Assembly (NCBI GenBank): GCA_947628795.1
Contig: CANRBF010000004.1
Location: 62,001-126,000, forward strand
From: an uncultured Monoglobus sp.
GTDB lineage: Bacteria; Bacillota; Clostridia; Monoglobales; Monoglobaceae
DNA length: 64,000 nucleotides
Direction of reading: 5' to 3'
Positions 1 through 64,000 of this stretch are shown piece by piece. The notes below the pieces were generated by a model. The model was given only the letters and a program-made list of their open reading frames with translations. It ran no database searches and had not been told where the DNA came from. The position numbers and the translations under genes were made by a program. How positions within the stretch are numbered: the stretch's first letter is position 1; the number at the start of each line of letters is the position of its first letter.

Positions 1-517
1 TCTGCGCCAGCACGATATTGTTCTTGATATCGCCCACAAGCACGTCGCTCAACGTCTCGACAAAATTCACGCCCTTGTCAAACAACTCGTCGTCGACGTC
101 GAAAAAAGTTCCGTCGCCGCTGTCAGGATACATGAGTTTATCCACTTGTTTTTCGCCGTTATCATAAGCGACGTATTCGCTGTAAACATACCTGTCGCCG
201 TTCTGCTCGACCGCTTCATACACATCCCGACCGCCATCCGGGTTAGCGAAGCTCTCGCTCGAGTAGGTTTGAACCTCTCCGTTTTTGTCAAGCTTGTATG
301 TCATCTCGCTCGCGCAGCCGATACTCGCTCCGTCGAGCGACACGTCCGCATTGACGCTCATCGTAAAGTTGTCCTGATAGAGCAGGCCCTTTACTCCGTT
401 TTTGATCGCCGCGTAGCCGCCCGCGTTGTCGTAGTTGGCGAAGACCGCCATGCTGAGTATCAGCAGCGCGGCGCAGACGCACAGCGCCGCCCGAAGCTTT
501 CTGTTTTTCTTTTTCAT
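1..517 (-). CDS. Exported protein of unknown function, 3' end cut by window edge
   Basis: An open frame runs from an ATG at 515-517 to the left edge with no stop, so at least 172 residues are present and the C-terminus is missing. A GAGG Shine-Dalgarno lies just upstream. The N-terminus has a Lys/Arg-rich start followed by a hydrophobic segment at about residues 9-26, which is either a signal peptide or a single membrane anchor. The rest is polar and acidic with many Asp, Tyr and Ser residues, as expected for an extracytoplasmic domain. I recognise no catalytic motif and cannot assign a family. It is transcribed away from the toxin-antitoxin pair, with about 310 bases of AT-rich intergenic DNA between them. 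Confidence 0.7.
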   Translation of the reverse strand, partial: MKKKNRKLRAALCVCAALLILSMAVFANYDNAGGYAAIKNGVKGLLYQDNFTMSVNADVSLDGASIGCASEMTYKLDKNGEVQTYSSESFANPDGGRDVYEAVEQNGDRYVYSEYVAYDNGEKQVDKLMYPDSGDGTFFDVDDELFDKGVNFVETLSDVLVGDIKNNIVLAQ

Positions 518-633
518 AGTAATTCCTCACTTTCAGAATATATTTTGCCGTTATCTAAGCGCTTATCTTCAGCTTATGACTGTATTATAAAACCCAATTA
601 TAAACTTTTTCTAAACAAAACCTAAAATATTTC

Positions 634-748
634 TAAAATTTTTGAAAGTCCCGAAAACACGTTGGTTTGAGTGATAAATTTTTGAAAGAAATTAGTTTGA
701 CACCATTTTGATTGACGCCATTTTGACTGAAAGACAGTTTTGAGATAT
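634..748. repeat. Dispersed noncoding element, copy 1
   Basis: This AT-rich intergenic stretch shares an exact 18-base core (694-711, AGTTTGACACCATTTTGA) with 18692-18709. It also shares an ordered series of weaker blocks: CGAAAACA, TTTGAG, ATAA plus TTTTT, the core, then TTTTGAGA. In this copy the core is followed by a diverged tandem version of itself (TTGACGCCATTTTGA). Both copies lie 65-85 bases upstream of the -35 box of an accessory plus-strand gene. The similarity is directly visible; function is unknown. Confidence 0.5.
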
Positions 749-777
749 TTTCTTTCATCAAAATAATGTCTAAAGTA

Positions 778-807
778 TTGACAAAGTGTGCATAACAGAT
801 GTATAAT
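778..807 (+). promoter_or_regulatory. Sigma-A promoter of the toxin-antitoxin operon
   Basis: A consensus TTGACA (778-783) and TATAAT (802-807) are separated by 18 bases. The antitoxin ATG lies 23 bases downstream of the -10 box, leaving a very short leader. Confidence 0.75.
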
Positions 808-829
808 AGACGTTGAAGGAGATGATATT

Positions 830-1111
830 ATGGCAACTGTCAGCACAAATATTAAAATTGATTCAGTATTAAAGCAGGAATCGCAAAAGTTATTTGAGAG
901 TTTTGGGTTAAGTCTCAGCGCGGCGGTAAATATCTTTCTTCGTCAGGCGGTTCGCGAGCAGGCTATTCCGTTTAGAGTAGGCGCACCTATGCCAAACGAA
1001 GAAACTCTCGAAGCCATTAATGAGGTAAAAAGAATGAAAGAAAATCCAAGTTTTGGCAAGACTTATTCAAGTGTTGAACAAATGATGGAGGAACTGCTTG
1101 CTGATGTATAA
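830..1111 (+). CDS. RelB/DinJ-family antitoxin
   Basis: 93 residues. The ATG at 830 is preceded by AAGGAG with good spacing; an in-frame upstream ATG at 788 lies inside the promoter and is rejected. Residues 1-45 fit the ribbon-helix-helix domain of DinJ antitoxins (a short beta strand, then LSLSAAVNIFLRQAV), and this domain normally dimerises and binds the operon operator. The C-terminal half, rich in Glu and Lys, should wrap the toxin. It overlaps the toxin gene by 8 bases, the usual antitoxin-first order with translational coupling. Autoregulation is expected for the family but no operator was proven here. Confidence 0.88.
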   Translation: MATVSTNIKIDSVLKQESQKLFESFGLSLSAAVNIFLRQAVREQAIPFRVGAPMPNEETLEAINEVKRMKENPSFGKTYSSVEQMMEELLADV

Positions 1112-1376
1112 GATAAAGCCAACCACAAGATTCCAAAAGGATTTAAAGCGCGTAAAGAAACGCGGATTTGATATTTCCTTGTTGACCAATGTGATCAAAA
1201 AACTTGCCAATGGCGAGCAGTTACCCGAAAAAAACAAAGATCATCCGCTTTCCGGTGTCTATTATGGTATGAGAGAATGTCATATTACACCGGATTGGTT
1301 GTTGGTTTATGAAATAGACAATGACAATCTTATTTTATATCTTACAAGAACAGGTTCTCACAGTGATCTGTTTTAA
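1104..1376 (+). CDS. YafQ-family mRNA interferase toxin (RelE superfamily)
   Basis: About 90 residues starting at ATG 1104 inside the end of the antitoxin gene; a TTG at 1098 in the same frame is the alternative start. The sequence shows the YafQ pattern: an N-terminal basic helix (FQKDLKRVKKRG), the HPLSG segment, RECHITPDWLLVYEI in the central beta sheet, and the C-terminal LYLTRTGSHSDLF, which carries the His residues used for ribosome-dependent mRNA cleavage in this family. Length is typical (about 90 residues). It forms a type II toxin-antitoxin pair with the preceding gene. No frameshift or missing key residue is seen, so it is probably functional. Confidence 0.88.
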   Translation: MYKIKPTTRFQKDLKRVKKRGFDISLLTNVIKKLANGEQLPEKNKDHPLSGVYYGMRECHITPDWLLVYEIDNDNLILYLTRTGSHSDLF

Positions 1377-1383
1377 TAGTTGA

Positions 1384-1409
1384 GCCGCCCGTTATTGGCG
1401 GCTTTTTTA
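1384..1409 (+). terminator. Intrinsic terminator after the toxin gene
   Basis: GCCGCC (1384-1389) pairs with GGCGGC (1397-1402) and is followed directly by six T residues, 7 bases after the toxin stop codon. Confidence 0.85.
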
Positions 1410-1477
1410 TTATAAGACAGGCATGAAAATTTGGGCGGTGTTTTGATTTTTCAGAATTAAATAAATAAATTTTTGTC

Positions 1478-1505
1478 ACTTTTTGTAAAATTGCGGCATA
1501 GGATA
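1478..1505 (+). promoter_or_regulatory. Sigma-K-like (mother-cell) promoter candidate
   Basis: AC at 1478-1479, a 17-base spacer, then CATAGGATA (1497-1505) match the AC-N16/17-CATANNNTA pattern known for sigma-K in Bacillus and Clostridium. It sits 54 bases before the start of the DUF11-type gene. This is inference from the motif only. Confidence 0.4.
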
Positions 1506-1558
1506 TTATCGGGCGCGCCAAATGATACAAAATGAGAAATTAAAAGGAGAGATAAAAA

Positions 1559-2416
1559 ATGGCAACCAATCTTCCAAACAGAGCGCAGATATCCTACAGC
1601 GATAACGGCATGCAGGCGACGGCGCTTTCCAATCAGACAAACACCTCGCTTATTGACCAATACACCATGGAAGCGACAAAGACGGCGGTCACGCCCGCGA
1701 TCGTGCCCGGCTCCGCCGCATCGTATATCGTGCGCATTGACAACACCGGCTCGGGAGCGCTTTACAATCCGTCCGTGGTCGACGACCTGGGCGACGCCGA
1801 AAGCGGCTCGCAGCCCCTTATCTACGTGGGCGGCTCGGCGAAGTTCTATTTAAACGGAGACCCGATCAGCGGAACGGCGAACCCCGCCGAAACAAACGTT
1901 ACCTTCTCGGCGACAACCGTTTTGCAGCCCGGCGACAATCTTATCATCGTGTACGCCGCCACGCTCGATCCTTCTCAGAGCGAGGCCGTGACAAACACGA
2001 TCACCGCCACGGCAAACGGCGGAGCGGCGGGCGGTACGGCTGTCACCGCGACAGCCGAAGCGACGATAAATCCTCAGCCCTACGCCAACGTGGCTATCCT
2101 TAAAGCCGCGGATCAGGACAGCGTGGTATCGGGCGACACCCTGACCTACACCTTCACGCTGATAAACAGCGGCACAGGCCCCGCGAACAGCGTGGTGCTG
2201 ACCGATATGCTTCCGAGCGAGTTCACCGTAACGTCGATCTCCTACGACATCGGCAGCGGTTCCGTTACCGCATCGCCGGATGATTACGAGGTTGAGGCTC
2301 CGACCAACACCCTCACGTTCCCCAAGGGCGGAAGCTCCGTCACCCTCAACGTGCCCGCGGCCTCCGAAAACGGCCCCGGAACCATCACGATCGAAGTTAC
2401 CGGAACTATCTCCTAA
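1559..2416 (+). CDS. DUF11-repeat structural protein, possibly spore-associated
   Basis: 285 residues with a strong AGGAG site before ATG 1559. There is no signal peptide and no membrane segment. It consists of two Ig-like DUF11-type modules, at about residues 35-165 (PGSAASYIVRIDNTGSGA, then LVYAA-like strands) and 170-285 (VSGDTLTYTFTLINSGTGPA followed by VVLTDMLPSEF). Composition is rich in Ala, Thr, Gly and Ser, with no Cys. DUF11 modules are usually found in surface or coat proteins. The lack of a secretion signal together with a sigma-K-like promoter suggests assembly onto the forespore from inside the mother cell. That role is inference; an adhesin or other structural role is the alternative. 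Confidence 0.75.
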   Translation: MATNLPNRAQISYSDNGMQATALSNQTNTSLIDQYTMEATKTAVTPAIVPGSAASYIVRIDNTGSGALYNPSVVDDLGDAESGSQPLIYVGGSAKFYLNGDPISGTANPAETNVTFSATTVLQPGDNLIIVYAATLDPSQSEAVTNTITATANGGAAGGTAVTATAEATINPQPYANVAILKAADQDSVVSGDTLTYTFTLINSGTGPANSVVLTDMLPSEFTVTSISYDIGSGSVTASPDDYEVEAPTNTLTFPKGGSSVTLNVPAASENGPGTITIEVTGTIS

Positions 2417-2423
2417 ACCGCAT

Positions 2424-2450
2424 AAAAAGGCGGCCTGCGGCCGCCTTTTT
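2424..2450. terminator. Bidirectional intrinsic terminator
   Basis: A perfect 12-base inverted repeat (A-run plus GGCGGCC / GGCCGCC plus T-run) with a 3-base loop separates the convergent DUF11-type gene and the GT2 gene, and has T-runs in both directions. Confidence 0.9.
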
Positions 2451-2472
2451 GTATGTCGGATTAAATTGCGTT

Positions 2473-3876
2473 TTAATTGAAATCAATGCTTCGGCGCTCG
2501 ATCTCTCCCCAATCGGTTTTCTTTTTGTGGTATCCGATCAGCGACGTCATTCTTACCCACGCCAGGATAAATCTCAGGCACGAAACCTCGATCGCGCACA
2601 GGCCTATCGCCTTTAAGACATCAGTGAAGCTCAGATGCTGGTCTATCGTGTGGATCCTGGCGAAAAACGCCGTCAGTGACAATATTGACGAATACACGAC
2701 GTATATGCCCAAATACAACAGCATAAACGGCACGTTCAAAAAATCAAGCAGCATCGCGACAACCATGGTGACAACGCCGAACACCTCGATGTACGGCGAT
2801 AAAAGCTCGTATATCAAAAAGTACATATATGACACAAAGCTGACGAGCCCGTAGCGCGGATTGCCCAAAATATTTCTGTGAGTCATCATGCTCTGGAACA
2901 AGCCTATATGCCACCTGCGCCGCTGTTTGCTCAAATCGCCGAGCTTTTCAGGGACCTGCGTCCAGCATATGGCGTCGGATGCGTATCGTATGCGATAGGG
3001 CATCATATTTTCTCGGCAGAACACGTGGAGCTTTACCACAAGCTCCATATCCTCGCCCATTGTGTCGGCGTCATAGCCCCCGGCGCTTACGACCGCGCTC
3101 TTTTTGAACAGTCCGAACGCGCCCGAGATCACAATGCTTCCGTTGAATTTGTCAAATAATATTCTCGCCGCCAGAAATGAGCGGTCATACTCAAGCACCT
3201 GCATGCAGGGCAATATTTTGTTCGGCAAACGGTACTTTATCACTCTGCCGTTTTTTATCTCGGCCCCGTTGCACGGGCGTACCGCGCCGCCCACGGCTAT
3301 CACGTTGTCGTCCTCCAGCACGGGGCGCACGATTTTTCTGAGCGAGTCGTACTGCAGCACCGAGTCGGCGTCTATGCTGAGAAAATACGGATACTTGCTC
3401 GCGTTTATGCCCGCGTTGAGCGCGTCCGCCTTGCCTCCGTTTTGCTTTCGAATCAGAGTGAGCGGTATATTGTCGATCTCGGTCTCATATATTTCTTTCG
3501 CGGGTTTTGTCATGATCTGCCGCTGTATAGGCCGATTGGATCTTTTCATGTCAAACGCGTCAAGGACGGCCTTTGCGGTATTATCTTTTGAGCCGTCGTC
3601 AACCACTATTATCTCATACAATCTGTAGTCCTGCATCAGCAGCGACTTGATGGTCGAAACAATGGTCTCGGCCTCGTTATACGCAGGCACAATTATCGAG
3701 ACGGGCACGTAGTAATCGTTAAGTATCTCATTTTTCAGCGTGTTTCGGCGTTTTATGCTGTACAGCGATGTCGAGCCGACAATTACCGCCAGAAACAAAA
3801 AGCTGGCGTATCCTATCATATAGAGGACAAAGAATATTCCCACAAAGTTGAAAAACACCTGCAATATATCTCTCAT
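2473..3876 (-). CDS. Processive family-2 glycosyltransferase (exopolysaccharide synthase-like)
   Basis: 467 residues. An N-terminal membrane helix (about 7-33) precedes a GT-A catalytic domain with the family signatures: VSIIVPAYNEAE, VVDDGS (nucleotide-binding Asp), SIDADS (the metal-binding DxD-like site), MGED (the catalytic-base region) and QRRRW, the Q(x)xRW motif of processive beta-glycosyltransferases such as cellulose, hyaluronan and poly-N-acetylglucosamine synthases. Several C-terminal helices (about 340-440) would form the export channel. The start codon overlaps the stop of the HEAT-repeat gene as TAATG. It is the last gene of the six-gene operon and probably makes and exports the polymer. 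Sugar and linkage cannot be read from the sequence; no PilZ domain is seen. Confidence 0.85.
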   Translation of the reverse strand: MRDILQVFFNFVGIFFVLYMIGYASFLFLAVIVGSTSLYSIKRRNTLKNEILNDYYVPVSIIVPAYNEAETIVSTIKSLLMQDYRLYEIIVVDDGSKDNTAKAVLDAFDMKRSNRPIQRQIMTKPAKEIYETEIDNIPLTLIRKQNGGKADALNAGINASKYPYFLSIDADSVLQYDSLRKIVRPVLEDDNVIAVGGAVRPCNGAEIKNGRVIKYRLPNKILPCMQVLEYDRSFLAARILFDKFNGSIVISGAFGLFKKSAVVSAGGYDADTMGEDMELVVKLHVFCRENMMPYRIRYASDAICWTQVPEKLGDLSKQRRRWHIGLFQSMMTHRNILGNPRYGLVSFVSYMYFLIYELLSPYIEVFGVVTMVVAMLLDFLNVPFMLLYLGIYVVYSSILSLTAFFARIHTIDQHLSFTDVLKAIGLCAIEVSCLRFILAWVRMTSLIGYHKKKTDWGEIERRSIDFN

Positions 3877-5018
3877 TATACAGCCGCCTCCGCCAATTTA
3901 TTACCTGTTTTTGTATCTTCCTCTTCTCGCGCGTCCGCATCTTCCGCGCCGAGACGATAAGCCAGCATTTCTTTGGCATATCTGTCTCCTCCGACTATAT
4001 GCTCGATATCCGAATACTCAACGCCCTTCGTCTCAAGGCTCACAGCCGCGTTATAACGGACATGCCAGTTGGGGCTGAGCATCGCGTCGGTCAGGACCTT
4101 TATCACGTCATCGCCGTCATAAGACGCCAGAGCCGTGACGCCGATAGCCGCGTATTCCCAGTGCACCGGGTCGGTATCCGAGCCGAACTCCAGGAGCTTT
4201 TCCCTCGCGGGCTCATACGGATATTTGGCAAAATATCTGACAGCCGCCAGCCTCATCTCCTTGCCGCGGTCCTCGTCGAGCATGATGTCAAGCATTTTCT
4301 GTTGATACTCGCCGTTTTCAAATCGTATGTAGTTGAGTATCGCGACGCGGGTCTCCTCGCTGAAATCGTCGAATCGGCTCCAAAGCATATTTATCAGCTC
4401 ATGATGATCACCCTCGAACATAAGCAGTCCGTCCTGCAATATCTTATCGTGCAGAAAGGCTCCGTTTCGATCGCTGCGGCTCACCGCGTCAACGACAGCT
4501 TGAGCGCTGCCGAACGAGTACAGCGCGTGCATGGTGTTGACTCTGCAATACAAACTGTCCTTTTCCATATAGTCGATCAGAATTCTTTGCAGATCATCGG
4601 CGGGAACATGATCTTTAAGCTTTTTGCTCCCGATAAAATACGCGAAATACGCCGCCTGCAAATTCTCGCGCTTACTATAGATATAAGCGAGCTCGACAAA
4701 CACGGGCGCCAGCTCGTTTAAATACTCGCCCGCCGCGGTTTTTTCAACGCTGTCAAAATGCTTGTCGAGAGCCGCGTCGAACGCCATAAGCCCGCTCGTT
4801 TTGGACAGCACGCGCGTCATGTGCTTTATATGCTCATCGGTCACCCGAACGCCGCGCCTGATCTTGTTCAGCTCATCGGTTATTATTTTATCATAACGCG
4901 CGACGCGCAATTTCATTCTCTCGTCGCTGCCGCGCATAACGATATTGTAAACTATGTTAAACGCTATCATACTGAGGCAAACAAAGCCGTATATGTAAAG
5001 CAGCGCTTCACTGCCCAT
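3876..5018 (-). CDS. Membrane-anchored HEAT-repeat protein
   Basis: 380 residues. A hydrophobic N-terminal helix (about 4-28) is followed by a basic stretch and then alpha-helical repeats with HEAT character, clearest in the second half (for example RLAAVRYFAKYPYEPAREKLLEF and HVRYNAAVSLETKG). No catalytic motif is evident. It lies between the glycosidase-like gene, overlapped by 11 bases, and the GT2 gene, overlapped by 1 base, so tight translational coupling is likely. I infer a scaffold for the membrane polysaccharide synthase on the cytoplasmic face, but orientation and partners are not shown by the sequence. Its acidic C-terminus (EEEDTK region) is probably disordered. Confidence 0.75.
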   Translation of the reverse strand: MGSEALLYIYGFVCLSMIAFNIVYNIVMRGSDERMKLRVARYDKIITDELNKIRRGVRVTDEHIKHMTRVLSKTSGLMAFDAALDKHFDSVEKTAAGEYLNELAPVFVELAYIYSKRENLQAAYFAYFIGSKKLKDHVPADDLQRILIDYMEKDSLYCRVNTMHALYSFGSAQAVVDAVSRSDRNGAFLHDKILQDGLLMFEGDHHELINMLWSRFDDFSEETRVAILNYIRFENGEYQQKMLDIMLDEDRGKEMRLAAVRYFAKYPYEPAREKLLEFGSDTDPVHWEYAAIGVTALASYDGDDVIKVLTDAMLSPNWHVRYNAAVSLETKGVEYSDIEHIVGGDRYAKEMLAYRLGAEDADAREEEDTKTGNKLAEAAV

Positions 5019-7308
5019 CAGCGTCCACCTCCATTTTTTGTTCTTCCGCTGGGCTTTCCTGCTCCGTGTTCCAAAAATCCTTCAGCATATAATAGGACTT
5101 TTTAAATCTCTCGTGGGTCTTGACGGTCTTATACCACGGTTCAAGCTCGATCTCGCCGGTTGACACGGGCGCGCTTTTGTCGGCCGACGCTCCAACGCTC
5201 ATTTTGTCTATGTTCAGATTCTCGATGCCGTAATGCTCGTAGTAGTCGTCGTGTATCATCATCTCGGACGGATTGCTGAAATTCAGCAGCTGCCACGGTA
5301 TGCGTATCTCAACGGCGTTTTCGCCGAACGCGAAGTCGGCCAGAGAATCATAGCTGTCCGAGTCGGGATTCGCGTTTCCCAATCTCAGCCGCCCGGTATC
5401 CGACTTCTTGCCCGTGGGCTGCGTGTTGGCTCTGTCGCGGATATACTCCTGCATGGTTATCGGCAGGTATATGTCAACAAACTTTGAACTGTCGCGGGCG
5501 GGCGGATCCGAATAAGGGATCTCGCCGTAATATGTGTCGCCGTAGATCACTTTTAGCACCTCGTACCTCTCGTTGACAACAACTCGGCTGTCGTCCGCGC
5601 CGTGTATGACCATCAAAAAATCGCACGGCTTGTCAAACGAGACATCGTAGTTCTCACAGTAAGCGCTGCCGCTTTTTGGCGTGGTGTCGATAGGTATATA
5701 CAAGGTGTCGTCACCGGGTTTGAGGCCGTCTCCGCGAACGAGAAAATATATGAACTTCTCGTCATACTTGACATACAGCTCGGTCCCGTTATTGATCGCG
5801 ACCGGGTCATCGCCTTCCCACTCTGAAATATCTCCGTCCGCGTAGCACACGCTTTTTTGTTTTCCGGGGTCAAAGGTCAGAACGCCGAAAAACTGCTCGT
5901 TTGTCTGATAGTCGCTCCAGTACGGAGTTTTATCGAGATCGACCGCGTGCATCGTGTTCCAGTTCCTTTTGAACCACTCGTCCTGCCAGGTGAAAAGGCA
6001 GCTTCCAGCGCAGCCCGCATTCATTATGTCGCTGTAGCAGTCGATCAGGCCTTGGCCCTGCTCCGCCTCGGACATATATCCCTGAGTGCGGCCGACGCTG
6101 TCGCCCTCCTGAGACAGACCGCGGCCGGTCGCCAGGCCGTACTCGGCTATAACCACCGGCATCGTGTGATATGAGGTGAGCGCCTTTAAGTACGCCAGAT
6201 AGGTGTTGTATCTGCCGTATGAGTCTATATAGCTCTCATCGCTCACATAGTCCTCGATACGCGGACCCTTGAGCTTTGACGTGCGGTACTTGACGGTGGC
6301 CCAGCGAGTGCTGCCCAGACGCTCGCTGATTTCGGCGTCACTGTATTGACTCGTGTCGCGCATAACGTTTAAATAATCAGGGAAATACGAATAAACATGG
6401 TATGAGGCGAACATTCCCGAAATAAAATTCTCGGTGTTTGGCTTTATATGCTCAACGTCGACCGACGCCACCTTCTGGCGCGCGAAAACAACGCTCGGCG
6501 GGTATACAAACGGGTCGGTGTTTGCCCAGTTGGCGAACGCAACCAGTCTCTGCTGCTTGTAGCGCTCCGACTCATACTCCACCGCTTTGTCGCCTACTTC
6601 CGCAAGGAACGCCTCAAAGGGCGCCGCGTCCTCGGTGGTGCCGAAATATTTTCCGCTGTACCGAGCGCGGCCCTCGTTTTTCTGATTGGTGTACGTGACC
6701 GTGTACTGTTCCCAGTCGACGCCCAGGATGTAACCGATGACCCACGGGCTCACATCCTTGCGGAAGCTTCCGTTTCCCTTGTTTCCGTAGCTCAGCGCCA
6801 GGCTCTTTTTGCCGTGGATAACGTCGATCATGGTGCGGCAGTCGTCGGAAAACGTCGTCATGATGTCCGCGTCGAACGCGTCCATATGCGAGAACATGTC
6901 ATAGTCGCTTATCCAGACGCCCTGCAAAAGATAGAGCGGCTTATCGTTATACTTATTGTACTCGTAAAACGCGTTGTAAAAATCATCATTGAGGATCGTG
7001 TACACGCGCACCGTGTTGGCGCCCATATCCTGAATTTGTTTGAACCATCTCAGATATGTTTTTTTGTCTATGGCAAAATCACTGGGCCACTCCCCCGGTA
7101 TTCCGGGCTCCAGATCCACGCCCCGTATCTCAAAGGGAACATACTCTCCGTCTTTTTCCATATAGATATTTTTCTCGTCGGTTTTCATGAAGGTCGAAAC
7201 CGGCTCATCGGGGTGAAGGTCTATGTATATTCCCAAGCGGTAATAGGCGGTGTTCCATATAAACGCCGCCACTATGAAAATACCGACGGCAATAAGATAT
7301 TTTTTCAC
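5008..7308 (-). CDS. Membrane-anchored glycoside hydrolase-like protein with CBM9-like C-terminal domain
   Basis: 766 residues with one N-terminal membrane anchor (about 4-22). The central part (about 55-460) looks like a clan GH-A TIM barrel as in GH2 and GH5 relatives: EIRGVDLEPG, MGANTVRVYTILND, WVIGYILGVDWEQ (possible acid/base Glu) and VVIAEYGLATG, whose Glu fits the GH-A nucleophile strand. The C-terminal part (about 490-720) begins DGDISEWEGDDP and continues with a beta-sandwich pattern like CBM9/DOMON domains. It is encoded inside the exopolysaccharide operon, so a polymer-trimming or polymer-remodelling hydrolase is the best guess. Exact family and substrate are unknown, and whether both catalytic Glu residues are in place needs a structural model. 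Confidence 0.7.
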   Translation of the reverse strand: MKKYLIAVGIFIVAAFIWNTAYYRLGIYIDLHPDEPVSTFMKTDEKNIYMEKDGEYVPFEIRGVDLEPGIPGEWPSDFAIDKKTYLRWFKQIQDMGANTVRVYTILNDDFYNAFYEYNKYNDKPLYLLQGVWISDYDMFSHMDAFDADIMTTFSDDCRTMIDVIHGKKSLALSYGNKGNGSFRKDVSPWVIGYILGVDWEQYTVTYTNQKNEGRARYSGKYFGTTEDAAPFEAFLAEVGDKAVEYESERYKQQRLVAFANWANTDPFVYPPSVVFARQKVASVDVEHIKPNTENFISGMFASYHVYSYFPDYLNVMRDTSQYSDAEISERLGSTRWATVKYRTSKLKGPRIEDYVSDESYIDSYGRYNTYLAYLKALTSYHTMPVVIAEYGLATGRGLSQEGDSVGRTQGYMSEAEQGQGLIDCYSDIMNAGCAGSCLFTWQDEWFKRNWNTMHAVDLDKTPYWSDYQTNEQFFGVLTFDPGKQKSVCYADGDISEWEGDDPVAINNGTELYVKYDEKFIYFLVRGDGLKPGDDTLYIPIDTTPKSGSAYCENYDVSFDKPCDFLMVIHGADDSRVVVNERYEVLKVIYGDTYYGEIPYSDPPARDSSKFVDIYLPITMQEYIRDRANTQPTGKKSDTGRLRLGNANPDSDSYDSLADFAFGENAVEIRIPWQLLNFSNPSEMMIHDDYYEHYGIENLNIDKMSVGASADKSAPVSTGEIELEPWYKTVKTHERFKKSYYMLKDFWNTEQESPAEEQKMEVDADGQ

Positions 7309-7342
7309 GCGGCTCCTCCTTCCGCTACCTAAATCAAAGTCG

Positions 7343-8839
7343 TTACGGGTTCCATCTCTTGGTGTTGGACGGGTGCCCGAAGAATCTCAGCACGTCTATG
7401 TTCTGATCGAGCCACGCGCCTCTTTCGGTCAGCCAGCCCTTGAGAACTCCGACCGCCTGCTCCGGCGTGTACTGATTGCGGTTGACGACCTCCGCGCCGT
7501 CCGTCTCAAGGCTAAGCATGTCGGTGTCAAAGGCGTTTTTCCAGCGGTCGTAGTTTCTCGCGACCGCGGGGCCCAGCCAGGCGTTCGCCTCATCGATGTA
7601 GTTCGTTATATTTTGGTCGCTGAGATATGTTTTTCGCAGCTCTTTGTATCTTTCGATCACCTTTTCGCAGAATGCCTCGTCCTTAAACAGCATGTTGTAA
7701 TATCCGCTCTCGGCCACGAAAAATCCCGCTCGGCCGTATATATCGTTGGGGAAGTTGTTGCAGGCGTTGTTAAAATCCCAAACGCACATCTTGTATTTGT
7801 CGCCGGGCTCCTTATAAAGATACGTCGAAAAGTTGCCCACATCGGCGTTGCTAGTGAACTCGTTTATTATATAATAATCAATAAAATTGTCAACGTCGAT
7901 CCAGTTTTGGTAGCCGTAGTTCTCGTTGTCGTAGTCATAAGAATATATGGATTTCTCAAACTTTGAAAAATCCAGTTCTATCTCTTTCGCGAGAGAAGGT
8001 GTGAGCTTGGTCTTTCCAGGATAGCGCACAGCCACGTCGCCTCCGGTGATCTGGAGCCGTTCGCTCAAAACGTTTATGTCTCTGGTGGTCTCAAGATCCG
8101 CCTCAACGGGACGGTCGACGCGCAGCAGATAGCCCGTGAACGTCTCGCCCTTGACGATAGTTTTGAGCTCAAGTCTGCAGTTCTCGCCCTCTGATATGGT
8201 CTCGGTCATCAGATAAACGCCTCTGTAGTCGCCGTTTAAAAACACCTCGCAGAAACGCACGTTCGGCGAGTACTCCATGATGTCGCCCGACAGGTTGTAC
8301 CACAGATAATTCCTCAAAAGGGTCTTGTCGAGGTACGGACCGCTGAGCGCCCACTCGTGGTGCGGCGCCATGCCCATGACCGAGATCTCGCGATCGGCGC
8401 CGCTCTCGTCGATAAACTTCATCAGATACGGCGCTTTTTCGAACCTGCGCGACGAGTGTCCGCGGACCCTGAACAGCGATTCGGTAGTGAAATCCGGCTC
8501 GTCGCTTAAATGGTTGTTGCCGCTTTCGTTGTCGATCACCGATATGTTAACTTTGGCGTAATCGGTGCCGTCGTCCGCCTTTGTGTAGACGCTCTCGTCG
8601 AATATGTCAAATTCTCCGCTCTCTACTCCGGGCACCGCGCTGCCCTTTGTATCAATTATCACAAGAGGCAGGTGGGAGCAGAAAACATCATCGCCGTGCG
8701 TGGAGCACGGCGCGTATCCCGGTTCTTCGCGATGCTGATGATAGCGGTAAACCGGATCGTCCTTGCCGACATTCGCCGCGATACAGGCGGCCAATATAAC
8801 GACCGCAGCCGCGGCGATACCGATAATTTTATATTTCAT
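7343..8839 (-). CDS. CotH-family kinase-like lipoprotein
   Basis: 498 residues. The N-terminus ends in a lipobox-like LAAC, with Cys at about residue 19, so the mature protein is probably a lipoprotein. CotH family features follow: RVRGHSSRRFEKAPYLMKF (ATP-binding Lys/Arg region), YLWYNLSG, FCEVFLNGDYRGVYLMTE, YLLRVDRP, and NWIDVDNFIDYYIINEF followed by YKMCVWDFNNAC, the segment with metal-binding Asp. CotH proteins are atypical kinases that phosphorylate spore coat proteins in Bacillus. The extracellular placement and operon context here suggest a role in cell-surface polymer modification or attachment. The start is preceded by an AAGG-rich site. Confidence 0.85.
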   Translation of the reverse strand: MKYKIIGIAAAAVVILAACIAANVGKDDPVYRYHQHREEPGYAPCSTHGDDVFCSHLPLVIIDTKGSAVPGVESGEFDIFDESVYTKADDGTDYAKVNISVIDNESGNNHLSDEPDFTTESLFRVRGHSSRRFEKAPYLMKFIDESGADREISVMGMAPHHEWALSGPYLDKTLLRNYLWYNLSGDIMEYSPNVRFCEVFLNGDYRGVYLMTETISEGENCRLELKTIVKGETFTGYLLRVDRPVEADLETTRDINVLSERLQITGGDVAVRYPGKTKLTPSLAKEIELDFSKFEKSIYSYDYDNENYGYQNWIDVDNFIDYYIINEFTSNADVGNFSTYLYKEPGDKYKMCVWDFNNACNNFPNDIYGRAGFFVAESGYYNMLFKDEAFCEKVIERYKELRKTYLSDQNITNYIDEANAWLGPAVARNYDRWKNAFDTDMLSLETDGAEVVNRNQYTPEQAVGVLKGWLTERGAWLDQNIDVLRFFGHPSNTKRWNP

Positions 8840-8897
8840 ATTATGCCTTATCCTTTCACTGCCTTGAATTTATAAGGCGCGCATAATGAATGTCTTT

Positions 8898-9575
8898 CTA
8901 GCTGCTGATCTCGTCGTTTTGCATGACGGTATTAAAATATTCTATACCGCCGAGAGCGTATATTTCATCGCTCACGCTGCCGCCCGTTCTTTCGCCCTTT
9001 TCAAGATTTTTCCTGCTTATCTCATAGATCAGCTCGACGGTATCGTCAGTGGTGTTTCTGACTCTCAAATTGGCCTTGCGCATATAACGCTTGAATATAA
9101 GCGCCGCTATTTTTTCCTCATTGGCGCGCGCCGCTCTTATTATTATCAAAATGCGGTTGTCGTTTTTGATGCGTCCGAAAACAAGCAGCAGAATAAACGC
9201 GAACGCACTTCCTATGCCCGCCACAAGATAGTCGCCCGCGCCGCAGCATATGCCCACAACGACCGTCCAGAATATGTAGACCGTGTCGCGGGAATCCTTG
9301 ATCGCCGTCCTGAAACGAACGATGGACAGCGCGCCGACCATACCGAGCGACAGAGCTATGTTATTTCCTATTACTATCATGACCGTGGTGGTGACTATAG
9401 TCAGCGCCACAAGCGAGACGTTGAACTTTTTGCTGTATATGCTTCCGTCGTGGGATAATTTGTACGACAGAAATATGAAGCACGCGATGATCGACGCCGC
9501 CGCAAGGCGCAAAACGATCATCTGAGCGGTCAATTCGCCGCCCGACTCAAGGGTCTGCAACAGATATTCTCTCAT
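8898..9575 (-). CDS. DUF4956 membrane protein
   Basis: 225 residues with about four membrane helices (roughly 22-40, 53-72, 76-95 and 101-130), then a cytoplasmic alpha/beta domain with an RILIIIRAARA strand. The hallmark is the conserved SLGMVGALSIVRFRTAIKD segment of DUF4956. In my recollection of this family, it is commonly next to VTC-domain and CotH genes, exactly as here, but I know of no demonstrated biochemical activity. It lies 18 bases downstream of the VTC gene and 58 bases upstream of the CotH gene, all in one direction. Confidence 0.85.
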   Translation of the reverse strand: MREYLLQTLESGGELTAQMIVLRLAAASIIACFIFLSYKLSHDGSIYSKKFNVSLVALTIVTTTVMIVIGNNIALSLGMVGALSIVRFRTAIKDSRDTVYIFWTVVVGICCGAGDYLVAGIGSAFAFILLLVFGRIKNDNRILIIIRAARANEEKIAALIFKRYMRKANLRVRNTTDDTVELIYEISRKNLEKGERTGGSVSDEIYALGGIEYFNTVMQNDEISS

Positions 9576-9593
9576 AATGTTAGTCCTCCTGTA

Positions 9594-10280
9594 TTAATTC
9601 ATTGTCGCGAGCCGCGCCAGACAATATTTGCTGACCGACATTTCCGAGCAGTTGACCGCGCTCACCATGTTTTTTATATAGCCCAGCAGAAATCCGTTGT
9701 ACTTGACTTCAAGAACCGAGTTATAAGGGTCGAGCGCGGGATAGAGCGGCAGACGCTCCGAAAATATGTCAAAGCACGCCTCGCTGCCCGTTATCTCGGA
9801 GTCGATAGTGACTCGTATCTTATTCTCTTTGGCGATGTAGGCTCTGCGCGAATACTCCACAACGGCCTTGGGTCTATAGCACAGCCGATTCATAAGGCCG
9901 TAGCACTCGGCCGCGAAAGGCTCTCTGTATTTGAGCAGCGGGCCGTAGCGCCCTCTTGTAAGCTCCTCGGCGTCGGCTCTGGTTATCCTGAGCGAGCGCT
10001 TTTTTTGGTACGCCCCCTCCTTTTGCTTCATCTCAAGCATTCCGAAGTCGGAATTCGGGTCGTATATCCTGAGCCGTATTTTTCTGCGCAGCTCCAGACC
10101 GTCGACCTTGCCGTAGTAATCCAGGTCAGCGGGCGTGTCAAAATACAGCGAGCGTATCTTATAACCGCGCGGCCCGTTGTGAGGGTCAAGCATCATTATT
10201 TTTTCAAGCCGTCCCCGCAGCGCGGCCTCGGCGGACGCGTTAAGCAGAAACTTTTTTTCCTGCCTCAGTACCTCGTTCAA
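9594..10280 (-). CDS. VTC-domain (polyphosphate polymerase-like) protein
   Basis: About 228 residues from a TTG at 10278-10280 with a GGGAG site 8 bases upstream. The frame is open to 10400, but that would place translation at the transcription start inside a structured leader, so the shorter form is chosen. The VTC tunnel signatures are present: LRQEKKFLL, KIRSLYFDT, LRRKIRLRIYD (basic substrate-binding residues), LEMKQKEG (the catalytic-tunnel Lys and Glu pattern), KAVVEYSRRAY, RVTIDSEI and SVLEVKYNG (the terminal Glu and Lys). The family comprises ATP-driven polyphosphate polymerases and other triphosphate-tunnel enzymes. It is the first gene of the six-gene operon. Whether it makes polyphosphate or senses a polyphosphate or nucleotide is unknown. 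Confidence 0.85.
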   Translation of the reverse strand: MNEVLRQEKKFLLNASAEAALRGRLEKIMMLDPHNGPRGYKIRSLYFDTPADLDYYGKVDGLELRRKIRLRIYDPNSDFGMLEMKQKEGAYQKKRSLRITRADAEELTRGRYGPLLKYREPFAAECYGLMNRLCYRPKAVVEYSRRAYIAKENKIRVTIDSEITGSEACFDIFSERLPLYPALDPYNSVLEVKYNGFLLGYIKNMVSAVNCSEMSVSKYCLARLATMN

Positions 10281-10304
10281 AATCTGTTCACTCCCATACA
10301 AAAA

Positions 10305-10378
10305 CCCCGCAAAAAACAACACTCTCCGGTGCCCGCGCATTATTAAACAATACGCGCGCTTTACGTGTTTAAGCGGGG
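10305..10378 (-). promoter_or_regulatory. Structured leader RNA of the exopolysaccharide operon (attenuator or riboswitch candidate)
   Basis: The roughly 120-nt leader between promoter and VTC start folds into nested helices on the minus strand. CCCCGC (10373-10378) pairs with GCGGGG (10305-10310), AACAC (10365-10369) with GUGUU (10318-10322), and an inner hairpin spans 10334-10358 with CGCGC/GCGCG arms. The outer 3' arm is followed by a U-run, giving terminator-like shape. It does not match the c-di-GMP-I, purine, preQ1 or fluoride riboswitch consensus that I can recall. Ligand and regulatory role are unknown. Confidence 0.45.
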
Positions 10379-10406
10379 ATGTATTAACTCTTTGCCTCAA
10401 TTATTC

Positions 10407-10435
10407 AGTATAATGAGCCTATCTTGATTTGTCAA
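10407..10435 (-). promoter_or_regulatory. Sigma-A promoter of the six-gene exopolysaccharide operon
   Basis: On the minus strand TTGACA (10430-10435), a 17-base spacer and TATACT (10407-10412) form a near-consensus promoter. Predicted transcription start is near 10400. Confidence 0.8.
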
Positions 10436-10541
10436 GGCAAATTGCCGCTTTTCTTGCAAATTGCACAATATAAGAACAGAAAATCATATTTAAATTCTTA
10501 ATTTTAACGCTGAACCTATTTTAAATTTTTCTGTTTGTGCA

Positions 10542-10579
10542 CAAAATCGGCAGACCTTTTTTTCGGCCCGCCGATTTTG
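10542..10579 (-). terminator. Inverted repeat after the pectate lyase gene
   Basis: A perfect 10-base inverted repeat, CAAAATCGGC (10542-10551) with GCCGATTTTG (10570-10579), lies about 20 bases past the stop codon of the pectate lyase gene. The loop is long (18 bases) and the T-run after the stem is poor, so it may be a stabilising or weak terminator structure. Confidence 0.5.
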
Positions 10580-10600
10580 ATCGTTTTGCTTTATTTTACA

Positions 10601-13600
10601 TTATTTTACATTTGTATACGGCTGCAGATTTCCGCTGCTCCAGAGATAGAACTTGACGTCGGTGTAGTCCTTGTCAAACGTCATGTCGCTGACGATATAC
10701 TCCGAATCCGACATGGGTATCTCCGCGATCTTCGCGTCCGCCAGAACGCCGTTTTCGTAGGCCGCGGCTATAAACATGGCGCCGCTCTGCTCGCCGACGT
10801 TCTTTATCGACGCCTTGACCGCCCTGCCGTCCATAACGGGCTCGCTGACATAGAACACCTTGTCGCTCAAAAATTCCTTTTCAAGCCTCATGTTGGCAAA
10901 GTATGTGGGGTCGGCGGTCTTTACCAGACGTATCGAGCGCAGGGTCGTGTCTCTGCCCTCAATGCTGCCGATGGTCGTCTCGCCGAGAACAGTGCCGTCC
11001 TTCTTAGAGGCGGTCATTGTGATAAACCCGTCGGTTCCCGCTTTTGAGTAATCTATCTTGGTGTCAAAGTGTACCCAGCCGCTGCCGCCTAACTGATCGT
11101 ACGTTATAAACGGATTGGCTCTGTCGTCAAGAGCGGGTCCCTTGTTGATCTGATCGTTCGCGTTATTGATTATTTCGGCGAACACGTTTTCGCCGTTCTG
11201 CCAGTTGCCCGCCTTGTTCTCGAAATAAACCCTGAAGCTGCGCGCCACGTCTTTATCCACATACACGTCGAAGTCAAAGTCCACAACTCCGTCGCTGTAG
11301 GGCTGCGCGAGCTCGCGGTACACGTTGAAGGTCTCGACATAGAGGGCGGGCTCGCCGTCTTTATAAACGACGCTGTTGGTGCTCAGCGCTCCGTTCTCGG
11401 TGGAGGCGCCGTCCTGCCATACGTCGTACTGCGCGGCGGTACCCGGGTCGACAGTGGGCGCCGGAGTGCCCGTGGGCTCGGGAGTAGGCAGACCCGCGAA
11501 GTTGGACTTGTTGTCAAGCTTCAGATCGCTGAAGCTCGCCATCGAGTAGTACGCCTTGGGAGACGCGTCAGACTGACCCTGATGCGAGTCAATGGCGACG
11601 CCGACATACATCGTTTCGGGAAGGCCCTTGATGTTCATGATATATGGCTGTCTGATATTGTCGGTGTAGCTCTCGCCTCCGTTTGAAACCGAGAACACCA
11701 GGTTATCGCCGTCACGCTGGATCCTGAGATAATTCGGAAGCTCGTGGGCCTCGCCGGGCAGCCAGTTGTAGCCTTTTTTGTTTCCGTCGTTATACTCGCC
11801 CAGAACATTCGCCGAGATAACGCCGCCGTTTTTATCCTTAAAGAATATGCCAGTTTTCATATCGGTCGAGTTGGTCTCGTCGGGGTCGGTCGCCAGCGCG
11901 CCGCCCTTTGTGGTCCTTGCGACGATCCTGGGATTTCTGCCGAGCTTTATCCAGCCGTCCACCAAAGCCGCCGATACCGAGTTGGCATCCAGAGTACTGC
12001 GGACCATAAGACCCATGACGGGGCCGTTCTCATTGCCCATCATATCTTCCATCTTGATCGAGATATCGAAGTTGCCCGTTACCTGCTTGTACATAAAGGC
12101 GCAGCTGTCAGCCTTTCCGCCGATCTTTCCGCTGCCGCCGATCGTGTAGATCCCGTTTGCGTCGACCGAGGCCGCGCCGTTTCCGTATCCGGGCGAGCCG
12201 ATCTTTGCCATCTGCCAGCCCTCGGGGGTGCTGCTTCCGTTTACGTACACGATCGAGGTGGTGCTGCGTGTGCTTTCGCCAGCGTCGTTATACGCCATGC
12301 AGGACAGATAATGCTCGCCGATATCGAGAGATATCGAGTCGTCTATCGCCGAGGCGCCCGGATATTCCCTGATCATGTTCGGGCCGTCCCACAATTCCAT
12401 TTTGGTTACAGTCGTATTTCCCACGGGTGACGCCTGTGCCTTGTAAGCCACGGTCTGCGTGTCGTTTATGACCGTCCACCTTCCGTTGTTGACGGTCGTG
12501 TCGCCAACCTTGCCGTTAACCGAGGCGATCGCGGGCGATGTGACAACTATCTCCGGATTGGTCGGCAGCGTCGCGCTCTGCTCAGCCGTCCAATCGTTGA
12601 CATAGGCCTCTATCCATGTGTAGCCCGCTTTTTCGCCCTCTTGTATAATATCCTCGTCCTTCGCGGTTCCCATGTTGTTCGCGGTCTTCCAATCCGCGGG
12701 GATCTCAAAGGGCTTTTCGACTTTTTCAAATCCGCTGATGCCGCCGACCTCATCGGAGTTGTTGATTATCCTGCCTGTTCTGTTTTTCGCGTCGGCTATT
12801 ATTCTGGCGTCGGTCGCGTCGCGCTTGGGCAGCGTGGCTCCGATACCGGGCAGTATCGCGTCCTTGACCTCGGCGCCCGGGATAACCTCGCTGACGTTCA
12901 GGTCGGGATAAAGCTCATCTCCGAGCGAGAACGGCTCGCTCATTCTTTCGACCTGGTCCGCGGCGTTATTTACAGCTTTGCCCAGCCAGTTGTTCTCTGT
13001 CACATCGGAACAATTATCCACATAGTTGTTCTCCATATAGAATTGACTCTTGTATGTAACGCCGTCAACCGTTTTTGCCAGATCTTTAAAATCATAAATC
13101 CTCGGCTTTCTGTCCTCGCGGGTGCTGGGGCCGAAGCTGTAATAGTTGTTGGCATAGTTGATCTTTGAGGGATTGAGCACCTGATTGTGAGGCGAGGTCG
13201 GCTCGCCGCCGTAGGCCGAGTTGGTAACGCCCCAGTTGTAGACCATATTGTTTTGAATATCGGTCTTTTGCAGCACGCGGTCAAGTCTGGGCGAGCGGCT
13301 GTCGTGATGGGCGAACAGATTGCGGTAGTAGGTCGCGTTGGTGCCGCCCAGGATTCCGCCGTAGCCGTGAGCGCCCTTGAAGTGGCCCGAAAGCCTCATG
13401 CTCTCGGCCGCTATCGTGTCCTGAACGGTAAGGCGCTGACCTTGTTTGTATGTGGCGTTCTCGGCACTGCCGGCATAAAGCGTCAGGCCCTCATCCACAA
13501 ACCAGCTGGTTGAGCAGTGGTCTATGATAACGTCTTGGTTCCACTGGCCGCCGATTCCGTCATACTCGCCGCCGTTCTTGTTGGTGGGGCGGACGCGCAT

Positions 13601-14191
13601 ATAGCGGATCATAACGTTCTTTCTGCCGTTGCCTATTCTGAGATCTCCGCCCGTCAGAGTAACGCCGTCTCCGGGTGCGGTCTGGCCGAGCAGAGTGATG
13701 TTGTTTCGATTAATATAGAGCGTGTCGGGCACCTCGATAATGCCGCCCACGTCAAAGACAACTATCCTGCCGACCGTCTCGGAATCGTCGCCGGTCGTCA
13801 CGCCGTCGCCCACAGCGTCGGCAAGCGTTCCGGGGCCGTCAGCGTCAAGTTTCGTTACGTGGTACACCTCGACGGTTCCGCCGTTATCCAAAGCGGCTCT
13901 TGCGCCCTTGGTGTATTTTCCTCCGCCCTCGGCGCCCGGGAAAGCGGGCAGCGGATTAGGCACTGCGGTAGGGATCGGCTCCTGCGAAGGCGCCGCGCTT
14001 TCCGCGGGATCTTCCTCGCCCTCGGCGCCCGGGGAAGCGGACGACGGGTTAGGCACCGCGGTAGGATCGGGCTCCTGCGAAGGCGCCGCGCTTTCCGCGG
14101 GATTTTCCTCGCCCTCGGCAAAAATCGGGCATATCGAAAATACGGAAAACGCCACGCATAATACCAAAATATAAGACAATAATTTTTTCAT
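10601..14191 (-). CDS. Secreted multidomain pectate lyase (PL1-like)
   Basis: 1196 residues from ATG 14191, preceded by GAGCGAGG; an upstream in-frame start is less likely. Residues 1-25 are a signal peptide (cleavage near PIFA). Residues 26-95 are an acidic Pro/Glu/Ala/Ser linker made of two 31-residue repeats. The lyase domain (about 95-500) begins PAFPGAEGGGKYTKGARA and carries the parallel beta-helix signatures of PL1 pectate lyases: LDADGPGTLADAV, VVFDVGGIIEV, ITLLGQTAPGDGV, VMIRYMRVRP and VIIDHCSTSW. Downstream are an Ig-like domain (about 545-650), a concanavalin-like domain (about 660-890), a Pro-rich linker, and a further beta-sandwich region (about 915-1196), probably carbohydrate-binding. 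It should cleave polygalacturonate by beta-elimination outside the cell. No sortase signal or S-layer domain is seen, so it may be released. It is monocistronic, with its own promoter. Confidence 0.88.
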   Translation of the reverse strand: MKKLLSYILVLCVAFSVFSICPIFAEGEENPAESAAPSQEPDPTAVPNPSSASPGAEGEEDPAESAAPSQEPIPTAVPNPLPAFPGAEGGGKYTKGARAALDNGGTVEVYHVTKLDADGPGTLADAVGDGVTTGDDSETVGRIVVFDVGGIIEVPDTLYINRNNITLLGQTAPGDGVTLTGGDLRIGNGRKNVMIRYMRVRPTNKNGGEYDGIGGQWNQDVIIDHCSTSWFVDEGLTLYAGSAENATYKQGQRLTVQDTIAAESMRLSGHFKGAHGYGGILGGTNATYYRNLFAHHDSRSPRLDRVLQKTDIQNNMVYNWGVTNSAYGGEPTSPHNQVLNPSKINYANNYYSFGPSTREDRKPRIYDFKDLAKTVDGVTYKSQFYMENNYVDNCSDVTENNWLGKAVNNAADQVERMSEPFSLGDELYPDLNVSEVIPGAEVKDAILPGIGATLPKRDATDARIIADAKNRTGRIINNSDEVGGISGFEKVEKPFEIPADWKTANNMGTAKDEDIIQEGEKAGYTWIEAYVNDWTAEQSATLPTNPEIVVTSPAIASVNGKVGDTTVNNGRWTVINDTQTVAYKAQASPVGNTTVTKMELWDGPNMIREYPGASAIDDSISLDIGEHYLSCMAYNDAGESTRSTTSIVYVNGSSTPEGWQMAKIGSPGYGNGAASVDANGIYTIGGSGKIGGKADSCAFMYKQVTGNFDISIKMEDMMGNENGPVMGLMVRSTLDANSVSAALVDGWIKLGRNPRIVARTTKGGALATDPDETNSTDMKTGIFFKDKNGGVISANVLGEYNDGNKKGYNWLPGEAHELPNYLRIQRDGDNLVFSVSNGGESYTDNIRQPYIMNIKGLPETMYVGVAIDSHQGQSDASPKAYYSMASFSDLKLDNKSNFAGLPTPEPTGTPAPTVDPGTAAQYDVWQDGASTENGALSTNSVVYKDGEPALYVETFNVYRELAQPYSDGVVDFDFDVYVDKDVARSFRVYFENKAGNWQNGENVFAEIINNANDQINKGPALDDRANPFITYDQLGGSGWVHFDTKIDYSKAGTDGFITMTASKKDGTVLGETTIGSIEGRDTTLRSIRLVKTADPTYFANMRLEKEFLSDKVFYVSEPVMDGRAVKASIKNVGEQSGAMFIAAAYENGVLADAKIAEIPMSDSEYIVSDMTFDKDYTDVKFYLWSSGNLQPYTNVK
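13926..14111. repeat. Two 93-bp tandem repeats in the pectate lyase linker
   Basis: Two adjacent 93-bp units (13926-14018 and 14019-14111) differ at a modest number of positions, and a third unit begins at 14112. They encode two 31-residue Pro/Glu/Ala/Ser linker repeats and keep the reading frame, which suggests recent slippage or unequal exchange. Confidence 0.75.
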
Positions 14192-14232
14192 GATCCTCGC
14201 TCCAATCATTAATTTTTTGTTCTTTAATACAA

Positions 14233-14261
14233 ATTATAACACATTTATCCGCCCAATGCAA
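14233..14261 (-). promoter_or_regulatory. Sigma-A promoter of the pectate lyase gene
   Basis: Minus-strand TTGCAT (14256-14261), a 17-base spacer and TATAAT (14233-14238), 42 bases before the chosen ATG. Confidence 0.7.
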
Positions 14262-14275
14262 CAAAAAGTTAAAAG

Positions 14276-14303
14276 AAAACCGCCGGCGGTGCCGACGGTT
14301 TTT
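14276..14303. terminator. Bidirectional intrinsic terminator after hydA
   Basis: AAAACCGCCGGC / GCCGACGGTTTT with a 3-base loop (one mismatch) and T-runs on both sides, about 12 bases past the hydA stop codon. Confidence 0.85.
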
Positions 14304-14315
14304 GTATGCCGTAAT

Positions 14316-16067
14316 TTAGAACAGGCCTCTGCTCGTGTATGTCGTGTGGAGCAGCTCGTGAGCCCTGTGGGAGCCCGGCTTTTCGAGGTACTCGTTATAG
14401 AGAGTTATCATATCGGGATTCTCGTGGCTCTTTCTGATTCCGCTGGCTCTGTCCTCGGAATAGATAGCCTTGGCGCGCTCAACGCGGACGTCCTTATCCA
14501 TCTTGTCCTTGGAGTTCACTATCGGCTGTCCGCCGCCGTTTACGCAGCCGCCGGGACACGCCATGATCTCGATAAAGTGATAGTCGGCCTTTCCGTCTCT
14601 GATGCTCTCCAGCAGCTTTCTGGCGTTGCCCAGGCCGTGAGCGACCGCGACTTTGATATCCATGCCGCCCATGTTGACTGTGGCCTCTTTGATGCCCTCA
14701 ACTCCGCGAACGCCGTGGTACTCGATCTCCTCGACCGACTTGCCTCCGAGGGTGTCGGCCGCCGTTCTGAGCGCCGCTTCCATAACGCCGCCCGTAGCGC
14801 CGAATATAACGCCCGCGCCGCTGGCTCTCTCAAAGGGCTGATCGAAGTCCTCGTCGGGCAGCTTGCTGAACATTATGCCCGCCTCTTTTATCATATCGGC
14901 CAGCTCGCGGGTGGAGATTACCGCGTCAACGTCTCTCAGGCCGCCGCTCTCCATCTCGGGTCTGCCCGCCTCAAACTTTTTGGCGACGCAGGGCATTACC
15001 GATACCATGTATATGCTCTTGGGGTCTATGCCGTGTTTCTCGGCGTAATAGCTCTTTACGATCGCGCCGAACATCTCGTGGGGAGACTTGCAGCTTGAAA
15101 GATTGTCAAGAAAATCGGGGAAGTTATGCTCGCAGAACTTGACCCAGCCGGGGCTGCAGGATGTTATCATCGGCAGCTTGCCGCCGTTTTTGATCCTCTC
15201 CACAAGCTCGTTCGCCTCCTCCATGATAGTGAGATCGGCGCCCGTGTCGGTGTCGAACACCTTGTCAAATCCCAATCTGCGCAGCGCAGCGGCCATTTTG
15301 CCCGTGACCGCCGTACCCATGGGATAGCCGAATTCCTCGCCCAAAGCGGCTCTTACCGCGGGCGCGGTCTGCACGATAACGACCTTGCTGTCGTCGGCGA
15401 TCGCGTCCCAAACTTCTTTGGTGTTGTTCTTTTCTCTCAGCGCGCCCGTGGGACATGAGATTATGCACTGTCCGCAGTTCACGCAGGACGTGTCCGCCAG
15501 GCTCATATCAAAGGCCGAGCCGACCTTGGTCCTGAATCCGCGCTCCATCGTGTCGATGACCGAAACGGTCTGAACGTTTTTGCACATATTGACGCAGCGG
15601 CGGCAAAGCACGCACTTGTTGTTGTCGCGAACGATAGAGGGTGAAACCTCGTCTATGTCGTAGGTGTTCGTCTCGCCCTCGAACGGGATGTTCTCAACGC
15701 CCAGATCATCGGCAAGAGCCTGAAGCTCGCACTTTTGGTTCCTCGGGCAGCTGAGGCATTTTCTGTCGTGGTCGGAAAGCAAGAGTTCGAGGGTCACTCT
15801 CCTCTGGTCCCTTACCTTCTTTGTGTTTGTCAGCACCTCAAGACCTTCGGACACGGGATAAACGCAGGAAGCCTGGAGCGCTCTCGCGCCCTTTATCTCA
15901 ACGATACACATTCTGCACGCGCCGGTCTTGCTGACGTCTTTTAAGTAGCACAGGGTGGGGATATCTATTCCGTTTTCCCTTGCCGCTTCCAAAATCGTAT
16001 AATTCTCGGGAACAGAAATTTCCGTTCCGTTTATTTTCATGTTAACCATATTAATTTTTTCAGACAT
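14316..16067 (-). CDS. hydA: [FeFe]-hydrogenase catalytic subunit HydA of the trimeric electron-bifurcating enzyme
   Basis: 583 residues. Order: N-terminal [2Fe-2S] ferredoxin-like domain (about 1-80, Cys in PTLCYLKDVSKTGACRMC), the His/Cys3 cluster domain (HDRKCLSCPRNQKC), two [4Fe-4S] motifs (CVLCRRCVNMC and CVNCGQCIISCP), then the H-cluster domain with all three signatures: TSCSPGW, MPCVAKKFE and EIMACPGGCVNGGGQP. Together with HydB and HydC this is the A3-type NAD- and ferredoxin-dependent bifurcating hydrogenase, cytoplasmic, coupling H2 to NADH plus reduced ferredoxin. It is the third gene of hydCBA, 13 bases after hydB, with a GGAGGG site. The length is typical, and no cluster ligand appears missing. 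The maturases HydE, HydF and HydG are not in this window. Confidence 0.95.
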   Translation of the reverse strand: MSEKINMVNMKINGTEISVPENYTILEAARENGIDIPTLCYLKDVSKTGACRMCIVEIKGARALQASCVYPVSEGLEVLTNTKKVRDQRRVTLELLLSDHDRKCLSCPRNQKCELQALADDLGVENIPFEGETNTYDIDEVSPSIVRDNNKCVLCRRCVNMCKNVQTVSVIDTMERGFRTKVGSAFDMSLADTSCVNCGQCIISCPTGALREKNNTKEVWDAIADDSKVVIVQTAPAVRAALGEEFGYPMGTAVTGKMAAALRRLGFDKVFDTDTGADLTIMEEANELVERIKNGGKLPMITSCSPGWVKFCEHNFPDFLDNLSSCKSPHEMFGAIVKSYYAEKHGIDPKSIYMVSVMPCVAKKFEAGRPEMESGGLRDVDAVISTRELADMIKEAGIMFSKLPDEDFDQPFERASGAGVIFGATGGVMEAALRTAADTLGGKSVEEIEYHGVRGVEGIKEATVNMGGMDIKVAVAHGLGNARKLLESIRDGKADYHFIEIMACPGGCVNGGGQPIVNSKDKMDKDVRVERAKAIYSEDRASGIRKSHENPDMITLYNEYLEKPGSHRAHELLHTTYTSRGLF

Positions 16068-16080
16068 CTCTATTCCCTCC

Positions 16081-17964
16081 TTACTGCTTGCTGATAGCCT
16101 TAAAGGGGCACTTATCCATGCAAGCGCCGCACTTTACGCACTTATCGGTATCGATCGTGAACGGACTCTTGACCTGACCCGAGATCGCGCCCACGGGACA
16201 CTGCTTGGCGCACAGGCTGCAGCCGCGGCACTTATCCGGATCGATCGTGTATTTCAAAAGTCCCTTGCAAACATGAGCGGGACATGTTTTGTCCTTAATA
16301 TGCGCCTCATACTCGTTCCTGAAATACTTTAAGGTAGACAAAACCGGATTGGGCGCGGTCTGGCCCAGACCGCAAAGCGAGCCCGCCTTGATGGCGTTCG
16401 CCAGCTCCTCGAGACGGTCAAGATCCTCCATTGTGCCCTTGCCCTCGGTTATCTTTGTCAGTATTTCAAGCAGGCGCTTTGTGCCGATTCGGCAGGGCGT
16501 GCACTTTCCGCAGGACTCGTCGACCGTGAACTCCAGGAAAAACTTGGCGATGTCGACCATGCAGTTGTCCTCGTCCATAACGATCAGACCGCCCGAGCCC
16601 ATCATCGAGCCGATGGCCGTCAGCGAATCGTAGTCGATCGGCGTGTCTATAAGCTCCGCGGGGATACATCCGCCCGAGGGGCCGCCCGTCTGAGCCGCCT
16701 TGAACTTCTTGCCGTTCGGAATACCTCCGCCGATATCCTCGATTATCTCGCGCATTGTGGTGCCCATGGGAACCTCGACAAGACCCGTGTTGTGGATCTT
16801 TCCGCCCAAAGCGAACACCTTGGTGCCCTTGCTCTTTTCGGTGCCTGTGGACGCGAACCACTCGGCGCCCTTTAATATAATTCTGGGCACATTGGCGTAG
16901 GTCTCAACGTTGTTGAGTATAGTTGGCACGCCGAACAGACCCTTGACAGCGGGGAACGGCGGACGGGGTCTCGGCTCGCCTCTGTGACCCTCGATAGAGG
17001 TCATCAGCGCGGTTTCCTCGCCGCACACGAACGCGCCGGCGCCCAGTCTGATATCAATATCAAAATCGAATCCCGAGCCGAAAATGTCCTTGCCAAGCAT
17101 TCCGTATTCTCTCGCCTGCTTTATGGCGATCTTGAGTCTTTCAACCGCGATGGGGTACTCGGCTCTGATATATATGTAGCCCTGGCACGCGCCGATCGCG
17201 TAGCCCGCTATTGTCATCGCCTCAAGCACCGCGTGGGGATCGCCCTCGAGTATGCTTCTGTCCATGAACGCTCCCGGGTCACCCTCATCGGCGTTGCAGC
17301 ACACGTATTTAATATCGCCCTTTGAATTGGCGGCGAACTGCCACTTTGTGCCCGTGGGGAAGCCCGCGCCGCCGCGGCCTCTGAGACCCGACGCGCCGAT
17401 AGTGTCGATCACCTGCTGAGGCGTCATTTCTTTAAGCACCTTGCCGAGCGCCGCGTAGCCGTCTCTCGCTATGTACTCCTCGATATTCTCGGGATCGATA
17501 ACGCCGCAGTTCCTCAGCGCCACTCTGTGCTGCTTTTTATAAAAGTCGATCTCGTTGAGCGACTTGATCTCGTCGGTGCCCGCGTGAACGGACTCCTCAT
17601 AGAGCAGTCTGGTAACGACCTTGCCGCCCATCAGGTGCTGCTCGACTATCTCGTGCACGTCCTCGGCCTTTACCATGCTGTAGAACGCGCCCTCGGGATA
17701 AACTATAACGACCGGACCCAGCGCGCACAGACCGAAACAGCCCGTCTTGACCAGCTTTACCTTATCGCCCAGCTCGTTCTTTTCGATCAGCTTCTCAAAC
17801 TCGTCGATCAGCGTCATGCTGCCCGACGAGGTGCAGCCGGTACCGCCGCAAACCAGAACCTGATACTTATAATCACTATTGGTGTTTTCGCTGTCATCAT
17901 TTCTCATGTCCACCTGGTCGAACATTTTTTCGCGAATTGATTTAAGCTCTTCCAAACTTTTCAT
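16081..17964 (-). CDS. hydB: Bifurcating hydrogenase subunit HydB (NuoF-like, NAD- and FMN-binding)
   Basis: 627 residues. A thioredoxin-like [2Fe-2S] domain at about 30-125 (CGGTGCTSSGS and CFGLCALGPVV) is followed by the NuoF core with GRGGAGFPTGTKW (FMN/NADH site), GAGAFVCGEETALM and the ESCGKCTPCRIG cluster motif, and a C-terminal two-[4Fe-4S] ferredoxin domain (CRGCSLCAKQCP and CVKCGACMDKCP). This is the flavin-containing subunit where electron bifurcation takes place in characterised A3 hydrogenases. GGAGGG precedes the ATG. It lies 31 bases after hydC and 13 before hydA, so the three genes are one transcript. Confidence 0.95.
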   Translation of the reverse strand: MKSLEELKSIREKMFDQVDMRNDDSENTNSDYKYQVLVCGGTGCTSSGSMTLIDEFEKLIEKNELGDKVKLVKTGCFGLCALGPVVIVYPEGAFYSMVKAEDVHEIVEQHLMGGKVVTRLLYEESVHAGTDEIKSLNEIDFYKKQHRVALRNCGVIDPENIEEYIARDGYAALGKVLKEMTPQQVIDTIGASGLRGRGGAGFPTGTKWQFAANSKGDIKYVCCNADEGDPGAFMDRSILEGDPHAVLEAMTIAGYAIGACQGYIYIRAEYPIAVERLKIAIKQAREYGMLGKDIFGSGFDFDIDIRLGAGAFVCGEETALMTSIEGHRGEPRPRPPFPAVKGLFGVPTILNNVETYANVPRIILKGAEWFASTGTEKSKGTKVFALGGKIHNTGLVEVPMGTTMREIIEDIGGGIPNGKKFKAAQTGGPSGGCIPAELIDTPIDYDSLTAIGSMMGSGGLIVMDEDNCMVDIAKFFLEFTVDESCGKCTPCRIGTKRLLEILTKITEGKGTMEDLDRLEELANAIKAGSLCGLGQTAPNPVLSTLKYFRNEYEAHIKDKTCPAHVCKGLLKYTIDPDKCRGCSLCAKQCPVGAISGQVKSPFTIDTDKCVKCGACMDKCPFKAISKQ

Positions 17965-17995
17965 TTTAACCCTCCAAACTTTATGCTCGTTTAAA

Positions 17996-18475
17996 CTAAC
18001 TGTACTGCTTGACTATGCCTTCGACCTGATCAACGGTCAGTCTGCCGTGAACATCGTCGCCGATCGTCATAACGGGTGCCAGACCGCAGGCGCCTATGCA
18101 GCGCGTCGCGTCAAGCGAGAACTTTCCGTCGTCCGTGCACTCTCCGACGTCGATCTTTAAAATGTCCTTGAGCTTTTCAAGAATATCGCCGCTGCCTTTT
18201 ACGTAGCACGCGGTTCCGAGACAGACTCCGATGGGATGCTCGCCCTTGGGATTCAGCGAGAACTGAGTGTAGAACGTCACAATTCCGTATACCTCGGCAA
18301 GGGATACGCCCAAACCCTCGGCAATCATTTTCTGAACCTCGATCGGAAGGTAGCCGTATATATCCTGCGCCTCGTGGAGAACCGGGATAGTGGCGCCCTT
18401 CTCGCCCTTGTGAGCGGCTATGACAGCCTTGAGCTGCTCTTCCTGCTCTTTTGTACCCTTAAATGGGATCGCCAT
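17996..18475 (-). CDS. hydC: Bifurcating hydrogenase subunit HydC (NuoE-like [2Fe-2S] protein)
   Basis: About 159 residues from ATG 18475, 8 bases after AGGAGG; an in-frame TTG two codons upstream is too close to the site. It shows the NuoE-type thioredoxin-like fold with an N-terminal helical bundle and the cluster ligands in CLGTACYVKGS and CIGACGLAPV. It transfers electrons between HydB and the other centres in the HydABC complex. It is first in the operon. A weak sigma-A promoter (TTGAAA, 17 bases, TATATA) can be drawn just upstream, at about 18505-18535. I saw no convincing Rex operator in front of it. Confidence 0.93.
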   Translation of the reverse strand: MAIPFKGTKEQEEQLKAVIAAHKGEKGATIPVLHEAQDIYGYLPIEVQKMIAEGLGVSLAEVYGIVTFYTQFSLNPKGEHPIGVCLGTACYVKGSGDILEKLKDILKIDVGECTDDGKFSLDATRCIGACGLAPVMTIGDDVHGRLTVDQVEGIVKQYS

Positions 18476-18621
18476 TTTCAAAACCTCCTGTTAATTTTAA
18501 TTTCGTGTATATATTATAAGGTTAATCATATTTCAACACTTCTCCGAAAAACCAATTTATTATATCACAAAAAAATTAAAACTGCAACAATAACTTTAAA
18601 AATATTGTTAAAAAAAATACA

Positions 18622-18752
18622 CAAAAATTTTTTAGCTCTCGAAAACAACGTATTTACGGGGTTTTGAGGGGGCATAATTTTTAAAATCACGAGTTTGACA
18701 CCATTTTGACACCAAATTTCCGTATATTGATATTCATTTTGAGACAAATTGT
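18622..18752. repeat. Dispersed noncoding element, copy 2
   Basis: Second copy of the element at 634-748. It has the identical 18-base core at 18692-18709 and the same flanking blocks (CGAAAACA, TTTTGAG, ATAATTTTT, TTTTGAGA) in the same order. In this copy the core continues as a second TTTTGACACCA. The roughly 310-base region between hydC and the zincin-like gene holds only this element and the promoters. Confidence 0.5.
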
Positions 18753-18791
18753 CGCAATGCGGATGTTTATGTTTTTTAAATTAATTAAATC

Positions 18792-18820
18792 TTGACAACA
18801 TATCCGATATTTGTTATATT
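18792..18820 (+). promoter_or_regulatory. Sigma-A promoter of the orphan zincin-like gene
   Basis: TTGACA (18792-18797), a 17-base spacer and TATATT (18815-18820). This places transcription start near 18827 and rules out the ATG at 18811. Confidence 0.75.
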
Positions 18821-18864
18821 ATACATTGAAAATAATCATATTACGAAATGGGGCGGTTATAGTT

Positions 18865-19683
18865 ATGGAAAACAGAACGTTAGATCAAACCCTGATTTAT
18901 CTTACGCAACACAAACAAAAAGGATGGGTTTTAGCCAAAAATCTGGGCGACTGGTATTTCGGCGAGATGCCGGAAACCTACAATTTTGAAACATCCAAAC
19001 AAGAATTGGCGCGTATCTCAATCTGCGCGTGGGGTATCGGAGACAAGGTATTCGCCGCGGAAAATTTCAGGAAGCTGTTGGCGGGCGATTGTTCGTCCGT
19101 AAGCGCCGGAGATGTTGAGCAGATGCGCGGATATATTAAGGAATATGATAATCGTTTGGCAGACTACAAAAAGAACGTGATATGCTCGGATGAGAGACTT
19201 AAACCGATCATCGAGAGATTGGGCTATGTTTACGGAAACATAGATAAAAACATAGTGGTTTATGTTTCAAAGTCCGAGGAAGAATATAACGAATACTTCA
19301 AGAAAAAATTTCCGAATGTTAAAGAAATACATCCGTATGCCGGTTTCATAGCCACCGGGTTCTATTATGATGAAAATGTATACCATCTGGTTTTTAAACA
19401 GCACGAAATAGATATGCTCGGAGATATCGAGCTGTTGGGATTATGCGCCCACGAAATGGCTCATCTTGATCTTGTTGCGAAAGGTATTCAAAATACGTTT
19501 AATACTTACGAAAAAACAGAAATAATAAATCAATTTATAAACGAACACCTGACTGATTTTTATGCGATATCAAGAGGATTCGGGTACGCGCTGTATAAGA
19601 ACCGCGCGCTGAAAAGTCCTCACCCCGCGCTTATGTCCGCCGACGAAATCAAACGCTTGATTTTAACCCCCGAAAAGCTCTGA
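18865..19683 (+). CDS. Orphan HExxH zinc-metallopeptidase-like protein
   Basis: 272 residues from ATG 18865; the upstream in-frame ATG at 18811 lies within the promoter. No signal peptide or membrane helix is visible, so it is probably cytoplasmic. The only clear motif is AHEMAHLD near residue 196, an HExxH zinc site, followed about 30 residues later by NEHLTDFYAISRGFG, which could supply the third ligand as in other E/D-containing zincins. The N-terminal 190 residues are unlike anything I recognise. Its base composition is more AT-rich than the neighbouring hyd and gdh genes, and it shares an upstream element with the toxin-antitoxin locus, which suggests lateral acquisition. A functional peptidase is plausible but not shown. 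Confidence 0.7.
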   Translation: MENRTLDQTLIYLTQHKQKGWVLAKNLGDWYFGEMPETYNFETSKQELARISICAWGIGDKVFAAENFRKLLAGDCSSVSAGDVEQMRGYIKEYDNRLADYKKNVICSDERLKPIIERLGYVYGNIDKNIVVYVSKSEEEYNEYFKKKFPNVKEIHPYAGFIATGFYYDENVYHLVFKQHEIDMLGDIELLGLCAHEMAHLDLVAKGIQNTFNTYEKTEIINQFINEHLTDFYAISRGFGYALYKNRALKSPHPALMSADEIKRLILTPEKL

Positions 19684-19712
19684 CAAATAATCAATACGAT
19701 AAAAATATCTAC

Positions 19713-19746
19713 ATAAGGCAGGCCCCGCAAAAGGGGCTCGCCTTAT
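19713..19746. terminator. Inverted repeat between convergent genes
   Basis: ATAAGGC (19713-19719) pairs with GCCTTAT (19740-19746), with an inner GGCCCC/GGGGC helix. It sits between the zincin-like gene and the radical SAM gene, and includes the stop codon of the latter. Confidence 0.6.
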
Positions 19747-20345
19747 TCTATATATTCTCTTATTCTAAAGCTCACGCCTAAAGTTTCGGCGATTTGGCGG
19801 CACCGCTCTATATCGCTGTCGGGCATGGTCTTATCGACCACGCTGAAAACCACGTCTTTTACATACGGCTTTGCCTTTTCGGCGAATTCTTGCAGCGCCG
19901 CGAATGATTCTTCCCCGTATCTGCTGTGACATATCTTTTGGTACGCCTCGGCCGTCGGGGCGTTCAGGCTGATAGAGACTATATCTATCGCGCCGCGCAG
20001 TTCGGGCGTAACGTCTCTGCCGTTTATCAAGTTCGCCTGGCCGTTGGTGTTGACGCGTATCTGCACATCATGATTCGCTTTGAGCCACTTCGCGATTTTT
20101 ATCATATCGTCAAATCGCTCGGTCGGCTCGCCGAAGCCGCAAAACACCACCGCGTCGTATTTGCCTAAGTCCCGCTTTTCAAAGTCGGCCTTTATCTCGT
20201 CGATCGTCGGCTCGCGCTCCAGCCACAGATCGTCCTCGCCGTTCACATTGTCGTGCTTTGAGCGCAGGCAAAACTCACAAGCGTTGGAACAGCGGTTGGT
20301 TATATTAACGTAGAGGGAATTTCCCAATTCATAGGTTATCGTCAT
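19743..20345 (-). CDS. Radical SAM protein of the TatD-associated type
   Basis: 200 residues. The N-terminus shows LYVNITNRCSNACEFCLRS, with the CxxxCxxC cluster motif that binds the [4Fe-4S] and S-adenosylmethionine. It is followed by the GFGEPT glycine-rich segment, VNTNGQANL, and VSISLNAPTAEAYQKIC, as in the short radical SAM family usually encoded beside or fused to TatD deoxyribonuclease. No tatD gene lies in this window, so it is an isolated member. Reaction and substrate are unknown. It stands alone between convergent and tandem neighbours. Confidence 0.8.
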   Translation of the reverse strand: MTITYELGNSLYVNITNRCSNACEFCLRSKHDNVNGEDDLWLEREPTIDEIKADFEKRDLGKYDAVVFCGFGEPTERFDDMIKIAKWLKANHDVQIRVNTNGQANLINGRDVTPELRGAIDIVSISLNAPTAEAYQKICHSRYGEESFAALQEFAEKAKPYVKDVVFSVVDKTMPDSDIERCRQIAETLGVSFRIREYIE

Positions 20346-20404
20346 GTTACCAGTCCTTTCGAATGGGTATTATAACACAAAACAATATTAATTGCAAGCG
20401 GATA

Positions 20405-20438
20405 ATAAAAAAGGCCTCCCGCCTTTTTTGGGGGAGGC
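20405..20438 (-). terminator. Intrinsic terminator after gdhA
   Basis: Minus-strand GCCTCCC / GGGAGGC stem (20432-20438 with 20414-20420) followed by a T-run, 20 bases past the gdhA stop. Confidence 0.9.
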
Positions 20439-20457
20439 AATTATATTTAAAATTATA

Positions 20458-21840
<1,383 letters not shown>

Positions 21841-21844
21841 TTAT

Positions 21845-21965
21845 TTTTTCACGTAGTGATTAGTGATTAGAGCGGGCGGCCGGGTTCGTCCGCCCCTACG
21901 GCGATCTTGCCTGCTTTGGTCGTAGGGGACGATGACCTCGGCGTCCCGCAACCGGATATTATCCT
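21845..21965. repeat. Dispersed GC-rich intergenic repeat fragment
   Basis: This 120-base stretch between gdhA and nfnB begins with ACGTAGTGATTAGTGATTAG, also found with variation at about 42335. It continues with GC-rich imperfect palindromes (GGGCGG with CCGCCC, and GGGACG with CGTCCC). It looks like one of the small palindromic repeats scattered through gut Clostridia rather than a gene. Confidence 0.45.
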
Positions 21966-21973
21966 CCCGTTAT

Positions 21974-23368
21974 TTACGCGTTTCTCAAATACTCGTCGAT
22001 CGATGCGGCGGCGGTTTTGCCGGCGCCCATCGCGAGGATAACAGTCGCGGCTCCGGTCACCACATCGCCTCCGGCGTAAACGCCCTTTTTGCTTGTGGCT
22101 CCGGTCTCCTCTTTAGCGACGATGCAGCCCCAACGATTGGTCTCAAGGTCGGGGGTGGTGTTTTTGATAAGCGGATTCGGCGTCTGGCCGATCGCTATTA
22201 CCACAACGTCGGCGTCTATGTCAAACTCGCTGCCCTCAACGGGAACGGGTCTGCGTCTGCCCGAAGCGTCGGGCTCGCCAAGCTCCATCTTTATGCAGGT
22301 CACGCTCTTTACCCAGCCCTCGTCGTCGCCGTTTATCTTAACGGGATTGTTGAGCAGCTTGAACTCTATATCCTCCTGCTTGGCGTGGTGGATCTCCTCG
22401 GCTCTGGCCGGCATTTCCTCCTCGCTGCGGCGGTACACTATGTAAACGTTCTCGGCGCCCAGGCGCTTCGCGGAACGCGCGGCGTCCATGGCAACGTTTC
22501 CGCCGCCCACAACAACCACGTTTTTGCCCACGTAGATCGGGGTGTCGTACTCCGGGAACTTGTACGCCTTCATAAGATTGATACGGGTCAGGAACTCGTT
22601 GGCGGAATACACGCCGTTTAAGGACTCGCCCTCGATTCTCATAAAGCTCGGCAGTCCGGCTCCTGTGCCTATAAACACGGCATCAAAGCCCTCGTCGGTC
22701 AAAAGCTCATCGACCGACAGCACCTTGCCGATAACCATATCGGTCATTATCTCAACACCCAGGTCGCGGAGCTTGTCGACCTCTTTGGCGACAATATCCT
22801 TGGGCAGACGGAACTCGGGAATACCGTATACCAGCACTCCGCCGGGAGTGTGGAAAGCCTCGAAAACCGTCACCTTATATCCCATCTTCGCAAGGTCGCC
22901 CGCGCAGGTCAGGCCCGAAGGTCCCGCTCCGACAACGGCTACCTTTTTGCCGTTTGGCTCGGGTCTCTCCGTTTCCTCGCTGCAGTTCTTCATATACCAA
23001 TCGGCGACAAATCTCTCAAGTCTGCCGATCGCCACAGGCTCGCCCTTGATGCCGCGAACGCAGTACTTCTCGCACTGGGTCTCCTGCGGACATACTCTGC
23101 CGCAGATAGCGGGCAGCGAGCTGGTCTCCTGGATCTTTTTGTACGCTTCCTCGAATTTTCCCTCGGCCACAAGCGCGATAAACTCGGGGATCTGCACCAT
23201 AACGGGGCAGCCCTGCATACAGGGCTTATGCTTGCAGGATAGGCAGCGCTGCGCCTCTTCCTTTGCCATTTCCTCGGTATAGCCCAGAGTTACCTCTTTG
23301 AAGTTTTTGTTTCTCACATTGGGCTCCTGCTCGGGCATAGCCACTTTTTTTAAAGACATGTTAGGCAT
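21974..23368 (-). CDS. nfnB: NfnB: NADP-binding flavoprotein subunit of NADH-dependent ferredoxin:NADP oxidoreductase
   Basis: 464 residues from ATG 23368, with GGAGGG 8 bases upstream and an 8-base overlap with the end of nfnA. An N-terminal cluster domain has CLSCKHKPCMQGCP and CGRVCPQETQCEKYC (two [4Fe-4S]). An FAD-binding Rossmann fold follows (VAVVGAGPSGLTCAGDLA), with an inserted NADPH-binding fold (VVVVGGGNVAMDAARSAKRLGA) and a C-terminal GDVVTGAATVILAMG. The architecture is shared with the small subunit of glutamate synthase, and the adjacent NfnA identifies it. NfnAB bifurcates electrons between NADPH, NADH and ferredoxin, supplying NADPH for anabolism. Confidence 0.93.
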   Translation of the reverse strand: MPNMSLKKVAMPEQEPNVRNKNFKEVTLGYTEEMAKEEAQRCLSCKHKPCMQGCPVMVQIPEFIALVAEGKFEEAYKKIQETSSLPAICGRVCPQETQCEKYCVRGIKGEPVAIGRLERFVADWYMKNCSEETERPEPNGKKVAVVGAGPSGLTCAGDLAKMGYKVTVFEAFHTPGGVLVYGIPEFRLPKDIVAKEVDKLRDLGVEIMTDMVIGKVLSVDELLTDEGFDAVFIGTGAGLPSFMRIEGESLNGVYSANEFLTRINLMKAYKFPEYDTPIYVGKNVVVVGGGNVAMDAARSAKRLGAENVYIVYRRSEEEMPARAEEIHHAKQEDIEFKLLNNPVKINGDDEGWVKSVTCIKMELGEPDASGRRRPVPVEGSEFDIDADVVVIAIGQTPNPLIKNTTPDLETNRWGCIVAKEETGATSKKGVYAGGDVVTGAATVILAMGAGKTAAASIDEYLRNA

Positions 23369-24206
23369 CGCGCATTCCCTCCAATCTGCATCTGTGAGCC
23401 TCGCTCGACTCTGCTTCCTGCTTTCTGAACATTCTCGAACGCGAGATCGCGCTGTCAAAATCGACCTGGTGGCCGTCGAAATCGGGGCCGTCGACGCAGG
23501 CGAATTTGGTCTCTCCGCCCACCGTCACGCGGCAGCCGCCGCACATTCCGGTGCCGTCGATCATGATCGGGTTCATGCTGACGATGGTCTTGATATTATA
23601 CTTCTTAGTCAGGTCGCAAACGGCCTTCATCATAACCAGAGGACCGATGGCGATAACCATGTCGTAGCCTCTGCCGCCCTCGATCAGTTCCTCGAGCTTG
23701 GCGGTCACGAATCCCTTGTTTCCGTTTGAGCCGTTGTCGGTCATAGTGTACAGATTGTCGCACGCGGCCTCGCAGAGATCCTCGATTATGATAAGATCCT
23801 TATTGCGAAAGCCGTTTATCATGTCGACCTCAACGCCCATTGAGTGGAGCTTTTTCGCCTGGGGATAAGCGATAGCCGTACCCAGGCCGCCGCCGATGAC
23901 CGCGACCTTTTTCACTCCGTCAAACTTGGACGCCACGCCCAAAGGTCCGACAAAGTCTTGAATACTGTCGCCCTCGTTAAGCTCATTCAGGCGCTGAGTG
24001 CTCTGTCCAACTATCTGGAAAATTACCGTTATTGTGCCCTTTTCCCTGTCAAAATCCGCTATAGTGAAGGGAATTCTCTCACCTTTTTCGTCGATCCTGA
24101 GAATGATAAACTGACCCGGCTCCGCCTTTTTGGCGATATAGGGCGCCTCGACCTCGATCAACGAAACTGTGGGATTGAGCTCTTGCTTTCTTACAATTTT
24201 AAACAA
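23361..24206 (-). CDS. nfnA: NfnA: FAD- and [2Fe-2S]-containing subunit of NADH-dependent ferredoxin:NADP oxidoreductase
   Basis: 281 residues from a TTG start (24204-24206) six bases after GGAGGTG. The N-terminal FAD-binding beta-barrel (about 1-95, with PFTIADFDREKGTI) is followed by the NAD-binding domain (VAVIGGGLGTAIAYPQAKKL) and a C-terminal [2Fe-2S] loop, GTGMCGGCRVTVGGETKFACVD. This is the family of dihydroorotate dehydrogenase electron-transfer and sulfide dehydrogenase subunits. Pairing with NfnB points to the bifurcating transhydrogenase. Promoter at 24250-24279. Confidence 0.92.
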   Translation of the reverse strand: MFKIVRKQELNPTVSLIEVEAPYIAKKAEPGQFIILRIDEKGERIPFTIADFDREKGTITVIFQIVGQSTQRLNELNEGDSIQDFVGPLGVASKFDGVKKVAVIGGGLGTAIAYPQAKKLHSMGVEVDMINGFRNKDLIIIEDLCEAACDNLYTMTDNGSNGNKGFVTAKLEELIEGGRGYDMVIAIGPLVMMKAVCDLTKKYNIKTIVSMNPIMIDGTGMCGGCRVTVGGETKFACVDGPDFDGHQVDFDSAISRSRMFRKQEAESSEAHRCRLEGMRDA

Positions 24207-24249
24207 TTACCACACCTCCAAAAATTTTCGCGATTATACGCTTTCTCCA

Positions 24250-24279
24250 ATTATATCATAACCGCTCTTATGTTTGCAA
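24250..24279 (-). promoter_or_regulatory. Sigma-A promoter of nfnAB
   Basis: Minus-strand TTGCAA (24274-24279), an 18-base spacer and TATAAT (24250-24255), 44 bases before the nfnA start. Confidence 0.65.
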
Positions 24280-24318
24280 CAATAAATATTATGCATTAAA
24301 ATTTATATCAAATCCGTC

Positions 24319-24416
24319 AAAAAGGGGTGCGGCTAAAAAGCCACACCCCATTGTGCGTCATTGAACATTCTTGATTTTTTATCGGAAACGCATCTTCGCG
24401 TGTATCAAATCCGACT
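24319..24416 (-). ncRNA. Candidate small RNA of about 98 nt
   Basis: A perfect consensus promoter (24422-24450) points into about 98 bases that end in a textbook terminator: GGGGTGTGGC (24340-24349) pairs with GCCGCACCCC (24324-24333), then a T-run (24319-24323). Between them is a second hairpin on the minus strand: TCGGA (24410-24414) pairs with TCCGA (24382-24386), enclosing an inner ACGC/GCGT stem, followed by an A-rich single-stranded segment. No ORF with a ribosome-binding site fits; the frames inside are only a few codons. It does not match an RNA family that I recognise. It could be a regulatory small RNA or a short-leader transcript. Confidence 0.55.
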
Positions 24417-24421
24417 TTTTG

Positions 24422-24450
24422 ATTATATAACAGCCGAATATGTTTGTCAA
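24422..24450 (-). promoter_or_regulatory. Consensus sigma-A promoter of the candidate small RNA
   Basis: Minus-strand TTGACA (24445-24450), a spacer of exactly 17 bases, TATAAT (24422-24427). Both boxes are perfect. Confidence 0.75.
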
Positions 24451-24596
24451 CAAAAAAATATAAATTGTTAAATTTAAAATAAAATAGTATAAATTCGAAC
24501 AACATTTACCCATATATTGACATGAAAAAAGCGGTATTTTAGCCGCCCTCAATGGGATAATATATAAAGAATAAATTTAAAAGGGAGGCGGCGCCG

Positions 24597-24920
24597 TTGC
24601 TCAGGGTTTATGACAATCTGATAATCGACAGCGACGCGGAAACAGCGAATAACACAGCCGAGCCGCGGGAGCTTTTGCTCATAACCTGCGGCCTCAAACA
24701 AAACTCCAGCGTGACCGCGTCAAGCATAGGCGACGACGGATTCTTGTACTGCATACAAAGGGGTTTCCGCACGAGGGGCGGAAAGGCGCTGCTGCCCCAG
24801 GAATTCAAGGTACGCTGGAGAAAAAAGCGGGACAATATCTATCCGTGCCTCGAGTTTGTCACCGCGCTGCTGCTGTCGGACATGAGCCCGAGCGACATCA
24901 GCGAGTTTTTTATACTTTAA
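24597..24920 (+). CDS. Small conserved-looking protein of unknown function
   Basis: 107 residues from a TTG at 24597, eight bases after GGGAGG. No signal peptide or membrane helix. A hydrophobic strand (LLLITCGLKQ) is followed by TASSIGDDGFLYCIQRGF, a basic KVRWRKKRDN patch and an acidic, hydrophobic C-terminus. I recall similar short proteins with a TCGxxxxxTVxxSSI pattern in other Clostridia but know no function. It runs opposite to the membrane protein gene to its right (9-base gap). A short GCGG/CCGC hairpin with an A-run (24525-24546) lies upstream and would act on minus-strand transcripts. Confidence 0.6.
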   Translation: MLRVYDNLIIDSDAETANNTAEPRELLLITCGLKQNSSVTASSIGDDGFLYCIQRGFRTRGGKALLPQEFKVRWRKKRDNIYPCLEFVTALLLSDMSPSDISEFFIL

Positions 24921-24929
24921 CGCAGACAC

Positions 24930-26072
24930 TTATATCTTGATCTTACTTAATAATTTAACCGCCGCGCCGCGTCCGCACATGCCGCCGACCACGGCCGAAA
25001 GCGCGCAAAACGACACGTTTAAAACAAACGGCAGGCTCAGCATTGACGCGACAAGAAACGCGGCGCAGAAATAAAACGCCATAGCCGATATTTTGGAAAA
25101 CAAAATAATCAAAACGTTGATTTTAAATTCCTCGATGTTTGTCTTTCCGCGAATCAGAGAAAAAACCTCGGCCGCCAAAAAAACGAGCAGCGCGATAAGC
25201 GAGGCGAGCAGTCCGGTTTTTACCACCTTCGGAAATCGGTTCACGGCTCCGCTCATCGAAGTGAACCCGCCTCCCGCTCCGGTTTTCACAGCCGCGTCAA
25301 ATCCGAGCGCGGCTCGGCTCTCCCCGATCCCTGGAAAGGGGATATTCTTAAACAAAGCCGTTCTGGCGAACTGCGAGCATATGATATGCGTTATGTAGGA
25401 CAGGCCGAAAACTCCGCCTCCGCATTTCAGCGCCGACTTCGCGGCTCCGCACTTGCCGCGCCCGCCTCTCAGAGCCGAAACAAACGCCGCGGCGAATGTG
25501 ACCGCGGCTAAAATAAAACAGCGCAAAAATCCGCTCGCGCAGTCGTACAGCAGCGACTCGCGCGTGAGCGGCGCGCACAGAGCGACCGACTGGTCGTATG
25601 TCAGGTCGGAGGGTCGCACAAATTCCTCGGCGCGGCTCTCGTCGCTCACGCCGGGAACATTGCCCTTTGATATCCTGAGCCTGAACTCCTTTACCGCGTC
25701 TAAGAACATATCCTTCGGTACCTCGACGGGCATCGGACTGCCGTCATCATTGATATATCGGTAGTTTCCGCCGTTTTCCGAGTCAAAGCAGGCGGCGACG
25801 CAGCCCTTTCCGGAATTGTAAAACTTGGTCTGGACATTCGTTCCGTCAACCAGACGGTCGGCTCCGTTTTTAGCGTTGTCGCGGCCGACGACAAAGGCGC
25901 TCTTTCCGCGCAGACGGTCGATCATAGTCTGCGCCTCTTCCGCCATTATCCCGTGTCCGCTCTTTGAGTTGTTTATCGAATAGTTGGCCGGCGTCACCGC
26001 GTCTGCCGCGGCAGCCGCATTTCCCGCCTCCGCCGCGCCGACGCAGGCGCTTTTCTCTCTTGATATTAACAT
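24930..26072 (-). CDS. Uncharacterised protein with a conserved soluble domain and a membrane C-terminus
   Basis: 380 residues. Residues 1-35 are Ala-rich and low complexity. Residues 37-175 carry strongly motif-like segments: GHGIMAEEAQTMIDRLRGK, RDNAKNGADRLVDGTNVQTK, GKGCVAACF, MPVEVPKDMF, GNVPGVSDESRAEEFVR and DLTYDQSVAL. The remaining part has four to five hydrophobic helices (about 178-380). I recall uncharacterised bacterial proteins with the same KNGADR-VDG-xQTK pattern followed by membrane segments, but no function is known to me. It is the last gene after nifS-nifU-mnmA-pcrA-methyltransferase, 7 bases downstream of the methyltransferase, so co-transcription is likely. It could be an effector or a membrane enzyme; I do not assign a role. 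Confidence 0.65.
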   Translation of the reverse strand: MLISREKSACVGAAEAGNAAAAADAVTPANYSINNSKSGHGIMAEEAQTMIDRLRGKSAFVVGRDNAKNGADRLVDGTNVQTKFYNSGKGCVAACFDSENGGNYRYINDDGSPMPVEVPKDMFLDAVKEFRLRISKGNVPGVSDESRAEEFVRPSDLTYDQSVALCAPLTRESLLYDCASGFLRCFILAAVTFAAAFVSALRGGRGKCGAAKSALKCGGGVFGLSYITHIICSQFARTALFKNIPFPGIGESRAALGFDAAVKTGAGGGFTSMSGAVNRFPKVVKTGLLASLIALLVFLAAEVFSLIRGKTNIEEFKINVLIILFSKISAMAFYFCAAFLVASMLSLPFVLNVSFCALSAVVGGMCGRGAAVKLLSKIKI

Positions 26073-26079
26073 AATTTGC

Positions 26080-26817
26080 TCACATTCTGCGAGCGGCGAA
26101 AAATATCCGCTCGGTATTGTCGGTCAGCTCTTCAAAACCCAGATCGCCGAAAATCTCGATCCTCTCGAATCCGCAGTCTTTAAGCAGCTCCGCGACCTCA
26201 CCCGATTTAAATATCGTCTCCTCCTGATACTCGTTGTATCTCGAGTAGCCGCTGCCTCTGTCTTTCACAAAAAAATTCAGATCAAAGCTTACCACATTAT
26301 CCTCGGGGAAATATCCGCAGTCCCACACGCAGTAGGCCGAATCGTCTTCATATATAAATGTGTTGTTCCCCAGAATTTCGCGAAGCTTATACTCCGAGTT
26401 TATGTCGAATATAAATATCCCGCCCGGTTTCAGGCTGCCGTACACGCACTCAAACGCCGCCCTCAGCTCGTCTGAACTTTCAAGATAATTCACGCAGTCA
26501 AGAGCCGAAACAACGCAGTCGACCGGCTCGGGAATCTCAAAGGCGCACATATCCATATTTAAAAACAGAATATCGAGGCCTTCTTCCTCCGCCCTGCTCC
26601 GCGCGATCGCCAGCATATCGGGCGATATGTCGACTCCGGTCACGTCAAAACCCTCTTTTGCCAGCAGCAGCGTGACCGCGCCCGAGCCGCAGCCAAGATC
26701 GACCGCCGTCTCGGGAGTTACGCCCGCGCGGCGAAACAGCGCCTTGTAGAACTCAACAAAGGCGCCGTAGTCTATTTTCTGGAACCTGTCGTAAATCTTC
26801 GAAAAATCGTCGTACAT
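26080..26817 (-). CDS. Class I SAM-dependent methyltransferase
   Basis: 245 residues from ATG 26817 (MYDDFSKIYDRFQ). The motif I loop AVDLGCGSGAVTLLLA, the acidic VTGVDISPDML, the motif III/IV region (NMDMCAFEIPEPVDCVVSALDCVNYL) and LKPGGIFIFDINS define a small-molecule-type Rossmann methyltransferase. It starts about 5 bases after the pcrA stop codon in the same direction with only a weak Shine-Dalgarno site, suggesting coupling. The substrate cannot be told from sequence. The common companion proteins of this family in Firmicutes are of the YqeM or CheR-like sort, but the match is not specific enough to name. Confidence 0.85.
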   Translation of the reverse strand: MYDDFSKIYDRFQKIDYGAFVEFYKALFRRAGVTPETAVDLGCGSGAVTLLLAKEGFDVTGVDISPDMLAIARSRAEEEGLDILFLNMDMCAFEIPEPVDCVVSALDCVNYLESSDELRAAFECVYGSLKPGGIFIFDINSEYKLREILGNNTFIYEDDSAYCVWDCGYFPEDNVVSFDLNFFVKDRGSGYSRYNEYQEETIFKSGEVAELLKDCGFERIEIFGDLGFEELTDNTERIFFAARRM

Positions 26818-26821
26818 ATTA

Positions 26822-29194
26822 TCACAATCTCTCAAAATTGGCGTACGCCGCCATCATCTTCTTTGTGCCGACCGTTTCAAAGTCGACTATCACGAACCAG
26901 TCTTTGCCCATCTCCTGGGCCGAAACCACCGTGCCCACGCCGAATTTGCGGTGCTTTACGCGGTCGCCCGGACTGTATGTGTCCCCGGAAGCCGCGGCGG
27001 GCTCGGGCTGTTTTTTGAGAAACGCGCTGTCGCCGAAGCCGCCGTAAACGTTCGCGCGGCGTCCTCTGCCCGCTCCGAAGCTCCGAAGCTCTGTCTGCTC
27101 AAAGGCGGGCGCGTCCTCGGTTTTGTCGATCAGATCATCGGGGATCTCATCCAAAAATCTGGAAGGCATGTTGTACCTCGTCTGTCCGAAAAGCGTCCTT
27201 TGCTTGGCCGCCGACAAATAAAGCCGCTCCTTGGCGCGGGTTATTCCCACATAACACAGGCGGCGCTCTTCCTCGAGCTCCTCGGCGTCTCCGAAGGCGC
27301 GGGAATTGGGGAAAACGCTCTCCTCCATGCCTATCAAAAACACGTTTTTAAATTCAAGACCTTTTGCGCTGTGGAGAGTCATCAGCGTCACGCTCTCCTG
27401 CGCCTCGTCATAGTTGTCGATATCCGAAATGAGCGAGATATTTTCAAGCAGCTCGCTCAGCGTTATGTCCTCATTTTCTTTGACAGCCTCCTGCACCATC
27501 GACACGAACTCGTTCAGGTTCTCGAGTCTGGTCTGGTTCTCAACGGTCTTTTCTTTTTGAAGCGCCTCGAGCATACCCGAAGCTTTCATGACCGTTCTGA
27601 CAAGCAGCTCAAGCCCCATTCCGTCCGTCGCGTCGGCTCTGAATCCGTTTATAAGCTCGGCGAATTTTTTAAGCCGCGCCGCCGCCGAGGAATTGAACTC
27701 GGAAAACTCGCCCGCCCTCTCGCAGACGCGGAACATTGAAATATTCTCGGCCGCTCCGATCGCCGCCAGCTTGTCCACGGACGCCGCGCCGATACCGCGC
27801 TTGGGCTCGTTTATGACCCTGCGCAACGCCACGTCGTCGTCGGGATTGGCGATAAGTCTCAGGTATGAGCCGATGTCCTTTATCTCTTTTCGGTCATAGA
27901 ACCTGAGGCCGCCCACGACCTTGTAGGGTATGGCGGAGCGCAGCAGCGCGTCCTCAATAACGCGCGACTGGGCGTTGACGCGGTACAGGATAACAATGTC
28001 ATTCAGCCCCGCGCCCAGCTTGTATATGTTGTCGACCACGAACCGCGCCTCGCTGTGCTCGTTGTCGGCCACATGCAGGGCGATCTTTTCGCCCGAGCCG
28101 TTTGACGTCCAGAGATTTTTCCCCTTGCGTCCGCCGTTGTTTTTGATAACGCCGTTGGCAGCGTCCAGTATGCGCTGGGTCGAGCGGTAGTTTTCCTCAA
28201 GCTTTATCACTTTCGCGTCGGGAAAATCCTCCTCAAAGCCCAGAATGTTGCGGATGTCGGCGCCGCGGAACTTGTATATGCTCTGGTCGTCATCGCCAAC
28301 AACGCAGAGATTTCTGTGCTTTTCGGCAAGCAGGCTGACAAGCTGATACTGGGCGTGGTTGGTGTCCTGATACTCGTCGACCAATATGTATTTATATTTG
28401 TTTCTGTAATAGTCCAAAACCTCCGGACATTCCTCAAACAGCCGCACCGTCAGCATGATAAGATCGTCAAAATCCAGCGCGTTGCTGCTCTTGAGCTTGC
28501 GGCTGTATAGTGTGTATACCTCCGCCACAGGCTTTAAGTAATAGTCCTTCTCGGCCTCCTCCCTGTATTCGAGCGGGTCGATAAGCTTGTCTTTGGCTCC
28601 GCTTATCAGGGTCTGCACCAGTCTCGGCGAATACTTTTTGTCGTCGATATCCAGCTCCTTCAGGCAGTCCTTGATAACGGTCTGCTGGTCGGCGGTGTCG
28701 TATATGACAAAATCGCCGGTGTAGCCGATCTTGTCAATATCCCGCCTGAGCATACGGGCGCACATTGAATGGAAGGTTCCCGCGTGAACGTCGGTTCCGT
28801 CCGGGCCCAGCCGCGCCGCCAGTCTGTCCTTGAGCTCGCCCGCCGCCTTGTTGGTGAAGGTTATGGCGAGAATATTGTAGGGCCTCACCGGATTCTCGGA
28901 AAGGCAATCCTCAAGCTCGGGCGCCAGCTCGTCGACCTCGCCGTCTCTGTACCACTCAAAAAACTCAAGCTCCTCGTCGGTAAAATCCCGCGGAATTTTT
29001 TTGCTTTCATAAGCCCTGCCGTATTTTATCAGGTGGGCGATCTTGTTGATTATGACCGTGGTTTTGCCGCTTCCGGCTCCCGCCAGAACAAGCAGAGGCC
29101 CCTCGGTCGAAAACACCGCACGCCTCTGCATCTCATTTAAATTTTTATATTCGTTTTCAATTATGCTTTTTCGTATCTCTAAAAAATCACTCAT
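26822..29194 (-). CDS. pcrA: ATP-dependent 3'-5' DNA helicase, UvrD/PcrA type
   Basis: 790 residues. SF1A helicase motifs in order: NEMQRRAVFSTEGPLLVLAGAGSGKT (Q motif and Walker A), ILAITFTNKAAGELKDR, VHAGTFHSMCARMLRR, ILVDEYQDTNHAQY (Walker B), VVGDDDQSIYKFRGADIRNI, KLEENYRSTQRIL, VTLMTLHSAKGLEFKNVFLIGMEE and RRLCYVGITRAKERLYLS. A 30-residue insertion rich in Glu and Asp between motifs I and Ia (about 78-110) is longer than usual. The C-terminus (about 730-790) is the Tudor-like DRVKHRKFGVGTVV segment that binds RNA polymerase in PcrA. It overlaps mnmA by 8 bases. Role: unwinding in repair and removal of stalled complexes. Confidence 0.93.
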   Translation of the reverse strand: MSDFLEIRKSIIENEYKNLNEMQRRAVFSTEGPLLVLAGAGSGKTTVIINKIAHLIKYGRAYESKKIPRDFTDEELEFFEWYRDGEVDELAPELEDCLSENPVRPYNILAITFTNKAAGELKDRLAARLGPDGTDVHAGTFHSMCARMLRRDIDKIGYTGDFVIYDTADQQTVIKDCLKELDIDDKKYSPRLVQTLISGAKDKLIDPLEYREEAEKDYYLKPVAEVYTLYSRKLKSSNALDFDDLIMLTVRLFEECPEVLDYYRNKYKYILVDEYQDTNHAQYQLVSLLAEKHRNLCVVGDDDQSIYKFRGADIRNILGFEEDFPDAKVIKLEENYRSTQRILDAANGVIKNNGGRKGKNLWTSNGSGEKIALHVADNEHSEARFVVDNIYKLGAGLNDIVILYRVNAQSRVIEDALLRSAIPYKVVGGLRFYDRKEIKDIGSYLRLIANPDDDVALRRVINEPKRGIGAASVDKLAAIGAAENISMFRVCERAGEFSEFNSSAAARLKKFAELINGFRADATDGMGLELLVRTVMKASGMLEALQKEKTVENQTRLENLNEFVSMVQEAVKENEDITLSELLENISLISDIDNYDEAQESVTLMTLHSAKGLEFKNVFLIGMEESVFPNSRAFGDAEELEEERRLCYVGITRAKERLYLSAAKQRTLFGQTRYNMPSRFLDEIPDDLIDKTEDAPAFEQTELRSFGAGRGRRANVYGGFGDSAFLKKQPEPAAASGDTYSPGDRVKHRKFGVGTVVSAQEMGKDWFVIVDFETVGTKKMMAAYANFERL

Positions 29195-30296
29195 TATTCT
29201 CTAATTCCTTTATTGTTTCTCCGCCTTCCTTGATTGTTCCTCCGCCGATAACTAGGTCGAGATCCATGTCGTAAAACACAACCGCCTGCCCCGGCGTGAC
29301 GGCTCTCTGAGGCTCGTCAAACTTGACTTTGGCAAGCCCGCCGCCAATAGGGTCAACGCGGCACCGCGCGGGTCTCGCCGCGTAGCGCACCTTCGCGAGA
29401 GCCTCGAACGGCTCAAAATCAGCGTTGTCAAACGTGATAAAATTCAGTCTGTCCGCCACAAGTGACGACGAAAACTCGCTGCCCTTTTCGCCAAGCGTCA
29501 CCCGGTTGGTCTCGGGGTCTATCCGCGTGACGAACATCGGCTTGCCGAACGCCACGCCCAGACCCTTGCGCTGGCCGATCGTGTAATTGATTATGCCCTT
29601 GTGTCTGCCGATAACGTTGCCGCTTGAATCGACAAAATCTCCGGGCTCGGACTTTGAGCCGTCGTATCTCTCGATAAATGAGGCATAGTCGTTGTCGGGC
29701 ACAAAGCATATCTCCTGGCTGTCGGGCTTGTCGGCGACGTCGAGGCCCAGCCGCCTGGCGGTCTCGCGCACCTCGTCCTTGTCCCGCATCTCGCCGAGGG
29801 GCAGTATCATTTTCGAAAGCTGCCGCTGTGTCAGTGAATACAGCACGTAGGTCTGATCCTTCGCATCGGCTCTCGCGCGGCGAAGCACGAATCTTTTAAG
29901 CCTGTCGTCATAGCCGACTCTCGCGTAGTGTCCTGTGGCTATGTAATCCGCGTCCAATATCCGCGCCTTGTCAAGCATCGCGTCGAATTTAAGAAATCTG
30001 TTGCAGGCTATGCACGGATTGGGGGTGCGGGCGCTCTTGTATTCGTCCACAAAATAATCTACCACGTTCTTTTCAAAATCCGAGCGGAAGTCGAGCACGT
30101 GGTAGTCAATTCCCAATTTTATACAGGCGCGGCGAGCGTCCTCCACCGATGACAGCGAGCAGCAGGAGCCTTCCTCCTCTCCGTCCCACAGCCGCATGGT
30201 GACGCCTATGACCTCATAGCCTTTCTCTTTTAAAAGGGCGGCGGCGACAGTGCTGTCAACGCCGCCCGACATTCCGATAACTACACGCTTAGGCAT
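29187..30296 (-). CDS. mnmA: tRNA 2-thiouridine synthase MnmA
   Basis: 369 residues from ATG 30296 (PKRVVIGMSGGVDS); the start sits in a TAATG overlap with the nifU stop. The PP-loop SGGVDS, the family segment GVTMRLWD, TPNPCIACNRFLKFD with the first catalytic Cys, the DQTYVLYSL segment and DSQEICFVPDNDY with the second catalytic Cys are all present. It activates U34 of tRNA Lys, Glu and Gln with ATP and inserts sulfur taken from a cysteine desulfurase. The adjacent NifS and NifU supply the persulfide and Fe-S parts, a common clostridial gene order. Confidence 0.95.
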   Translation of the reverse strand: MPKRVVIGMSGGVDSTVAAALLKEKGYEVIGVTMRLWDGEEEGSCCSLSSVEDARRACIKLGIDYHVLDFRSDFEKNVVDYFVDEYKSARTPNPCIACNRFLKFDAMLDKARILDADYIATGHYARVGYDDRLKRFVLRRARADAKDQTYVLYSLTQRQLSKMILPLGEMRDKDEVRETARRLGLDVADKPDSQEICFVPDNDYASFIERYDGSKSEPGDFVDSSGNVIGRHKGIINYTIGQRKGLGVAFGKPMFVTRIDPETNRVTLGEKGSEFSSSLVADRLNFITFDNADFEPFEALAKVRYAARPARCRVDPIGGGLAKVKFDEPQRAVTPGQAVVFYDMDLDLVIGGGTIKEGGETIKELENNE

Positions 30297-30748
30297 TATT
30301 TTGCCCCGTGGACTTCGTCCGCCACCGTGCAGGACGAGCAGCAGCCGCTGCACTGAGGTATCGCCGAAGCGTCCATTCCGCGGCTCTCGTAGTAGTTGGC
30401 GAGCGCCGCGTGCACCGCCTCTTCGGCGAGATTGGAGCAGTGCATCTTAATGGGCGGCAGTCCGTCCAGAGCGTCGGCCACAGCCTGATTCGTGAGCTTG
30501 AGCGCCTCGTCTATCGACTTGCCCTTAACGAGCTCGGTCGCCATGCTGGATGTTGCTATTGCGGCGCCGCAGCCGAAGGTCTTGAACTTAACGTCCTCGA
30601 TAATTCCGGTGTCGTCGTTTATCTTCATATATATCTTCATTATATCTCCGCACTGGGGATTGCCGACCTGGCCGACGGCGTTGGCGTCGGGTATCTCGCC
30701 CACGTTGCGCGGATTTGAAAAATGATCCATTACTTTTTCACTGTACAT
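30296..30748 (-). CDS. NifU-like Fe-S cluster scaffold
   Basis: 150 residues. IscU/NifU N-domain signatures: YSEKVMDHFSNPRNVGE, GNPQCGDIMKIY, KFKTFGCGAAIATSS and LPPIKMHCSNLAEEAV, giving the three cluster Cys residues. An unusual short tail contains QCSGCCSSCTV, four extra Cys within 11 residues, which may bind an additional metal. It lies 30 bases downstream of nifS with a strong AAGGAGG and overlaps mnmA. It assembles and hands over Fe-S clusters, probably to the many ferredoxin-type enzymes of this organism. Confidence 0.92.
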   Translation of the reverse strand: MYSEKVMDHFSNPRNVGEIPDANAVGQVGNPQCGDIMKIYMKINDDTGIIEDVKFKTFGCGAAIATSSMATELVKGKSIDEALKLTNQAVADALDGLPPIKMHCSNLAEEAVHAALANYYESRGMDASAIPQCSGCCSSCTVADEVHGAK

Positions 30749-30778
30749 AAATATATCCTCCTTATAATCTTAAGAAAA

Positions 30779-31954
30779 TTAAGAATTACTCTTTACAAAA
30801 TCCTCATAAAGAGGCGACATGCTGCGCAGAAGCGGCACTATCTCGGCGAGCGCGTCGGCTATTATGTCGACCTGCTCTTTGGTGTTGCTCTCGTCGAACG
30901 TCACGCGCAGCGAGCCGTGGGCGTCCTCATGCTTGAGGCCTATCGCCAACAGCACGTGTGACGGGTCAAGGGAGCCCGAAGTGCAGGCGCTTCCGCTTGA
31001 GGCCGATATGCCCTTCATGTCGAGGCGGAGCAGCATGCCCTCGCCCTCGATAAATCTGAAGCTTATGTTGGTGTTGCCCGGCAGGCGCTCGGTCGGGTGA
31101 CCATTGAGCCACGCGTAGGGCACCTTTTCAAGTACCTGTTTTATATAGTAATCCCGAAGCTCGGTCAGCTTTTTCGCCTTCGCGGGGATATCCGCCGTGG
31201 CAAGCTCTATCGCCTTTCCCATACCCACGATGCCGGGCACGTTCTCGGTGGCGGCGCGCTTGCCCCGCTCCTGTGCTCCGCCCGTGATAAACGGCGTAAG
31301 TCTGACGCCCTGTCTCACATACAGCGCGCCCACACCCTTGGGGCCGTGGAACTTGTGCGCCGTCAGCGAAAGCATGTCTATGTTAAGCTCATTCACGTCG
31401 ATCTCGACCATTCCGATCGCCTGTACCGCGTCGGTATGGAACAGGACCTTTTTCTCGCGGCAGATCTCACCGATCTCTTTTATCGGCATGATAGTTCCGA
31501 TCTCGTTGTTTGCGAACATGATCGAAACCAGGACCGTGTCGGGCCTGATCGCGTTCTTCACGTCCTCGGCGGAAACTCTGCCGTACTTGTCGACCGGCAG
31601 GTATGTCACATCCCAGCCCTGCTTTTCAAGATCCTGACAGGTGTGCAGCACCGCGTGATGCTCAACGGCGCTTGTGATGATGTGCTTTCCCTTATCGGCG
31701 TACATCTTGGCTGTGCTTCTTATCGCCCAGTTGTCCGCCTCGGTTCCGCTTCCGGTAAAGTAAATCTCTTTTGGGCTCGCGCCTATGGCGTTCGCCACTT
31801 TTTCTCTCGCCGCCTCAACCGCGCGGCGCGCTTCCCGTCCCTCGGTGTAAATGCTTGACGGGTTTCCGGGTATCTCTTTGATACACGAAATCATTTCTTC
31901 AGCGACCTCGTCCGCTATGCGCGTAGTCGCCGCGTTGTCAACATAAATTCTCAT
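30779..31954 (-). CDS. nifS: Cysteine desulfurase, NifS type
   Basis: 391 residues, the family's usual length. YVDNAATTRIADEV at the start, GTEADNWAI, VEHHAVLHTCQDLEKQGW, SIMFANNEIGTIMPI, HTDAVQAIG and SLTAHKFHGPKGVGALYV (the PLP-binding Lys) are followed by SSGSACTSGSLDPSHVL with the catalytic Cys. It removes sulfur from cysteine to load NifU and MnmA. GGAAAGG precedes ATG 31954. It follows rnhA by 74 bases in the same direction. A 10-base palindrome GTAGATCTAC at 32004-32013 lies in that gap and could be a regulator site, but this is speculative. Confidence 0.95.
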   Translation of the reverse strand: MRIYVDNAATTRIADEVAEEMISCIKEIPGNPSSIYTEGREARRAVEAAREKVANAIGASPKEIYFTGSGTEADNWAIRSTAKMYADKGKHIITSAVEHHAVLHTCQDLEKQGWDVTYLPVDKYGRVSAEDVKNAIRPDTVLVSIMFANNEIGTIMPIKEIGEICREKKVLFHTDAVQAIGMVEIDVNELNIDMLSLTAHKFHGPKGVGALYVRQGVRLTPFITGGAQERGKRAATENVPGIVGMGKAIELATADIPAKAKKLTELRDYYIKQVLEKVPYAWLNGHPTERLPGNTNISFRFIEGEGMLLRLDMKGISASSGSACTSGSLDPSHVLLAIGLKHEDAHGSLRVTFDESNTKEQVDIIADALAEIVPLLRSMSPLYEDFVKSNS

Positions 31955-32028
31955 TATGCCTTTCCTACCTTTCGTTAAATTTTATACGTTCAACCCATGA
32001 AAAGTAGATCTACGTATTTTTCGGAAAT

Positions 32029-32487
32029 TCATCGGGCTGGCTTAGCGAACCTTTTGGACTGCTCCACCGCCATTCGGTCGCACTCCTCGTTCTCGGGATT
32101 GCCGCTGTGACCCTTGACCCAATGGAGAGTTACCTCATGGGAGCCGATCAGCTCAAGCACCTGCTCCCACAAATCGGGGTTCAGGGCTTTTTCCTTTTTG
32201 TTTCGCATCCATCCTCTGCGCTTCCAGCCCTCGGCCCAGCCGAGCTCGACCGCGTCGATAAAATACTTTGAATCGCTGTATATATCGACTCTGCACTTTT
32301 GGTTGAGCGCCCGAAGACCCTCGATGACCGCCGTAAGCTCCATGCGGTTGTTGGTGGTCTCCGCCTCGCCGCCGCTGAGTTTTTTCTCGTATTCTCCGTA
32401 TCTGAGGATAACTCCGTAGCCGCCGGGGCCGGGATTGCCGCTGCACGCGCCGTCGGTATAGATCCGTACATGTTTAAGCTCCGCCAT
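32029..32487 (-). CDS. rnhA: Ribonuclease HI
   Basis: 152 residues from ATG 32487; upstream extension of the frame has no initiation site. The catalytic acidic residues sit in the usual places: VRIYTDGACSGNPGPGG (Asp), NNRMELTAVIEGL (Glu), VDIYSDSKYFIDAV (Asp) and KGHSGNPENEECDRMA (His and Asp). The basic handle region GWKRRGWMRNKK is present. It degrades RNA in RNA-DNA hybrids. The promoter is an extended -10 (TGCTATAAT) at about 32515-32523, divergent from the FMN oxidoreductase gene. Confidence 0.95.
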   Translation of the reverse strand: MAELKHVRIYTDGACSGNPGPGGYGVILRYGEYEKKLSGGEAETTNNRMELTAVIEGLRALNQKCRVDIYSDSKYFIDAVELGWAEGWKRRGWMRNKKEKALNPDLWEQVLELIGSHEVTLHWVKGHSGNPENEECDRMAVEQSKRFAKPAR

Positions 32488-32574
32488 AACACACCTCGCT
32501 AAATTTCCGCATAATATTATAGCACAAACAAATTCGGAATAAAAGCCCTTTTTTAAAAAATTTTCCCAAAATAT

Positions 32575-32603
32575 TTGCGCGGCGCGAAAATTTGTGCTAC
32601 AAT
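32575..32603 (+). promoter_or_regulatory. Sigma-A promoter of the FMN oxidoreductase gene
   Basis: TTGCGC (32575-32580), a 17-base spacer and TACAAT (32598-32603). Confidence 0.55.
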
Positions 32604-32642
32604 ATTTCAATCGGAGGTAAATATTTTGGAGGTAAATATATT

Positions 32643-33200
32643 ATGAACAAAATACTTTATATAAACACATGCGTCAGAAAAGATTCGCGCACAAACAGGC
32701 TGGCTCGGCAGCTGCTGGACAAGCTGAACGGTGAGATAACCGAGATAGGCCCCGGCCTAAACGGCCTTAAACCCCTTGACGAAAGCTCGCTCAAGCGGCG
32801 CGATGAGCTGACTGCGGCGGGTGATCTTTCCGCGCCCGAGCTGGCCGCGGCCCGAGAGTTCTCGGAGGCTGACACGATCGTGATCGCCGCTCCGTACTGG
32901 GACCTGACGTTTCCGTCAATTCTCAAAATATATCTCGAAAACGTGACCGTGTGCGGAGTGACGTTTCGCTACACCGACGAGGGAATACCCGAAGGCCTGT
33001 GCCGCGCGAAAAAGCTGTATTACGTCACGACGTCGGGCGGGCCCATAATACACAATTTCGGCTTTGAATACGTAAACGCCCTCGCGACTGAATTTTACGG
33101 CATTGAGGAAATGCGCTTTATCTCGGCCGAGGGCCTTGATATAATCGGCGCCGCCCCCGAAAAGATACTGAACGAGGCGGCGGAAAAGATAGAGCTTTAG
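32643..33200 (+). CDS. Flavodoxin-fold NAD(P)H oxidoreductase
   Basis: 185 residues from ATG 32643. LYINTCVRKDSRTNRLARQLLDKL is the phosphate-binding start of a flavodoxin-like fold. DTIVIAAPYWDLTFPSILKIYLENV and YVTTSGGP are typical of the azoreductase/NQO-like FMN-dependent oxidoreductases. It should bind FMN and reduce quinones, azo dyes or similar compounds with NAD(P)H; the substrate is unknown. The start is odd in having two copies of GGAGGTAAATAT in tandem (about 32613 and 32628), both able to act as a ribosome-binding site. It is monocistronic. Confidence 0.8.
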   Translation: MNKILYINTCVRKDSRTNRLARQLLDKLNGEITEIGPGLNGLKPLDESSLKRRDELTAAGDLSAPELAAAREFSEADTIVIAAPYWDLTFPSILKIYLENVTVCGVTFRYTDEGIPEGLCRAKKLYYVTTSGGPIIHNFGFEYVNALATEFYGIEEMRFISAEGLDIIGAAPEKILNEAAEKIEL

Positions 33201-33215
33201 AAATCCATAAATATG

Positions 33216-33259
33216 AATCGGTGCATGAGATGTTAAGTCTCTCACGCGCCGATTTTTTA
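33216..33259 (+). terminator. Intrinsic terminator after the FMN oxidoreductase gene
   Basis: AATCGG (33216-33221) pairs with CCGATT (33249-33254); an inner GAGA/TCTC helix is also possible, and a T-run follows. Confidence 0.75.
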
Positions 33260-33355
33260 TTCCGAAATTTAAGACATTAAAAACCAAAACAGACTTTGAT
33301 AAAAAATTAACAAAATTATTTTAGAATGTATGTATATCTTAGTAAAATATGGATA

Positions 33356-33384
33356 TTGTAAAATATTATATACTGTGCTATTAT
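33356..33384 (+). promoter_or_regulatory. Sigma-A promoter of adhE
   Basis: TTGTAA (33356-33361), a 17-base spacer, TATTAT (33379-33384). Predicted start of transcription is near 33391, just before the Rex-type site. Confidence 0.55.
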
Positions 33385-33395
33385 TTAAACATAGA

Positions 33396-33413
33396 TTGTT
33401 AAATAATTATCAA
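33396..33413 (+). promoter_or_regulatory. Rex-type redox operator
   Basis: TTGTTAAATAATTATCAA matches the clostridial Rex consensus TTGTTAA-N4-TTAACAA with one mismatch. It lies at the predicted transcription start of adhE, where Rex binding at low NADH/NAD would block initiation. Rex control of adhE is established in several Firmicutes; the site here is inferred from sequence. Confidence 0.65.
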
Positions 33414-33440
33414 TCAAAATTAAAGAAAGGAACTGATAGC

Positions 33441-36044
33441 ATGAAAGAGTATTTGGTTGACAGCGTTGAGACCCTTGAAAAACGGCTGGCCGAGGTCAGA
33501 GCGGCGCAGCGCGAATTCTCCTCCTACTCCCAGGAACAGGTGGACAAAATTTTCAAGGCGGCGGCGACCGCGGCGAACATGGCACGGATACCGCTGGCGA
33601 AGATGGCTGTCGAGGAAACCGGAATGGGCGTTGTTGAGGACAAAGTGATCAAAAACAACTACGCCTCGGAGTACATCTACAACAAGTACAAAAACGAAAA
33701 GACATGCGGCGTTATCGATGAGGACAAGGCGTTCGGCATAAAGAAAATAGCCGAGCCGCTCGGAGTTCTTGCGGCGGTGATACCCACCACCAACCCCACT
33801 TCCACCGCTATTTTTAAGACGCTTATCGCCTTAAAAACACGCAACGGCATCGTTATCAGTCCTCACCCGAGAGCCAAGAAATCGACGATCGAAGCGGCGA
33901 GGATAGTTCTTAATGCGGCGGTCAAAGCCGGAGCGCCCGAGAATATCATAGGCTGGATCGACATTCCGTCGCTTGAGATGACGAACCTCATAATGCGCGA
34001 GGCGGACTGCATACTGGCAACGGGCGGCCCCGGAATGGTTACCGCGGCGTATTCGTCCGGAAAGCCGGCCATCGGCGTGGGCGCGGGCAACACTCCCGCT
34101 ATCATAGACGAGAGCGCGGATATTCTGCTTGCCGTGAACTCGATCATCCATTCAAAGTCGTTCGATAACGGTATGATATGCGCCTCGGAGCAGAGCGTTA
34201 TCGTGGACAAAAATATATACTCAAAAGTTAAAAAAGAGTTCGAGTACCGCGGCTGCTATTTTTTAAAGCCCGACGAGATCGACAAGGTGCGCAAGACCAT
34301 TATCATAAACGGCGCGCTTAACGCCAAGATCGTGGGTCAAAAGCCCGTGACGATCGCGCGGCTCGCGGGAGTTGAGATCCCGGAGACGACCCGCGTGATG
34401 ATAGGCGAGGTCGAGAGCGTCGACCTGTCCGAGGAATTCGCCCACGAAAAGCTGTCGCCCGTGCTCGCCATGTACAAAGCGAAAAATTTTGACGACGCAC
34501 TCGACAAGGCGGAACAGCTGATAGCCGACGGCGGCTACGGCCACACGTCCTCGGTTTATCTCAACACGGTGACCGAGCAGGAAAAGCTCGACAAATTCGG
34601 CGAGAGAATGAAAACCTGCCGCATACTTGTGAACACGCCCTCGTCCCACGGCGGAATCGGAGACCTGTATAATTTCAAGCTCAACCCGTCGCTGACTCTG
34701 GGCTGCGGCTCATGGGGCGGCAACTCGGTTTCCGAAAACGTTGGCGTTAAGCATCTTATCAACATAAAGACCGTCGCTGAGAGGAGAGAGAACATGCTGT
34801 GGTTCAGAACGCCCGAAAAGGTGTATATCAAAAAAGGCTGTCTGCCGATCGCCCTTGAAGAGCTTAAAACCGTGATGAACAAAAAGAAGGCGTTTATCGT
34901 GACCGACGAATTCCTTTATAAAAACGGATATTCAAAAGCGATAACCGACAAGCTTGACGAAATGGGAATTACCCACACCACATTCTTTAACGTGGCGCCC
35001 GACCCGTCACTCGCGTCCGCCAAAGAGGGCGCCGAGGCGATGCGCGCCTTTGAGCCGGATGTGATAATCGCGCTGGGCGGCGGCTCGGCCATGGACGCGG
35101 GTAAGATAATGTGGGGGCTGTATGAGCACCCCGAGGCGGACTTTATGGATATGGCGATGCGCTTTATCGATATCAGAAAGCGCGTTTACACCTTCCCTCG
35201 AATGGGAGAAAAAGCCGACTTCATCGCCGTGCCCACCTCCGCCGGAACAGGCTCGGAGGTAACGCCTTTCGCGGTAATCACCGATGAGAAAACGGGAATC
35301 AAATACCCTCTCGCAGACTATGAGCTGATGCCCGACATGGCAATAGTCGACGCGGATCTTATGATGAATATGCCGAAGGGCCTGACGTCCGCGTCGGGAA
35401 TCGACGCGCTTACCCACGCGCTTGAGGCATACGTTTCGGTCATGGCGACCGAGTTCACCGACGGCATCGCCTTAAAAGCGATACAGACCATATTCGATTA
35501 TCTGCCCGCGGCTTATGTCGACGGCGCCGAAAACCCCAAGGCGAGAGAAAAAATGGCCCACGCCTCCTGCATGGCGGGCATGGCGTTCGCCAACGCTTTC
35601 TTAGGCGTGTGCCACTCTCTGGCGCACAAACTGGGAGCGTACCACCACATTCCCCACGGCGTAGCCAACGCGCTGCTTATCTGCGACGTGATGCGCTACA
35701 ACGCGGCCGAGGCTCCGCAGAAGATGGGGACCTTCCCGCAGTACGACCATCCGCACGCCCTCGCGAGATACGCTGAGATCGCCGACTTCCTGCACCTGGG
35801 CGGCAGGACAAACGAGGAAAAGCTCGAAAAACTCATAGCAAAGATCGAGGAGCTCAAAGAGGCTATCGGCATAAAGAAAACGATTCGCGACTACGGAGTT
35901 GAGGAAGATAAATTCCTTGAGACTCTCGACGAGATGACCGAGATGGCGTTTGACGATCAGTGCACAGGCGCGAATCCGCGCTATCCGCTGATGAGCGAGC
36001 TTAAAGAACTGTACAAAGGCGCATATTACGGAAAGGAGAATTAA
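33441..36044 (+). CDS. adhE: Bifunctional acetaldehyde/alcohol dehydrogenase AdhE
   Basis: 867 residues from ATG 33441 after AGAAAGGAA; the upstream open frame overlaps the promoter. The N-terminal aldehyde dehydrogenase half (about 1-440) includes GVLAAVIPTTNPTST, ATGGPGMVTAAYSSGKPAIGVGAGN and the catalytic Cys in SFDNGMICASEQ. The C-terminal iron alcohol dehydrogenase half (about 455-867) has ALGGGSAMDAGKIMW, VPTSAGTGSEVTPFAVITD, the DALTHALEAYVSV metal-ligand region, and ACMAGMAFANAFLGVCHSLAHKLGA. It reduces acetyl-CoA to ethanol using two NADH and normally forms spirosomes. The Rex-type site upstream fits NADH control. Confidence 0.96.
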   Translation: MKEYLVDSVETLEKRLAEVRAAQREFSSYSQEQVDKIFKAAATAANMARIPLAKMAVEETGMGVVEDKVIKNNYASEYIYNKYKNEKTCGVIDEDKAFGIKKIAEPLGVLAAVIPTTNPTSTAIFKTLIALKTRNGIVISPHPRAKKSTIEAARIVLNAAVKAGAPENIIGWIDIPSLEMTNLIMREADCILATGGPGMVTAAYSSGKPAIGVGAGNTPAIIDESADILLAVNSIIHSKSFDNGMICASEQSVIVDKNIYSKVKKEFEYRGCYFLKPDEIDKVRKTIIINGALNAKIVGQKPVTIARLAGVEIPETTRVMIGEVESVDLSEEFAHEKLSPVLAMYKAKNFDDALDKAEQLIADGGYGHTSSVYLNTVTEQEKLDKFGERMKTCRILVNTPSSHGGIGDLYNFKLNPSLTLGCGSWGGNSVSENVGVKHLINIKTVAERRENMLWFRTPEKVYIKKGCLPIALEELKTVMNKKKAFIVTDEFLYKNGYSKAITDKLDEMGITHTTFFNVAPDPSLASAKEGAEAMRAFEPDVIIALGGGSAMDAGKIMWGLYEHPEADFMDMAMRFIDIRKRVYTFPRMGEKADFIAVPTSAGTGSEVTPFAVITDEKTGIKYPLADYELMPDMAIVDADLMMNMPKGLTSASGIDALTHALEAYVSVMATEFTDGIALKAIQTIFDYLPAAYVDGAENPKAREKMAHASCMAGMAFANAFLGVCHSLAHKLGAYHHIPHGVANALLICDVMRYNAAEAPQKMGTFPQYDHPHALARYAEIADFLHLGGRTNEEKLEKLIAKIEELKEAIGIKKTIRDYGVEEDKFLETLDEMTEMAFDDQCTGANPRYPLMSELKELYKGAYYGKEN

Positions 36045-36045
36045 G

Positions 36046-36795
36046 ATGAATCTGAATAATGTTATCGCGACCAGACCCGACAAAACCGTGTACCGCGACG
36101 GAGACGCGGCGATCAAGGTGTTTGCCGAAAACTACAAAACCGCGGACGTGCTGAACGAGGCGCTTAACACAGCGAGGATCGAGGAAACAGGCCTCAATAT
36201 CCCGAAGATACGCGAGGTCACCAAGATCGACGGCAAGTGGGCGATCATCACTGATTTTATCGAGGGAGAAACGCTGGCGTCGCTAATGGAAGAGAATCCC
36301 GACAAAGAGGACGAATACCTCAACCTGTTTGTTGACACCCAGCTTGAGATACAGAACAAATCATGCCCGCTGCTCAACAAGATACACGACAAGATGAATA
36401 GAAAAATCTCCGAGAGCGCCCTTGACGCCACAACGAGATACGAGCTGCACACGCGCCTGAACGGAATGAAGAAACACACCAAGGTGCTGCACGGCGACTA
36501 TAACCCGTCGAACGTGATAATCACCAAAGACGGAACGCCTTATATTCTCGACTGGTCCCATGCCACGCAGGGCAACGCCTCCGAGGACGTGGCGCGGACA
36601 TACCTGCTGTTTAAGCTTGAGAAAAAAGACTCGCTGGCGGAAAAATATATCAAGTTGTTCTGCAAAAAGTCGGACACCGCGCTGCAATACGTCCAGTCAT
36701 GGCTGCCGATCGTGGCCGCCTCGCAGCTTGTGAAAAACAAGCCCGAGGAAAAAGACTTTCTCGAAAGCTGGATAAACGTTGTTGACTACGAATAA
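36046..36795 (+). CDS. APH/choline-kinase-like phosphotransferase
   Basis: 249 residues, ATG 36046 just after the adhE stop codon and with its own GGAG site, so it is clearly part of the adhE transcript. Kinase-fold features: YRDGDAAIKVF (beta-3 Lys), WAIITDFIEGETLASLM (hinge), the catalytic loop VLHGDYNPSNVII and the metal-binding YILDWSHATQGNASEDVARTYLL. These identify the aminoglycoside phosphotransferase/choline kinase superfamily. The substrate is unknown. Coupling to AdhE is unusual and suggests a function linked to fermentative metabolism, but an accidental operon partner cannot be excluded. Confidence 0.8.
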   Translation: MNLNNVIATRPDKTVYRDGDAAIKVFAENYKTADVLNEALNTARIEETGLNIPKIREVTKIDGKWAIITDFIEGETLASLMEENPDKEDEYLNLFVDTQLEIQNKSCPLLNKIHDKMNRKISESALDATTRYELHTRLNGMKKHTKVLHGDYNPSNVIITKDGTPYILDWSHATQGNASEDVARTYLLFKLEKKDSLAEKYIKLFCKKSDTALQYVQSWLPIVAASQLVKNKPEEKDFLESWINVVDYE

Positions 36796-36821
36796 GCGTG
36801 AAACATCATAAAGACCAAACC

Positions 36822-36856
36822 GCCGTCGGCCGCATACATCGCAGCCGACGGCAGTT
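36822..36856 (+). terminator. Hairpin after the adhE operon
   Basis: A perfect 9-base stem, GCCGTCGGC (36822-36830) with GCCGACGGC (36844-36852), 13-base loop, followed by AGTTTGTC. The T-run is weak, so termination may be incomplete. Confidence 0.55.
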
Positions 36857-37012
36857 TGTCGAAAAAAGTGTTTTTAGTATATCTAATATCTGTAATAAAG
36901 CCGCATATTTTTTTGATACACGGCTCGGCAGACCGAAATTTGTTTCAACCGCAGCAAACAGGGTTCCCGCAAAACGCCAACATAGTGCGCTTCTATTAAT
37001 GAAGCTCTTAGT

Positions 37013-37251
37013 CAAAATCGCTTGCGATTTTGAAAGATTGCTTTGAACCCGCAAGTAAGCTTGCTGATTAGGGAAAAGCGGAAAATCAACCGCATAAAAA
37101 GAAAGTCATGCTTCGCATGACTTTCGCAAAGAAGCGTATATTAGGGCTCCCGCGAAGTCCGAAGGACTTCGCGGGAAAAGCGGAAAAATGACCGCTAAAA
37201 AGAGAACACCTTGCTTGCAAGGTGTTCGTAAAAAAGCGGTCATTTTTCCGC
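37013..37251. repeat. Array of strong nested palindromes downstream of tRNA-Pro
   Basis: At least four perfect hairpins follow each other: 37013-37032 (9-bp arms), 37101-37125 (10-bp arms), 37148-37176 (13-bp arms) and 37204-37227 (11-bp arms). The last is enclosed by an outer 17-bp perfect inverted repeat, 37180-37196 with 37235-37251. Two modules share the frame GGGAAAAGCGGAAAA, ACCGC, TAAAAAGA and then a hairpin whose stem sequence differs. The 455 bases between the kinase-like gene and the tRNA hold no gene that I can support. Confidence 0.7.
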
Positions 37252-37328
37252 TGGTCGAGGTGACAGGATTTGAACCTGCGGCCCCTACGTCCCGAACGTA
37301 GTACTCTACCAAACTGAGCCACACCTCG
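37252..37328 (-). tRNA. tRNA-Pro (anticodon CGG), CCA encoded
   Basis: A full cloverleaf can be drawn on the minus strand: a 7-bp acceptor stem (CGAGGTG with CACCTCG), a D-arm GCTC/GAGT, anticodon stem CTACG/CGTAG around the loop TTCGGGA (anticodon CGG, so proline CCG codons), a T-arm with GGTTCGAATCC, discriminator A and an encoded CCA end (37252-37254). Confidence 0.95.
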
Positions 37329-37343
37329 AATTGCAACTATGTT

Positions 37344-37372
37344 AGTATATCATAATTAAATTTGCGTGTCAA
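37344..37372 (-). promoter_or_regulatory. Sigma-A promoter of tRNA-Pro
   Basis: Minus-strand TTGACA (37367-37372), a 17-base spacer and TATACT (37344-37349), 16 bases before the mature tRNA. Confidence 0.8.
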
Positions 37373-37407
37373 GACCAATTTTTGATTTTTTGCGGTTTTG
37401 CGGCAAG

Positions 37408-37440
37408 AAAAGAGCGGGGATAACAAGTCTCCGCCCTTTT
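37408..37440 (-). terminator. Intrinsic terminator after the antiporter gene
   Basis: Minus-strand AAAAGGGCGG / CCGCTCTTTT stem with one mismatch and a trailing T-run, about 7 bases past the antiporter stop. Confidence 0.75.
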
Positions 37441-37446
37441 GTTTTA

Positions 37447-38787
37447 TTAATAGAACTCGTCCATGCTGATATTGAGGCCGTACTTTTTATTGTACTCTCT
37501 GAGCCGCTCTTCCTTCTCGCGCTCCAGACGGTTGTCGGCGTGCTCGAACGCAGTTTTGAGCGCGGAAGCCTCGATCGCGTGCTTCTCGGTAACTCTCGCG
37601 AGCAGCGACGTGCTGACATCCTCCTCGTGCACCGCCTGATATTTATAGATAAGCTTAAGCATTATCGGCGTTATTATCGTGGTTACCACAACGACTATGA
37701 CTATCGGGGCGAAGAACTCGGGCACCATAAGTCCGAGAGCCGAACCCTTGCTTGCTACTATCAGGGCAACCTCTCCGCGGGACACCATGCCGATACCTAT
37801 CTTGGCGGCCTGGAGATTGGTATATCCCGTCATTTTCGCACCCGCTCCGCAGCCGACGATCTTTGAGACGATCGCAACGATGAGGAGCAGCAGCGTGAAC
37901 AGCAGTATCGAAAGGCTCATTGAGTCGATCGTGACCTTGAGGCCCACGCTGGCAAAGAACACGGGAGACAGGAACATAAACGAAACTGTCTCAAATCTGG
38001 TGATCATAAACGGGGTCCTGCGGGTACCGGACAGAATAAGTCCTGCCACAAACGCTCCGGTTATGTCGGACACGCCGAAAACGTGCTCCGCCAGATACGA
38101 CATCAGCAGACAGAACGCGAACGCCAGCACGCTGAAGCGCTGAAGTTCCTTGCGGTAGCTGTTCATCCAGGGACGTACGAACTTCAGAAAAACAAACGCC
38201 ACCAGACCACAGAACGCGAAGAACAGAACTATCTTGAAGATAACGATCGGCAGTCTGACCGACGGGTCGGCGAAGCTTGTTATCACGGTCAGCGCGATGA
38301 TGCCGAGCACGTCGTCGATAAGAGCCGCACCCAGGATAGCGTTACCCGAGTGGGTAGAGAGCTTTCCCATTTCTTTCAGCGTTTCGACCGTGATGCTCAC
38401 CGAAGTGGCAGTCAGGATAACGCCGGTGAATATGTTCTGAAGCAGCGCGTCGGGGCCCTTGTTGAAAAAGTGCGCGACCGCCCAGCCGCCCAGCAGCGGC
38501 ACGATAACGCCCATCACCGCGATGATCGTCGAGGCGACGCCGCATTTTTTAAGCTCTTTTATGTCGGTCTCAAGACCCGCGCTGAACATAAGCACGATAA
38601 CGCCAAGCTCCGAAACGGTCGTGATAAAGTCGTTCGCCTGCAGCCAGCCGAGGCCCGCGGGGCCCAAAATCAGTCCTGCGAGCAGAGCGCCCACGACCTG
38701 AGGCATCTGCACCTTTCGGGTAAGCAGACCCAAAAGCTTGGTGCTGAGCAGTATCAGCGCCAAGTCGAGCAAAAAATCATACTCCAT
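37447..38787 (-). CDS. CPA2-family monovalent cation:proton antiporter
   Basis: 446 residues with about 12 hydrophobic helices. The core pattern fits the CPA2/KefB-like exchangers: GALLAGLILGPAGLGWLQ, LGVIVLMFSAGLETDI, the ALIDDVLGIIAL helix with two Asp residues for ion binding, DITGAFVAGLILSGT and GMVSRGEVALIVA. Residues 380-446 form a charged cytosolic tail (EREKEERLREYNKK) without a recognisable RCK/KTN domain, so it is not a full Kef channel. It probably exchanges Na+ or K+ for H+ across the membrane. It is monocistronic; the region up to 39140 contains only repeats. Confidence 0.85.
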   Translation of the reverse strand: MEYDFLLDLALILLSTKLLGLLTRKVQMPQVVGALLAGLILGPAGLGWLQANDFITTVSELGVIVLMFSAGLETDIKELKKCGVASTIIAVMGVIVPLLGGWAVAHFFNKGPDALLQNIFTGVILTATSVSITVETLKEMGKLSTHSGNAILGAALIDDVLGIIALTVITSFADPSVRLPIVIFKIVLFFAFCGLVAFVFLKFVRPWMNSYRKELQRFSVLAFAFCLLMSYLAEHVFGVSDITGAFVAGLILSGTRRTPFMITRFETVSFMFLSPVFFASVGLKVTIDSMSLSILLFTLLLLIVAIVSKIVGCGAGAKMTGYTNLQAAKIGIGMVSRGEVALIVASKGSALGLMVPEFFAPIVIVVVVTTIITPIMLKLIYKYQAVHEEDVSTSLLARVTEKHAIEASALKTAFEHADNRLEREKEERLREYNKKYGLNISMDEFY

Positions 38788-38929
38788 ATATAAGACTCCC
38801 TTGTAATTAGAATTATGCTGTTTTTCAGTCCGGATATATCATACTACTATAATCGACTTTTGTCTACAACTTTTTTCTTTAAAAATTTTGTTTTTTGGGT
38901 TTGCAAATTTATAATAATTTAACAAACAC

Positions 38930-39115
38930 GCCCTGCCTCCTCCTGGGAGGAGGTGGATTTTCGCCGAAGGCGAAAAGACGGAGGTGGGAACGTAGGGACT
39001 AGATATTAGCAACTAGGGACTAGGATCTCCCCCCTCAGTCGGGCAAAGCCCGACAGCTCCCCCGAGGGGCGCCTATCTTTTGCCTTCTCCCCAAGGGGCG
39101 AGGCAGACCGCCCAT
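38930..39115. repeat. Dispersed palindromic repeat cluster
   Basis: This stretch contains CCTCCTGGGAGG, a GGAGGTGGGAACGTAGGGA block also found at about 42521, and a CCCCTCAGTC-(hairpin)-GACAGCTCCCCCGAGGGG unit (39031-39069) shared with 42371, 42546 and 48463. In each copy the hairpin arms differ while flanks are kept. No gene is seen between 38788 and 39139. Confidence 0.7.
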
Positions 39116-39139
39116 CTTTATAAGGCTTTTCTGCAGAAT

Positions 39140-39163
39140 AAAACCGCCGTTTTCGGCGGTTTT
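39140..39163. terminator. Bidirectional intrinsic terminator after the UPF0210 gene
   Basis: AAAACCGCCG / CGGCGGTTTT with a 4-T loop, 8 bases past the stop. Confidence 0.85.
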
Positions 39164-39171
39164 AAGCACAT

Positions 39172-40536
39172 TTAATTTCTGAGACTGTGGATCGGGGCGG
39201 GGATCCTTCCTCCTCTGTTGATAAAGTCCTCCGCGCTGTGGTGATGCACCCGCATGACAGGGGCCTCGCCCAGAAGGCCGCCGAACTCCAGCTTGTCGCC
39301 CACCTTTTTGCCCGCGGCGGGGATTATTCTCACGGCGGTCGTTTTCTGATTTATAACTCCGATCGCCATTTCGTCGGCAATTATAGCCGATATGGTCGAA
39401 GCCGGCGTGTCGCCGGGAATGGCTATCATGTCGAGGCCCACCGAGCACACACATGTCATCGCCTCGAGCTTGTCGAGCGTGAGCGCTCCGCTCCTTGCCG
39501 CGCTTATCATGCCCGCGTCCTCGCTGACCGGGATAAAGGCTCCGCTCAGGCCGCCGACGTAGCTCGACGCCATAACGCCGCCTTTTTTGACCGCGTCGTT
39601 AAGCAGCGCGAGAGCCGCCGTCGTGCCGTGACAGCCGCATTTTTCAAGACCCATTTCCTCCAAGATATACGCCACGCTGTCGCCTATCTCGGGCGTGGGC
39701 GCCAGCGACAGATCTACAATACCGTAGGGAACGCCGAGCATTTTTGACGCCTCTCTCGCCACCAGCTGACCCATTCGGGTGATCTTGAACGCGGTGTTTT
39801 TTATAGTCTCGGCCACGGCGCCGAAGTCCTCGCCGCGTACCTGCTCGAGCGCGCGTTTCACAACGCCCGGGCCGCTGACACCGACGTTTATGACCGAGCT
39901 GCCCTCGCCGACGCCGTGGAACGCGCCCGCCATGAACGGGTTGTCCTCGACCGGGTTGGCGAACACCACAAATTTGGCGCAGCCCAGAGAATCGTTGTCC
40001 TTTGACATATCGGACATCTTTTTGATTATCTCTCCCATCTCTTTGACCGCGTCCATATTTATGCCCGCCTTGGTGGTGGCGACACCTACCGACGAGCATA
40101 CGTAGTCGGTGGTGGACAGCGCCTCGGGGATAGAGGCGATAAGCTTTCTGTCCGACTCGGTATAGCCCTTGTAGACCAAGGCCGAATATCCGCCGATAAA
40201 GTTTATCCCAAGCGTTTTGGCAGCTTTGTCAAGGGTCTTGGCAAACGGTATGTAGTCGTCGGTTTTGCTCGCCGCCGCCACAAGGGATACAGGCGTTACC
40301 GAGATCCTCTTGTTTATGATCGGAATACCGTACCGCCTGCCGATCTCCTCTCCCGCGGGGACCAGATTCTCGGCGGTCTTTGTGATCTTGTCATATATCT
40401 TTCGGCAGGCCGCCTCGGGATCATCGTCCGCGCAGTCAAGCAGGGATATTCCCATTGTTATCGTCCGGATATCCAGATGCTGGTCGCGGATCATTTTTAT
40501 GGTCTCGGTGATTTCTTTTGTGTTTATATTAATCAT
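39172..40536 (-). CDS. UPF0210 (DUF711) family protein
   Basis: 454 residues, the family's usual length. It opens [32 protein letters not shown], and conserved family blocks follow: [69 protein letters not shown] and [20 protein letters not shown]. Fold relatives are glycyl-radical-like barrels, but no activity has been established that I know of. Together with the small ACT protein just upstream (26-base gap) it forms a pair widely conserved in Firmicutes and archaea. It is soluble and cytoplasmic. Confidence 0.9.
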
Positions 40537-40562
40537 AACTGTTTCCTTTCGAAATACGCAAA

Positions 40563-40832
40563 TTAGATTCTGTGCATCGACTTAAAAATATCCTCGTGCT
40601 GTATTCTGATCTCAACGCCCATCTCATCGCCCATTTTGTTGAGCCTGTCGGCAATCTCGCCGAACTCCAGCTTTGAGGCGCTCAGGTCGACCATCATTAC
40701 CATGGTGAAAATATTTTGAACGATCGTCTGGTTTATATCCAGAATATTAATATCGTTCTCGTACAGAAAACCGCTGACCTTGGCGATTATTCCTTTTTGG
40801 TCTATTCCCATAACCGAGAGTATTGCATTCAT
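40563..40832 (-). CDS. ACT-domain protein, UPF0237 family
   Basis: 89 residues consisting of a single ACT domain: [31 protein letters not shown], then [12 protein letters not shown], giving the beta-alpha-beta-beta-alpha-beta pattern with the ligand-binding Gly turn. It normally binds a small ligand, often an amino acid, as a dimer. It is the first gene of the UPF0237-UPF0210 pair, so it probably regulates its partner. GGAG precedes the ATG. Confidence 0.9.
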
Positions 40833-40876
40833 AGTTTTCTCCTTTGTGTTTTTATGTTAATTTGTATATTTATCTC

Positions 40877-41353
40877 TTAATTCAGGATCGCGATGCCCGC
40901 CGTGAGATACAGCGCGAACAAGCTCCAGAGCAGGTAGGGCACCAGCAAATACGCTGCGGGCTTTGATATCTTAAAGAACACGTATATATTCGCCGCGATG
41001 AGCGCGATCAGCATTATCAGCCACACGACCGCGAAATTGAACGCGCGGAAATCGAAAAATATGATCGTCCACGCGAAGTTAAACGCGAGCTGCAGGCCGA
41101 AGATCATATAACCCAGCGACTTCAGCTGCTGCGGCGCGCTCGACATTCTCACCAAATACAGCGAAACGCCCATCAAAAAGTACAGCACGCTCCACACGAT
41201 GCCGAACAGAAACGACGGCGGCGACAGCGGAGGATTTTTGATCTCCGAGTATATATCCATCTGGTTTTTTGTCAGCAGCCACGAAAGAAACGCGGCGCCG
41301 AACGGTATCAGCAGACATACCAAAAATTTCTTTAAGTTAAACGTTTTGAACAT
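40877..41353 (-). CDS. tspO: TspO/MBR family membrane protein
   Basis: 158 residues from ATG 41353, 8 bases after GAGGTG. Five membrane helices with the family motifs NPPLSPPSFLFGIVWSVLYFLMG and QLAFNFAWTIIFF. Bacterial TspO proteins bind porphyrins such as protoporphyrin IX and may degrade them or act in stress signalling. It stands alone between the ACT gene and the HAD gene, same direction but with separate spacing. Length and topology are normal. Confidence 0.9.
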   Translation of the reverse strand: MFKTFNLKKFLVCLLIPFGAAFLSWLLTKNQMDIYSEIKNPPLSPPSFLFGIVWSVLYFLMGVSLYLVRMSSAPQQLKSLGYMIFGLQLAFNFAWTIIFFDFRAFNFAVVWLIMLIALIAANIYVFFKISKPAAYLLVPYLLWSLFALYLTAGIAILN

Positions 41354-41409
41354 ACAGATCACCTCAAAATAATATTTGTATTATTGTATGTTTAAAACGC
41401 TTATTTATA

Positions 41410-42207
41410 CTAAATCAAGCCGAAATGCTCAAGTCCGCGGGTCACGCCCTCATGCACCACCGACTCGGTCACATATCCGCCGATCTTGTCAAGCCTTGCG
41501 GCGTGGCGCTCCATTATCACCGGGTTGCCGACGGCGGTAAGCATGTCGTAATCGTTCTCGCCGTCTCCGAACGCGTAGGTATCGCGGATATCAAGACCGT
41601 ACGCCTTTATCACGGCGTTGATGCCGAACGCCTTTGTGATGTACTTTTTCACCAGGTCGCCCGAGGGATTCGAGCGGTGGCGGGTTATGTTATACTTATC
41701 GCCGAATTTTTCGAGCAGCTTTTTGTAGCTCTCATCGCCCTCGTATGTAAACATCAGCTTGTTGGCAGACACGATCTCGGGGTCGTCGGGGAACTCGAAA
41801 AAGCAGCTCATGTCCAGATTAAAATTGTTCATCATTCTGATAAAGCCCTCGTTGTGCCTTAACCCGAAATAGCATTTCTCGTCATTCTCGGTCACAAAGC
41901 CGTATCCGTTCTCATCGAAATAGTCTTTAAGCTCCAGCAGATCGGCGGTCGATATCTTGTCGTCTATAACGAACTCGTCGTCGACCACGGCGCAGGCTCC
42001 GTTCGACGTCACATAGCAGTCAAAGTCAAAGCTGATCTTCGGCACGTAGCATCTGGCTCTGCCCGTGGCGAGGCAGGTCATGTATCCGTTCTGTTTCAGA
42101 CGCTCGATCGAATTCCTTGTGGCGTCGGTCGGCTCGAAAAGATCCTCCCTCTCGTCGACCAGCGTCCCGTCAAAATCAAAGAACACCGCGCCCTTATACT
42201 TCCTCAT
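41410..42207 (-). CDS. Cof-type HAD phosphatase
   Basis: 265 residues from ATG 42207, with GGAGTG upstream. Motif I VFFDFDGTLVDE (nucleophile Asp), motif II YVTSNGACAV, motif III Lys near KKYITKAFGI, and motif IV TYAFGDGENDYDML. The Cof/C2B cap lies between motifs II and III (about 85-190). It dephosphorylates small sugar or cofactor phosphates; the substrate cannot be called. It is monocistronic. Confidence 0.88.
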   Translation of the reverse strand: MRKYKGAVFFDFDGTLVDEREDLFEPTDATRNSIERLKQNGYMTCLATGRARCYVPKISFDFDCYVTSNGACAVVDDEFVIDDKISTADLLELKDYFDENGYGFVTENDEKCYFGLRHNEGFIRMMNNFNLDMSCFFEFPDDPEIVSANKLMFTYEGDESYKKLLEKFGDKYNITRHRSNPSGDLVKKYITKAFGINAVIKAYGLDIRDTYAFGDGENDYDMLTAVGNPVIMERHAARLDKIGGYVTESVVHEGVTRGLEHFGLI

Positions 42208-42329
42208 AGTCACACTCCTTTAGCACATACAATAATACACCAACCGCCGCGGATTTTCAACATGTTTTATAATTTTTGTGTATTTTTCCCAAAAAGAAAA
42301 CAGGGCGGATATCATCCGCCCATTTTGCC

Positions 42330-42612
42330 TCAACGTAGTGATTAGTAATTAGCGAATAGGGAATAGGATTCCCCCCTCAGTCGGCTTCGCCGACAGCTCC
42401 CCCGAGGGGGCGCCTATCTTCCGCAGCCTCAGTTGGTGGGCGCCTATTTTCTGCCTCTCCTCCTAGGGGCGCCTATTTTCTGCCTCCTCCCGGGAGGAAG
42501 CGGCAGGCGAAGCCTGACGGAGGTGGGAACGTAGGGATTATAGTTCCCCCCTCAGTCTGCTCCGCAGACAGCTCCCCCGAGGGGGCGCCTATTTTCTGCC
42601 TCTCCCTACGTT
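42330..42612. repeat. Dispersed palindromic repeat cluster
   Basis: Two complete CCCCCTCAGTC-(hairpin)-GACAGCTCCCCCGAGGGGG units (42371-42411 and 42546-42587) are joined by CGCCTATTTTCTGCC spacers and by a GGAGGTGGGAACGTAGGGA block. About 90 bases (42371-42460) are nearly identical to 48463-48553. This fills the roughly 410-base gap between the HAD gene and the surface protein gene. Confidence 0.75.
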
Positions 42613-42620
42613 GTGTTTTT

Positions 42621-45600
42621 CTATAACTCCTTCTCAGCCGGTTCGGACATCGGCATTATATTTTTCGTCGAGTTCCAGATCATGACTTTCACTTTTTTCG
42701 GCTTCGCGCCGCTTATCTGCACAAACGTTTCGCTTATCGCGCCCTCCGGCGTCGTACCTTCCTCGGTCGGCGCGACTCCGGTGACATCGGCCGTCGTAAA
42801 TCCCGCCAGCGTTCCGTCCTCGCCGTATGCCGCGATCATCAGCGTCTCGGTCTCGCCCGCGGACAGGCAGCCCGATGTGTCCACGCTGACTCTCAGTTCT
42901 CCGCTGTTTTCCTCATACTGCGTATACTCCGCGTTTGTGATGGTCGGCGCCGAGCTCTCGCGCACGTATACCCGCACCTTTGCCGACATCGCCGCTCCCG
43001 GCGTCATGTATGTGATCACGGCATCGCCGTAATTTTTCGCGGTTATCGTTCCGTCCTCCGATACCGAGGCTACGTCCTCATTATCGGATGAAACGTAAAT
43101 CGGGAAATCCGTCACACTCTCGGGATACGCCGTTATATTCGGCTTGAACGACGCGCCCGGCTTGAGGGCCAAGCTTTTGGTCTCGCTTCTCAGCATCTGC
43201 GCGGCCTGCGGCTTTATCACGCAGCCGCCGCTGTTGTCGTTTTGCGTCTTTTCGGTAGTGCCGCAGCTCACCTCCGCTTTGATGACCGAGCTTCCCTTTC
43301 CGTCAGCGAACGTGTAATACTTCGGGTCTAAGTTTATCGTTATCTTTTTTGTCTCGCCGCCCGCTATCTCGCCTATCTCCTCGTCGATTATTATCTCGCC
43401 GTTTTCCCCCTTCACGGTTATTTTTGCTCCGCTTGCGGTCTCGCATCCCTCGTTTGTCACATACGCCTCCGCTGTTCCGTCGCTGTACATCTTGTAGTCT
43501 TTTATCTCAACCGTCAGGTTCGCCGCGCCGAACTCATTCGCTGCCGCGTTGTTCGCCGTGTTTTTATCACTGAGGCCTTCGCCCGTGACCGCCGCGGTTA
43601 TGTTCTGCTTTTCAAATCCCTCGGGCAGCATGACCGAGACGCTCGCCTCGCCGCTCTCTCCCGCGGGAATATTCACGCTCTGCGCGCCCTCGAAGATAAC
43701 TCCCGATTTCTCGCCCTCAAGCCTGATGTTAAGGCTGCTCAGGTCGGCCTTGGTGTTGTTTGTTATGTCAAGATCAAATCTCGCGCTCTTTCCGGGCGTT
43801 ACCGCGCCGTCGGCGTATATCGCGTTTACCGCTATGTCCTCCTCCGGCTCGGTGTGGGTGTATACAAGTCTCGCGCTTGTGGTCGAGCCGCTATCGTCGG
43901 TGTCAGCCAGTACCGCCGCGGTCTGTATCTCGCCGTTTTGGTCGAGCCTCGCGTCCCACGAGCGTATCTTCGCGTTATAGTCCGTTATCTTGACCGGGTT
44001 TGTCCAATTGCCGTTTTCATTATATGACGCGTACAGATTTGAATTAAATCCGTCCTGCGCCTCGAACACCGCGGCCTGTTTACCGTAATTACTCAAATAC
44101 ATCACAGAACCCTCGGCCTTTGTGTCGGTTATATCGGTTATTGAATCGCTTATCCTTTTCAGATTTCCGTTCTCGGTGAAAGCGAGACCTCCGCTTGTTT
44201 TGTGCAGTCCGCTCAGCTCTGTGTTGTTGTCATACAAAACCTCGCCGCCGCGGTACAGTATGTTTTCGGACGTCGTCATATCGCCGTCCTTGTCGGCGAT
44301 AATATACGCGTTTCCGTTATACACCGCGCTGTCGCACACCAGCGGCAGTTTTTCAAGCGCCGCGGTAGTTTCGCCTATCTCCCCGTTTTCTATCCTTGAC
44401 AAATACACGCTTTCGCTTGTCTCGTCGGCTCCGGGCATCGGGCTGTCCTTATCGTTTTCGGTATAGCATATATACGTTGTATAATTACCCGCCTCTATCC
44501 TCGGGCTGTATTCGTATTTATCTCCGCTTGTGATGCTTTTCGGCTCGCTCCACGCTGTTCCGTCAAACTCGGCGTATTTTATATCAACTGTTTTGGCGAT
44601 CTTATAAACATCCTCGCTTTCGCTGAGCTTCCGGTTCGCGCTCTGCCATACTATCGCCGCGCCGTTTGACGAGGCCGTTATGTCAAACTCAAAGTCGGCC
44701 GTGCCGTCATCGTCGATTATTTTCGGCTCGCTCCATGTTCCGTTTTCAAGAATACTGTAATACAGCGCGGTCTTGTCGGCGAGCGCCCTTGATGTGTCGT
44801 CGTCGAGCCATACCATCATTGTCCGTCCGTCGCTTAGATCAACAAGTCTCACCTGGCTGTAGGGATAGAGATTGCTCTTGACCGTGTCGGCGTCCGCGGC
44901 TGTTTCCGCTGTTTCGAGATAGTCTCTTTGGACCGTCGTCATATTCTCGGGCTCGATGTCTATGTCCGCGGCCTCGGCCGCCTCAAAATACGGATATATC
45001 TGCGCTCCGGTCAGCTTCTGCGACTGTCTGAACTCTTTGCCGAGCAGCGTGTACAGCGCGTAAAACCTTGCGGTCAGCGTGACCGTCAGACATTCCTCCA
45101 GCTTTGTGATCGGGGCCTTGAGGCTCGCCGCTCCCTCGCCCTCTATGCCTACCTCAAGCGACAGCAGCTTTCTGACTCCCAGTCCCACGCCGACCGACGG
45201 CGTTATGCTGAGATCGACCTGTCCGCTCATATTAAACTCGGGCGCTATGGGCGATTCTCTCATAATTTCCCACTTGAGCCCCGATTGCAAAGAGCCCGAA
45301 ACTCCGTATGAGATATACACCGCGGGCACGGGCGGCAGCGGATAGCTGTTTGACACGCTTCCGTCCAGTATCACCGTGATACCGCCGCTGAGCACCTTCA
45401 TGCTTTCGTCGTCGAGCGATATCTCCATAAATCCGCACACGCTCACCGAGCCCTCAACGCCCAGCTTTCCCGGTGTTTTGGGCCCGTTCTTCTGCTTGAA
45501 AAACGCGTCTCCCTCCTTGCCGGCCGCCAGTTCCGCAAACACTTCTCTGTACGCTTCATAGGTGTCTTGCCACTCCTCGCTGTCGGCGTCCTCGGGCACG

Positions 45601-48176
45601 TTTCCGAGATCGCCGCTTCCGCCGATAAGCACCTGGAACGTCCTGTCCTCGGCGTTGTACGCCGTCTTTACAATGTTAAACAAATTCAAATCAAAGTTAA
45701 ACGGCACGTCGAGCATGTACACCGACTTGTTGTTTATTTTCACCGCGGGGCCTTGCAGTCTCGTGTCCTCGCTGTTTCCCGCGAAAAGGTCCTCGGGGTC
45801 AACGTCGAACGCCTTGACCTTTATCTCGCTCATTTGGTTGGGCATAAGGAAAAATCCCGCGTCGGTATATATCGGCGCGCCGCCGTAGTCGATTCTTATA
45901 CCCGCCGTCCTGTTCGAGTTTTTGAACTGCACCACACCGCTGTCGTCGGTTTCGTAGGAAGCGCCGTCAATATATACCGTGGCGCCGCTTACCGGGTCTC
46001 CGCTCACCTCGTCCGTCACCCGAAGCGAGTACGCCGAAGGCTCCCGCGTGGCCTGTGGCTCCGGAGTCGGAATCGGAGGTATGGTAGCGTCCGGGTCGGA
46101 GCCTCCGCCGCCTTCAAGTGGGTATATGTAATATACGTCATTTTTGCACCAATATGAACCGCGCTCATAAGGCGTGTTACTGCTGTCATATCCGTAGCAA
46201 TGGATCCGGCCACTTATATCTCTGGTTGAAATAAGGCTTGAGCTGTCATAGCTGCACTTAAAATATCCCATAAACGGCGAGGACGCGCTTGCGGTCAATG
46301 TTGGTGTGCCGTCGCCGGGATTTTCCCGCACTATTCCGCTTATGTAACAGTTGGTGCCGTTGCTTATTCCGCGAGCATCGCCGTTTGTGGCTGTTACGCT
46401 GCCTTGAATATAATTATTACTTCCGCCGGATATTCCGGAAGCGCTGCCGTTTGTGGCAGTTATATTGCCTTGAATATAATTATCACTTCCGCCTATTCCA
46501 TATGCACCTCCGTTTGTGGCAGTTATATTGCCTTGAATATAATTATTACTTCCGCCGCCTATTCCGGAAGCACCGCCGTTTGTGGCAGTTATATTGCCTT
46601 CAATACAATTACCGCTACCGACATCTATTCCGTAAGTATCGCCATCGCCTTTACTTGTTATGTTGCCCTCAATATAGTTATTGCTGCCGCCCCCTATTCC
46701 GTAAGTCCAATCATCAACATTTTCTGATGTTATATTCCCCTTTATATAGTTGCCACTGCCGCCCCCTATTCCGTAAGTATTGCTGTTTTCGGATGTTATA
46801 TTGCCTTCGATATAGTTGTTGCTGCCGCCATGTATTGCGTAAATATTGCTGTTTTCGGATGTTATATTGCCATAAATACAATTACCGCTGCCGCCATCTA
46901 TTCCAAATATATAGCTGTTTTTGGATGTTATATTGCCATAAATACAGTTACCGCTGCCGCCGTCTATTCCATAAGTATTGCCGTTTTCGGATATTATATC
47001 GCCGTAAATTATACAGTTTTCGCACCCATCTCCTATTCCGGTAGTATTGACTCTGCCTATTACATCTCCATAAATTATACAATCGGAACACTCATACATT
47101 GCATCTCCATAGTAGCCGTTTATTCCCGTAAAGCTGATACAATTTGAACAATCAAGCATAATATTTCTGAAGCTACCACCGGTTATTTGTTCAGAAGATT
47201 GAGCTGCTGTAATGGTTATATTACCGTAATTAGTGCAATTAACACAATTATTAAATAAGTTAAATCCTACATTCATAGAATTAAAAACAACTCCGTCATG
47301 CATATTTATGTCAATACTGTTTTCACAATTATATCCGTTTGTGATACATCTAAGAGCAGAAGAGTTATATAAACTTTCCTGTGATAAATCCACAAAGTTT
47401 ATCGCGCCGCTTGTTTTGCATGAATCCGCAAAAGATTCATATTCTCCCAGGCCTAAAATCTCAAGCATACCATCGTGAGTTTTTGTTAAATTAATATTGA
47501 TATTTGTCAGATTCAGATCCATATAATAATTATTTAACAGCTTACCTGTTTCAAATTCATGTTGCGGATCAAATGAGGTAAATAGGCCAATAGATGCAAC
47601 TTTTGAAGAGTCAAAAGGATCAATATAATACTCCGGCTCTTTGGTTATGGTCAGGCCGTTTATCGCGTGATTATTTCCGTTAAATGTGGCGTTGTAGAGC
47701 GTCAGAGGTTTCCACTCGATTCCGGTTATGTCTATGTCGTTTTGAAGCTCGTAGTAGCCGCCGTCATGGCCGTCTATCGCCATAAGCTCCTCGGGGGTCG
47801 ATATGTATACAACCTCGCTGTAACCCGAGTCGGCCGCGGTAACTTCGCCGGCGCCCGGGACCGGAGGACGGGTGGGCAGATTGTCGGGGTCGAGTTTTTC
47901 GTCCGGGTCTATCCCCATCGCGCGCAGTCTCTCGTCTCTGCGGTTTTTCTCTTCCTCGCGCCGCTTCTCCTCCTCGGCGCGGCGCTGCTCCTCTTCCGCT
48001 CTGCGCTGCTCAACTTCGACCCTGTGGGCCTCTTCCTCGGCGCGGAGCTGTTCCTCCTCGATCTCGCGCGCCGTTAGCTCGTCCGCCGCGGGCAATTCCC
48101 GCGCGAAAACGGTTATCCCCGAAAACATCGAAACCGCCAAAGCCAGCGACAAAATCAAACTCAACAATCTTTTCAT
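42621..48176 (-). CDS. Giant secreted surface protein with beta-solenoid, propeller-like and Ig-like domains
   Basis: 1851 residues with GGAGGT before ATG 48176. Signal peptide 1-25, a charged Glu/Arg coiled coil (about 35-88), a Pro-rich linker, then a region with GLUG-like FNGNNHAINGLTI. Residues about 375-615 form at least nine 21-24-residue repeats of the type GSxNYIxGNITxxN, typical of a right-handed beta-helix. After a Pro linker (about 700) comes a carboxypeptidase-regulatory-like domain (VTDEVSGDPVSGATVYIDG), an unrecognised middle part (about 790-1080), propeller-like repeats (SILENGTWSEPKIID and similar, about 1110-1400), two CARDB-like modules (about 1450-1600), a Big_2 domain (about 1680-1745) and a C-terminal domain. 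No sortase or S-layer anchor is seen. It is probably an adhesin or carbohydrate-binding protein. Expression seems controlled by a structured leader. Confidence 0.85.
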   Translation of the reverse strand: MKRLLSLILSLALAVSMFSGITVFARELPAADELTAREIEEEQLRAEEEAHRVEVEQRRAEEEQRRAEEEKRREEEKNRRDERLRAMGIDPDEKLDPDNLPTRPPVPGAGEVTAADSGYSEVVYISTPEELMAIDGHDGGYYELQNDIDITGIEWKPLTLYNATFNGNNHAINGLTITKEPEYYIDPFDSSKVASIGLFTSFDPQHEFETGKLLNNYYMDLNLTNININLTKTHDGMLEILGLGEYESFADSCKTSGAINFVDLSQESLYNSSALRCITNGYNCENSIDINMHDGVVFNSMNVGFNLFNNCVNCTNYGNITITAAQSSEQITGGSFRNIMLDCSNCISFTGINGYYGDAMYECSDCIIYGDVIGRVNTTGIGDGCENCIIYGDIISENGNTYGIDGGSGNCIYGNITSKNSYIFGIDGGSGNCIYGNITSENSNIYAIHGGSNNYIEGNITSENSNTYGIGGGSGNYIKGNITSENVDDWTYGIGGGSNNYIEGNITSKGDGDTYGIDVGSGNCIEGNITATNGGASGIGGGSNNYIQGNITATNGGAYGIGGSDNYIQGNITATNGSASGISGGSNNYIQGSVTATNGDARGISNGTNCYISGIVRENPGDGTPTLTASASSPFMGYFKCSYDSSSLISTRDISGRIHCYGYDSSNTPYERGSYWCKNDVYYIYPLEGGGGSDPDATIPPIPTPEPQATREPSAYSLRVTDEVSGDPVSGATVYIDGASYETDDSGVVQFKNSNRTAGIRIDYGGAPIYTDAGFFLMPNQMSEIKVKAFDVDPEDLFAGNSEDTRLQGPAVKINNKSVYMLDVPFNFDLNLFNIVKTAYNAEDRTFQVLIGGSGDLGNVPEDADSEEWQDTYEAYREVFAELAAGKEGDAFFKQKNGPKTPGKLGVEGSVSVCGFMEISLDDESMKVLSGGITVILDGSVSNSYPLPPVPAVYISYGVSGSLQSGLKWEIMRESPIAPEFNMSGQVDLSITPSVGVGLGVRKLLSLEVGIEGEGAASLKAPITKLEECLTVTLTARFYALYTLLGKEFRQSQKLTGAQIYPYFEAAEAADIDIEPENMTTVQRDYLETAETAADADTVKSNLYPYSQVRLVDLSDGRTMMVWLDDDTSRALADKTALYYSILENGTWSEPKIIDDDGTADFEFDITASSNGAAIVWQSANRKLSESEDVYKIAKTVDIKYAEFDGTAWSEPKSITSGDKYEYSPRIEAGNYTTYICYTENDKDSPMPGADETSESVYLSRIENGEIGETTAALEKLPLVCDSAVYNGNAYIIADKDGDMTTSENILYRGGEVLYDNNTELSGLHKTSGGLAFTENGNLKRISDSITDITDTKAEGSVMYLSNYGKQAAVFEAQDGFNSNLYASYNENGNWTNPVKITDYNAKIRSWDARLDQNGEIQTAAVLADTDDSGSTTSARLVYTHTEPEEDIAVNAIYADGAVTPGKSARFDLDITNNTKADLSSLNIRLEGEKSGVIFEGAQSVNIPAGESGEASVSVMLPEGFEKQNITAAVTGEGLSDKNTANNAAANEFGAANLTVEIKDYKMYSDGTAEAYVTNEGCETASGAKITVKGENGEIIIDEEIGEIAGGETKKITINLDPKYYTFADGKGSSVIKAEVSCGTTEKTQNDNSGGCVIKPQAAQMLRSETKSLALKPGASFKPNITAYPESVTDFPIYVSSDNEDVASVSEDGTITAKNYGDAVITYMTPGAAMSAKVRVYVRESSAPTITNAEYTQYEENSGELRVSVDTSGCLSAGETETLMIAAYGEDGTLAGFTTADVTGVAPTEEGTTPEGAISETFVQISGAKPKKVKVMIWNSTKNIMPMSEPAEKEL
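46360..47030. repeat. Coding tandem repeats of about 66 bp (beta-solenoid turns)
   Basis: Nine or more units of 63-72 bp lie inside the surface protein gene. Each encodes one turn of the GSxNYIxGNITxxN repeat. Neighbouring units differ by only a few bases (for example 46400-46600), so recent duplication is likely. The unit phase is coding; spacers do not vary as in a CRISPR. Confidence 0.85.
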
Positions 48177-48210
48177 AATACTTTACCTCCGGAATATATT
48201 TTATATAAAA

Positions 48211-48239
48211 ATGCGCGGCCGCAAATCACGACCGCGCAT
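48211..48239 (-). terminator. Intrinsic terminator inside the surface protein gene leader
   Basis: Minus-strand ATGCGCGGTCG pairs with CGGCCGCGCAT (11 bp, one G-T) around a 7-base loop, followed by TTTTTAT. It lies 20 bases before the ribosome-binding site of the gene, so read-through is needed for expression. Confidence 0.75.
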
Positions 48240-48368
48240 AAAAAACGCAGCCTTGATTTTATGCTGCCACGCACTCATCTATATTTTGTATTTCAAAGTT
48301 AGATAACCAAAGCGTGCGCTTTTTGCATAAGCGCAAACCCTGAAATACAAAATATTAAAATACGTGGC
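48211..48368 (-). promoter_or_regulatory. Riboswitch-like leader RNA of the surface protein gene
   Basis: Transcription is predicted to start near 48368. The first 90 nt form a 15-bp perfect closing stem (48341-48355 with 48281-48295) around a 45-nt core, which has its own GCGCTT/AAGCGC hairpin and alternative AAAGC/GCTTT pairing. An outer GCCACG/CGTGGC pair (48363-48368 region with 48267-48272) overlaps a following GCAGC/GCTGC hairpin. A strong intrinsic terminator (48211-48239) precedes the Shine-Dalgarno. This order, closed core, switching hairpins, terminator, RBS, is how riboswitches and attenuators are built. The core matches no riboswitch class that I can recall. Confidence 0.55.
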
Positions 48369-48374
48369 AAATTA

Positions 48375-48403
48375 AATATAACATATATTTCAATAAAATA
48401 CAA
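48375..48403 (-). promoter_or_regulatory. Sigma-A promoter of the surface protein gene
   Basis: Minus-strand TTGTAT (48398-48403), a 17-base spacer and TATATT (48375-48380), placing the start directly before the structured leader. Confidence 0.55.
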
Positions 48404-48462
48404 GCAAAATTTTGAAATTTTATAAAAAAATTATAGTGGCGGATATTATCCGCCCGTTTGCC

Positions 48463-48590
48463 ACCCCCCTCAGTCGGCTCCGCCGACAGCTCCCCCGAGG
48501 GGGCGCCTATCTTCCGCGGCCTCAGTTGGTGGGCGCCTATTTTCTGCCTCTCTCCCGAGGGGCGCCTCTCTAACTTCCACCATACCGCAG
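48463..48590. repeat. Dispersed palindromic repeat
   Basis: CCCCCTCAGTC-(CGGCTCCGCCG hairpin)-GACAGCTCCCCCGAGGGGG and the following CCTCAGTTGGTGGGCGCC block are nearly identical to 42371-42460. It lies between tsf and the surface protein promoter. Confidence 0.75.
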
Positions 48591-48645
48591 GGGCGGGCAT
48601 ACAAAAAGGCGCGCAGGTTGCTGCGCGCCGCTTGTTCGGTTTTGA

Positions 48646-49563
48646 TTATTTTATCATTGAGGCAACTTCTGCCGCGAAGTCGTCCTGCTTTTTCTCGATA
48701 CCCTCGCCGGTCTCAAAGCGTACAAACTTTGTGATCTTGACGTCAGCTCCGATCTCCTTGCCGACCTGCTTTACGTAATCGGCAACGGTCTCCTTGTTCA
48801 CAGCCTTAACATAGGGCTGCTCGAGCAGGCAGACCTCTTTGAGTTCCTTGGCGAGACGTCCCGTTATCATCTTCTCGATGATGTTCTCGGGCTTGTTCGC
48901 GTTCTTGGGGTCGTTCTTGGCTTGAGCTATAAGGATCTCCTTCTCGTGCTCCTTGTAGTCCTCGGGAACGTCGTCGCTCGACAGATACTTGGGGCTGAGC
49001 GCCGCGATCTGCATAGCCACGTTCTTGAGGCACTCGGTAACCTGCTCGCAGGCGGGAGCCTGAGCCTCGACCATAACGCCGATCTTTCCGCCCGCGTGGA
49101 TATAGTCAACAACCACGCCGTCGGTCGAGATTCTCTCAAAGCGTCTGATGTTCATGTTCTCGCCGATCTTGGCGATCTTTTCGGTCAGAGCGTCGCCCAC
49201 GTTCTGACTGCCGCCCGCGATCGTCTTGGTCTTGAGATCCTCAACATCGGCGGGATCCTCGGCCGCGATAGTCTTCGCGACGTCCAGTACAAAGCTTCTG
49301 AAATCATCGTTCTTTGCAACGAAGTCGGTCTCGGAGTTGACCTCAACAACAACGCCGACGCCGCCGTCGATGTGCGACAGAACGATACCCTCGGCGGCTA
49401 TTCTGCCGGCCTTCTTAGCGGCCTTGGAGAGGCCTTTTTCTCTCAGATACTCAACCGCCGCGTCCTTGTCGCCGTCGGTCTCGACCAGCGCCTTTTTGCA
49501 GTCCATCATGCCGCAGCCGGTCATCTCTCTGAGTTCTTTTACGTCTTTTGCAGTAAATGCCAT
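48646..49563 (-). CDS. tsf: Elongation factor Ts
   Basis: 305 residues. The N-terminal UBA-like domain is AKDVKELREMTGCGMMDCKKALVETDGDKDAA with the TGCGMMDCK family signature. It is followed by KAAGRIAAEGIV-type and EVNSETDFVAKNDDF segments that contact EF-Tu, and by the C-terminal dimerisation region with YVKAVNKETVADYVKQVGKE. It exchanges GDP for GTP on EF-Tu. It is downstream of rpsB in the classic order, with a repeat-bearing 128-base gap. Confidence 0.97.
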   Translation of the reverse strand: MAFTAKDVKELREMTGCGMMDCKKALVETDGDKDAAVEYLREKGLSKAAKKAGRIAAEGIVLSHIDGGVGVVVEVNSETDFVAKNDDFRSFVLDVAKTIAAEDPADVEDLKTKTIAGGSQNVGDALTEKIAKIGENMNIRRFERISTDGVVVDYIHAGGKIGVMVEAQAPACEQVTECLKNVAMQIAALSPKYLSSDDVPEDYKEHEKEILIAQAKNDPKNANKPENIIEKMITGRLAKELKEVCLLEQPYVKAVNKETVADYVKQVGKEIGADVKITKFVRFETGEGIEKKQDDFAAEVASMIK

Positions 49564-49599
49564 TTTATATATCTTCCTTTCGTGTTTTTAATATTCGGG

Positions 49600-49690
49600 T
49601 CGCCTAAAGGCGACTGAGGGGGACAAATTGCTTTTAGAAATCACAGCCCCACTCCGTCCGCTCCGCGGACACCTCTCCCCGGGGAGAGGC
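49600..49690. repeat. Dispersed palindromic repeat, inverted copy
   Basis: GTCGCCTAAAGGCGAC followed by TGAGGGGGA is the inverted form of the CCCCCTCAGTC-hairpin unit seen elsewhere. CCGTCCGCTCCGCGGAC and CTCTCCCCGGGGAGAG hairpins follow. It sits between rpsB and tsf and may also serve as a weak attenuating structure. Confidence 0.6.
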
Positions 49691-49692
49691 TT

Positions 49693-50439
49693 TTACTCGT
49701 CGAGCATGTCGAGGTTTACGTCGTCATCTTTTTTCTCGGAATTGTCCTCAAGCTGCTCGCCCTGCTTGCCCTCCAAGATCGCGTTTCCGATCGTGGTGAC
49801 TATGAGCTTTACCGCGCGGATAGCGTCGTCGTTTCCGGGAATGGGATAGTCGGCCTCCTCGGGGTCGCAGTTTGTGTCAACGATCGCGATAACGGGGATA
49901 CCCAGCTTGTGGGCCTCGGCGATAGCGTTCTTCTCTTTCCTGGGGTCAACAACGAACAGCGCCGACGGAAGAGCCTTCATCTCCTTGATGCCGCCCATGA
50001 ACTTCTCAAGTCTCTCCTTCTCCAGGTTGAGCTTGATTACCTCTTTCTTGGGCAGAAGATCCATTGTGCCGTCCTCTGTCATTTTCTCCAGCTGATACAG
50101 TCTGCCGATCCTCTGCTTGATGGTCTTGAAGTTTGTGAGCATTCCGCCCAGCCATCTGGCGTTAACGTAGAACATTCCTGTTCTCTCGGCCTCTTCCTTT
50201 ATCGCTTCCTGAGCCTGCTTTTTGGTTCCCACAAACAGAACCGTGCCGCCCTCGGCCGCGACGTCGCGCGTAAAGTAATACGCTTCCTCAATTTTCTTTA
50301 CAGTTTTCTGAAGGTCAATGATATAGATGCCGTTTCTCTCCGTGAAAATGTACTCAGCCATTTTAGGGTTCCAGCGGCGGGTCTGGTGTCCGAAGTGAAC
50401 GCCTGCCTCCAGTAACTGCTTCATCTGAACTACTCCCAT
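49693..50439 (-). CDS. rpsB: 30S ribosomal protein S2
   Basis: 248 residues from ATG 50439 ([19 protein letters not shown]), 7 bases after GGAGGTG; the open frame upstream is part of the leader. Conserved blocks: [32 protein letters not shown]-type sequence (here [18 protein letters not shown]), [28 protein letters not shown] and [24 protein letters not shown]. It ends in an acidic tail ([10 protein letters not shown]). It is needed for 30S assembly. Promoter at 50574-50602. Confidence 0.97.
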
Positions 50440-50567
50440 GATTTTACACCTCCGTAAAGTTATACCTCCGCCTCGGTCGGCTTTTTTCGGAACCGACATG
50501 GGAACGCGGCACGACCGAAAAAATCACGAGGCGTGTGTATTTATATTTTTTGTGCGGCTTCGCACAG
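50440..50567 (-). promoter_or_regulatory. Structured rpsB leader
   Basis: About 128 nt of leader contain a GTGCG/CGCAC hairpin, then GCCTCG pairing with CGAGGC around an inner GTCGG/CCGAC hairpin, just before the ribosome-binding site. Autogenous leaders are common for ribosomal protein operons. I cannot match it to a named Rfam family by eye. Confidence 0.4.
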
Positions 50568-50573
50568 AATTAG

Positions 50574-50602
50574 ATTATATCACATCAAAATCCCGATTGC
50601 AA
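50574..50602 (-). promoter_or_regulatory. Sigma-A promoter of rpsB-tsf
   Basis: Minus-strand TTGCAA (50597-50602), a 17-base spacer and TATAAT (50574-50579). Confidence 0.75.
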
Positions 50603-50688
50603 GAGAAATTTTGAAATTTTTGAAAAATTTTTTTAAGCGGGATACAAGAAATTCCGACGCGGCGGGTAATAATTTGTGTAATTTTAAC

Positions 50689-50717
50689 TTGCAATCGCCG
50701 CGGTTTGCCATTATAAT
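50689..50717 (+). promoter_or_regulatory. Sigma-A promoter of the threonine dehydratase operon
   Basis: TTGCAA (50689-50694), a 17-base spacer, TATAAT (50712-50717), 43 bases before the ATG. Confidence 0.75.
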
Positions 50718-50760
50718 TAATAGTTGTAAAATAATACAGTGATCGAATAAGGAGAGAGAT

Positions 50761-51954
50761 ATGGTTACACTCGATAAAATCTACCACGGCGCGCACGTGC
50801 TCAAACAGGTGCTGCGCCCGACCGAGCTGATCCGCGCGACCAGAATGTGCCCCGACTGCAATCTCTATCTCAAAAACGAAAATTTGCAGGTGACGGGCTC
50901 GTTTAAGGTGCGCGGCGCGTATTATAAAATTTCCCAATTGACCGACGAGGAGAAGGCGAGAGGCGTTATCGCCTGCTCGGCGGGCAACCACGCGCAGGGA
51001 GTGGCGCTGGCGGCGTCCATGCACGGAATAAAAGCCACGATATGTATTCCCGACGGCGCTCCGATATCCAAAGTCGAGGCAACAAAGAGCTATGGCGCGG
51101 ACGTGGTTCTGGTAAAGGGCGTTTATGACGACGCCTACGAAAAAGCGCTCCAAATGGTCGAGGAGACGGGCGCCACGTTTATCCACCCGTTTAACGACGA
51201 AAAGGTTATAGCGGGTCAGGGCTCGATAGGCCTTGAGATAATCGACCAGCTTGACGATGTCGACGCGGTAGTCGTTCCGGTGGGCGGCGGCGGACTTATC
51301 GCCGGAGTGGCGTTCACGCTCAAGTCGCTCAATCCCGATATCAAGGTGTACGGCGTGCAGGCCGAGGGCGCCCCGTCAATGAAAACCTCGATAAAAGACG
51401 ACAAGATCGAAACCCTGAACGGGGTCCACACCATCGCCGACGGCATCGCTGTGAAAACCCCGGGCGACCTGACGTTTGACATATGCAAAAACTACGTTGA
51501 CGATATCGTGACAGTCTCGGACGACGAGATCTCGACGGCGATACTCGAGCTTATCGAGCGCGAGAAGGTCATAGCCGAGGGCGCGGGAGCCGCGTCGGTC
51601 GCCGCGATAATGTTTGACAAGCTTCCCACCAAGGGCAAAAACGTGGTGGCTCTGGTGTCGGGCGGAAACATAGACGTGACTATACTTTCGAGAGTTATAA
51701 ACCGCGGCCTTCAAATGACGGGCCGCCTGACCGAACTGGTTATCGAGCTCACCGACAAGCCCGGACAGCTGCTGACCGTTTCGGAGATCATCGCGTCGTA
51801 CGGCGCGAACGTTGTGGAGCTTGACCACAACAGAGGCGACAGCCACATAGACATCAACGACTGCATCCTCAGAATATCGGTCGAAACCAGGAACCGCGAC
51901 CATCTCAACGAGATAATAAACGCCCTGACAAAGAGCGGATTTAAATTAAGATAA
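50761..51954 (+). CDS. ilvA: Threonine ammonia-lyase with C-terminal ACT domain
   Basis: 397 residues, ATG 50761 after AAGGAGAG. PLP-binding Lys in TGSFKVRGAYYKI, phosphate-binding loop ACSAGNHAQGVA, VVPVGGGGLIAGVA, and GAGAASVAAIMF define the fold-type II dehydratase. A short ACT-like domain (about 325-397, VIELTDKPGQLLTVSEIIASYGANVVELDH) makes it like the roughly 400-residue clostridial and Bacillus short form, not the 500-residue two-ACT form. It deaminates threonine (and serine) to 2-oxobutanoate plus ammonia, for isoleucine synthesis or fermentation. RidA follows within 23 bases. Confidence 0.92.
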   Translation: MVTLDKIYHGAHVLKQVLRPTELIRATRMCPDCNLYLKNENLQVTGSFKVRGAYYKISQLTDEEKARGVIACSAGNHAQGVALAASMHGIKATICIPDGAPISKVEATKSYGADVVLVKGVYDDAYEKALQMVEETGATFIHPFNDEKVIAGQGSIGLEIIDQLDDVDAVVVPVGGGGLIAGVAFTLKSLNPDIKVYGVQAEGAPSMKTSIKDDKIETLNGVHTIADGIAVKTPGDLTFDICKNYVDDIVTVSDDEISTAILELIEREKVIAEGAGAASVAAIMFDKLPTKGKNVVALVSGGNIDVTILSRVINRGLQMTGRLTELVIELTDKPGQLLTVSEIIASYGANVVELDHNRGDSHIDINDCILRISVETRNRDHLNEIINALTKSGFKLR

Positions 51955-51977
51955 ATTTATTAAACGGAGGTAATATT

Positions 51978-52349
51978 ATGGAAAAGATACACACCAACGG
52001 CGCTCCCGAGGCCATAGGCCCCTACTCACAGGCGGTGAAGATCGGCGGCACAGTTTACACCTCGGGCCAGATAGCGATAGACCCGGCCACCGGAAACATT
52101 GAGGCGAACGATATCAAAGGCCAGACCAAGCAGGTCATGGAAAACCTGACCGCGGTGCTTGAGGCTGCCGGCTCGTCCTGCGATAAGGCGCTCAAAACCA
52201 CCTGCTTTTTGGCGGATATAAACGACTTCGCCGAGTTCAACGAGATATACGGCGAGTATTTCACTTCAAAGCCCGCCCGCTCCTGCGTGGCCGTCAAGGC
52301 TCTGCCCAAGGGCGCGCTGGTCGAGGTCGAGGTCATAGCGGCGGTATAG
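51978..52349 (+). CDS. ridA: RidA-family imine/enamine deaminase
   Basis: 123 residues with the complete family pattern: APEAIGPYSQAVKIGGTVYTSGQIAIDP, the central GQTKQVMENLTAVLEAAG, and the substrate-binding Arg in KPARSCVAVKALPKGALVEVEVIA. It forms a trimer and hydrolyses 2-aminoacrylate and related products of threonine and serine dehydratases. Its place directly behind ilvA is functionally meaningful. AACGGAGG precedes the ATG. Confidence 0.96.
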   Translation: MEKIHTNGAPEAIGPYSQAVKIGGTVYTSGQIAIDPATGNIEANDIKGQTKQVMENLTAVLEAAGSSCDKALKTTCFLADINDFAEFNEIYGEYFTSKPARSCVAVKALPKGALVEVEVIAAV

Positions 52350-52351
52350 CT

Positions 52352-53080
52352 GTGGACAGGGGTACAAGGCTCTCGGCGGTCGACTGCGTTCGGGCGGCCG
52401 CGATAATAAGCATGATATTATATCACGGATTTTGGGATCTGTGCTCGCTGGGTCTTCTGCCCGGCGGCCTTATTGAGTCGCGCCCCGCGGTAATATGGCA
52501 GCGCGGCATAGCGTTCACGTTTATCGCCGTGTCGGGATTTTGCTTTTCGCTGAGCAAAAAGCCGATAAAAAACGGGCTGATCCTGTTCCTGCTCGGCGCG
52601 GGCATCACAGCCGCGACCGCAGTTTTCATGCCCCAAAACATAATAATATTCGGAATTCTCACATTTTTGGGCAGCGCGGCGATCGTGACCGCGCTGCTTG
52701 ATTTTGCCCTAAAAAAAATCAGCCCGTATATAGGGCTGATCTTATCGCTTGTTTTGTTTGCTTTAGCGTTTGACATAAACGCGGGTTATATCGCGGGGCT
52801 TCCGCTGCCTGTGGCGTTTTACAAAAACTATATGACCGCGTTTTTCGGGTTCCCGTTTCGGGACTTTTTCTCGGTCGACTACTTCTCGTTGTTCCCGTGG
52901 TTCTTTTTGTACCTCGCGGGGTATTACCTTTTCAAATTATTTAAAAGGCTGGATCTGCTGCGCTTTTTGAAAAAGCCCGACATAAGACCGCTGACGTTTA
53001 TCGGCAGACATTCGCTTGTTATATATCTTGCGCATCAGCCGATAATCTACGGAATATTATGCCTTATCCCGCGCCTGTAG
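52352..53080 (+). CDS. DUF1624 / heparan-alpha-glucosaminide N-acetyltransferase-like membrane protein
   Basis: 242 residues from a GTG two bases after the ridA stop codon. The N-terminus, RLSAVDCVRAAAIISMILYHGFWDLCSLG, is the signature of the DUF1624/HGSNAT catalytic family, and about seven membrane helices follow, ending GRHSLVIYLAHQPIIYGI. The family is thought to transfer acetyl groups across the membrane. The target here is unknown, perhaps cell-wall or surface glycan. It is translationally coupled to the amino acid genes but without an obvious pathway link. Confidence 0.8.
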   Translation: MDRGTRLSAVDCVRAAAIISMILYHGFWDLCSLGLLPGGLIESRPAVIWQRGIAFTFIAVSGFCFSLSKKPIKNGLILFLLGAGITAATAVFMPQNIIIFGILTFLGSAAIVTALLDFALKKISPYIGLILSLVLFALAFDINAGYIAGLPLPVAFYKNYMTAFFGFPFRDFFSVDYFSLFPWFFLYLAGYYLFKLFKRLDLLRFLKKPDIRPLTFIGRHSLVIYLAHQPIIYGILCLIPRL

Positions 53081-53090
53081 CCGAGCGCTT

Positions 53091-54383
53091 TTATTCAAAA
53101 GCCTGCTCGAGGTCCGCTATGATATCGTCAACGCTTTCGGTTCCTATCGAAAGTCTGATCGTGTTGGGATTGATTCCCTGATCGAGCAGCTCCTCGGCTG
53201 TCAGCTGCGAGTGGGTGGTGCTGGCCGGATGTATAACCAGCGACTTGACGTCGGCCACATTGGCCAGCAGCGAGAATATCTGCAGTCTGTCTATAAAGTC
53301 ACGAGCATCCTTTTCGCCGCCGTCTATGTCGAACGTGAATATCGAGCCTCCGCCGTTCGGGAAATATTTTTTGTAAAGCTCGTGGTCGGGATGATCGGGC
53401 AGCGACGGATGGTTGACCTTCAAAACCTTGGGGTGATTGCTCAGATACTCAACGACCTTTTTGGTGTTTTCGGCGTGGCGCTCCACTCTGAGCGATAAGG
53501 TCTCAAGGCCCTGGAGCAGCAGGAACGCGCTGAACGGCGCAAGCGTGGCTCCGGTGTCGCGGAGCAGTATAGCGCGTATTTTTGTCACAAACGCGGCCTC
53601 TCCAACGGCCTTTGTGAACGAAATGCCGTGGTAGCTGGGGTTCGGCTCGGTCAGAGACGGGAACTTGCCGCTCGCCTCCCAGTCAAATTTTCCGCTGTCT
53701 ACTATAACGCCGCCGAGCGTTGTGCCGTGGCCGCCGATGAACTTTGTGGCCGAATGGACAACTATGTCAGCGCCGTGCTCGATCGGGCGGATGAGATAAG
53801 GCGTGCCGAAGGTGTTGTCTATAACCAGCGGGATCTTGCTTGAGTGAGCTATCTCGGCCACCGCGTCGATATCCGCGATATCGCTGTTGGGATTTCCCAA
53901 GGTCTCGATAAATATAGCCTTGGTGTTGGGCTTGACCGCGTTTTTAACTTCATCTAAATTATGTATGTCGACAAAGGTGGTGTCAACGCCGTACTGCGGC
54001 AGAGTGTGCGCCAGCAGGTTGTATGTGCCGCCGTATATGGTCTTTTGCGAAACTATATGATCGCCCGCCTGGGCCAGGTTCTGTATCGTGTAGGTGATGG
54101 CCGCCGCGCCCGAGGCCGTGGCAAGCGCCGCGACGCCGCCCTCAAGCGCCGCCATTCTGCGCTCGAAAACGTCCTGCGTCGAGTTTGTCAGTCTGCCGTA
54201 AATATTGCCGGGGTCGGCAAGTCCGAAACGCGCCGCCGCGTGATCGGAATTTTTGAAAACGTACGATGTGGTTTGATAGATCGGAACCGCTCTCGCGTCG
54301 CTGGCGGGATCGGGGCTCTCCTGTCCGATATGCAGCTGCTTTGTTTCAAATCCCCATTTTGATGTATCTTTTATATTTGCCAT
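53091..54383 (-). CDS. metY: O-acetylhomoserine sulfhydrylase
   Basis: 430 residues, the length of the MetY group, longer than cystathionine gamma-synthase. FETKQLHIGQESPDPASDARAVPIYQTTSYVF opens the protein. NIYGRLTNSTQDVFERRMAALEGG, the PLP Lys in VVHSATKFIGGHGTTLGG and the C-terminal LVIHPASTTHSQLTAEE are family signatures. It makes homocysteine from O-acetylhomoserine and sulfide. It lies 67 bases downstream of a 22-residue ORF and divergent from an Rrf2 regulator gene, suggesting sulfur or Fe-S control. AAAGGAG precedes the ATG. It converges with the DUF1624 gene. Confidence 0.93.
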   Translation of the reverse strand: MANIKDTSKWGFETKQLHIGQESPDPASDARAVPIYQTTSYVFKNSDHAAARFGLADPGNIYGRLTNSTQDVFERRMAALEGGVAALATASGAAAITYTIQNLAQAGDHIVSQKTIYGGTYNLLAHTLPQYGVDTTFVDIHNLDEVKNAVKPNTKAIFIETLGNPNSDIADIDAVAEIAHSSKIPLVIDNTFGTPYLIRPIEHGADIVVHSATKFIGGHGTTLGGVIVDSGKFDWEASGKFPSLTEPNPSYHGISFTKAVGEAAFVTKIRAILLRDTGATLAPFSAFLLLQGLETLSLRVERHAENTKKVVEYLSNHPKVLKVNHPSLPDHPDHELYKKYFPNGGGSIFTFDIDGGEKDARDFIDRLQIFSLLANVADVKSLVIHPASTTHSQLTAEELLDQGINPNTIRLSIGTESVDDIIADLEQAFE

Positions 54384-54450
54384 AATAATTATCTCCTTTA
54401 TATTTTAATTTTAATAAATAAACAAATTCTCAAATCGGCTTGCTGAAAAC

Positions 54451-54519
54451 TCACATTCGCCCGAACCGCCAGTTGAATCTGAGAAGCTTGGTAAACAGTC
54501 TCACATATTCTTGTCTCAT
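54451..54519 (-). CDS. 22-residue cationic amphipathic microprotein upstream of metY
   Basis: ATG 54519 follows AGGAG by 6-7 bases and runs 22 codons to TGA at 54451-54453. The peptide starts MRQEYVRLFTK and ends FNWRFGRM. It has six Arg or Lys residues spaced among Phe, Leu, Tyr and Trp, giving an amphipathic helix, and contains no Cys, so it is not a cysteine-sensing attenuator peptide. It is the first translated frame after the metY promoter (54566-54594). It could be a leader peptide controlling metY or a functional membrane-binding microprotein. Confidence 0.6.
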   Translation of the reverse strand: MRQEYVRLFTKLLRFNWRFGRM

Positions 54520-54565
54520 GGTTTTCTCCTTTTGTCACTATTCCTATAGATTTAGTATGTTTTAG

Positions 54566-54594
54566 ATAATAGCACATAATAATATATTTGTCAA
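54566..54594 (-). promoter_or_regulatory. Sigma-A promoter of the microprotein-metY transcript
   Basis: Minus-strand TTGACA (54589-54594), a 17-base spacer, TATTAT (54566-54571). Downstream, around 54536-54551, lies AATCTATAGGAATAG, similar to the operator-like sequence in the Rrf2 gene promoter. Confidence 0.7.
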
Positions 54595-54645
54595 GGACTT
54601 TTTTTAAATTTTTTTAATTTTTTGCAAAAAATTGGCGATAACCCC

Positions 54646-54673
54646 TTGAATCCTATAAATCCTATGGTATAAT
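54646..54673 (+). promoter_or_regulatory. Promoter and operator-like site of the Rrf2 gene
   Basis: TTGAAT (54646-54651), a 16-base spacer, TATAAT (54668-54673). The spacer is CCTATAAATCCTATGG; its reverse complement contains TATAGGATT, similar to TATAGGAAT near the metY start site. This fits an autoregulated Rrf2-type operator. Confidence 0.55.
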
Positions 54674-54712
54674 AGTATATTAGAAAAAAGATTTTTGTTA
54701 GGGGTGACATAA

Positions 54713-55150
54713 TTGAAGATTTCAACAAAGGGCAGATACGCGGTCAGGATGCTGCTGGATATGGCGGAGCACACTAACGACGGATTTATTTCACTCAAGG
54801 ATATAGCGGAGCGCCAGGGGATTTCGAAAAAATATCTGGAGCAGATAATATCCCTGTTCAACAACACGGGGATCCTGCGCTCGAGCAGAGGTTTTAAGGG
54901 CGGATACAAGCTGTCGAGACAGCCGTCGGAATACACTATCGGGGAAATACTCAGGATAACCGAGGGCAGCATCGCCCCGATCGCATGCCTTGACCAAAAG
55001 CCCAATCAGTGCGAGAGACAAGCCTCATGCAAGACATTGTTCGTCTGGGAGGGCCTGAGGGACGTTATCGCCGAGTATCTGGACGGTATAACCATTCAGG
55101 ATATCATAGACCGAAACCGCGAATACTCGGGCCACGACTATGTGATATGA
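54713..55150 (+). CDS. Rrf2-family transcription regulator (IscR/CymR-like)
   Basis: 145 residues from TTG 54713 after GGGGTGA. The winged-helix N-terminus is MKISTKGRYAVRMLLDMAEH, then LKDIAERQGISKKYLEQIISLF (recognition helix) and LRSSRGFKGGYKLSR (wing). Three Cys residues in ACLDQKPNQCERQASC (about residues 92-108) match the cluster-binding loop of IscR-like members, so it may sense Fe-S status. The divergent metY with a similar site in its promoter suggests CymR-like control of sulfur metabolism. Length is normal. Which of the two roles applies cannot be decided from sequence. Confidence 0.88.
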   Translation: MKISTKGRYAVRMLLDMAEHTNDGFISLKDIAERQGISKKYLEQIISLFNNTGILRSSRGFKGGYKLSRQPSEYTIGEILRITEGSIAPIACLDQKPNQCERQASCKTLFVWEGLRDVIAEYLDGITIQDIIDRNREYSGHDYVI

Positions 55151-55178
55151 TATAATTTATCATATTCGATTATTTGTA

Positions 55179-55205
55179 ACAAATTTTCATACCCGCCATA
55201 GAATA
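55179..55205 (+). promoter_or_regulatory. Sigma-K-like (mother-cell) promoter candidate
   Basis: AC (55179-55180), a 16-base spacer, CATAGAATA (55197-55205) match AC-N16/17-CATANNNTA. It lies 45 bases before the Cys-rich gene. The -10 also resembles sigma-E. Confidence 0.45.
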
Positions 55206-55249
55206 TATTGAAAGCGGCAAAGGCCGCAAAATATTCAGGAGGTTTGATT

Positions 55250-56185
55250 ATGAGTTATAAAAATACTTACGGCAGACAAAACGGCTGCGGCTGCGGCTGC
55301 GACAACGACGTTGACGCTGATGTTGACGCGGCGGGCATCGCCGAGGACTGCGCCGCCGAGGCGGCCGAAACAAGCGAAAGACGCCGCGAGGATTTCTCGG
55401 ATCCCATATGCGTCAGCGCCAAAAAGATCTACGACTCGTGCAGAGAGAGGAACTGCGTCGCGGATTCGAGAGTGTATTTCACCGCCGAGAACCAGCAGCT
55501 GATCGAGGACGCGATAAACGTTAAGCTCAAGAAGGCTGAGATCATCTGGGTATACACCGATATCGAGCCTCTGCTCTATAACTCGGGCTACTACTCGATC
55601 GACATAAAATTCTTTATCGACGTCACTCTTGAGGTGTTCACCGGCCTGGGCGCTCCCGAGGAGATACACGGTCTCACCACCTACGACAAGCGCATAATCC
55701 TCTACGGCAGCGAGGGCAGGACCAAGACCTTCACCTCGACAATGCAGCCCGGCGATGAGATAGAGAGAGTCAGGAAGTCAACCAACATGCCCACCGTCAC
55801 GGTCGAGGCGGTCGACCCCATCGCTCTCGGCGCAAAGCTGGTCGACAAAGAGAACTGCTGCGGATGCTGCAGCGCCGCCGCGATACCCGAGAACATCTGC
55901 TCCTGCTACGGCGATGATCTTGTGGTCGACGACGACGCGAGACAGGTACAGGTAAGCTTCGGCTTGTTCACGATCGCCAGAATTGAGAGAGACGTCTCGC
56001 TGATGATCGACGCGGTCGACTTCTGTGTTCCGGAAAAAGTCTGCGCGGCTGCGGGCGACGACGATCCCTGCGATCTGTTCAACACGATCCGCTTCCCGCT
56101 TGACGAGTTCTTCCCGCCCGCGGGTGATAACACGAGCGGCAATCCCTACTGCGAGGGAAACGGCTGCGGCTGCGGCTGCAATTAA
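55250..56185 (+). CDS. Cys-rich protein with identical terminal GCGCGC motifs, putative spore coat protein
   Basis: 311 residues from ATG 55250 after AGGAGG. The N-terminus has NGCGCGCDN and the C-terminus NGCGCGCN, a near-symmetric pair of Cys-Gly clusters. Between them is an acidic stretch (DVDADVDAAG) and a beta-rich core that opens SDPICVSAKKIYDSCRERNC and continues RVYFTAENQQ, YSIDIKFFIDVTLEVF and RIILYGSEGRTKTF. I recall similar clostridial proteins of unknown function with the SDPxCVSAKKxYDSC segment. No signal peptide. The mother-cell-type promoter upstream and disulfide- or metal-prone ends fit a coat or exosporium protein. That function is inference. Confidence 0.75.
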   Translation: MSYKNTYGRQNGCGCGCDNDVDADVDAAGIAEDCAAEAAETSERRREDFSDPICVSAKKIYDSCRERNCVADSRVYFTAENQQLIEDAINVKLKKAEIIWVYTDIEPLLYNSGYYSIDIKFFIDVTLEVFTGLGAPEEIHGLTTYDKRIILYGSEGRTKTFTSTMQPGDEIERVRKSTNMPTVTVEAVDPIALGAKLVDKENCCGCCSAAAIPENICSCYGDDLVVDDDARQVQVSFGLFTIARIERDVSLMIDAVDFCVPEKVCAAAGDDDPCDLFNTIRFPLDEFFPPAGDNTSGNPYCEGNGCGCGCN

Positions 56186-56200
56186 CACTAAATACCATAA

Positions 56201-56229
56201 AAAATATGGCGCATTTCGCGCCATATTTT
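56201..56229. terminator. Bidirectional intrinsic terminator
   Basis: AAAATATGGCGC / GCGCCATATTTT, a 12-bp perfect stem between the convergent Cys-rich gene and DUF378 gene. Confidence 0.85.
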
Positions 56230-56232
56230 AGC

Positions 56233-56451
56233 TTATCTGCTGCTTTCTTTAAGCTGATATCTGGACAAGATACGCTCACGGAAAAAGAACGTGATCGACC
56301 ATATGGCGCCCAGACTGACCAGCGTGTAAATAATACGGCTGATTATGCTCATGCTTCCGAAGATGAACGAAACCAGGTTGAAGTCGAACAAGCCGACAAG
56401 ACCCCAGTTGAGACCGCCGATTATTAACAAAATTAAAGCTAATATATCCAT
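56233..56451 (-). CDS. DUF378 small membrane protein
   Basis: 72 residues from ATG 56451 (MDILALILLIIGGLNWGLVGLF), the family's canonical start; the frame extends upstream through the ribosome-binding region. Two membrane helices and the hallmark GGLNWGLVGLF-DFNLV motif. Function of the family is unknown. It is monocistronic and converges with the Cys-rich gene; the interval to 56566 holds only promoter-like AT-rich DNA. Confidence 0.88.
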   Translation of the reverse strand: MDILALILLIIGGLNWGLVGLFDFNLVSFIFGSMSIISRIIYTLVSLGAIWSITFFFRERILSRYQLKESSR

Positions 56452-56565
56452 AACGTCAAAGTCTCCTTTTAATTTTGGATTCACAACTATTATGCCCGAC
56501 CTCGGATTTTATATTCAAAATTTTTATTTCCGATATTTTAGCGTTTTTTAATTTAAAAATTTTTC

Positions 56566-56595
56566 TTGAAAACAGGTATTGATTTATGTTAAAAT
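56566..56595 (+). promoter_or_regulatory. Promoter of the ABC exporter operon
   Basis: TTGAAA (56566-56571), an 18-base spacer, TAAAAT (56590-56595). Confidence 0.5.
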
Positions 56596-56620
56596 AATAA
56601 ATCAGACAGGAGTGAAACAA

Positions 56621-58369
56621 ATGTGGAAATACATACGGCCGTATCTGCCGTACGCGGTATTCGCGGTGCTCTGCATGGTGGGCGAGGTCTCGATGGATCT
56701 GCTGCAGCCCGACATAATGAGCCGCCTTGTGGACGACGGCGTGCTCGGCATTTCAAGCGGCGGCATCAGCGACCTTAATATGGTGCTGAGAATGGGCGCG
56801 GCGATGCTCGGCATCGCGCTTTTGGGCTGCGTTTTCGGCTCGACCAACAACGTTTTTGTGCAGTACGCGGGTCAGAGCGTGGGAAACGACATGCGCAAGG
56901 ACTGTTTTAAAAATATACTGCGGTTCTCGTTCCCGCAGGTGGAGCGGTTCGGAACGGGCTCGCTTATCACCCGCGTCACCAACGACATAACTCAGGTGCA
57001 GGGCTTTGTGAGCATGTTTGTCCGCGGCCTTATCAGGACATCGCTGCTCACTATCGGAAGCGTGTTCTTTTTGTTCAAGCTCAACACCGCGTTCGGACTT
57101 ATCTCTCTGTGCGCGGCGCCTCTTGTTCTGCTTATAATCATAATCTCGATTCTTAAAACAAACCCGCTTTTCCCGAAGCTCCAGCAAAAGCTCGACAACA
57201 TAAACTCGATCATGCAGGAGGATATTTCGGGCATACGCGTTATAAAGGCCTGCGTGCGCGAGATTTACGAAAAGATACGCTTCGGCAAGGCCAACGACGA
57301 ATTGATAAAAACGCAGCTCAAAATACTTATTATTTTCGCTTTTATGAGCCCGCTTATGAACATGCTGCTCTACGGTGCGATAGTGCTTATCCTGTATTCG
57401 GGAAACGCGCAGGTAATATCGGGCACGGCGAGCCCCGGCGCGATCATGGCGGCGATAACATACGCGACGCAGCTCTTAAACGGAATACTCATGCTTGTAA
57501 TGCTGTTTCAGACCATATCGCGCGGATACGCCTCGTGGAAAAGAGTGCGCGAGGTACTGAATTCCGAGCCCGACCTCAAGGACGGGGATTTTGACGGCAG
57601 GACCGAGCTTCGGGGCAGCATTGAGTTTAAAGGCGCGTCGTTCGCCTTTCCCGACAGCGACAAAAACGTGCTTGACAGCATAAGCCTCAAGATAAAACCG
57701 GGCGAGACGATCGCGATAATGGGCGCCACGGGCTGCGGCAAGACCTCGCTTGTGAGCCTGATACCCAGATTTTATGACGCTGTAGAGGGCGCAGTTTTGG
57801 TTGACGGAGTTGACGTCAAAAAATACAATCAGACCGCGCTCAGGCGAAAAATATCGGTCGCCCTCCAAAAGAGCGAGCTTTTCAGCGTGCCGATAAAGGA
57901 AAACATCGCCTGGGGCAGGCCCGACGCGAGCGACGACGAGATAATCGAGGCCGCCAAGATCGCGCAGGCTCACGATTTTATCATGAACACTCCCGACGGG
58001 TACGACACCATGGTGGCCGAGAGGGGCACAAGCCTCTCGGGAGGACAGCGGCAGCGCGTGGCGATCGCAAGGGCGGTGCTCAGTTCCGCCGAGATACTTA
58101 TATTCGACGACGCGACCAGCGCTCTTGACCTTAAAACCGAGGCCGATCTGTACGCGGCGCTCAAAAAGCACAGACCCGACATGACAAAAATCATCGTTGT
58201 GCAGAGGATCGCGTCGGCTCGGTTCGCCGATCGGATCGCGGTTCTGGAGCACGGCGTGATCGCGGCATGCGGAAGCCACGAGGAGCTTTTGAAAACCTCC
58301 GACACGTACCGAGATATATACCGCTCGCAGATGTCGGACGAAGAAAGCGGGGTGAGCGCGGATGCCTGA
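56621..58369 (+). CDS. ABC exporter half-transporter with degenerate ATPase site
   Basis: 582 residues from ATG 56621 after AGGAGTG. Six membrane helices (about 1-310), then a nucleotide-binding domain: Walker A MGATGCGKTSL, Q-loop ALQKSELFSVP, signature LSGGQRQRVAIARA, Walker B ILIFDDATSALD and VVQRIASARFADR. The catalytic Glu after Walker B is Asp, and the switch His is replaced by Gln (VVQR), so one of the two ATP sites is non-catalytic. This matches the first partner of heterodimeric type IV exporters such as TM287/288. It overlaps the second subunit by 8 bases. Probably exports drugs, lipids or peptides. Confidence 0.9.
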   Translation: MWKYIRPYLPYAVFAVLCMVGEVSMDLLQPDIMSRLVDDGVLGISSGGISDLNMVLRMGAAMLGIALLGCVFGSTNNVFVQYAGQSVGNDMRKDCFKNILRFSFPQVERFGTGSLITRVTNDITQVQGFVSMFVRGLIRTSLLTIGSVFFLFKLNTAFGLISLCAAPLVLLIIIISILKTNPLFPKLQQKLDNINSIMQEDISGIRVIKACVREIYEKIRFGKANDELIKTQLKILIIFAFMSPLMNMLLYGAIVLILYSGNAQVISGTASPGAIMAAITYATQLLNGILMLVMLFQTISRGYASWKRVREVLNSEPDLKDGDFDGRTELRGSIEFKGASFAFPDSDKNVLDSISLKIKPGETIAIMGATGCGKTSLVSLIPRFYDAVEGAVLVDGVDVKKYNQTALRRKISVALQKSELFSVPIKENIAWGRPDASDDEIIEAAKIAQAHDFIMNTPDGYDTMVAERGTSLSGGQRQRVAIARAVLSSAEILIFDDATSALDLKTEADLYAALKKHRPDMTKIIVVQRIASARFADRIAVLEHGVIAACGSHEELLKTSDTYRDIYRSQMSDEESGVSADA

Positions 58370-60185
58370 ACAAATCAAAACCCAAAGAGTGGTGGTTGAG
58401 AAAAAGCTGCCCGGCAGGAACCGCGGCAACCGATTCGCTGAGGTCGAGCACGCCGACAATGTAGGCGCGACCTTAAAGAGAATTTGGAAATATTTCGCCA
58501 AAGAAAAAGCCGTGGTTATATCCATGCTGGCGATAGTGGTTCTGGGGACCCTGTGCGGCGTGTACGCGCCGAGCGTCCAGAGCCGCGCGATCGACATAAT
58601 CGCGGGCGCCGCCGAGGGACGCCTTATAAAAACTCTGGCGCTGATGCTGAGCGTGTATCTCATATACAGCGTGTGTCAGTTGTTTCAGGGCATGCTCAGC
58701 GCGCGCCTGAGCCAGAGGATCGTCAGCCGCATGCGCGGCGAACTGCTTAGCAAGATCGTCGACCTGCCGGTCAAATATCTCGACACCCACAGCCACGGCG
58801 ACGTTATGAGCCGAATGACAAACGATATAGAAAACATCTCAAACACTGTCTCGCAGTCGCTTCCGTCGCTGTTTTCGGGAGTGCTGACCGTGACGGGCAC
58901 GGCCGCGGTCATGCTGTGGTTCTGTACCCCTCTGGCGCTGCTCAGCTTTATAACGGTAATTCTGACATTTCTGGCCACAAAATTTTTATCAAAGCGGGTG
59001 CGCAAATTTTCGAGAGAGCGCCAGCGCCTGCTGGGCGAGATGAACGGCACGGTCGAAGAAATGATCGACGGCTACCGCTCGGTAGTGGCGTATAACCACC
59101 AGAGCGCGACTGCGAAAAGCTTTACCGACACCTCGAACTCGCTGACCGCGGCGGGGATCAGGACCGAGGTTTTCAGCGGCGTTATGGGCCCGATAATGAA
59201 CTGCATCGGAAATATCGGATTTGTGATAATAGCCGCTTTCGGCTGCCTGTTCGCGATAAAGGGCATGATCTCGGTCGGCGTTATCTCGGCGTTTATCATA
59301 TACGCCAAGCAGTTCAGCCGCCCGATCAACGAGATCGCGCAGCTCTACGGCCAGCTGCAGACGGCGGTCGCGGGAGCCGAACGCGTATTCATCGTGCTCG
59401 ACGAACAGCCCGAGGATATGAGCGGCGAGCCGATAGGCGAGATCGAGACCGCCGAGGTGGAGTTTAAACACGTGAATTTCTCATACGAAAAGGGCAAGCC
59501 CGTTATCCGCGACTTCAGCCTCACGGTTCCGAGCGGCAAAAAAGTCGCGCTGGTCGGAGCGACCGGCAGCGGAAAGACCACTATCGTTAATCTGCTGATG
59601 CGCTTTTATGACATCGACAGCGGCGAAATACTGATAAACGGCAGAAACATCGCAAATATGTCGCGCGGCTCGCTCAGAGAAAACGCGGCGATCGTGCTGC
59701 AGGACACGGTGTTGTTTTCGGACACCATCGAAAACAACCTGAAATACGGAAATCCCGACGCGGACGACAAGCTGATCGAATCGGCGATAGAGATGAGCCG
59801 CTGCCAAAGCATGATACGCAGAATGAAGGGCGGTATCAAGGCCAAGCTAAAGGCGTCGGGCTCCAACATCAGCCAGGGTCAGAGGCAGCTGCTGGCTATC
59901 GCCAGAGCCTTTGTTACAGACCCGAAAATACTGATACTGGACGAGGCAACCTCAAACGTTGACACCAGAACCGAAAAAGCTATACAGGACGCGATGCACA
60001 CGGTTATGAAAAACCGAACCAGCATAATCATCGCCCACCGCCTGTCGACTATCCGCGACGCGGACATGATCGTTGTTATGGATCACGGAAAAATCGTGGA
60101 AAGCGGCACCCACGACGAGCTGCTGAAACTAAACGGCAAGTACCACGATCTGTACATGACCCAGTTCGCGGGATTCGCCACGTAA
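58362..60185 (+). CDS. ABC exporter half-transporter with canonical ATPase site
   Basis: 607 residues. An N-terminal charged extension (QRVVVEKKLPGRNRGNRFA) precedes the six membrane helices (about 50-330). The nucleotide-binding domain has Walker A VGATGSGKTTI, signature ISQGQRQLLAIARA, Walker B ILILDEATSNVD with the catalytic Glu, and H-loop IIIAHRLSTIRDAD. Together with the preceding gene it makes an asymmetric heterodimer with one active and one degenerate site. The start codon lies inside the end of the first gene, so expression is coupled. Substrate not predictable. Confidence 0.92.
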   Translation: MPEQIKTQRVVVEKKLPGRNRGNRFAEVEHADNVGATLKRIWKYFAKEKAVVISMLAIVVLGTLCGVYAPSVQSRAIDIIAGAAEGRLIKTLALMLSVYLIYSVCQLFQGMLSARLSQRIVSRMRGELLSKIVDLPVKYLDTHSHGDVMSRMTNDIENISNTVSQSLPSLFSGVLTVTGTAAVMLWFCTPLALLSFITVILTFLATKFLSKRVRKFSRERQRLLGEMNGTVEEMIDGYRSVVAYNHQSATAKSFTDTSNSLTAAGIRTEVFSGVMGPIMNCIGNIGFVIIAAFGCLFAIKGMISVGVISAFIIYAKQFSRPINEIAQLYGQLQTAVAGAERVFIVLDEQPEDMSGEPIGEIETAEVEFKHVNFSYEKGKPVIRDFSLTVPSGKKVALVGATGSGKTTIVNLLMRFYDIDSGEILINGRNIANMSRGSLRENAAIVLQDTVLFSDTIENNLKYGNPDADDKLIESAIEMSRCQSMIRRMKGGIKAKLKASGSNISQGQRQLLAIARAFVTDPKILILDEATSNVDTRTEKAIQDAMHTVMKNRTSIIIAHRLSTIRDADMIVVMDHGKIVESGTHDELLKLNGKYHDLYMTQFAGFAT

Positions 60186-60192
60186 TATTTTC

Positions 60193-60221
60193 TTGACGCC
60201 CGATAAAGAATAAAGTATAAT
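60193..60221 (+). promoter_or_regulatory. Sigma-A promoter of the flavin reductase-rubredoxin gene
   Basis: TTGACG (60193-60198), a 17-base spacer, TATAAT (60216-60221). Confidence 0.75.
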
Positions 60222-60251
60222 AAAATCAAATATATATATGGAGGTATGATC

Positions 60252-60869
60252 ATGGACACAAACGCTATCTACAAAGTGGGCTACGGTCTGTATGTGCTGT
60301 CGGCAAACGACGGCGGAAAAGACAACGGCTGCATAATAAACACGGTGATGCAGATCACGTCAAACGAGCCGTTTAAGTTTATCATATCGGTCAACAAGGC
60401 GAACCTGACCCATGACATGATAAAAAACAGCGGCAAGTTCAATGTTTCGATATTGACCGAGGAAACCCCGTTTTCGGTGTTTGAGACCTTCGGCTTCAAA
60501 AGCGGCAGAGACGCCGACAAGTTCTCGGAGATAGACTGCGCGAAAAGAGCCGAAAACAGTCTGCTCTATCTGGATAAATACGCCAACGCGTATTTGTCGT
60601 TTGATGTTATCGACGCGGTCGACTGCGACACCCACACGATTTTTGTCGCTAAGCTCAGCGACGCGGTATCGCTCTCGAACGGCGAGAGCCTGACATACGC
60701 GTACTACCACAAGCACATCAAGCCGCAGCCGAAAAAGTCCGAGAAAAAAGTCACGGGCTGGCGCTGCGTTATCTGTGGATATATCTATGATGGAGAGGAG
60801 CTTCCGCCCGATTTTATATGCCCTTGGTGCAAGCACGGCGCCGCTGACTTTGAGAAGATCGAGGCATAA
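60252..60869 (+). CDS. Flavin reductase-rubredoxin fusion protein
   Basis: 205 residues from ATG 60252, six bases after GGAGGT; an ATG two codons earlier is too close to the site. Residues 1-150 form the FMN-binding flavin reductase-like barrel (YKVGYGLYVLSAN at the start, CIINTVMQITSNEPFKF, the family's ISVNKANLTHDMI). After a Lys/Pro linker, a rubredoxin domain (about 165-205) carries both Fe-binding CxxC pairs (WRCVICGYIYDG and FICPWCKHG). The layout equals high-molecular-weight rubredoxin of anaerobes, which passes electrons from NAD(P)H to flavodiiron oxygen or NO reductases. No flavodiiron gene is in the window. Confidence 0.9.
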   Translation: MDTNAIYKVGYGLYVLSANDGGKDNGCIINTVMQITSNEPFKFIISVNKANLTHDMIKNSGKFNVSILTEETPFSVFETFGFKSGRDADKFSEIDCAKRAENSLLYLDKYANAYLSFDVIDAVDCDTHTIFVAKLSDAVSLSNGESLTYAYYHKHIKPQPKKSEKKVTGWRCVICGYIYDGEELPPDFICPWCKHGAADFEKIEA

Positions 60870-60873
60870 AACA

Positions 60874-60903
60874 AGCAGGAGCATCCGCTCCTGCTTTATT
60901 TTT
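60874..60903 (+). terminator. Intrinsic terminator after the rubredoxin fusion gene
   Basis: AGCAGGAGC (60874-60882) pairs with GCTCCTGCT (60887-60895), with a T-rich tail that reaches the stop codon of the convergent aldo/keto reductase gene. Confidence 0.85.
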
Positions 60904-62017
60904 ATTCATTCGAAAACGCTTTCGCGGTCCGCTCCAGAATTTTTCTTATTTCCAGATTCTGGGGACAGGCGGCCTCGCATCTGCCGCATTTCACGCAGTC
61001 CTCGGGCCTACCGCGGTTCGTGGTGTACACCTCGTAGTAAAATCCGCCCTCGCCGTATCTTATCCTTGAGTTGAGGCAGGATATCAAAAGCGGTATCGCT
61101 ATATCCTTGGGGCACACGCGGGTGCAGTACTCGCAGCCTGTGCATTGAACCGTCCGCTCATTTTTCAGAATTTCGCAAACTTTTTCCACCGCCTCAAGAT
61201 CGCGCCCGCTCAGCGGCTTTAGATCACCGAAAAGCGCGATGTTTTCATCGACCTGCGCCATGTTTGACATGCCCGACAACACAAGGCGCACGCCCTCAAA
61301 TCCCGCCGCGTAGCGCAGGGCGTAAGCCGCGGGACTTCCTCCTCCGCCTTCTTTCAAAACGGACTTCGCCTCGTTGGGCAGATTTACAAGCCTGCCGCCC
61401 TTTATCGGCTCCATTACAAACGCGGGCTTTCCGTGTTTTGCGCACATCTCGTAATTCGCGCGGCTGCGTATGCCCGGATTGTCCATATCCAGATAATTCA
61501 GCTGTATCTGCACGACTTCTATCTCGGGGTGCTCGCTCAGTATCACATCAAGGGCGTCCTCGGTATCGTGGAACGAGATGCCTATATGTCGGATCCTGCC
61601 TTGCGCTTTCAGCTTTTTCGCGGCCTCGAACGCGCCCAGCTCGCTGTATTTTTTATAGCTCCTCGACGACAGCGCGTGCATAAGATAAAAGTCAAAATAC
61701 TCGACGCCGCAGCTTGCGAGCTGCTTTTCAAACGTCTCGTAAATATCGGCCTCGCTTTTAAAAAACTCGCTTGACAGCTTGTCGCAAAGCACAAAGCTCT
61801 CCCGCGGATACCTTGACGTGAGGCATTTTTTTAATGATTCCTCGCTCCTGCCGCCGACATAGCCGCGGGCGGTGTCAAAATAATTAAAGCCCGACGACAT
61901 ATATTTGTCTATCATATCGGCGAACTCGCCGAGGATCACGGCGCCGTTTTTGTCTCTGGGCGGCCGCATGGCGCCGAAGCCCAGGCCGCCCTTTATTTCC
62001 TCAAAACAATTTTTCAT
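60902..62017 (-). CDS. Aldo/keto reductase with C-terminal ferredoxin domain
   Basis: 371 residues. A TIM barrel (about 1-280) with LGFGAMRPPRD, GFNYFDTARGYVGGRSEE (catalytic Asp and Tyr), FYLMHALS and IRHIGISFHDTEDA. The C-terminal 80 residues carry two [4Fe-4S] motifs, CTGCEYCTRVCPKDI and CVKCGRCEAACPQNL. These fused enzymes are frequent in anaerobic Clostridia and may reduce sugar or aldehyde carbonyls with electrons from ferredoxin or NAD(P)H. Substrate unknown. It starts just after the end of the GH5-type gene in the same direction (5-base gap), so the two may be co-transcribed. Confidence 0.9.
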   Translation of the reverse strand: MKNCFEEIKGGLGFGAMRPPRDKNGAVILGEFADMIDKYMSSGFNYFDTARGYVGGRSEESLKKCLTSRYPRESFVLCDKLSSEFFKSEADIYETFEKQLASCGVEYFDFYLMHALSSRSYKKYSELGAFEAAKKLKAQGRIRHIGISFHDTEDALDVILSEHPEIEVVQIQLNYLDMDNPGIRSRANYEMCAKHGKPAFVMEPIKGGRLVNLPNEAKSVLKEGGGGSPAAYALRYAAGFEGVRLVLSGMSNMAQVDENIALFGDLKPLSGRDLEAVEKVCEILKNERTVQCTGCEYCTRVCPKDIAIPLLISCLNSRIRYGEGGFYYEVYTTNRGRPEDCVKCGRCEAACPQNLEIRKILERTAKAFSNE

Positions 62018-62022
62018 AATAC

Positions 62023-64000
62023 TTATTCGCTTATATTGATCTCAAAAACTTCCATTAAGCCGTTGTCGGTTATAGCGGTCACTCTCGCATAACCGGGTTT
62101 CAATGCCTTTATAGGCATAACGCAGGTTCCGTCTCCGGCCGGCAGCTGACCATATGTGCTGTCAAGCATAACCATCGCTTTATTTGATGAGATAAATGAA
62201 ACGACGGATGTAGTATCTGTCGGAGTGACAGCAACTCTAAGCTCACTTGTCTCACCGACTTTCATGTTAAGGCTCTTGTCCGTGACCGCCGATATTGCTG
62301 TTGCGGGGATGCCCTCATCCACGGTTATAAAGTTCAGGTTTCGGATCGAAAATGTTATGTCTACACGTTTGGGAATGATCTTTTCGGCACTGCCCTCAAC
62401 GGCCAACGGATTGACATTGTCAAAATCATTCCATATAAAAGCCTTTGCCGAGCCGCCCTGCGGCATCTCAAGATCAAAGCCGTCAACGCTCAGTTTACCG
62501 CCGGAAATGTCAGATGCCGCAAGCTGCCTGCTTTCCATATCTTTCAGTATATTATCAGCATCAAAAACAGCGGCTGCAACAATCAATGAATCGATCGCAG
62601 GAAATCTCCGTACATTAGCATTGACCTCTGTGACCTTGCCGTCCTCAATAACTGCGGATGTATTGTCAAAACAAGAATCAACAATATCAAAGTTTATAAG
62701 ATAGTTTTTGGTATCGGTGGTTATCTCGTCGCTTCCGACTACCGAGCCTTCCCACGCGTTGAACGGGTCTCCGGTGTCAAGCACAGCGCCGTTCATGGCT
62801 GATTTGAACTCCTTGTTGGTTATATTAAGAGGTATGCCGTTTACCTTGATCTCGTCATATCGGATCTCGCAGCCGTCGATCGGGCTCTTTGACGCGCTGC
62901 CCATGTCAACGTCATAATCTTTGATATAGAGCGAGCCGAAGTTTTCTATAGCTTTTATACCAGCCTTTTTGCCCGCGTCGGAAATGTCAGCGTCTAAATC
63001 AAACGACACCGTGTATTGTCCGTCGCCGTTAATCGCCACGGGCTTGCCGCGCTCGGTTCCGAAATAGCCTTTGTTGTAATAGACATTGGCCGCCACGTTT
63101 ACCTTTTTGTCTCCCGCGGGCTCCGAGACGATAACGGGAACAGTCTTTGTATAGCCGGTCTCGGCGGCTATCGTGATATAAGCCGCTCCGGGCGTTATTC
63201 CCACGATCTTGCCCTCGGCGCTGACCGTGGCGACCTTCTCGTTTGAGCTGTAGTAAAGCAGATTTTCGCCGTTATTCGCTTCCGCATCCAGGAACAGATA
63301 TTTGCCCTGTGTGACATTATAACTGTCTTGCGAGACAATATCGGTCGCGGGGTTTTCAGACTCTTTGGCGGAGATTATTACCCTTACTCTCGCCGTTGCG
63401 GAGCCGCTTTGAGAAAACGCGGTAACATATGTCGCGCCTATCCTTGCGCCTTGTATCAAGCCGTTGTATACGGTGGCTATGTTATCGTCGTCCGACTTCC
63501 AGAGCACAACGTCGTTGGTGTTTGAGGGCTGAACCGAGGCGGTGAGCTTCGCGCTTGAGCCGACCTCGATATTAACCTCGCTCTCGGTCGGAATTATCTC
63601 GGTTATCGGAATTATTTCGGGGCCGGAAACTATGTCGGACATGTCAAAGCTCTTGTTCTTGGAGCTCGGCGGCAGGAACATTCCGCGCATCATGGCATCG
63701 GTTATGCTCTTGAACACGGGCTTGCCGCTCTCTCTGTCCCACACGGTGTATACGCCCGTCTCAAACAGCTGCTGACCCGCGCCTCGGCTGTTGTCCCACG
63801 CTACGGGCACAGTCATTCCGACCTGTCCCGCGCGCGACGCACACTCGTAGGCATACGCTCTGCCTATGTCGTTATAGCCGCTCGGATTTGCGGCGTTAAC
63901 AACGTTTTTATAACCGTATTCGCCGAGAATAATGGGCACGTTTCTGAATTTATCATGCGCCTGCTTGATCACATCCGTTGTCGCCTTGGCGCTTCCTATA
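62023..64000 (-). CDS. C-terminal part of a secreted GH5-type glycoside hydrolase with Ig-like modules, N-terminus outside window
   Basis: The frame is open to the right edge, so at least 658 residues are seen and the start is missing. Near the edge, NVPIILGEYGYKNVVN fits the GH5 beta-7 strand with the nucleophile Glu, and ASRAGQVGMTVPVAWDNS is the following barrel strand with the substrate-binding Trp. Then come two Big_2-like domains (TEIIPTESEVNIEVGSSAKL and QDSYNVTQGKYLFLDA), a beta-sandwich region with KAIENFGSLYIKDYDVD that may be a carbohydrate-binding module, and a last Big_2-like domain (SAVTDKSLNMKVGETSEL). No dockerin or cell-wall anchor. Probable endo-beta-glucanase or mannanase acting outside the cell. 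Confidence 0.8.
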   Translation of the reverse strand, partial: IGSAKATTDVIKQAHDKFRNVPIILGEYGYKNVVNAANPSGYNDIGRAYAYECASRAGQVGMTVPVAWDNSRGAGQQLFETGVYTVWDRESGKPVFKSITDAMMRGMFLPPSSKNKSFDMSDIVSGPEIIPITEIIPTESEVNIEVGSSAKLTASVQPSNTNDVVLWKSDDDNIATVYNGLIQGARIGATYVTAFSQSGSATARVRVIISAKESENPATDIVSQDSYNVTQGKYLFLDAEANNGENLLYYSSNEKVATVSAEGKIVGITPGAAYITIAAETGYTKTVPVIVSEPAGDKKVNVAANVYYNKGYFGTERGKPVAINGDGQYTVSFDLDADISDAGKKAGIKAIENFGSLYIKDYDVDMGSASKSPIDGCEIRYDEIKVNGIPLNITNKEFKSAMNGAVLDTGDPFNAWEGSVVGSDEITTDTKNYLINFDIVDSCFDNTSAVIEDGKVTEVNANVRRFPAIDSLIVAAAVFDADNILKDMESRQLAASDISGGKLSVDGFDLEMPQGGSAKAFIWNDFDNVNPLAVEGSAEKIIPKRVDITFSIRNLNFITVDEGIPATAISAVTDKSLNMKVGETSELRVAVTPTDTTSVVSFISSNKAMVMLDSTYGQLPAGDGTCVMPIKALKPGYARVTAITDNGLMEVFEINISE

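What the first reader, a model, noticed from the sequence alone, without database searches (positions are those of the whole stretch)
2473..10435. Six-gene operon VTC - DUF4956 - CotH - glycosidase-like - HEAT - processive GT2
One promoter drives six tightly spaced genes joining a polyphosphate polymerase-like tunnel enzyme, an uncharacterised membrane protein, a lipobox-bearing atypical kinase, a membrane-anchored hydrolase and a synthase with the complete QxxRW motif. Each family is known on its own, and I recall that the VTC, DUF4956 and CotH trio recurs in Firmicutes. I know of no established function for the whole set. It reads like a surface-polymer machine in which phosphate transfer (VTC, CotH) modifies or regulates a glycan made by GT2.
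Basis: partly seen in the sequence, partly recalled or inferred. Interest (0 to 1): 0.68.

Follow-up and report, generated by a model that had tools for sequence, protein, structure and literature searches.

The report
Widespread surface-polysaccharide operon with phosphate enzymes
Six neighbouring genes in this gut bacterium form a gene set found in the same order in dozens of other gut bacteria, and described in Clostridium perfringens without a known function, that most likely builds and trims an extracellular sugar polymer, with an attached phosphate-handling module whose exact job nobody has shown.

Summary
The six genes are real, intact and in the stated order: VTC, DUF4956, CotH, a glycosidase-like protein, HEAT, processive GT2. 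The organism is a Monoglobus relative. The set is not an oddity: 65 of 80 homologous loci have exactly this order, and 60 of 63 with enough flanking sequence have all six. The same order and similar protein sizes were tabulated in 2010 as part of C. perfringens NELoc-2, function unknown.

New here: (1) VTC and DUF4956 are a near-obligate pair (118 of 121 DUF4956 loci). (2) CotH occurs almost only in genomes with that pair (74 of 79, against 24 of 117 without CotH). (3) The glycosidase-HEAT-GT2 core can stand without the trio, and the trio also sits beside Pel operons. (4) The uncharacterised protein is a clan GH-A barrel nearest GH157. (5) An EAL (c-di-GMP) gene follows GT2 in 50 of 60 loci, though not in Monoglobus. 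(6) Polysaccharide deacetylases were inserted at several positions.

Best reading: a c-di-GMP-linked, synthase-dependent exopolysaccharide operon, probably an N-acetylhexosamine polymer, with a VTC-DUF4956-CotH phosphate module. Phosphorylation of the glycan is not shown; a polyphosphate-fed extracellular kinase is speculative.

The parts
9594..10280 (-). VTC-domain protein (polyphosphate-polymerase-like tunnel enzyme), 228 aa, TTG start
   Evidence: Pfam VTC 1.3e-38; PDB Vtc4 E 1.8e-10; K10, R69, R71, K85, R145, R156, E191, K218 invariant in 43 sequences; start from SD and family N-terminus
8898..9575 (-). DUF4956 membrane protein, 225 aa: transmembrane helices plus a ferredoxin/ACT-like C-terminal domain, MgtC-like
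   Evidence: Pfam DUF4956 6.2e-13, MgtC 1.6e-4; model pLDDT 75.6; nearest solved fold is the MgtC C-terminal domain, weak, E 2.9e-3
7343..8839 (-). CotH-family kinase with N-terminal signal/anchor, 498 aa
   Evidence: Pfam CotH 1.8e-58; PDB 5jd9 E 3.1e-6; K135, E198, D355 invariant, D333 in 42 of 43
5008..7308 (-). Gene 4: membrane-anchored clan GH-A barrel plus C-terminal beta domain, 766 aa, GTG start
   Evidence: No Pfam/NCBIfam hit; profile hit LaGH157 9e-5; fold hit LaGH157 9.3e-12; E389 invariant, residue 198 is Asp here
3876..5018 (-). HEAT-repeat protein with one N-terminal transmembrane segment, 380 aa
   Evidence: Pfam HEAT_2 7.8e-8; hydrophobic N-terminus in 78 of 78 orthologues
2473..3876 (-). 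Processive GT2 synthase, 467 aa; DDG 93, DAD 169, GED 274, QRRRW 318
   Evidence: Pfam GT2 1.5e-28; best NCBIfam PgaC/IcaA 1e-46, below its cut-off; motifs conserved
10407..10435 (-). Sigma-A-type promoter TTGACA-17-TATACT
   Evidence: 11 of 12 consensus positions; identical in two sister Monoglobus genomes
10281..10400 (-). About 120-nt 5' leader with a conserved GC-rich inverted repeat
   Evidence: Alignment of three genomes; no Rfam match
10542..10579 (-). Intrinsic terminator of the upstream pectate-lyase-like gene
   Evidence: 15-bp stem, -27.4 kcal/mol, z -6.4

Best explanation
This is a synthase-dependent exopolysaccharide operon made of two modules. Core module: the GT2 synthase polymerises a beta-linked sugar and threads it through its own membrane channel; the HEAT protein is its cytoplasmic scaffold; the anchored GH-A protein trims or releases the chain outside. 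The polymer is probably an N-acetylhexosamine polymer, partly deacetylated in lineages that added a deacetylase, and in most relatives a c-di-GMP phosphodiesterase/receptor gene is in the same cluster. Accessory module: VTC and DUF4956 form one membrane complex that handles polyphosphate, and CotH is an extracytoplasmic kinase that depends on it. Shown: order, conservation, intact active sites, pairing, co-occurrence, separability, GH-A fold, EAL and deacetylase neighbours. Inferred: polymer chemistry, HEAT role, DUF4956 as channel, and what CotH phosphorylates.
For: 65 of 80 loci in exact order, 60 of 63 complete. In a census of 196 genomes drawn evenly over the class, 14 have gene 4: 11 have VTC, DUF4956 and CotH adjacent, one is cut by a contig end, two have divergent gene 4 without the trio. 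Synthase motifs conserved. GH-A fold nearest GH157. EAL-domain gene downstream of GT2 in 50 of 60 loci (Pfam EAL 1e-60). Polysaccharide deacetylases between VTC and DUF4956 (L072, L115), DUF4956 and CotH (L095, L097), gene 4 and HEAT (L090), or just upstream (L059). Core without trio in L113 and L114, in L114 with the order rearranged. VTC-DUF4956 pairing 118 of 121. CotH with DUF4956 in 74 of 79 genomes, against 24 of 117, Fisher p 4e-26, not corrected for phylogeny. Trio adjacent to PelF in 4 of 10 PelF loci, agreeing with PMC7112168.
Against: The GT2 scores far below the PgaC cut-off and gene 4 resembles beta-1,3-glucan enzymes, so the sugar is unsettled. Deacetylases are in only six loci. 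Monoglobus lacks the adjacent EAL gene and the deacetylase. 38 of 53 trio loci are near neither gene 4 nor PelF, so the trio is not specific to exopolysaccharide. No biochemical data.
Confidence: 0.68

Rival explanations
1. The polymer is a beta-1,3-glucan (curdlan-like); gene 4 is a GH157-type endo-beta-1,3-glucanase or transglycosylase that edits it.
For: Best fold and profile matches are LaGH157, solved with laminari-oligosaccharides, and further down Gel4, a beta-1,3-glucanosyltransferase.
Against: About 10% identity, and many GH-A folds score near. Deacetylases inserted in several loci imply N-acetyl groups; the nearest GT2 profile is PgaC/IcaA.
Confidence: 0.22
2. VTC-DUF4956 makes and threads polyphosphate out of the cell, and extracytoplasmic CotH uses it in place of ATP to phosphorylate the polymer or surface proteins.
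For: VTC has the full Vtc4-type active site; near-obligate pairing with a membrane protein carrying invariant R87 and R89; CotH is extracytoplasmic and co-occurs with the pair; B. subtilis has CotH without VTC and DUF4956, and its CotH works on spore coat proteins (PMC7821199).
Against: CotH with a signal sequence exists in genomes without the pair (G142, G176, G040); known CotH uses ATP in vitro; DUF4956 resembles MgtC, which is not a polyphosphate channel; no literature found.
Confidence: 0.15
3. The VTC-DUF4956-CotH genes are signalling parts: CotH phosphorylates a surface or coat protein that controls the synthase (or the spore coat), and the phosphate enzymes do not touch the glycan.
For: CotH is a protein kinase in B. 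subtilis (PMC7821199); regulation of Pel by CotH was suggested for streptococci (PMC7112168); the trio often stands alone.
Against: No substrate known; it does not explain why VTC and DUF4956 accompany CotH; CotH here is outside the membrane, whereas GT2 and HEAT have their soluble parts inside.
Confidence: 0.3

Closest known systems
Clostridium perfringens NELoc-2 (CP4_0460-0468), PMC2879425
   Same: VTC, 'tubulin/FtsZ' protein (226 and 222 aa, in the DUF4956 slot), CotH 497 aa, hypothetical 685 aa, HEAT 377 aa, GT2 466 aa in the same order
   Different: VTC and the DUF4956-slot gene are duplicated around a resolvase; preceded by a sigma factor; a deacetylase is reported in the locus.
Accessory genes of Gram-positive Pel operons (cotH, PPP, DUF4956, DUF4832), PMC7112168
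   Same: VTC-type polymerase, DUF4956 and CotH beside an exopolysaccharide synthesis cluster, plus a further uncharacterised accessory gene
   Different: The synthase there is PelF/PelG; here it is a GT2 with HEAT and a GH-A barrel
PgaC/IcaA-type processive GT2 synthases (TIGR03937)
   Same: Best NCBIfam match, processive synthase with QxxRW
   Different: 159.7 bits against a cut-off of 422.3; HEAT partner instead of PgaD/IcaD
Yeast Vtc4 polyphosphate polymerase
   Same: VTC tunnel domain with the catalytic residues kept
   Different: No SPX domain and no fused transmembrane part; the membrane partner is DUF4956
GH157 endo-beta-1,3-glucanase (LaGH157)
   Same: GH-A barrel, nucleophile region aligned, best match by profile and fold
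   Different: About 10% identity; membrane anchor and C-terminal beta domain; always next to a synthase

Membership tests
NELoc-2-type six-gene cluster | Six genes in the same order and with similar lengths | tested here: met
   Table; order and length only
NELoc-2-type six-gene cluster | Sequence orthology with the C. perfringens genes | not tested
VTC polyphosphate polymerase | VTC domain with Lys/Arg/Glu active site | tested here: met
VTC polyphosphate polymerase | Makes polyphosphate | not testable with these tools
   Needs enzyme assay
CotH kinase | CotH fold with conserved Lys and two Asp | tested here: met
   D333 is Glu in 1 of 43
CotH kinase | Kinase activity | not testable with these tools
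   Needs enzyme assay
Processive GT2 synthase | D, DxD, ED and QxxRW motifs plus transmembrane helices | tested here: met
PNAG synthase PgaC/IcaA | Score above the family cut-off | tested here: not met
   159.7 bits against 422.3
GH157 | Clear membership by sequence | tested here: inconclusive
   Profile E 9e-5 over about 115 columns only, fold E 9.3e-12, about 10% identity
Pel system | PelF/PelG in the cluster | tested here: not met
   No PelF or PelG in the operon; the genome has no PelF match over the cut-off
MgtC family (for DUF4956) | MgtC domain over the curated cut-off | tested here: not met
   22.4 bits against 31.4; weak C-terminal fold match

The most novel reading that the evidence does not exclude
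VTC-DUF4956 is a bacterial polyphosphate synthase-translocase that threads polyphosphate out of the cell, and extracytoplasmic CotH enzymes use that polyphosphate instead of ATP to phosphorylate surface polymers or proteins: an extracellular, polyphosphate-powered phosphorylation system.
Probability: 0.15. Interest if true: 0.85.

Novelty: new member of a known kind. Interest (0 to 1): 0.52.

Why it matters
It turns a list of unexplained genes, recurring across gut Clostridia and matching a disease-associated C. perfringens locus annotated as 'tubulin' and 'chitin synthase', into a concrete and testable polysaccharide system. The near-obligate VTC-DUF4956 pair and the dependence of CotH on it raise an open question, how kinases outside the membrane get phosphate, and give a two-gene unit on which to test it.

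Tried and rejected
Strict prediction that CotH without VTC-DUF4956 should lack a signal sequence: failed; CotH in G142, G176 and G040 has one. Rfam leader or riboswitch in 1500-14500: none above gathering score. G062 'CotH' hit dropped: its open frame reads like a transposase fragment. PelF matches at loose E-values dropped as generic glycosyltransferases; only cut-off matches kept. CotH lipobox as a family trait: 3 of 75. DUF4956 whole-fold match: none at E below 0.001. Literature on CotH with polyphosphate and exopolysaccharide: no paper in the open library. First promoter alignment used wrong coordinates, redone. A first VTC query in the wrong frame, redone.

Full report
Observation. The six genes lie on the minus strand, intact, between 10280 and 2473, with ribosome-binding sites and overlaps typical of one transcript. 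Pfam identifies five of them; the 766-aa protein (gene 4) matches nothing in Pfam or NCBIfam. The VTC start should move from 10400 to TTG 10280. A terminator and a sigma-A-type promoter conserved in two sister genomes isolate the operon from the pectate-lyase-like gene upstream. A better consensus match inside cotH means that a single promoter is not proven. The window's genome is close to Monoglobus MAGs (L027 and L028, 94-95% identity of gene 4).

Neighbourhood. A scan of bacterial genomes with gene 4 found 559 relatives; the best 80 loci were kept. Of these, 65 have exactly VTC-DUF4956-CotH-gene 4-HEAT-GT2, and 60 of 63 with room on both sides have all six. Because that sample was centred on gene 4, I also used 196 genomes drawn evenly over the class. 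There DUF4956 has 121 loci, 118 with VTC on the same strand within 500 bp, VTC upstream in 117. Gene 4 occurs in 14 genomes: 11 have the trio adjacent, one is cut by a contig end, and two (G174, G192) have divergent gene 4 without the trio. In those two, gene 4, HEAT and GT2 remain together, in G192 in a different order and with two copies of gene 4; no trio gene was found beside gene 4 in L077 either. So the cluster is a core (gene 4, HEAT, GT2) plus a module (VTC, DUF4956, CotH). The module lies next to PelF in 4 of 10 PelF loci of the sample, as published for Pel (PMC7112168). It is near neither core in 38 of 53 trio loci.

CotH and the pair. CotH genomes carry DUF4956 in 74 of 79 cases, genomes without CotH in 24 of 117; relatedness is not corrected for. 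Among the control genomes, B. subtilis has CotH without VTC or DUF4956. CotH in the class is extracytoplasmic: 35 of 40 sampled proteins pass a simple hydrophobicity test, one of the other five shows a visible signal peptide, and the remaining four appear cut short in the stretch fetched or at a contig end. The prediction that CotH without the pair would lack a signal failed in three genomes, so the dependence is strong but not absolute, and its reason is not established.

Active sites. VTC keeps K10, R69, R71, K85, R145, R156, E191 and K218 in all 43 sequences, including a 23%-identical paralogue; these fit the known Vtc4 site (the Vtc4 residue numbers are from memory, and the last two positions lie beyond the printed alignment). 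CotH keeps K135, E198 and D355 in all and D333 in 42 of 43; the two Asp are inferred to match D228 and D251 of B. subtilis CotH (D228Q is inactive: PMC7821199; D251 from memory). GT2 keeps its DDG, DAD, GED and QRRRW motifs.

Gene 4. AlphaFold gives a fairly confident barrel with a C-terminal beta domain (pLDDT 82.7). By sequence profile (9e-5) and fold (9.3e-12) its nearest solved relative is LaGH157; the residue mutated in the LaGH157 E224A structure aligns with E389. The acid/base is uncertain: position 198 matches the GH-A motif by my own reading, is Glu in 41 of 42 aligned proteins, and is Asp only in the window and its two sister genomes.

Polymer and control. An EAL protein with a degenerate GGDEF domain and a solute-binding-like N-terminus follows GT2 in 50 of 60 loci; Monoglobus lacks it there but has three GGDEF proteins elsewhere. 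Polysaccharide deacetylases sit at four different positions in or beside the operon in six loci, and one is reported in NELoc-2 (PMC11677781). Together with the PgaC-like profile hit this favours an N-acetylhexosamine polymer over a beta-1,3-glucan, without settling it.

Known or new. The gene order was tabulated in C. perfringens NELoc-2 in 2010 (PMC2879425), a locus common in isolates from birds with necrotic enteritis (PMC5504799); the papers read give no function for it. I therefore call this a new member of a known kind. What is added is the two-module anatomy, the near-obligate pair, the CotH dependence, the GH-A assignment and the c-di-GMP and deacetylase links.

Mechanism. Shown: anatomy, conservation, intact residues, pairing, neighbours. 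Inferred: GT2 polymerises and exports; HEAT scaffolds it in the cytoplasm; gene 4 edits the chain outside; VTC-DUF4956 handles polyphosphate at the membrane; CotH acts outside and depends on the pair. What CotH phosphorylates, and from which donor, is open.

Noticed in passing
L107:8169-9654 (G000:C9), next to L107:6117-8144: A second VTC-DUF4956 pair in the same genome, without CotH, adjacent to a Cthe_2159 (carbohydrate-binding) protein; similar high-scoring DUF4956 matches recur in most genomes of the genus.
   Followed up: partly
window 5008-7308, residue 198: Asp at the putative acid/base position in the window and two sister Monoglobus genomes, where the other aligned orthologues have Glu.
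   Followed up: partly
window 7866-7893: Perfect TTGACA-16-TATAAT on the minus strand inside cotH; could be an internal promoter or a codon accident.
   Followed up: no
window 788-1376: RelB-type antitoxin and YafQ-type toxin pair (Pfam).
   Followed up: no
window 10601-14209: 1202-aa pectate-lyase-like secreted protein upstream (PelZ profile 7e-29, below its cut-off), conserved in the sister genomes.
   Followed up: no
window 1559-2416: DUF11/B_ant_repeat protein convergent with the operon end.
   Followed up: no
L064:14676-15230 and relatives: A small coiled-coil-like protein directly downstream of GT2 in 24 loci, no Pfam match.
   Followed up: partly
L096:16654-17556 and relatives: A roughly 300-aa signal-bearing protein near the operon in 17 loci, no Pfam match.
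   Followed up: partly
L113:3741-8986: In G174 a glutamine-synthetase-like gene and a response-regulator-domain gene flank gene 4 in the core-only cluster.
   Followed up: no
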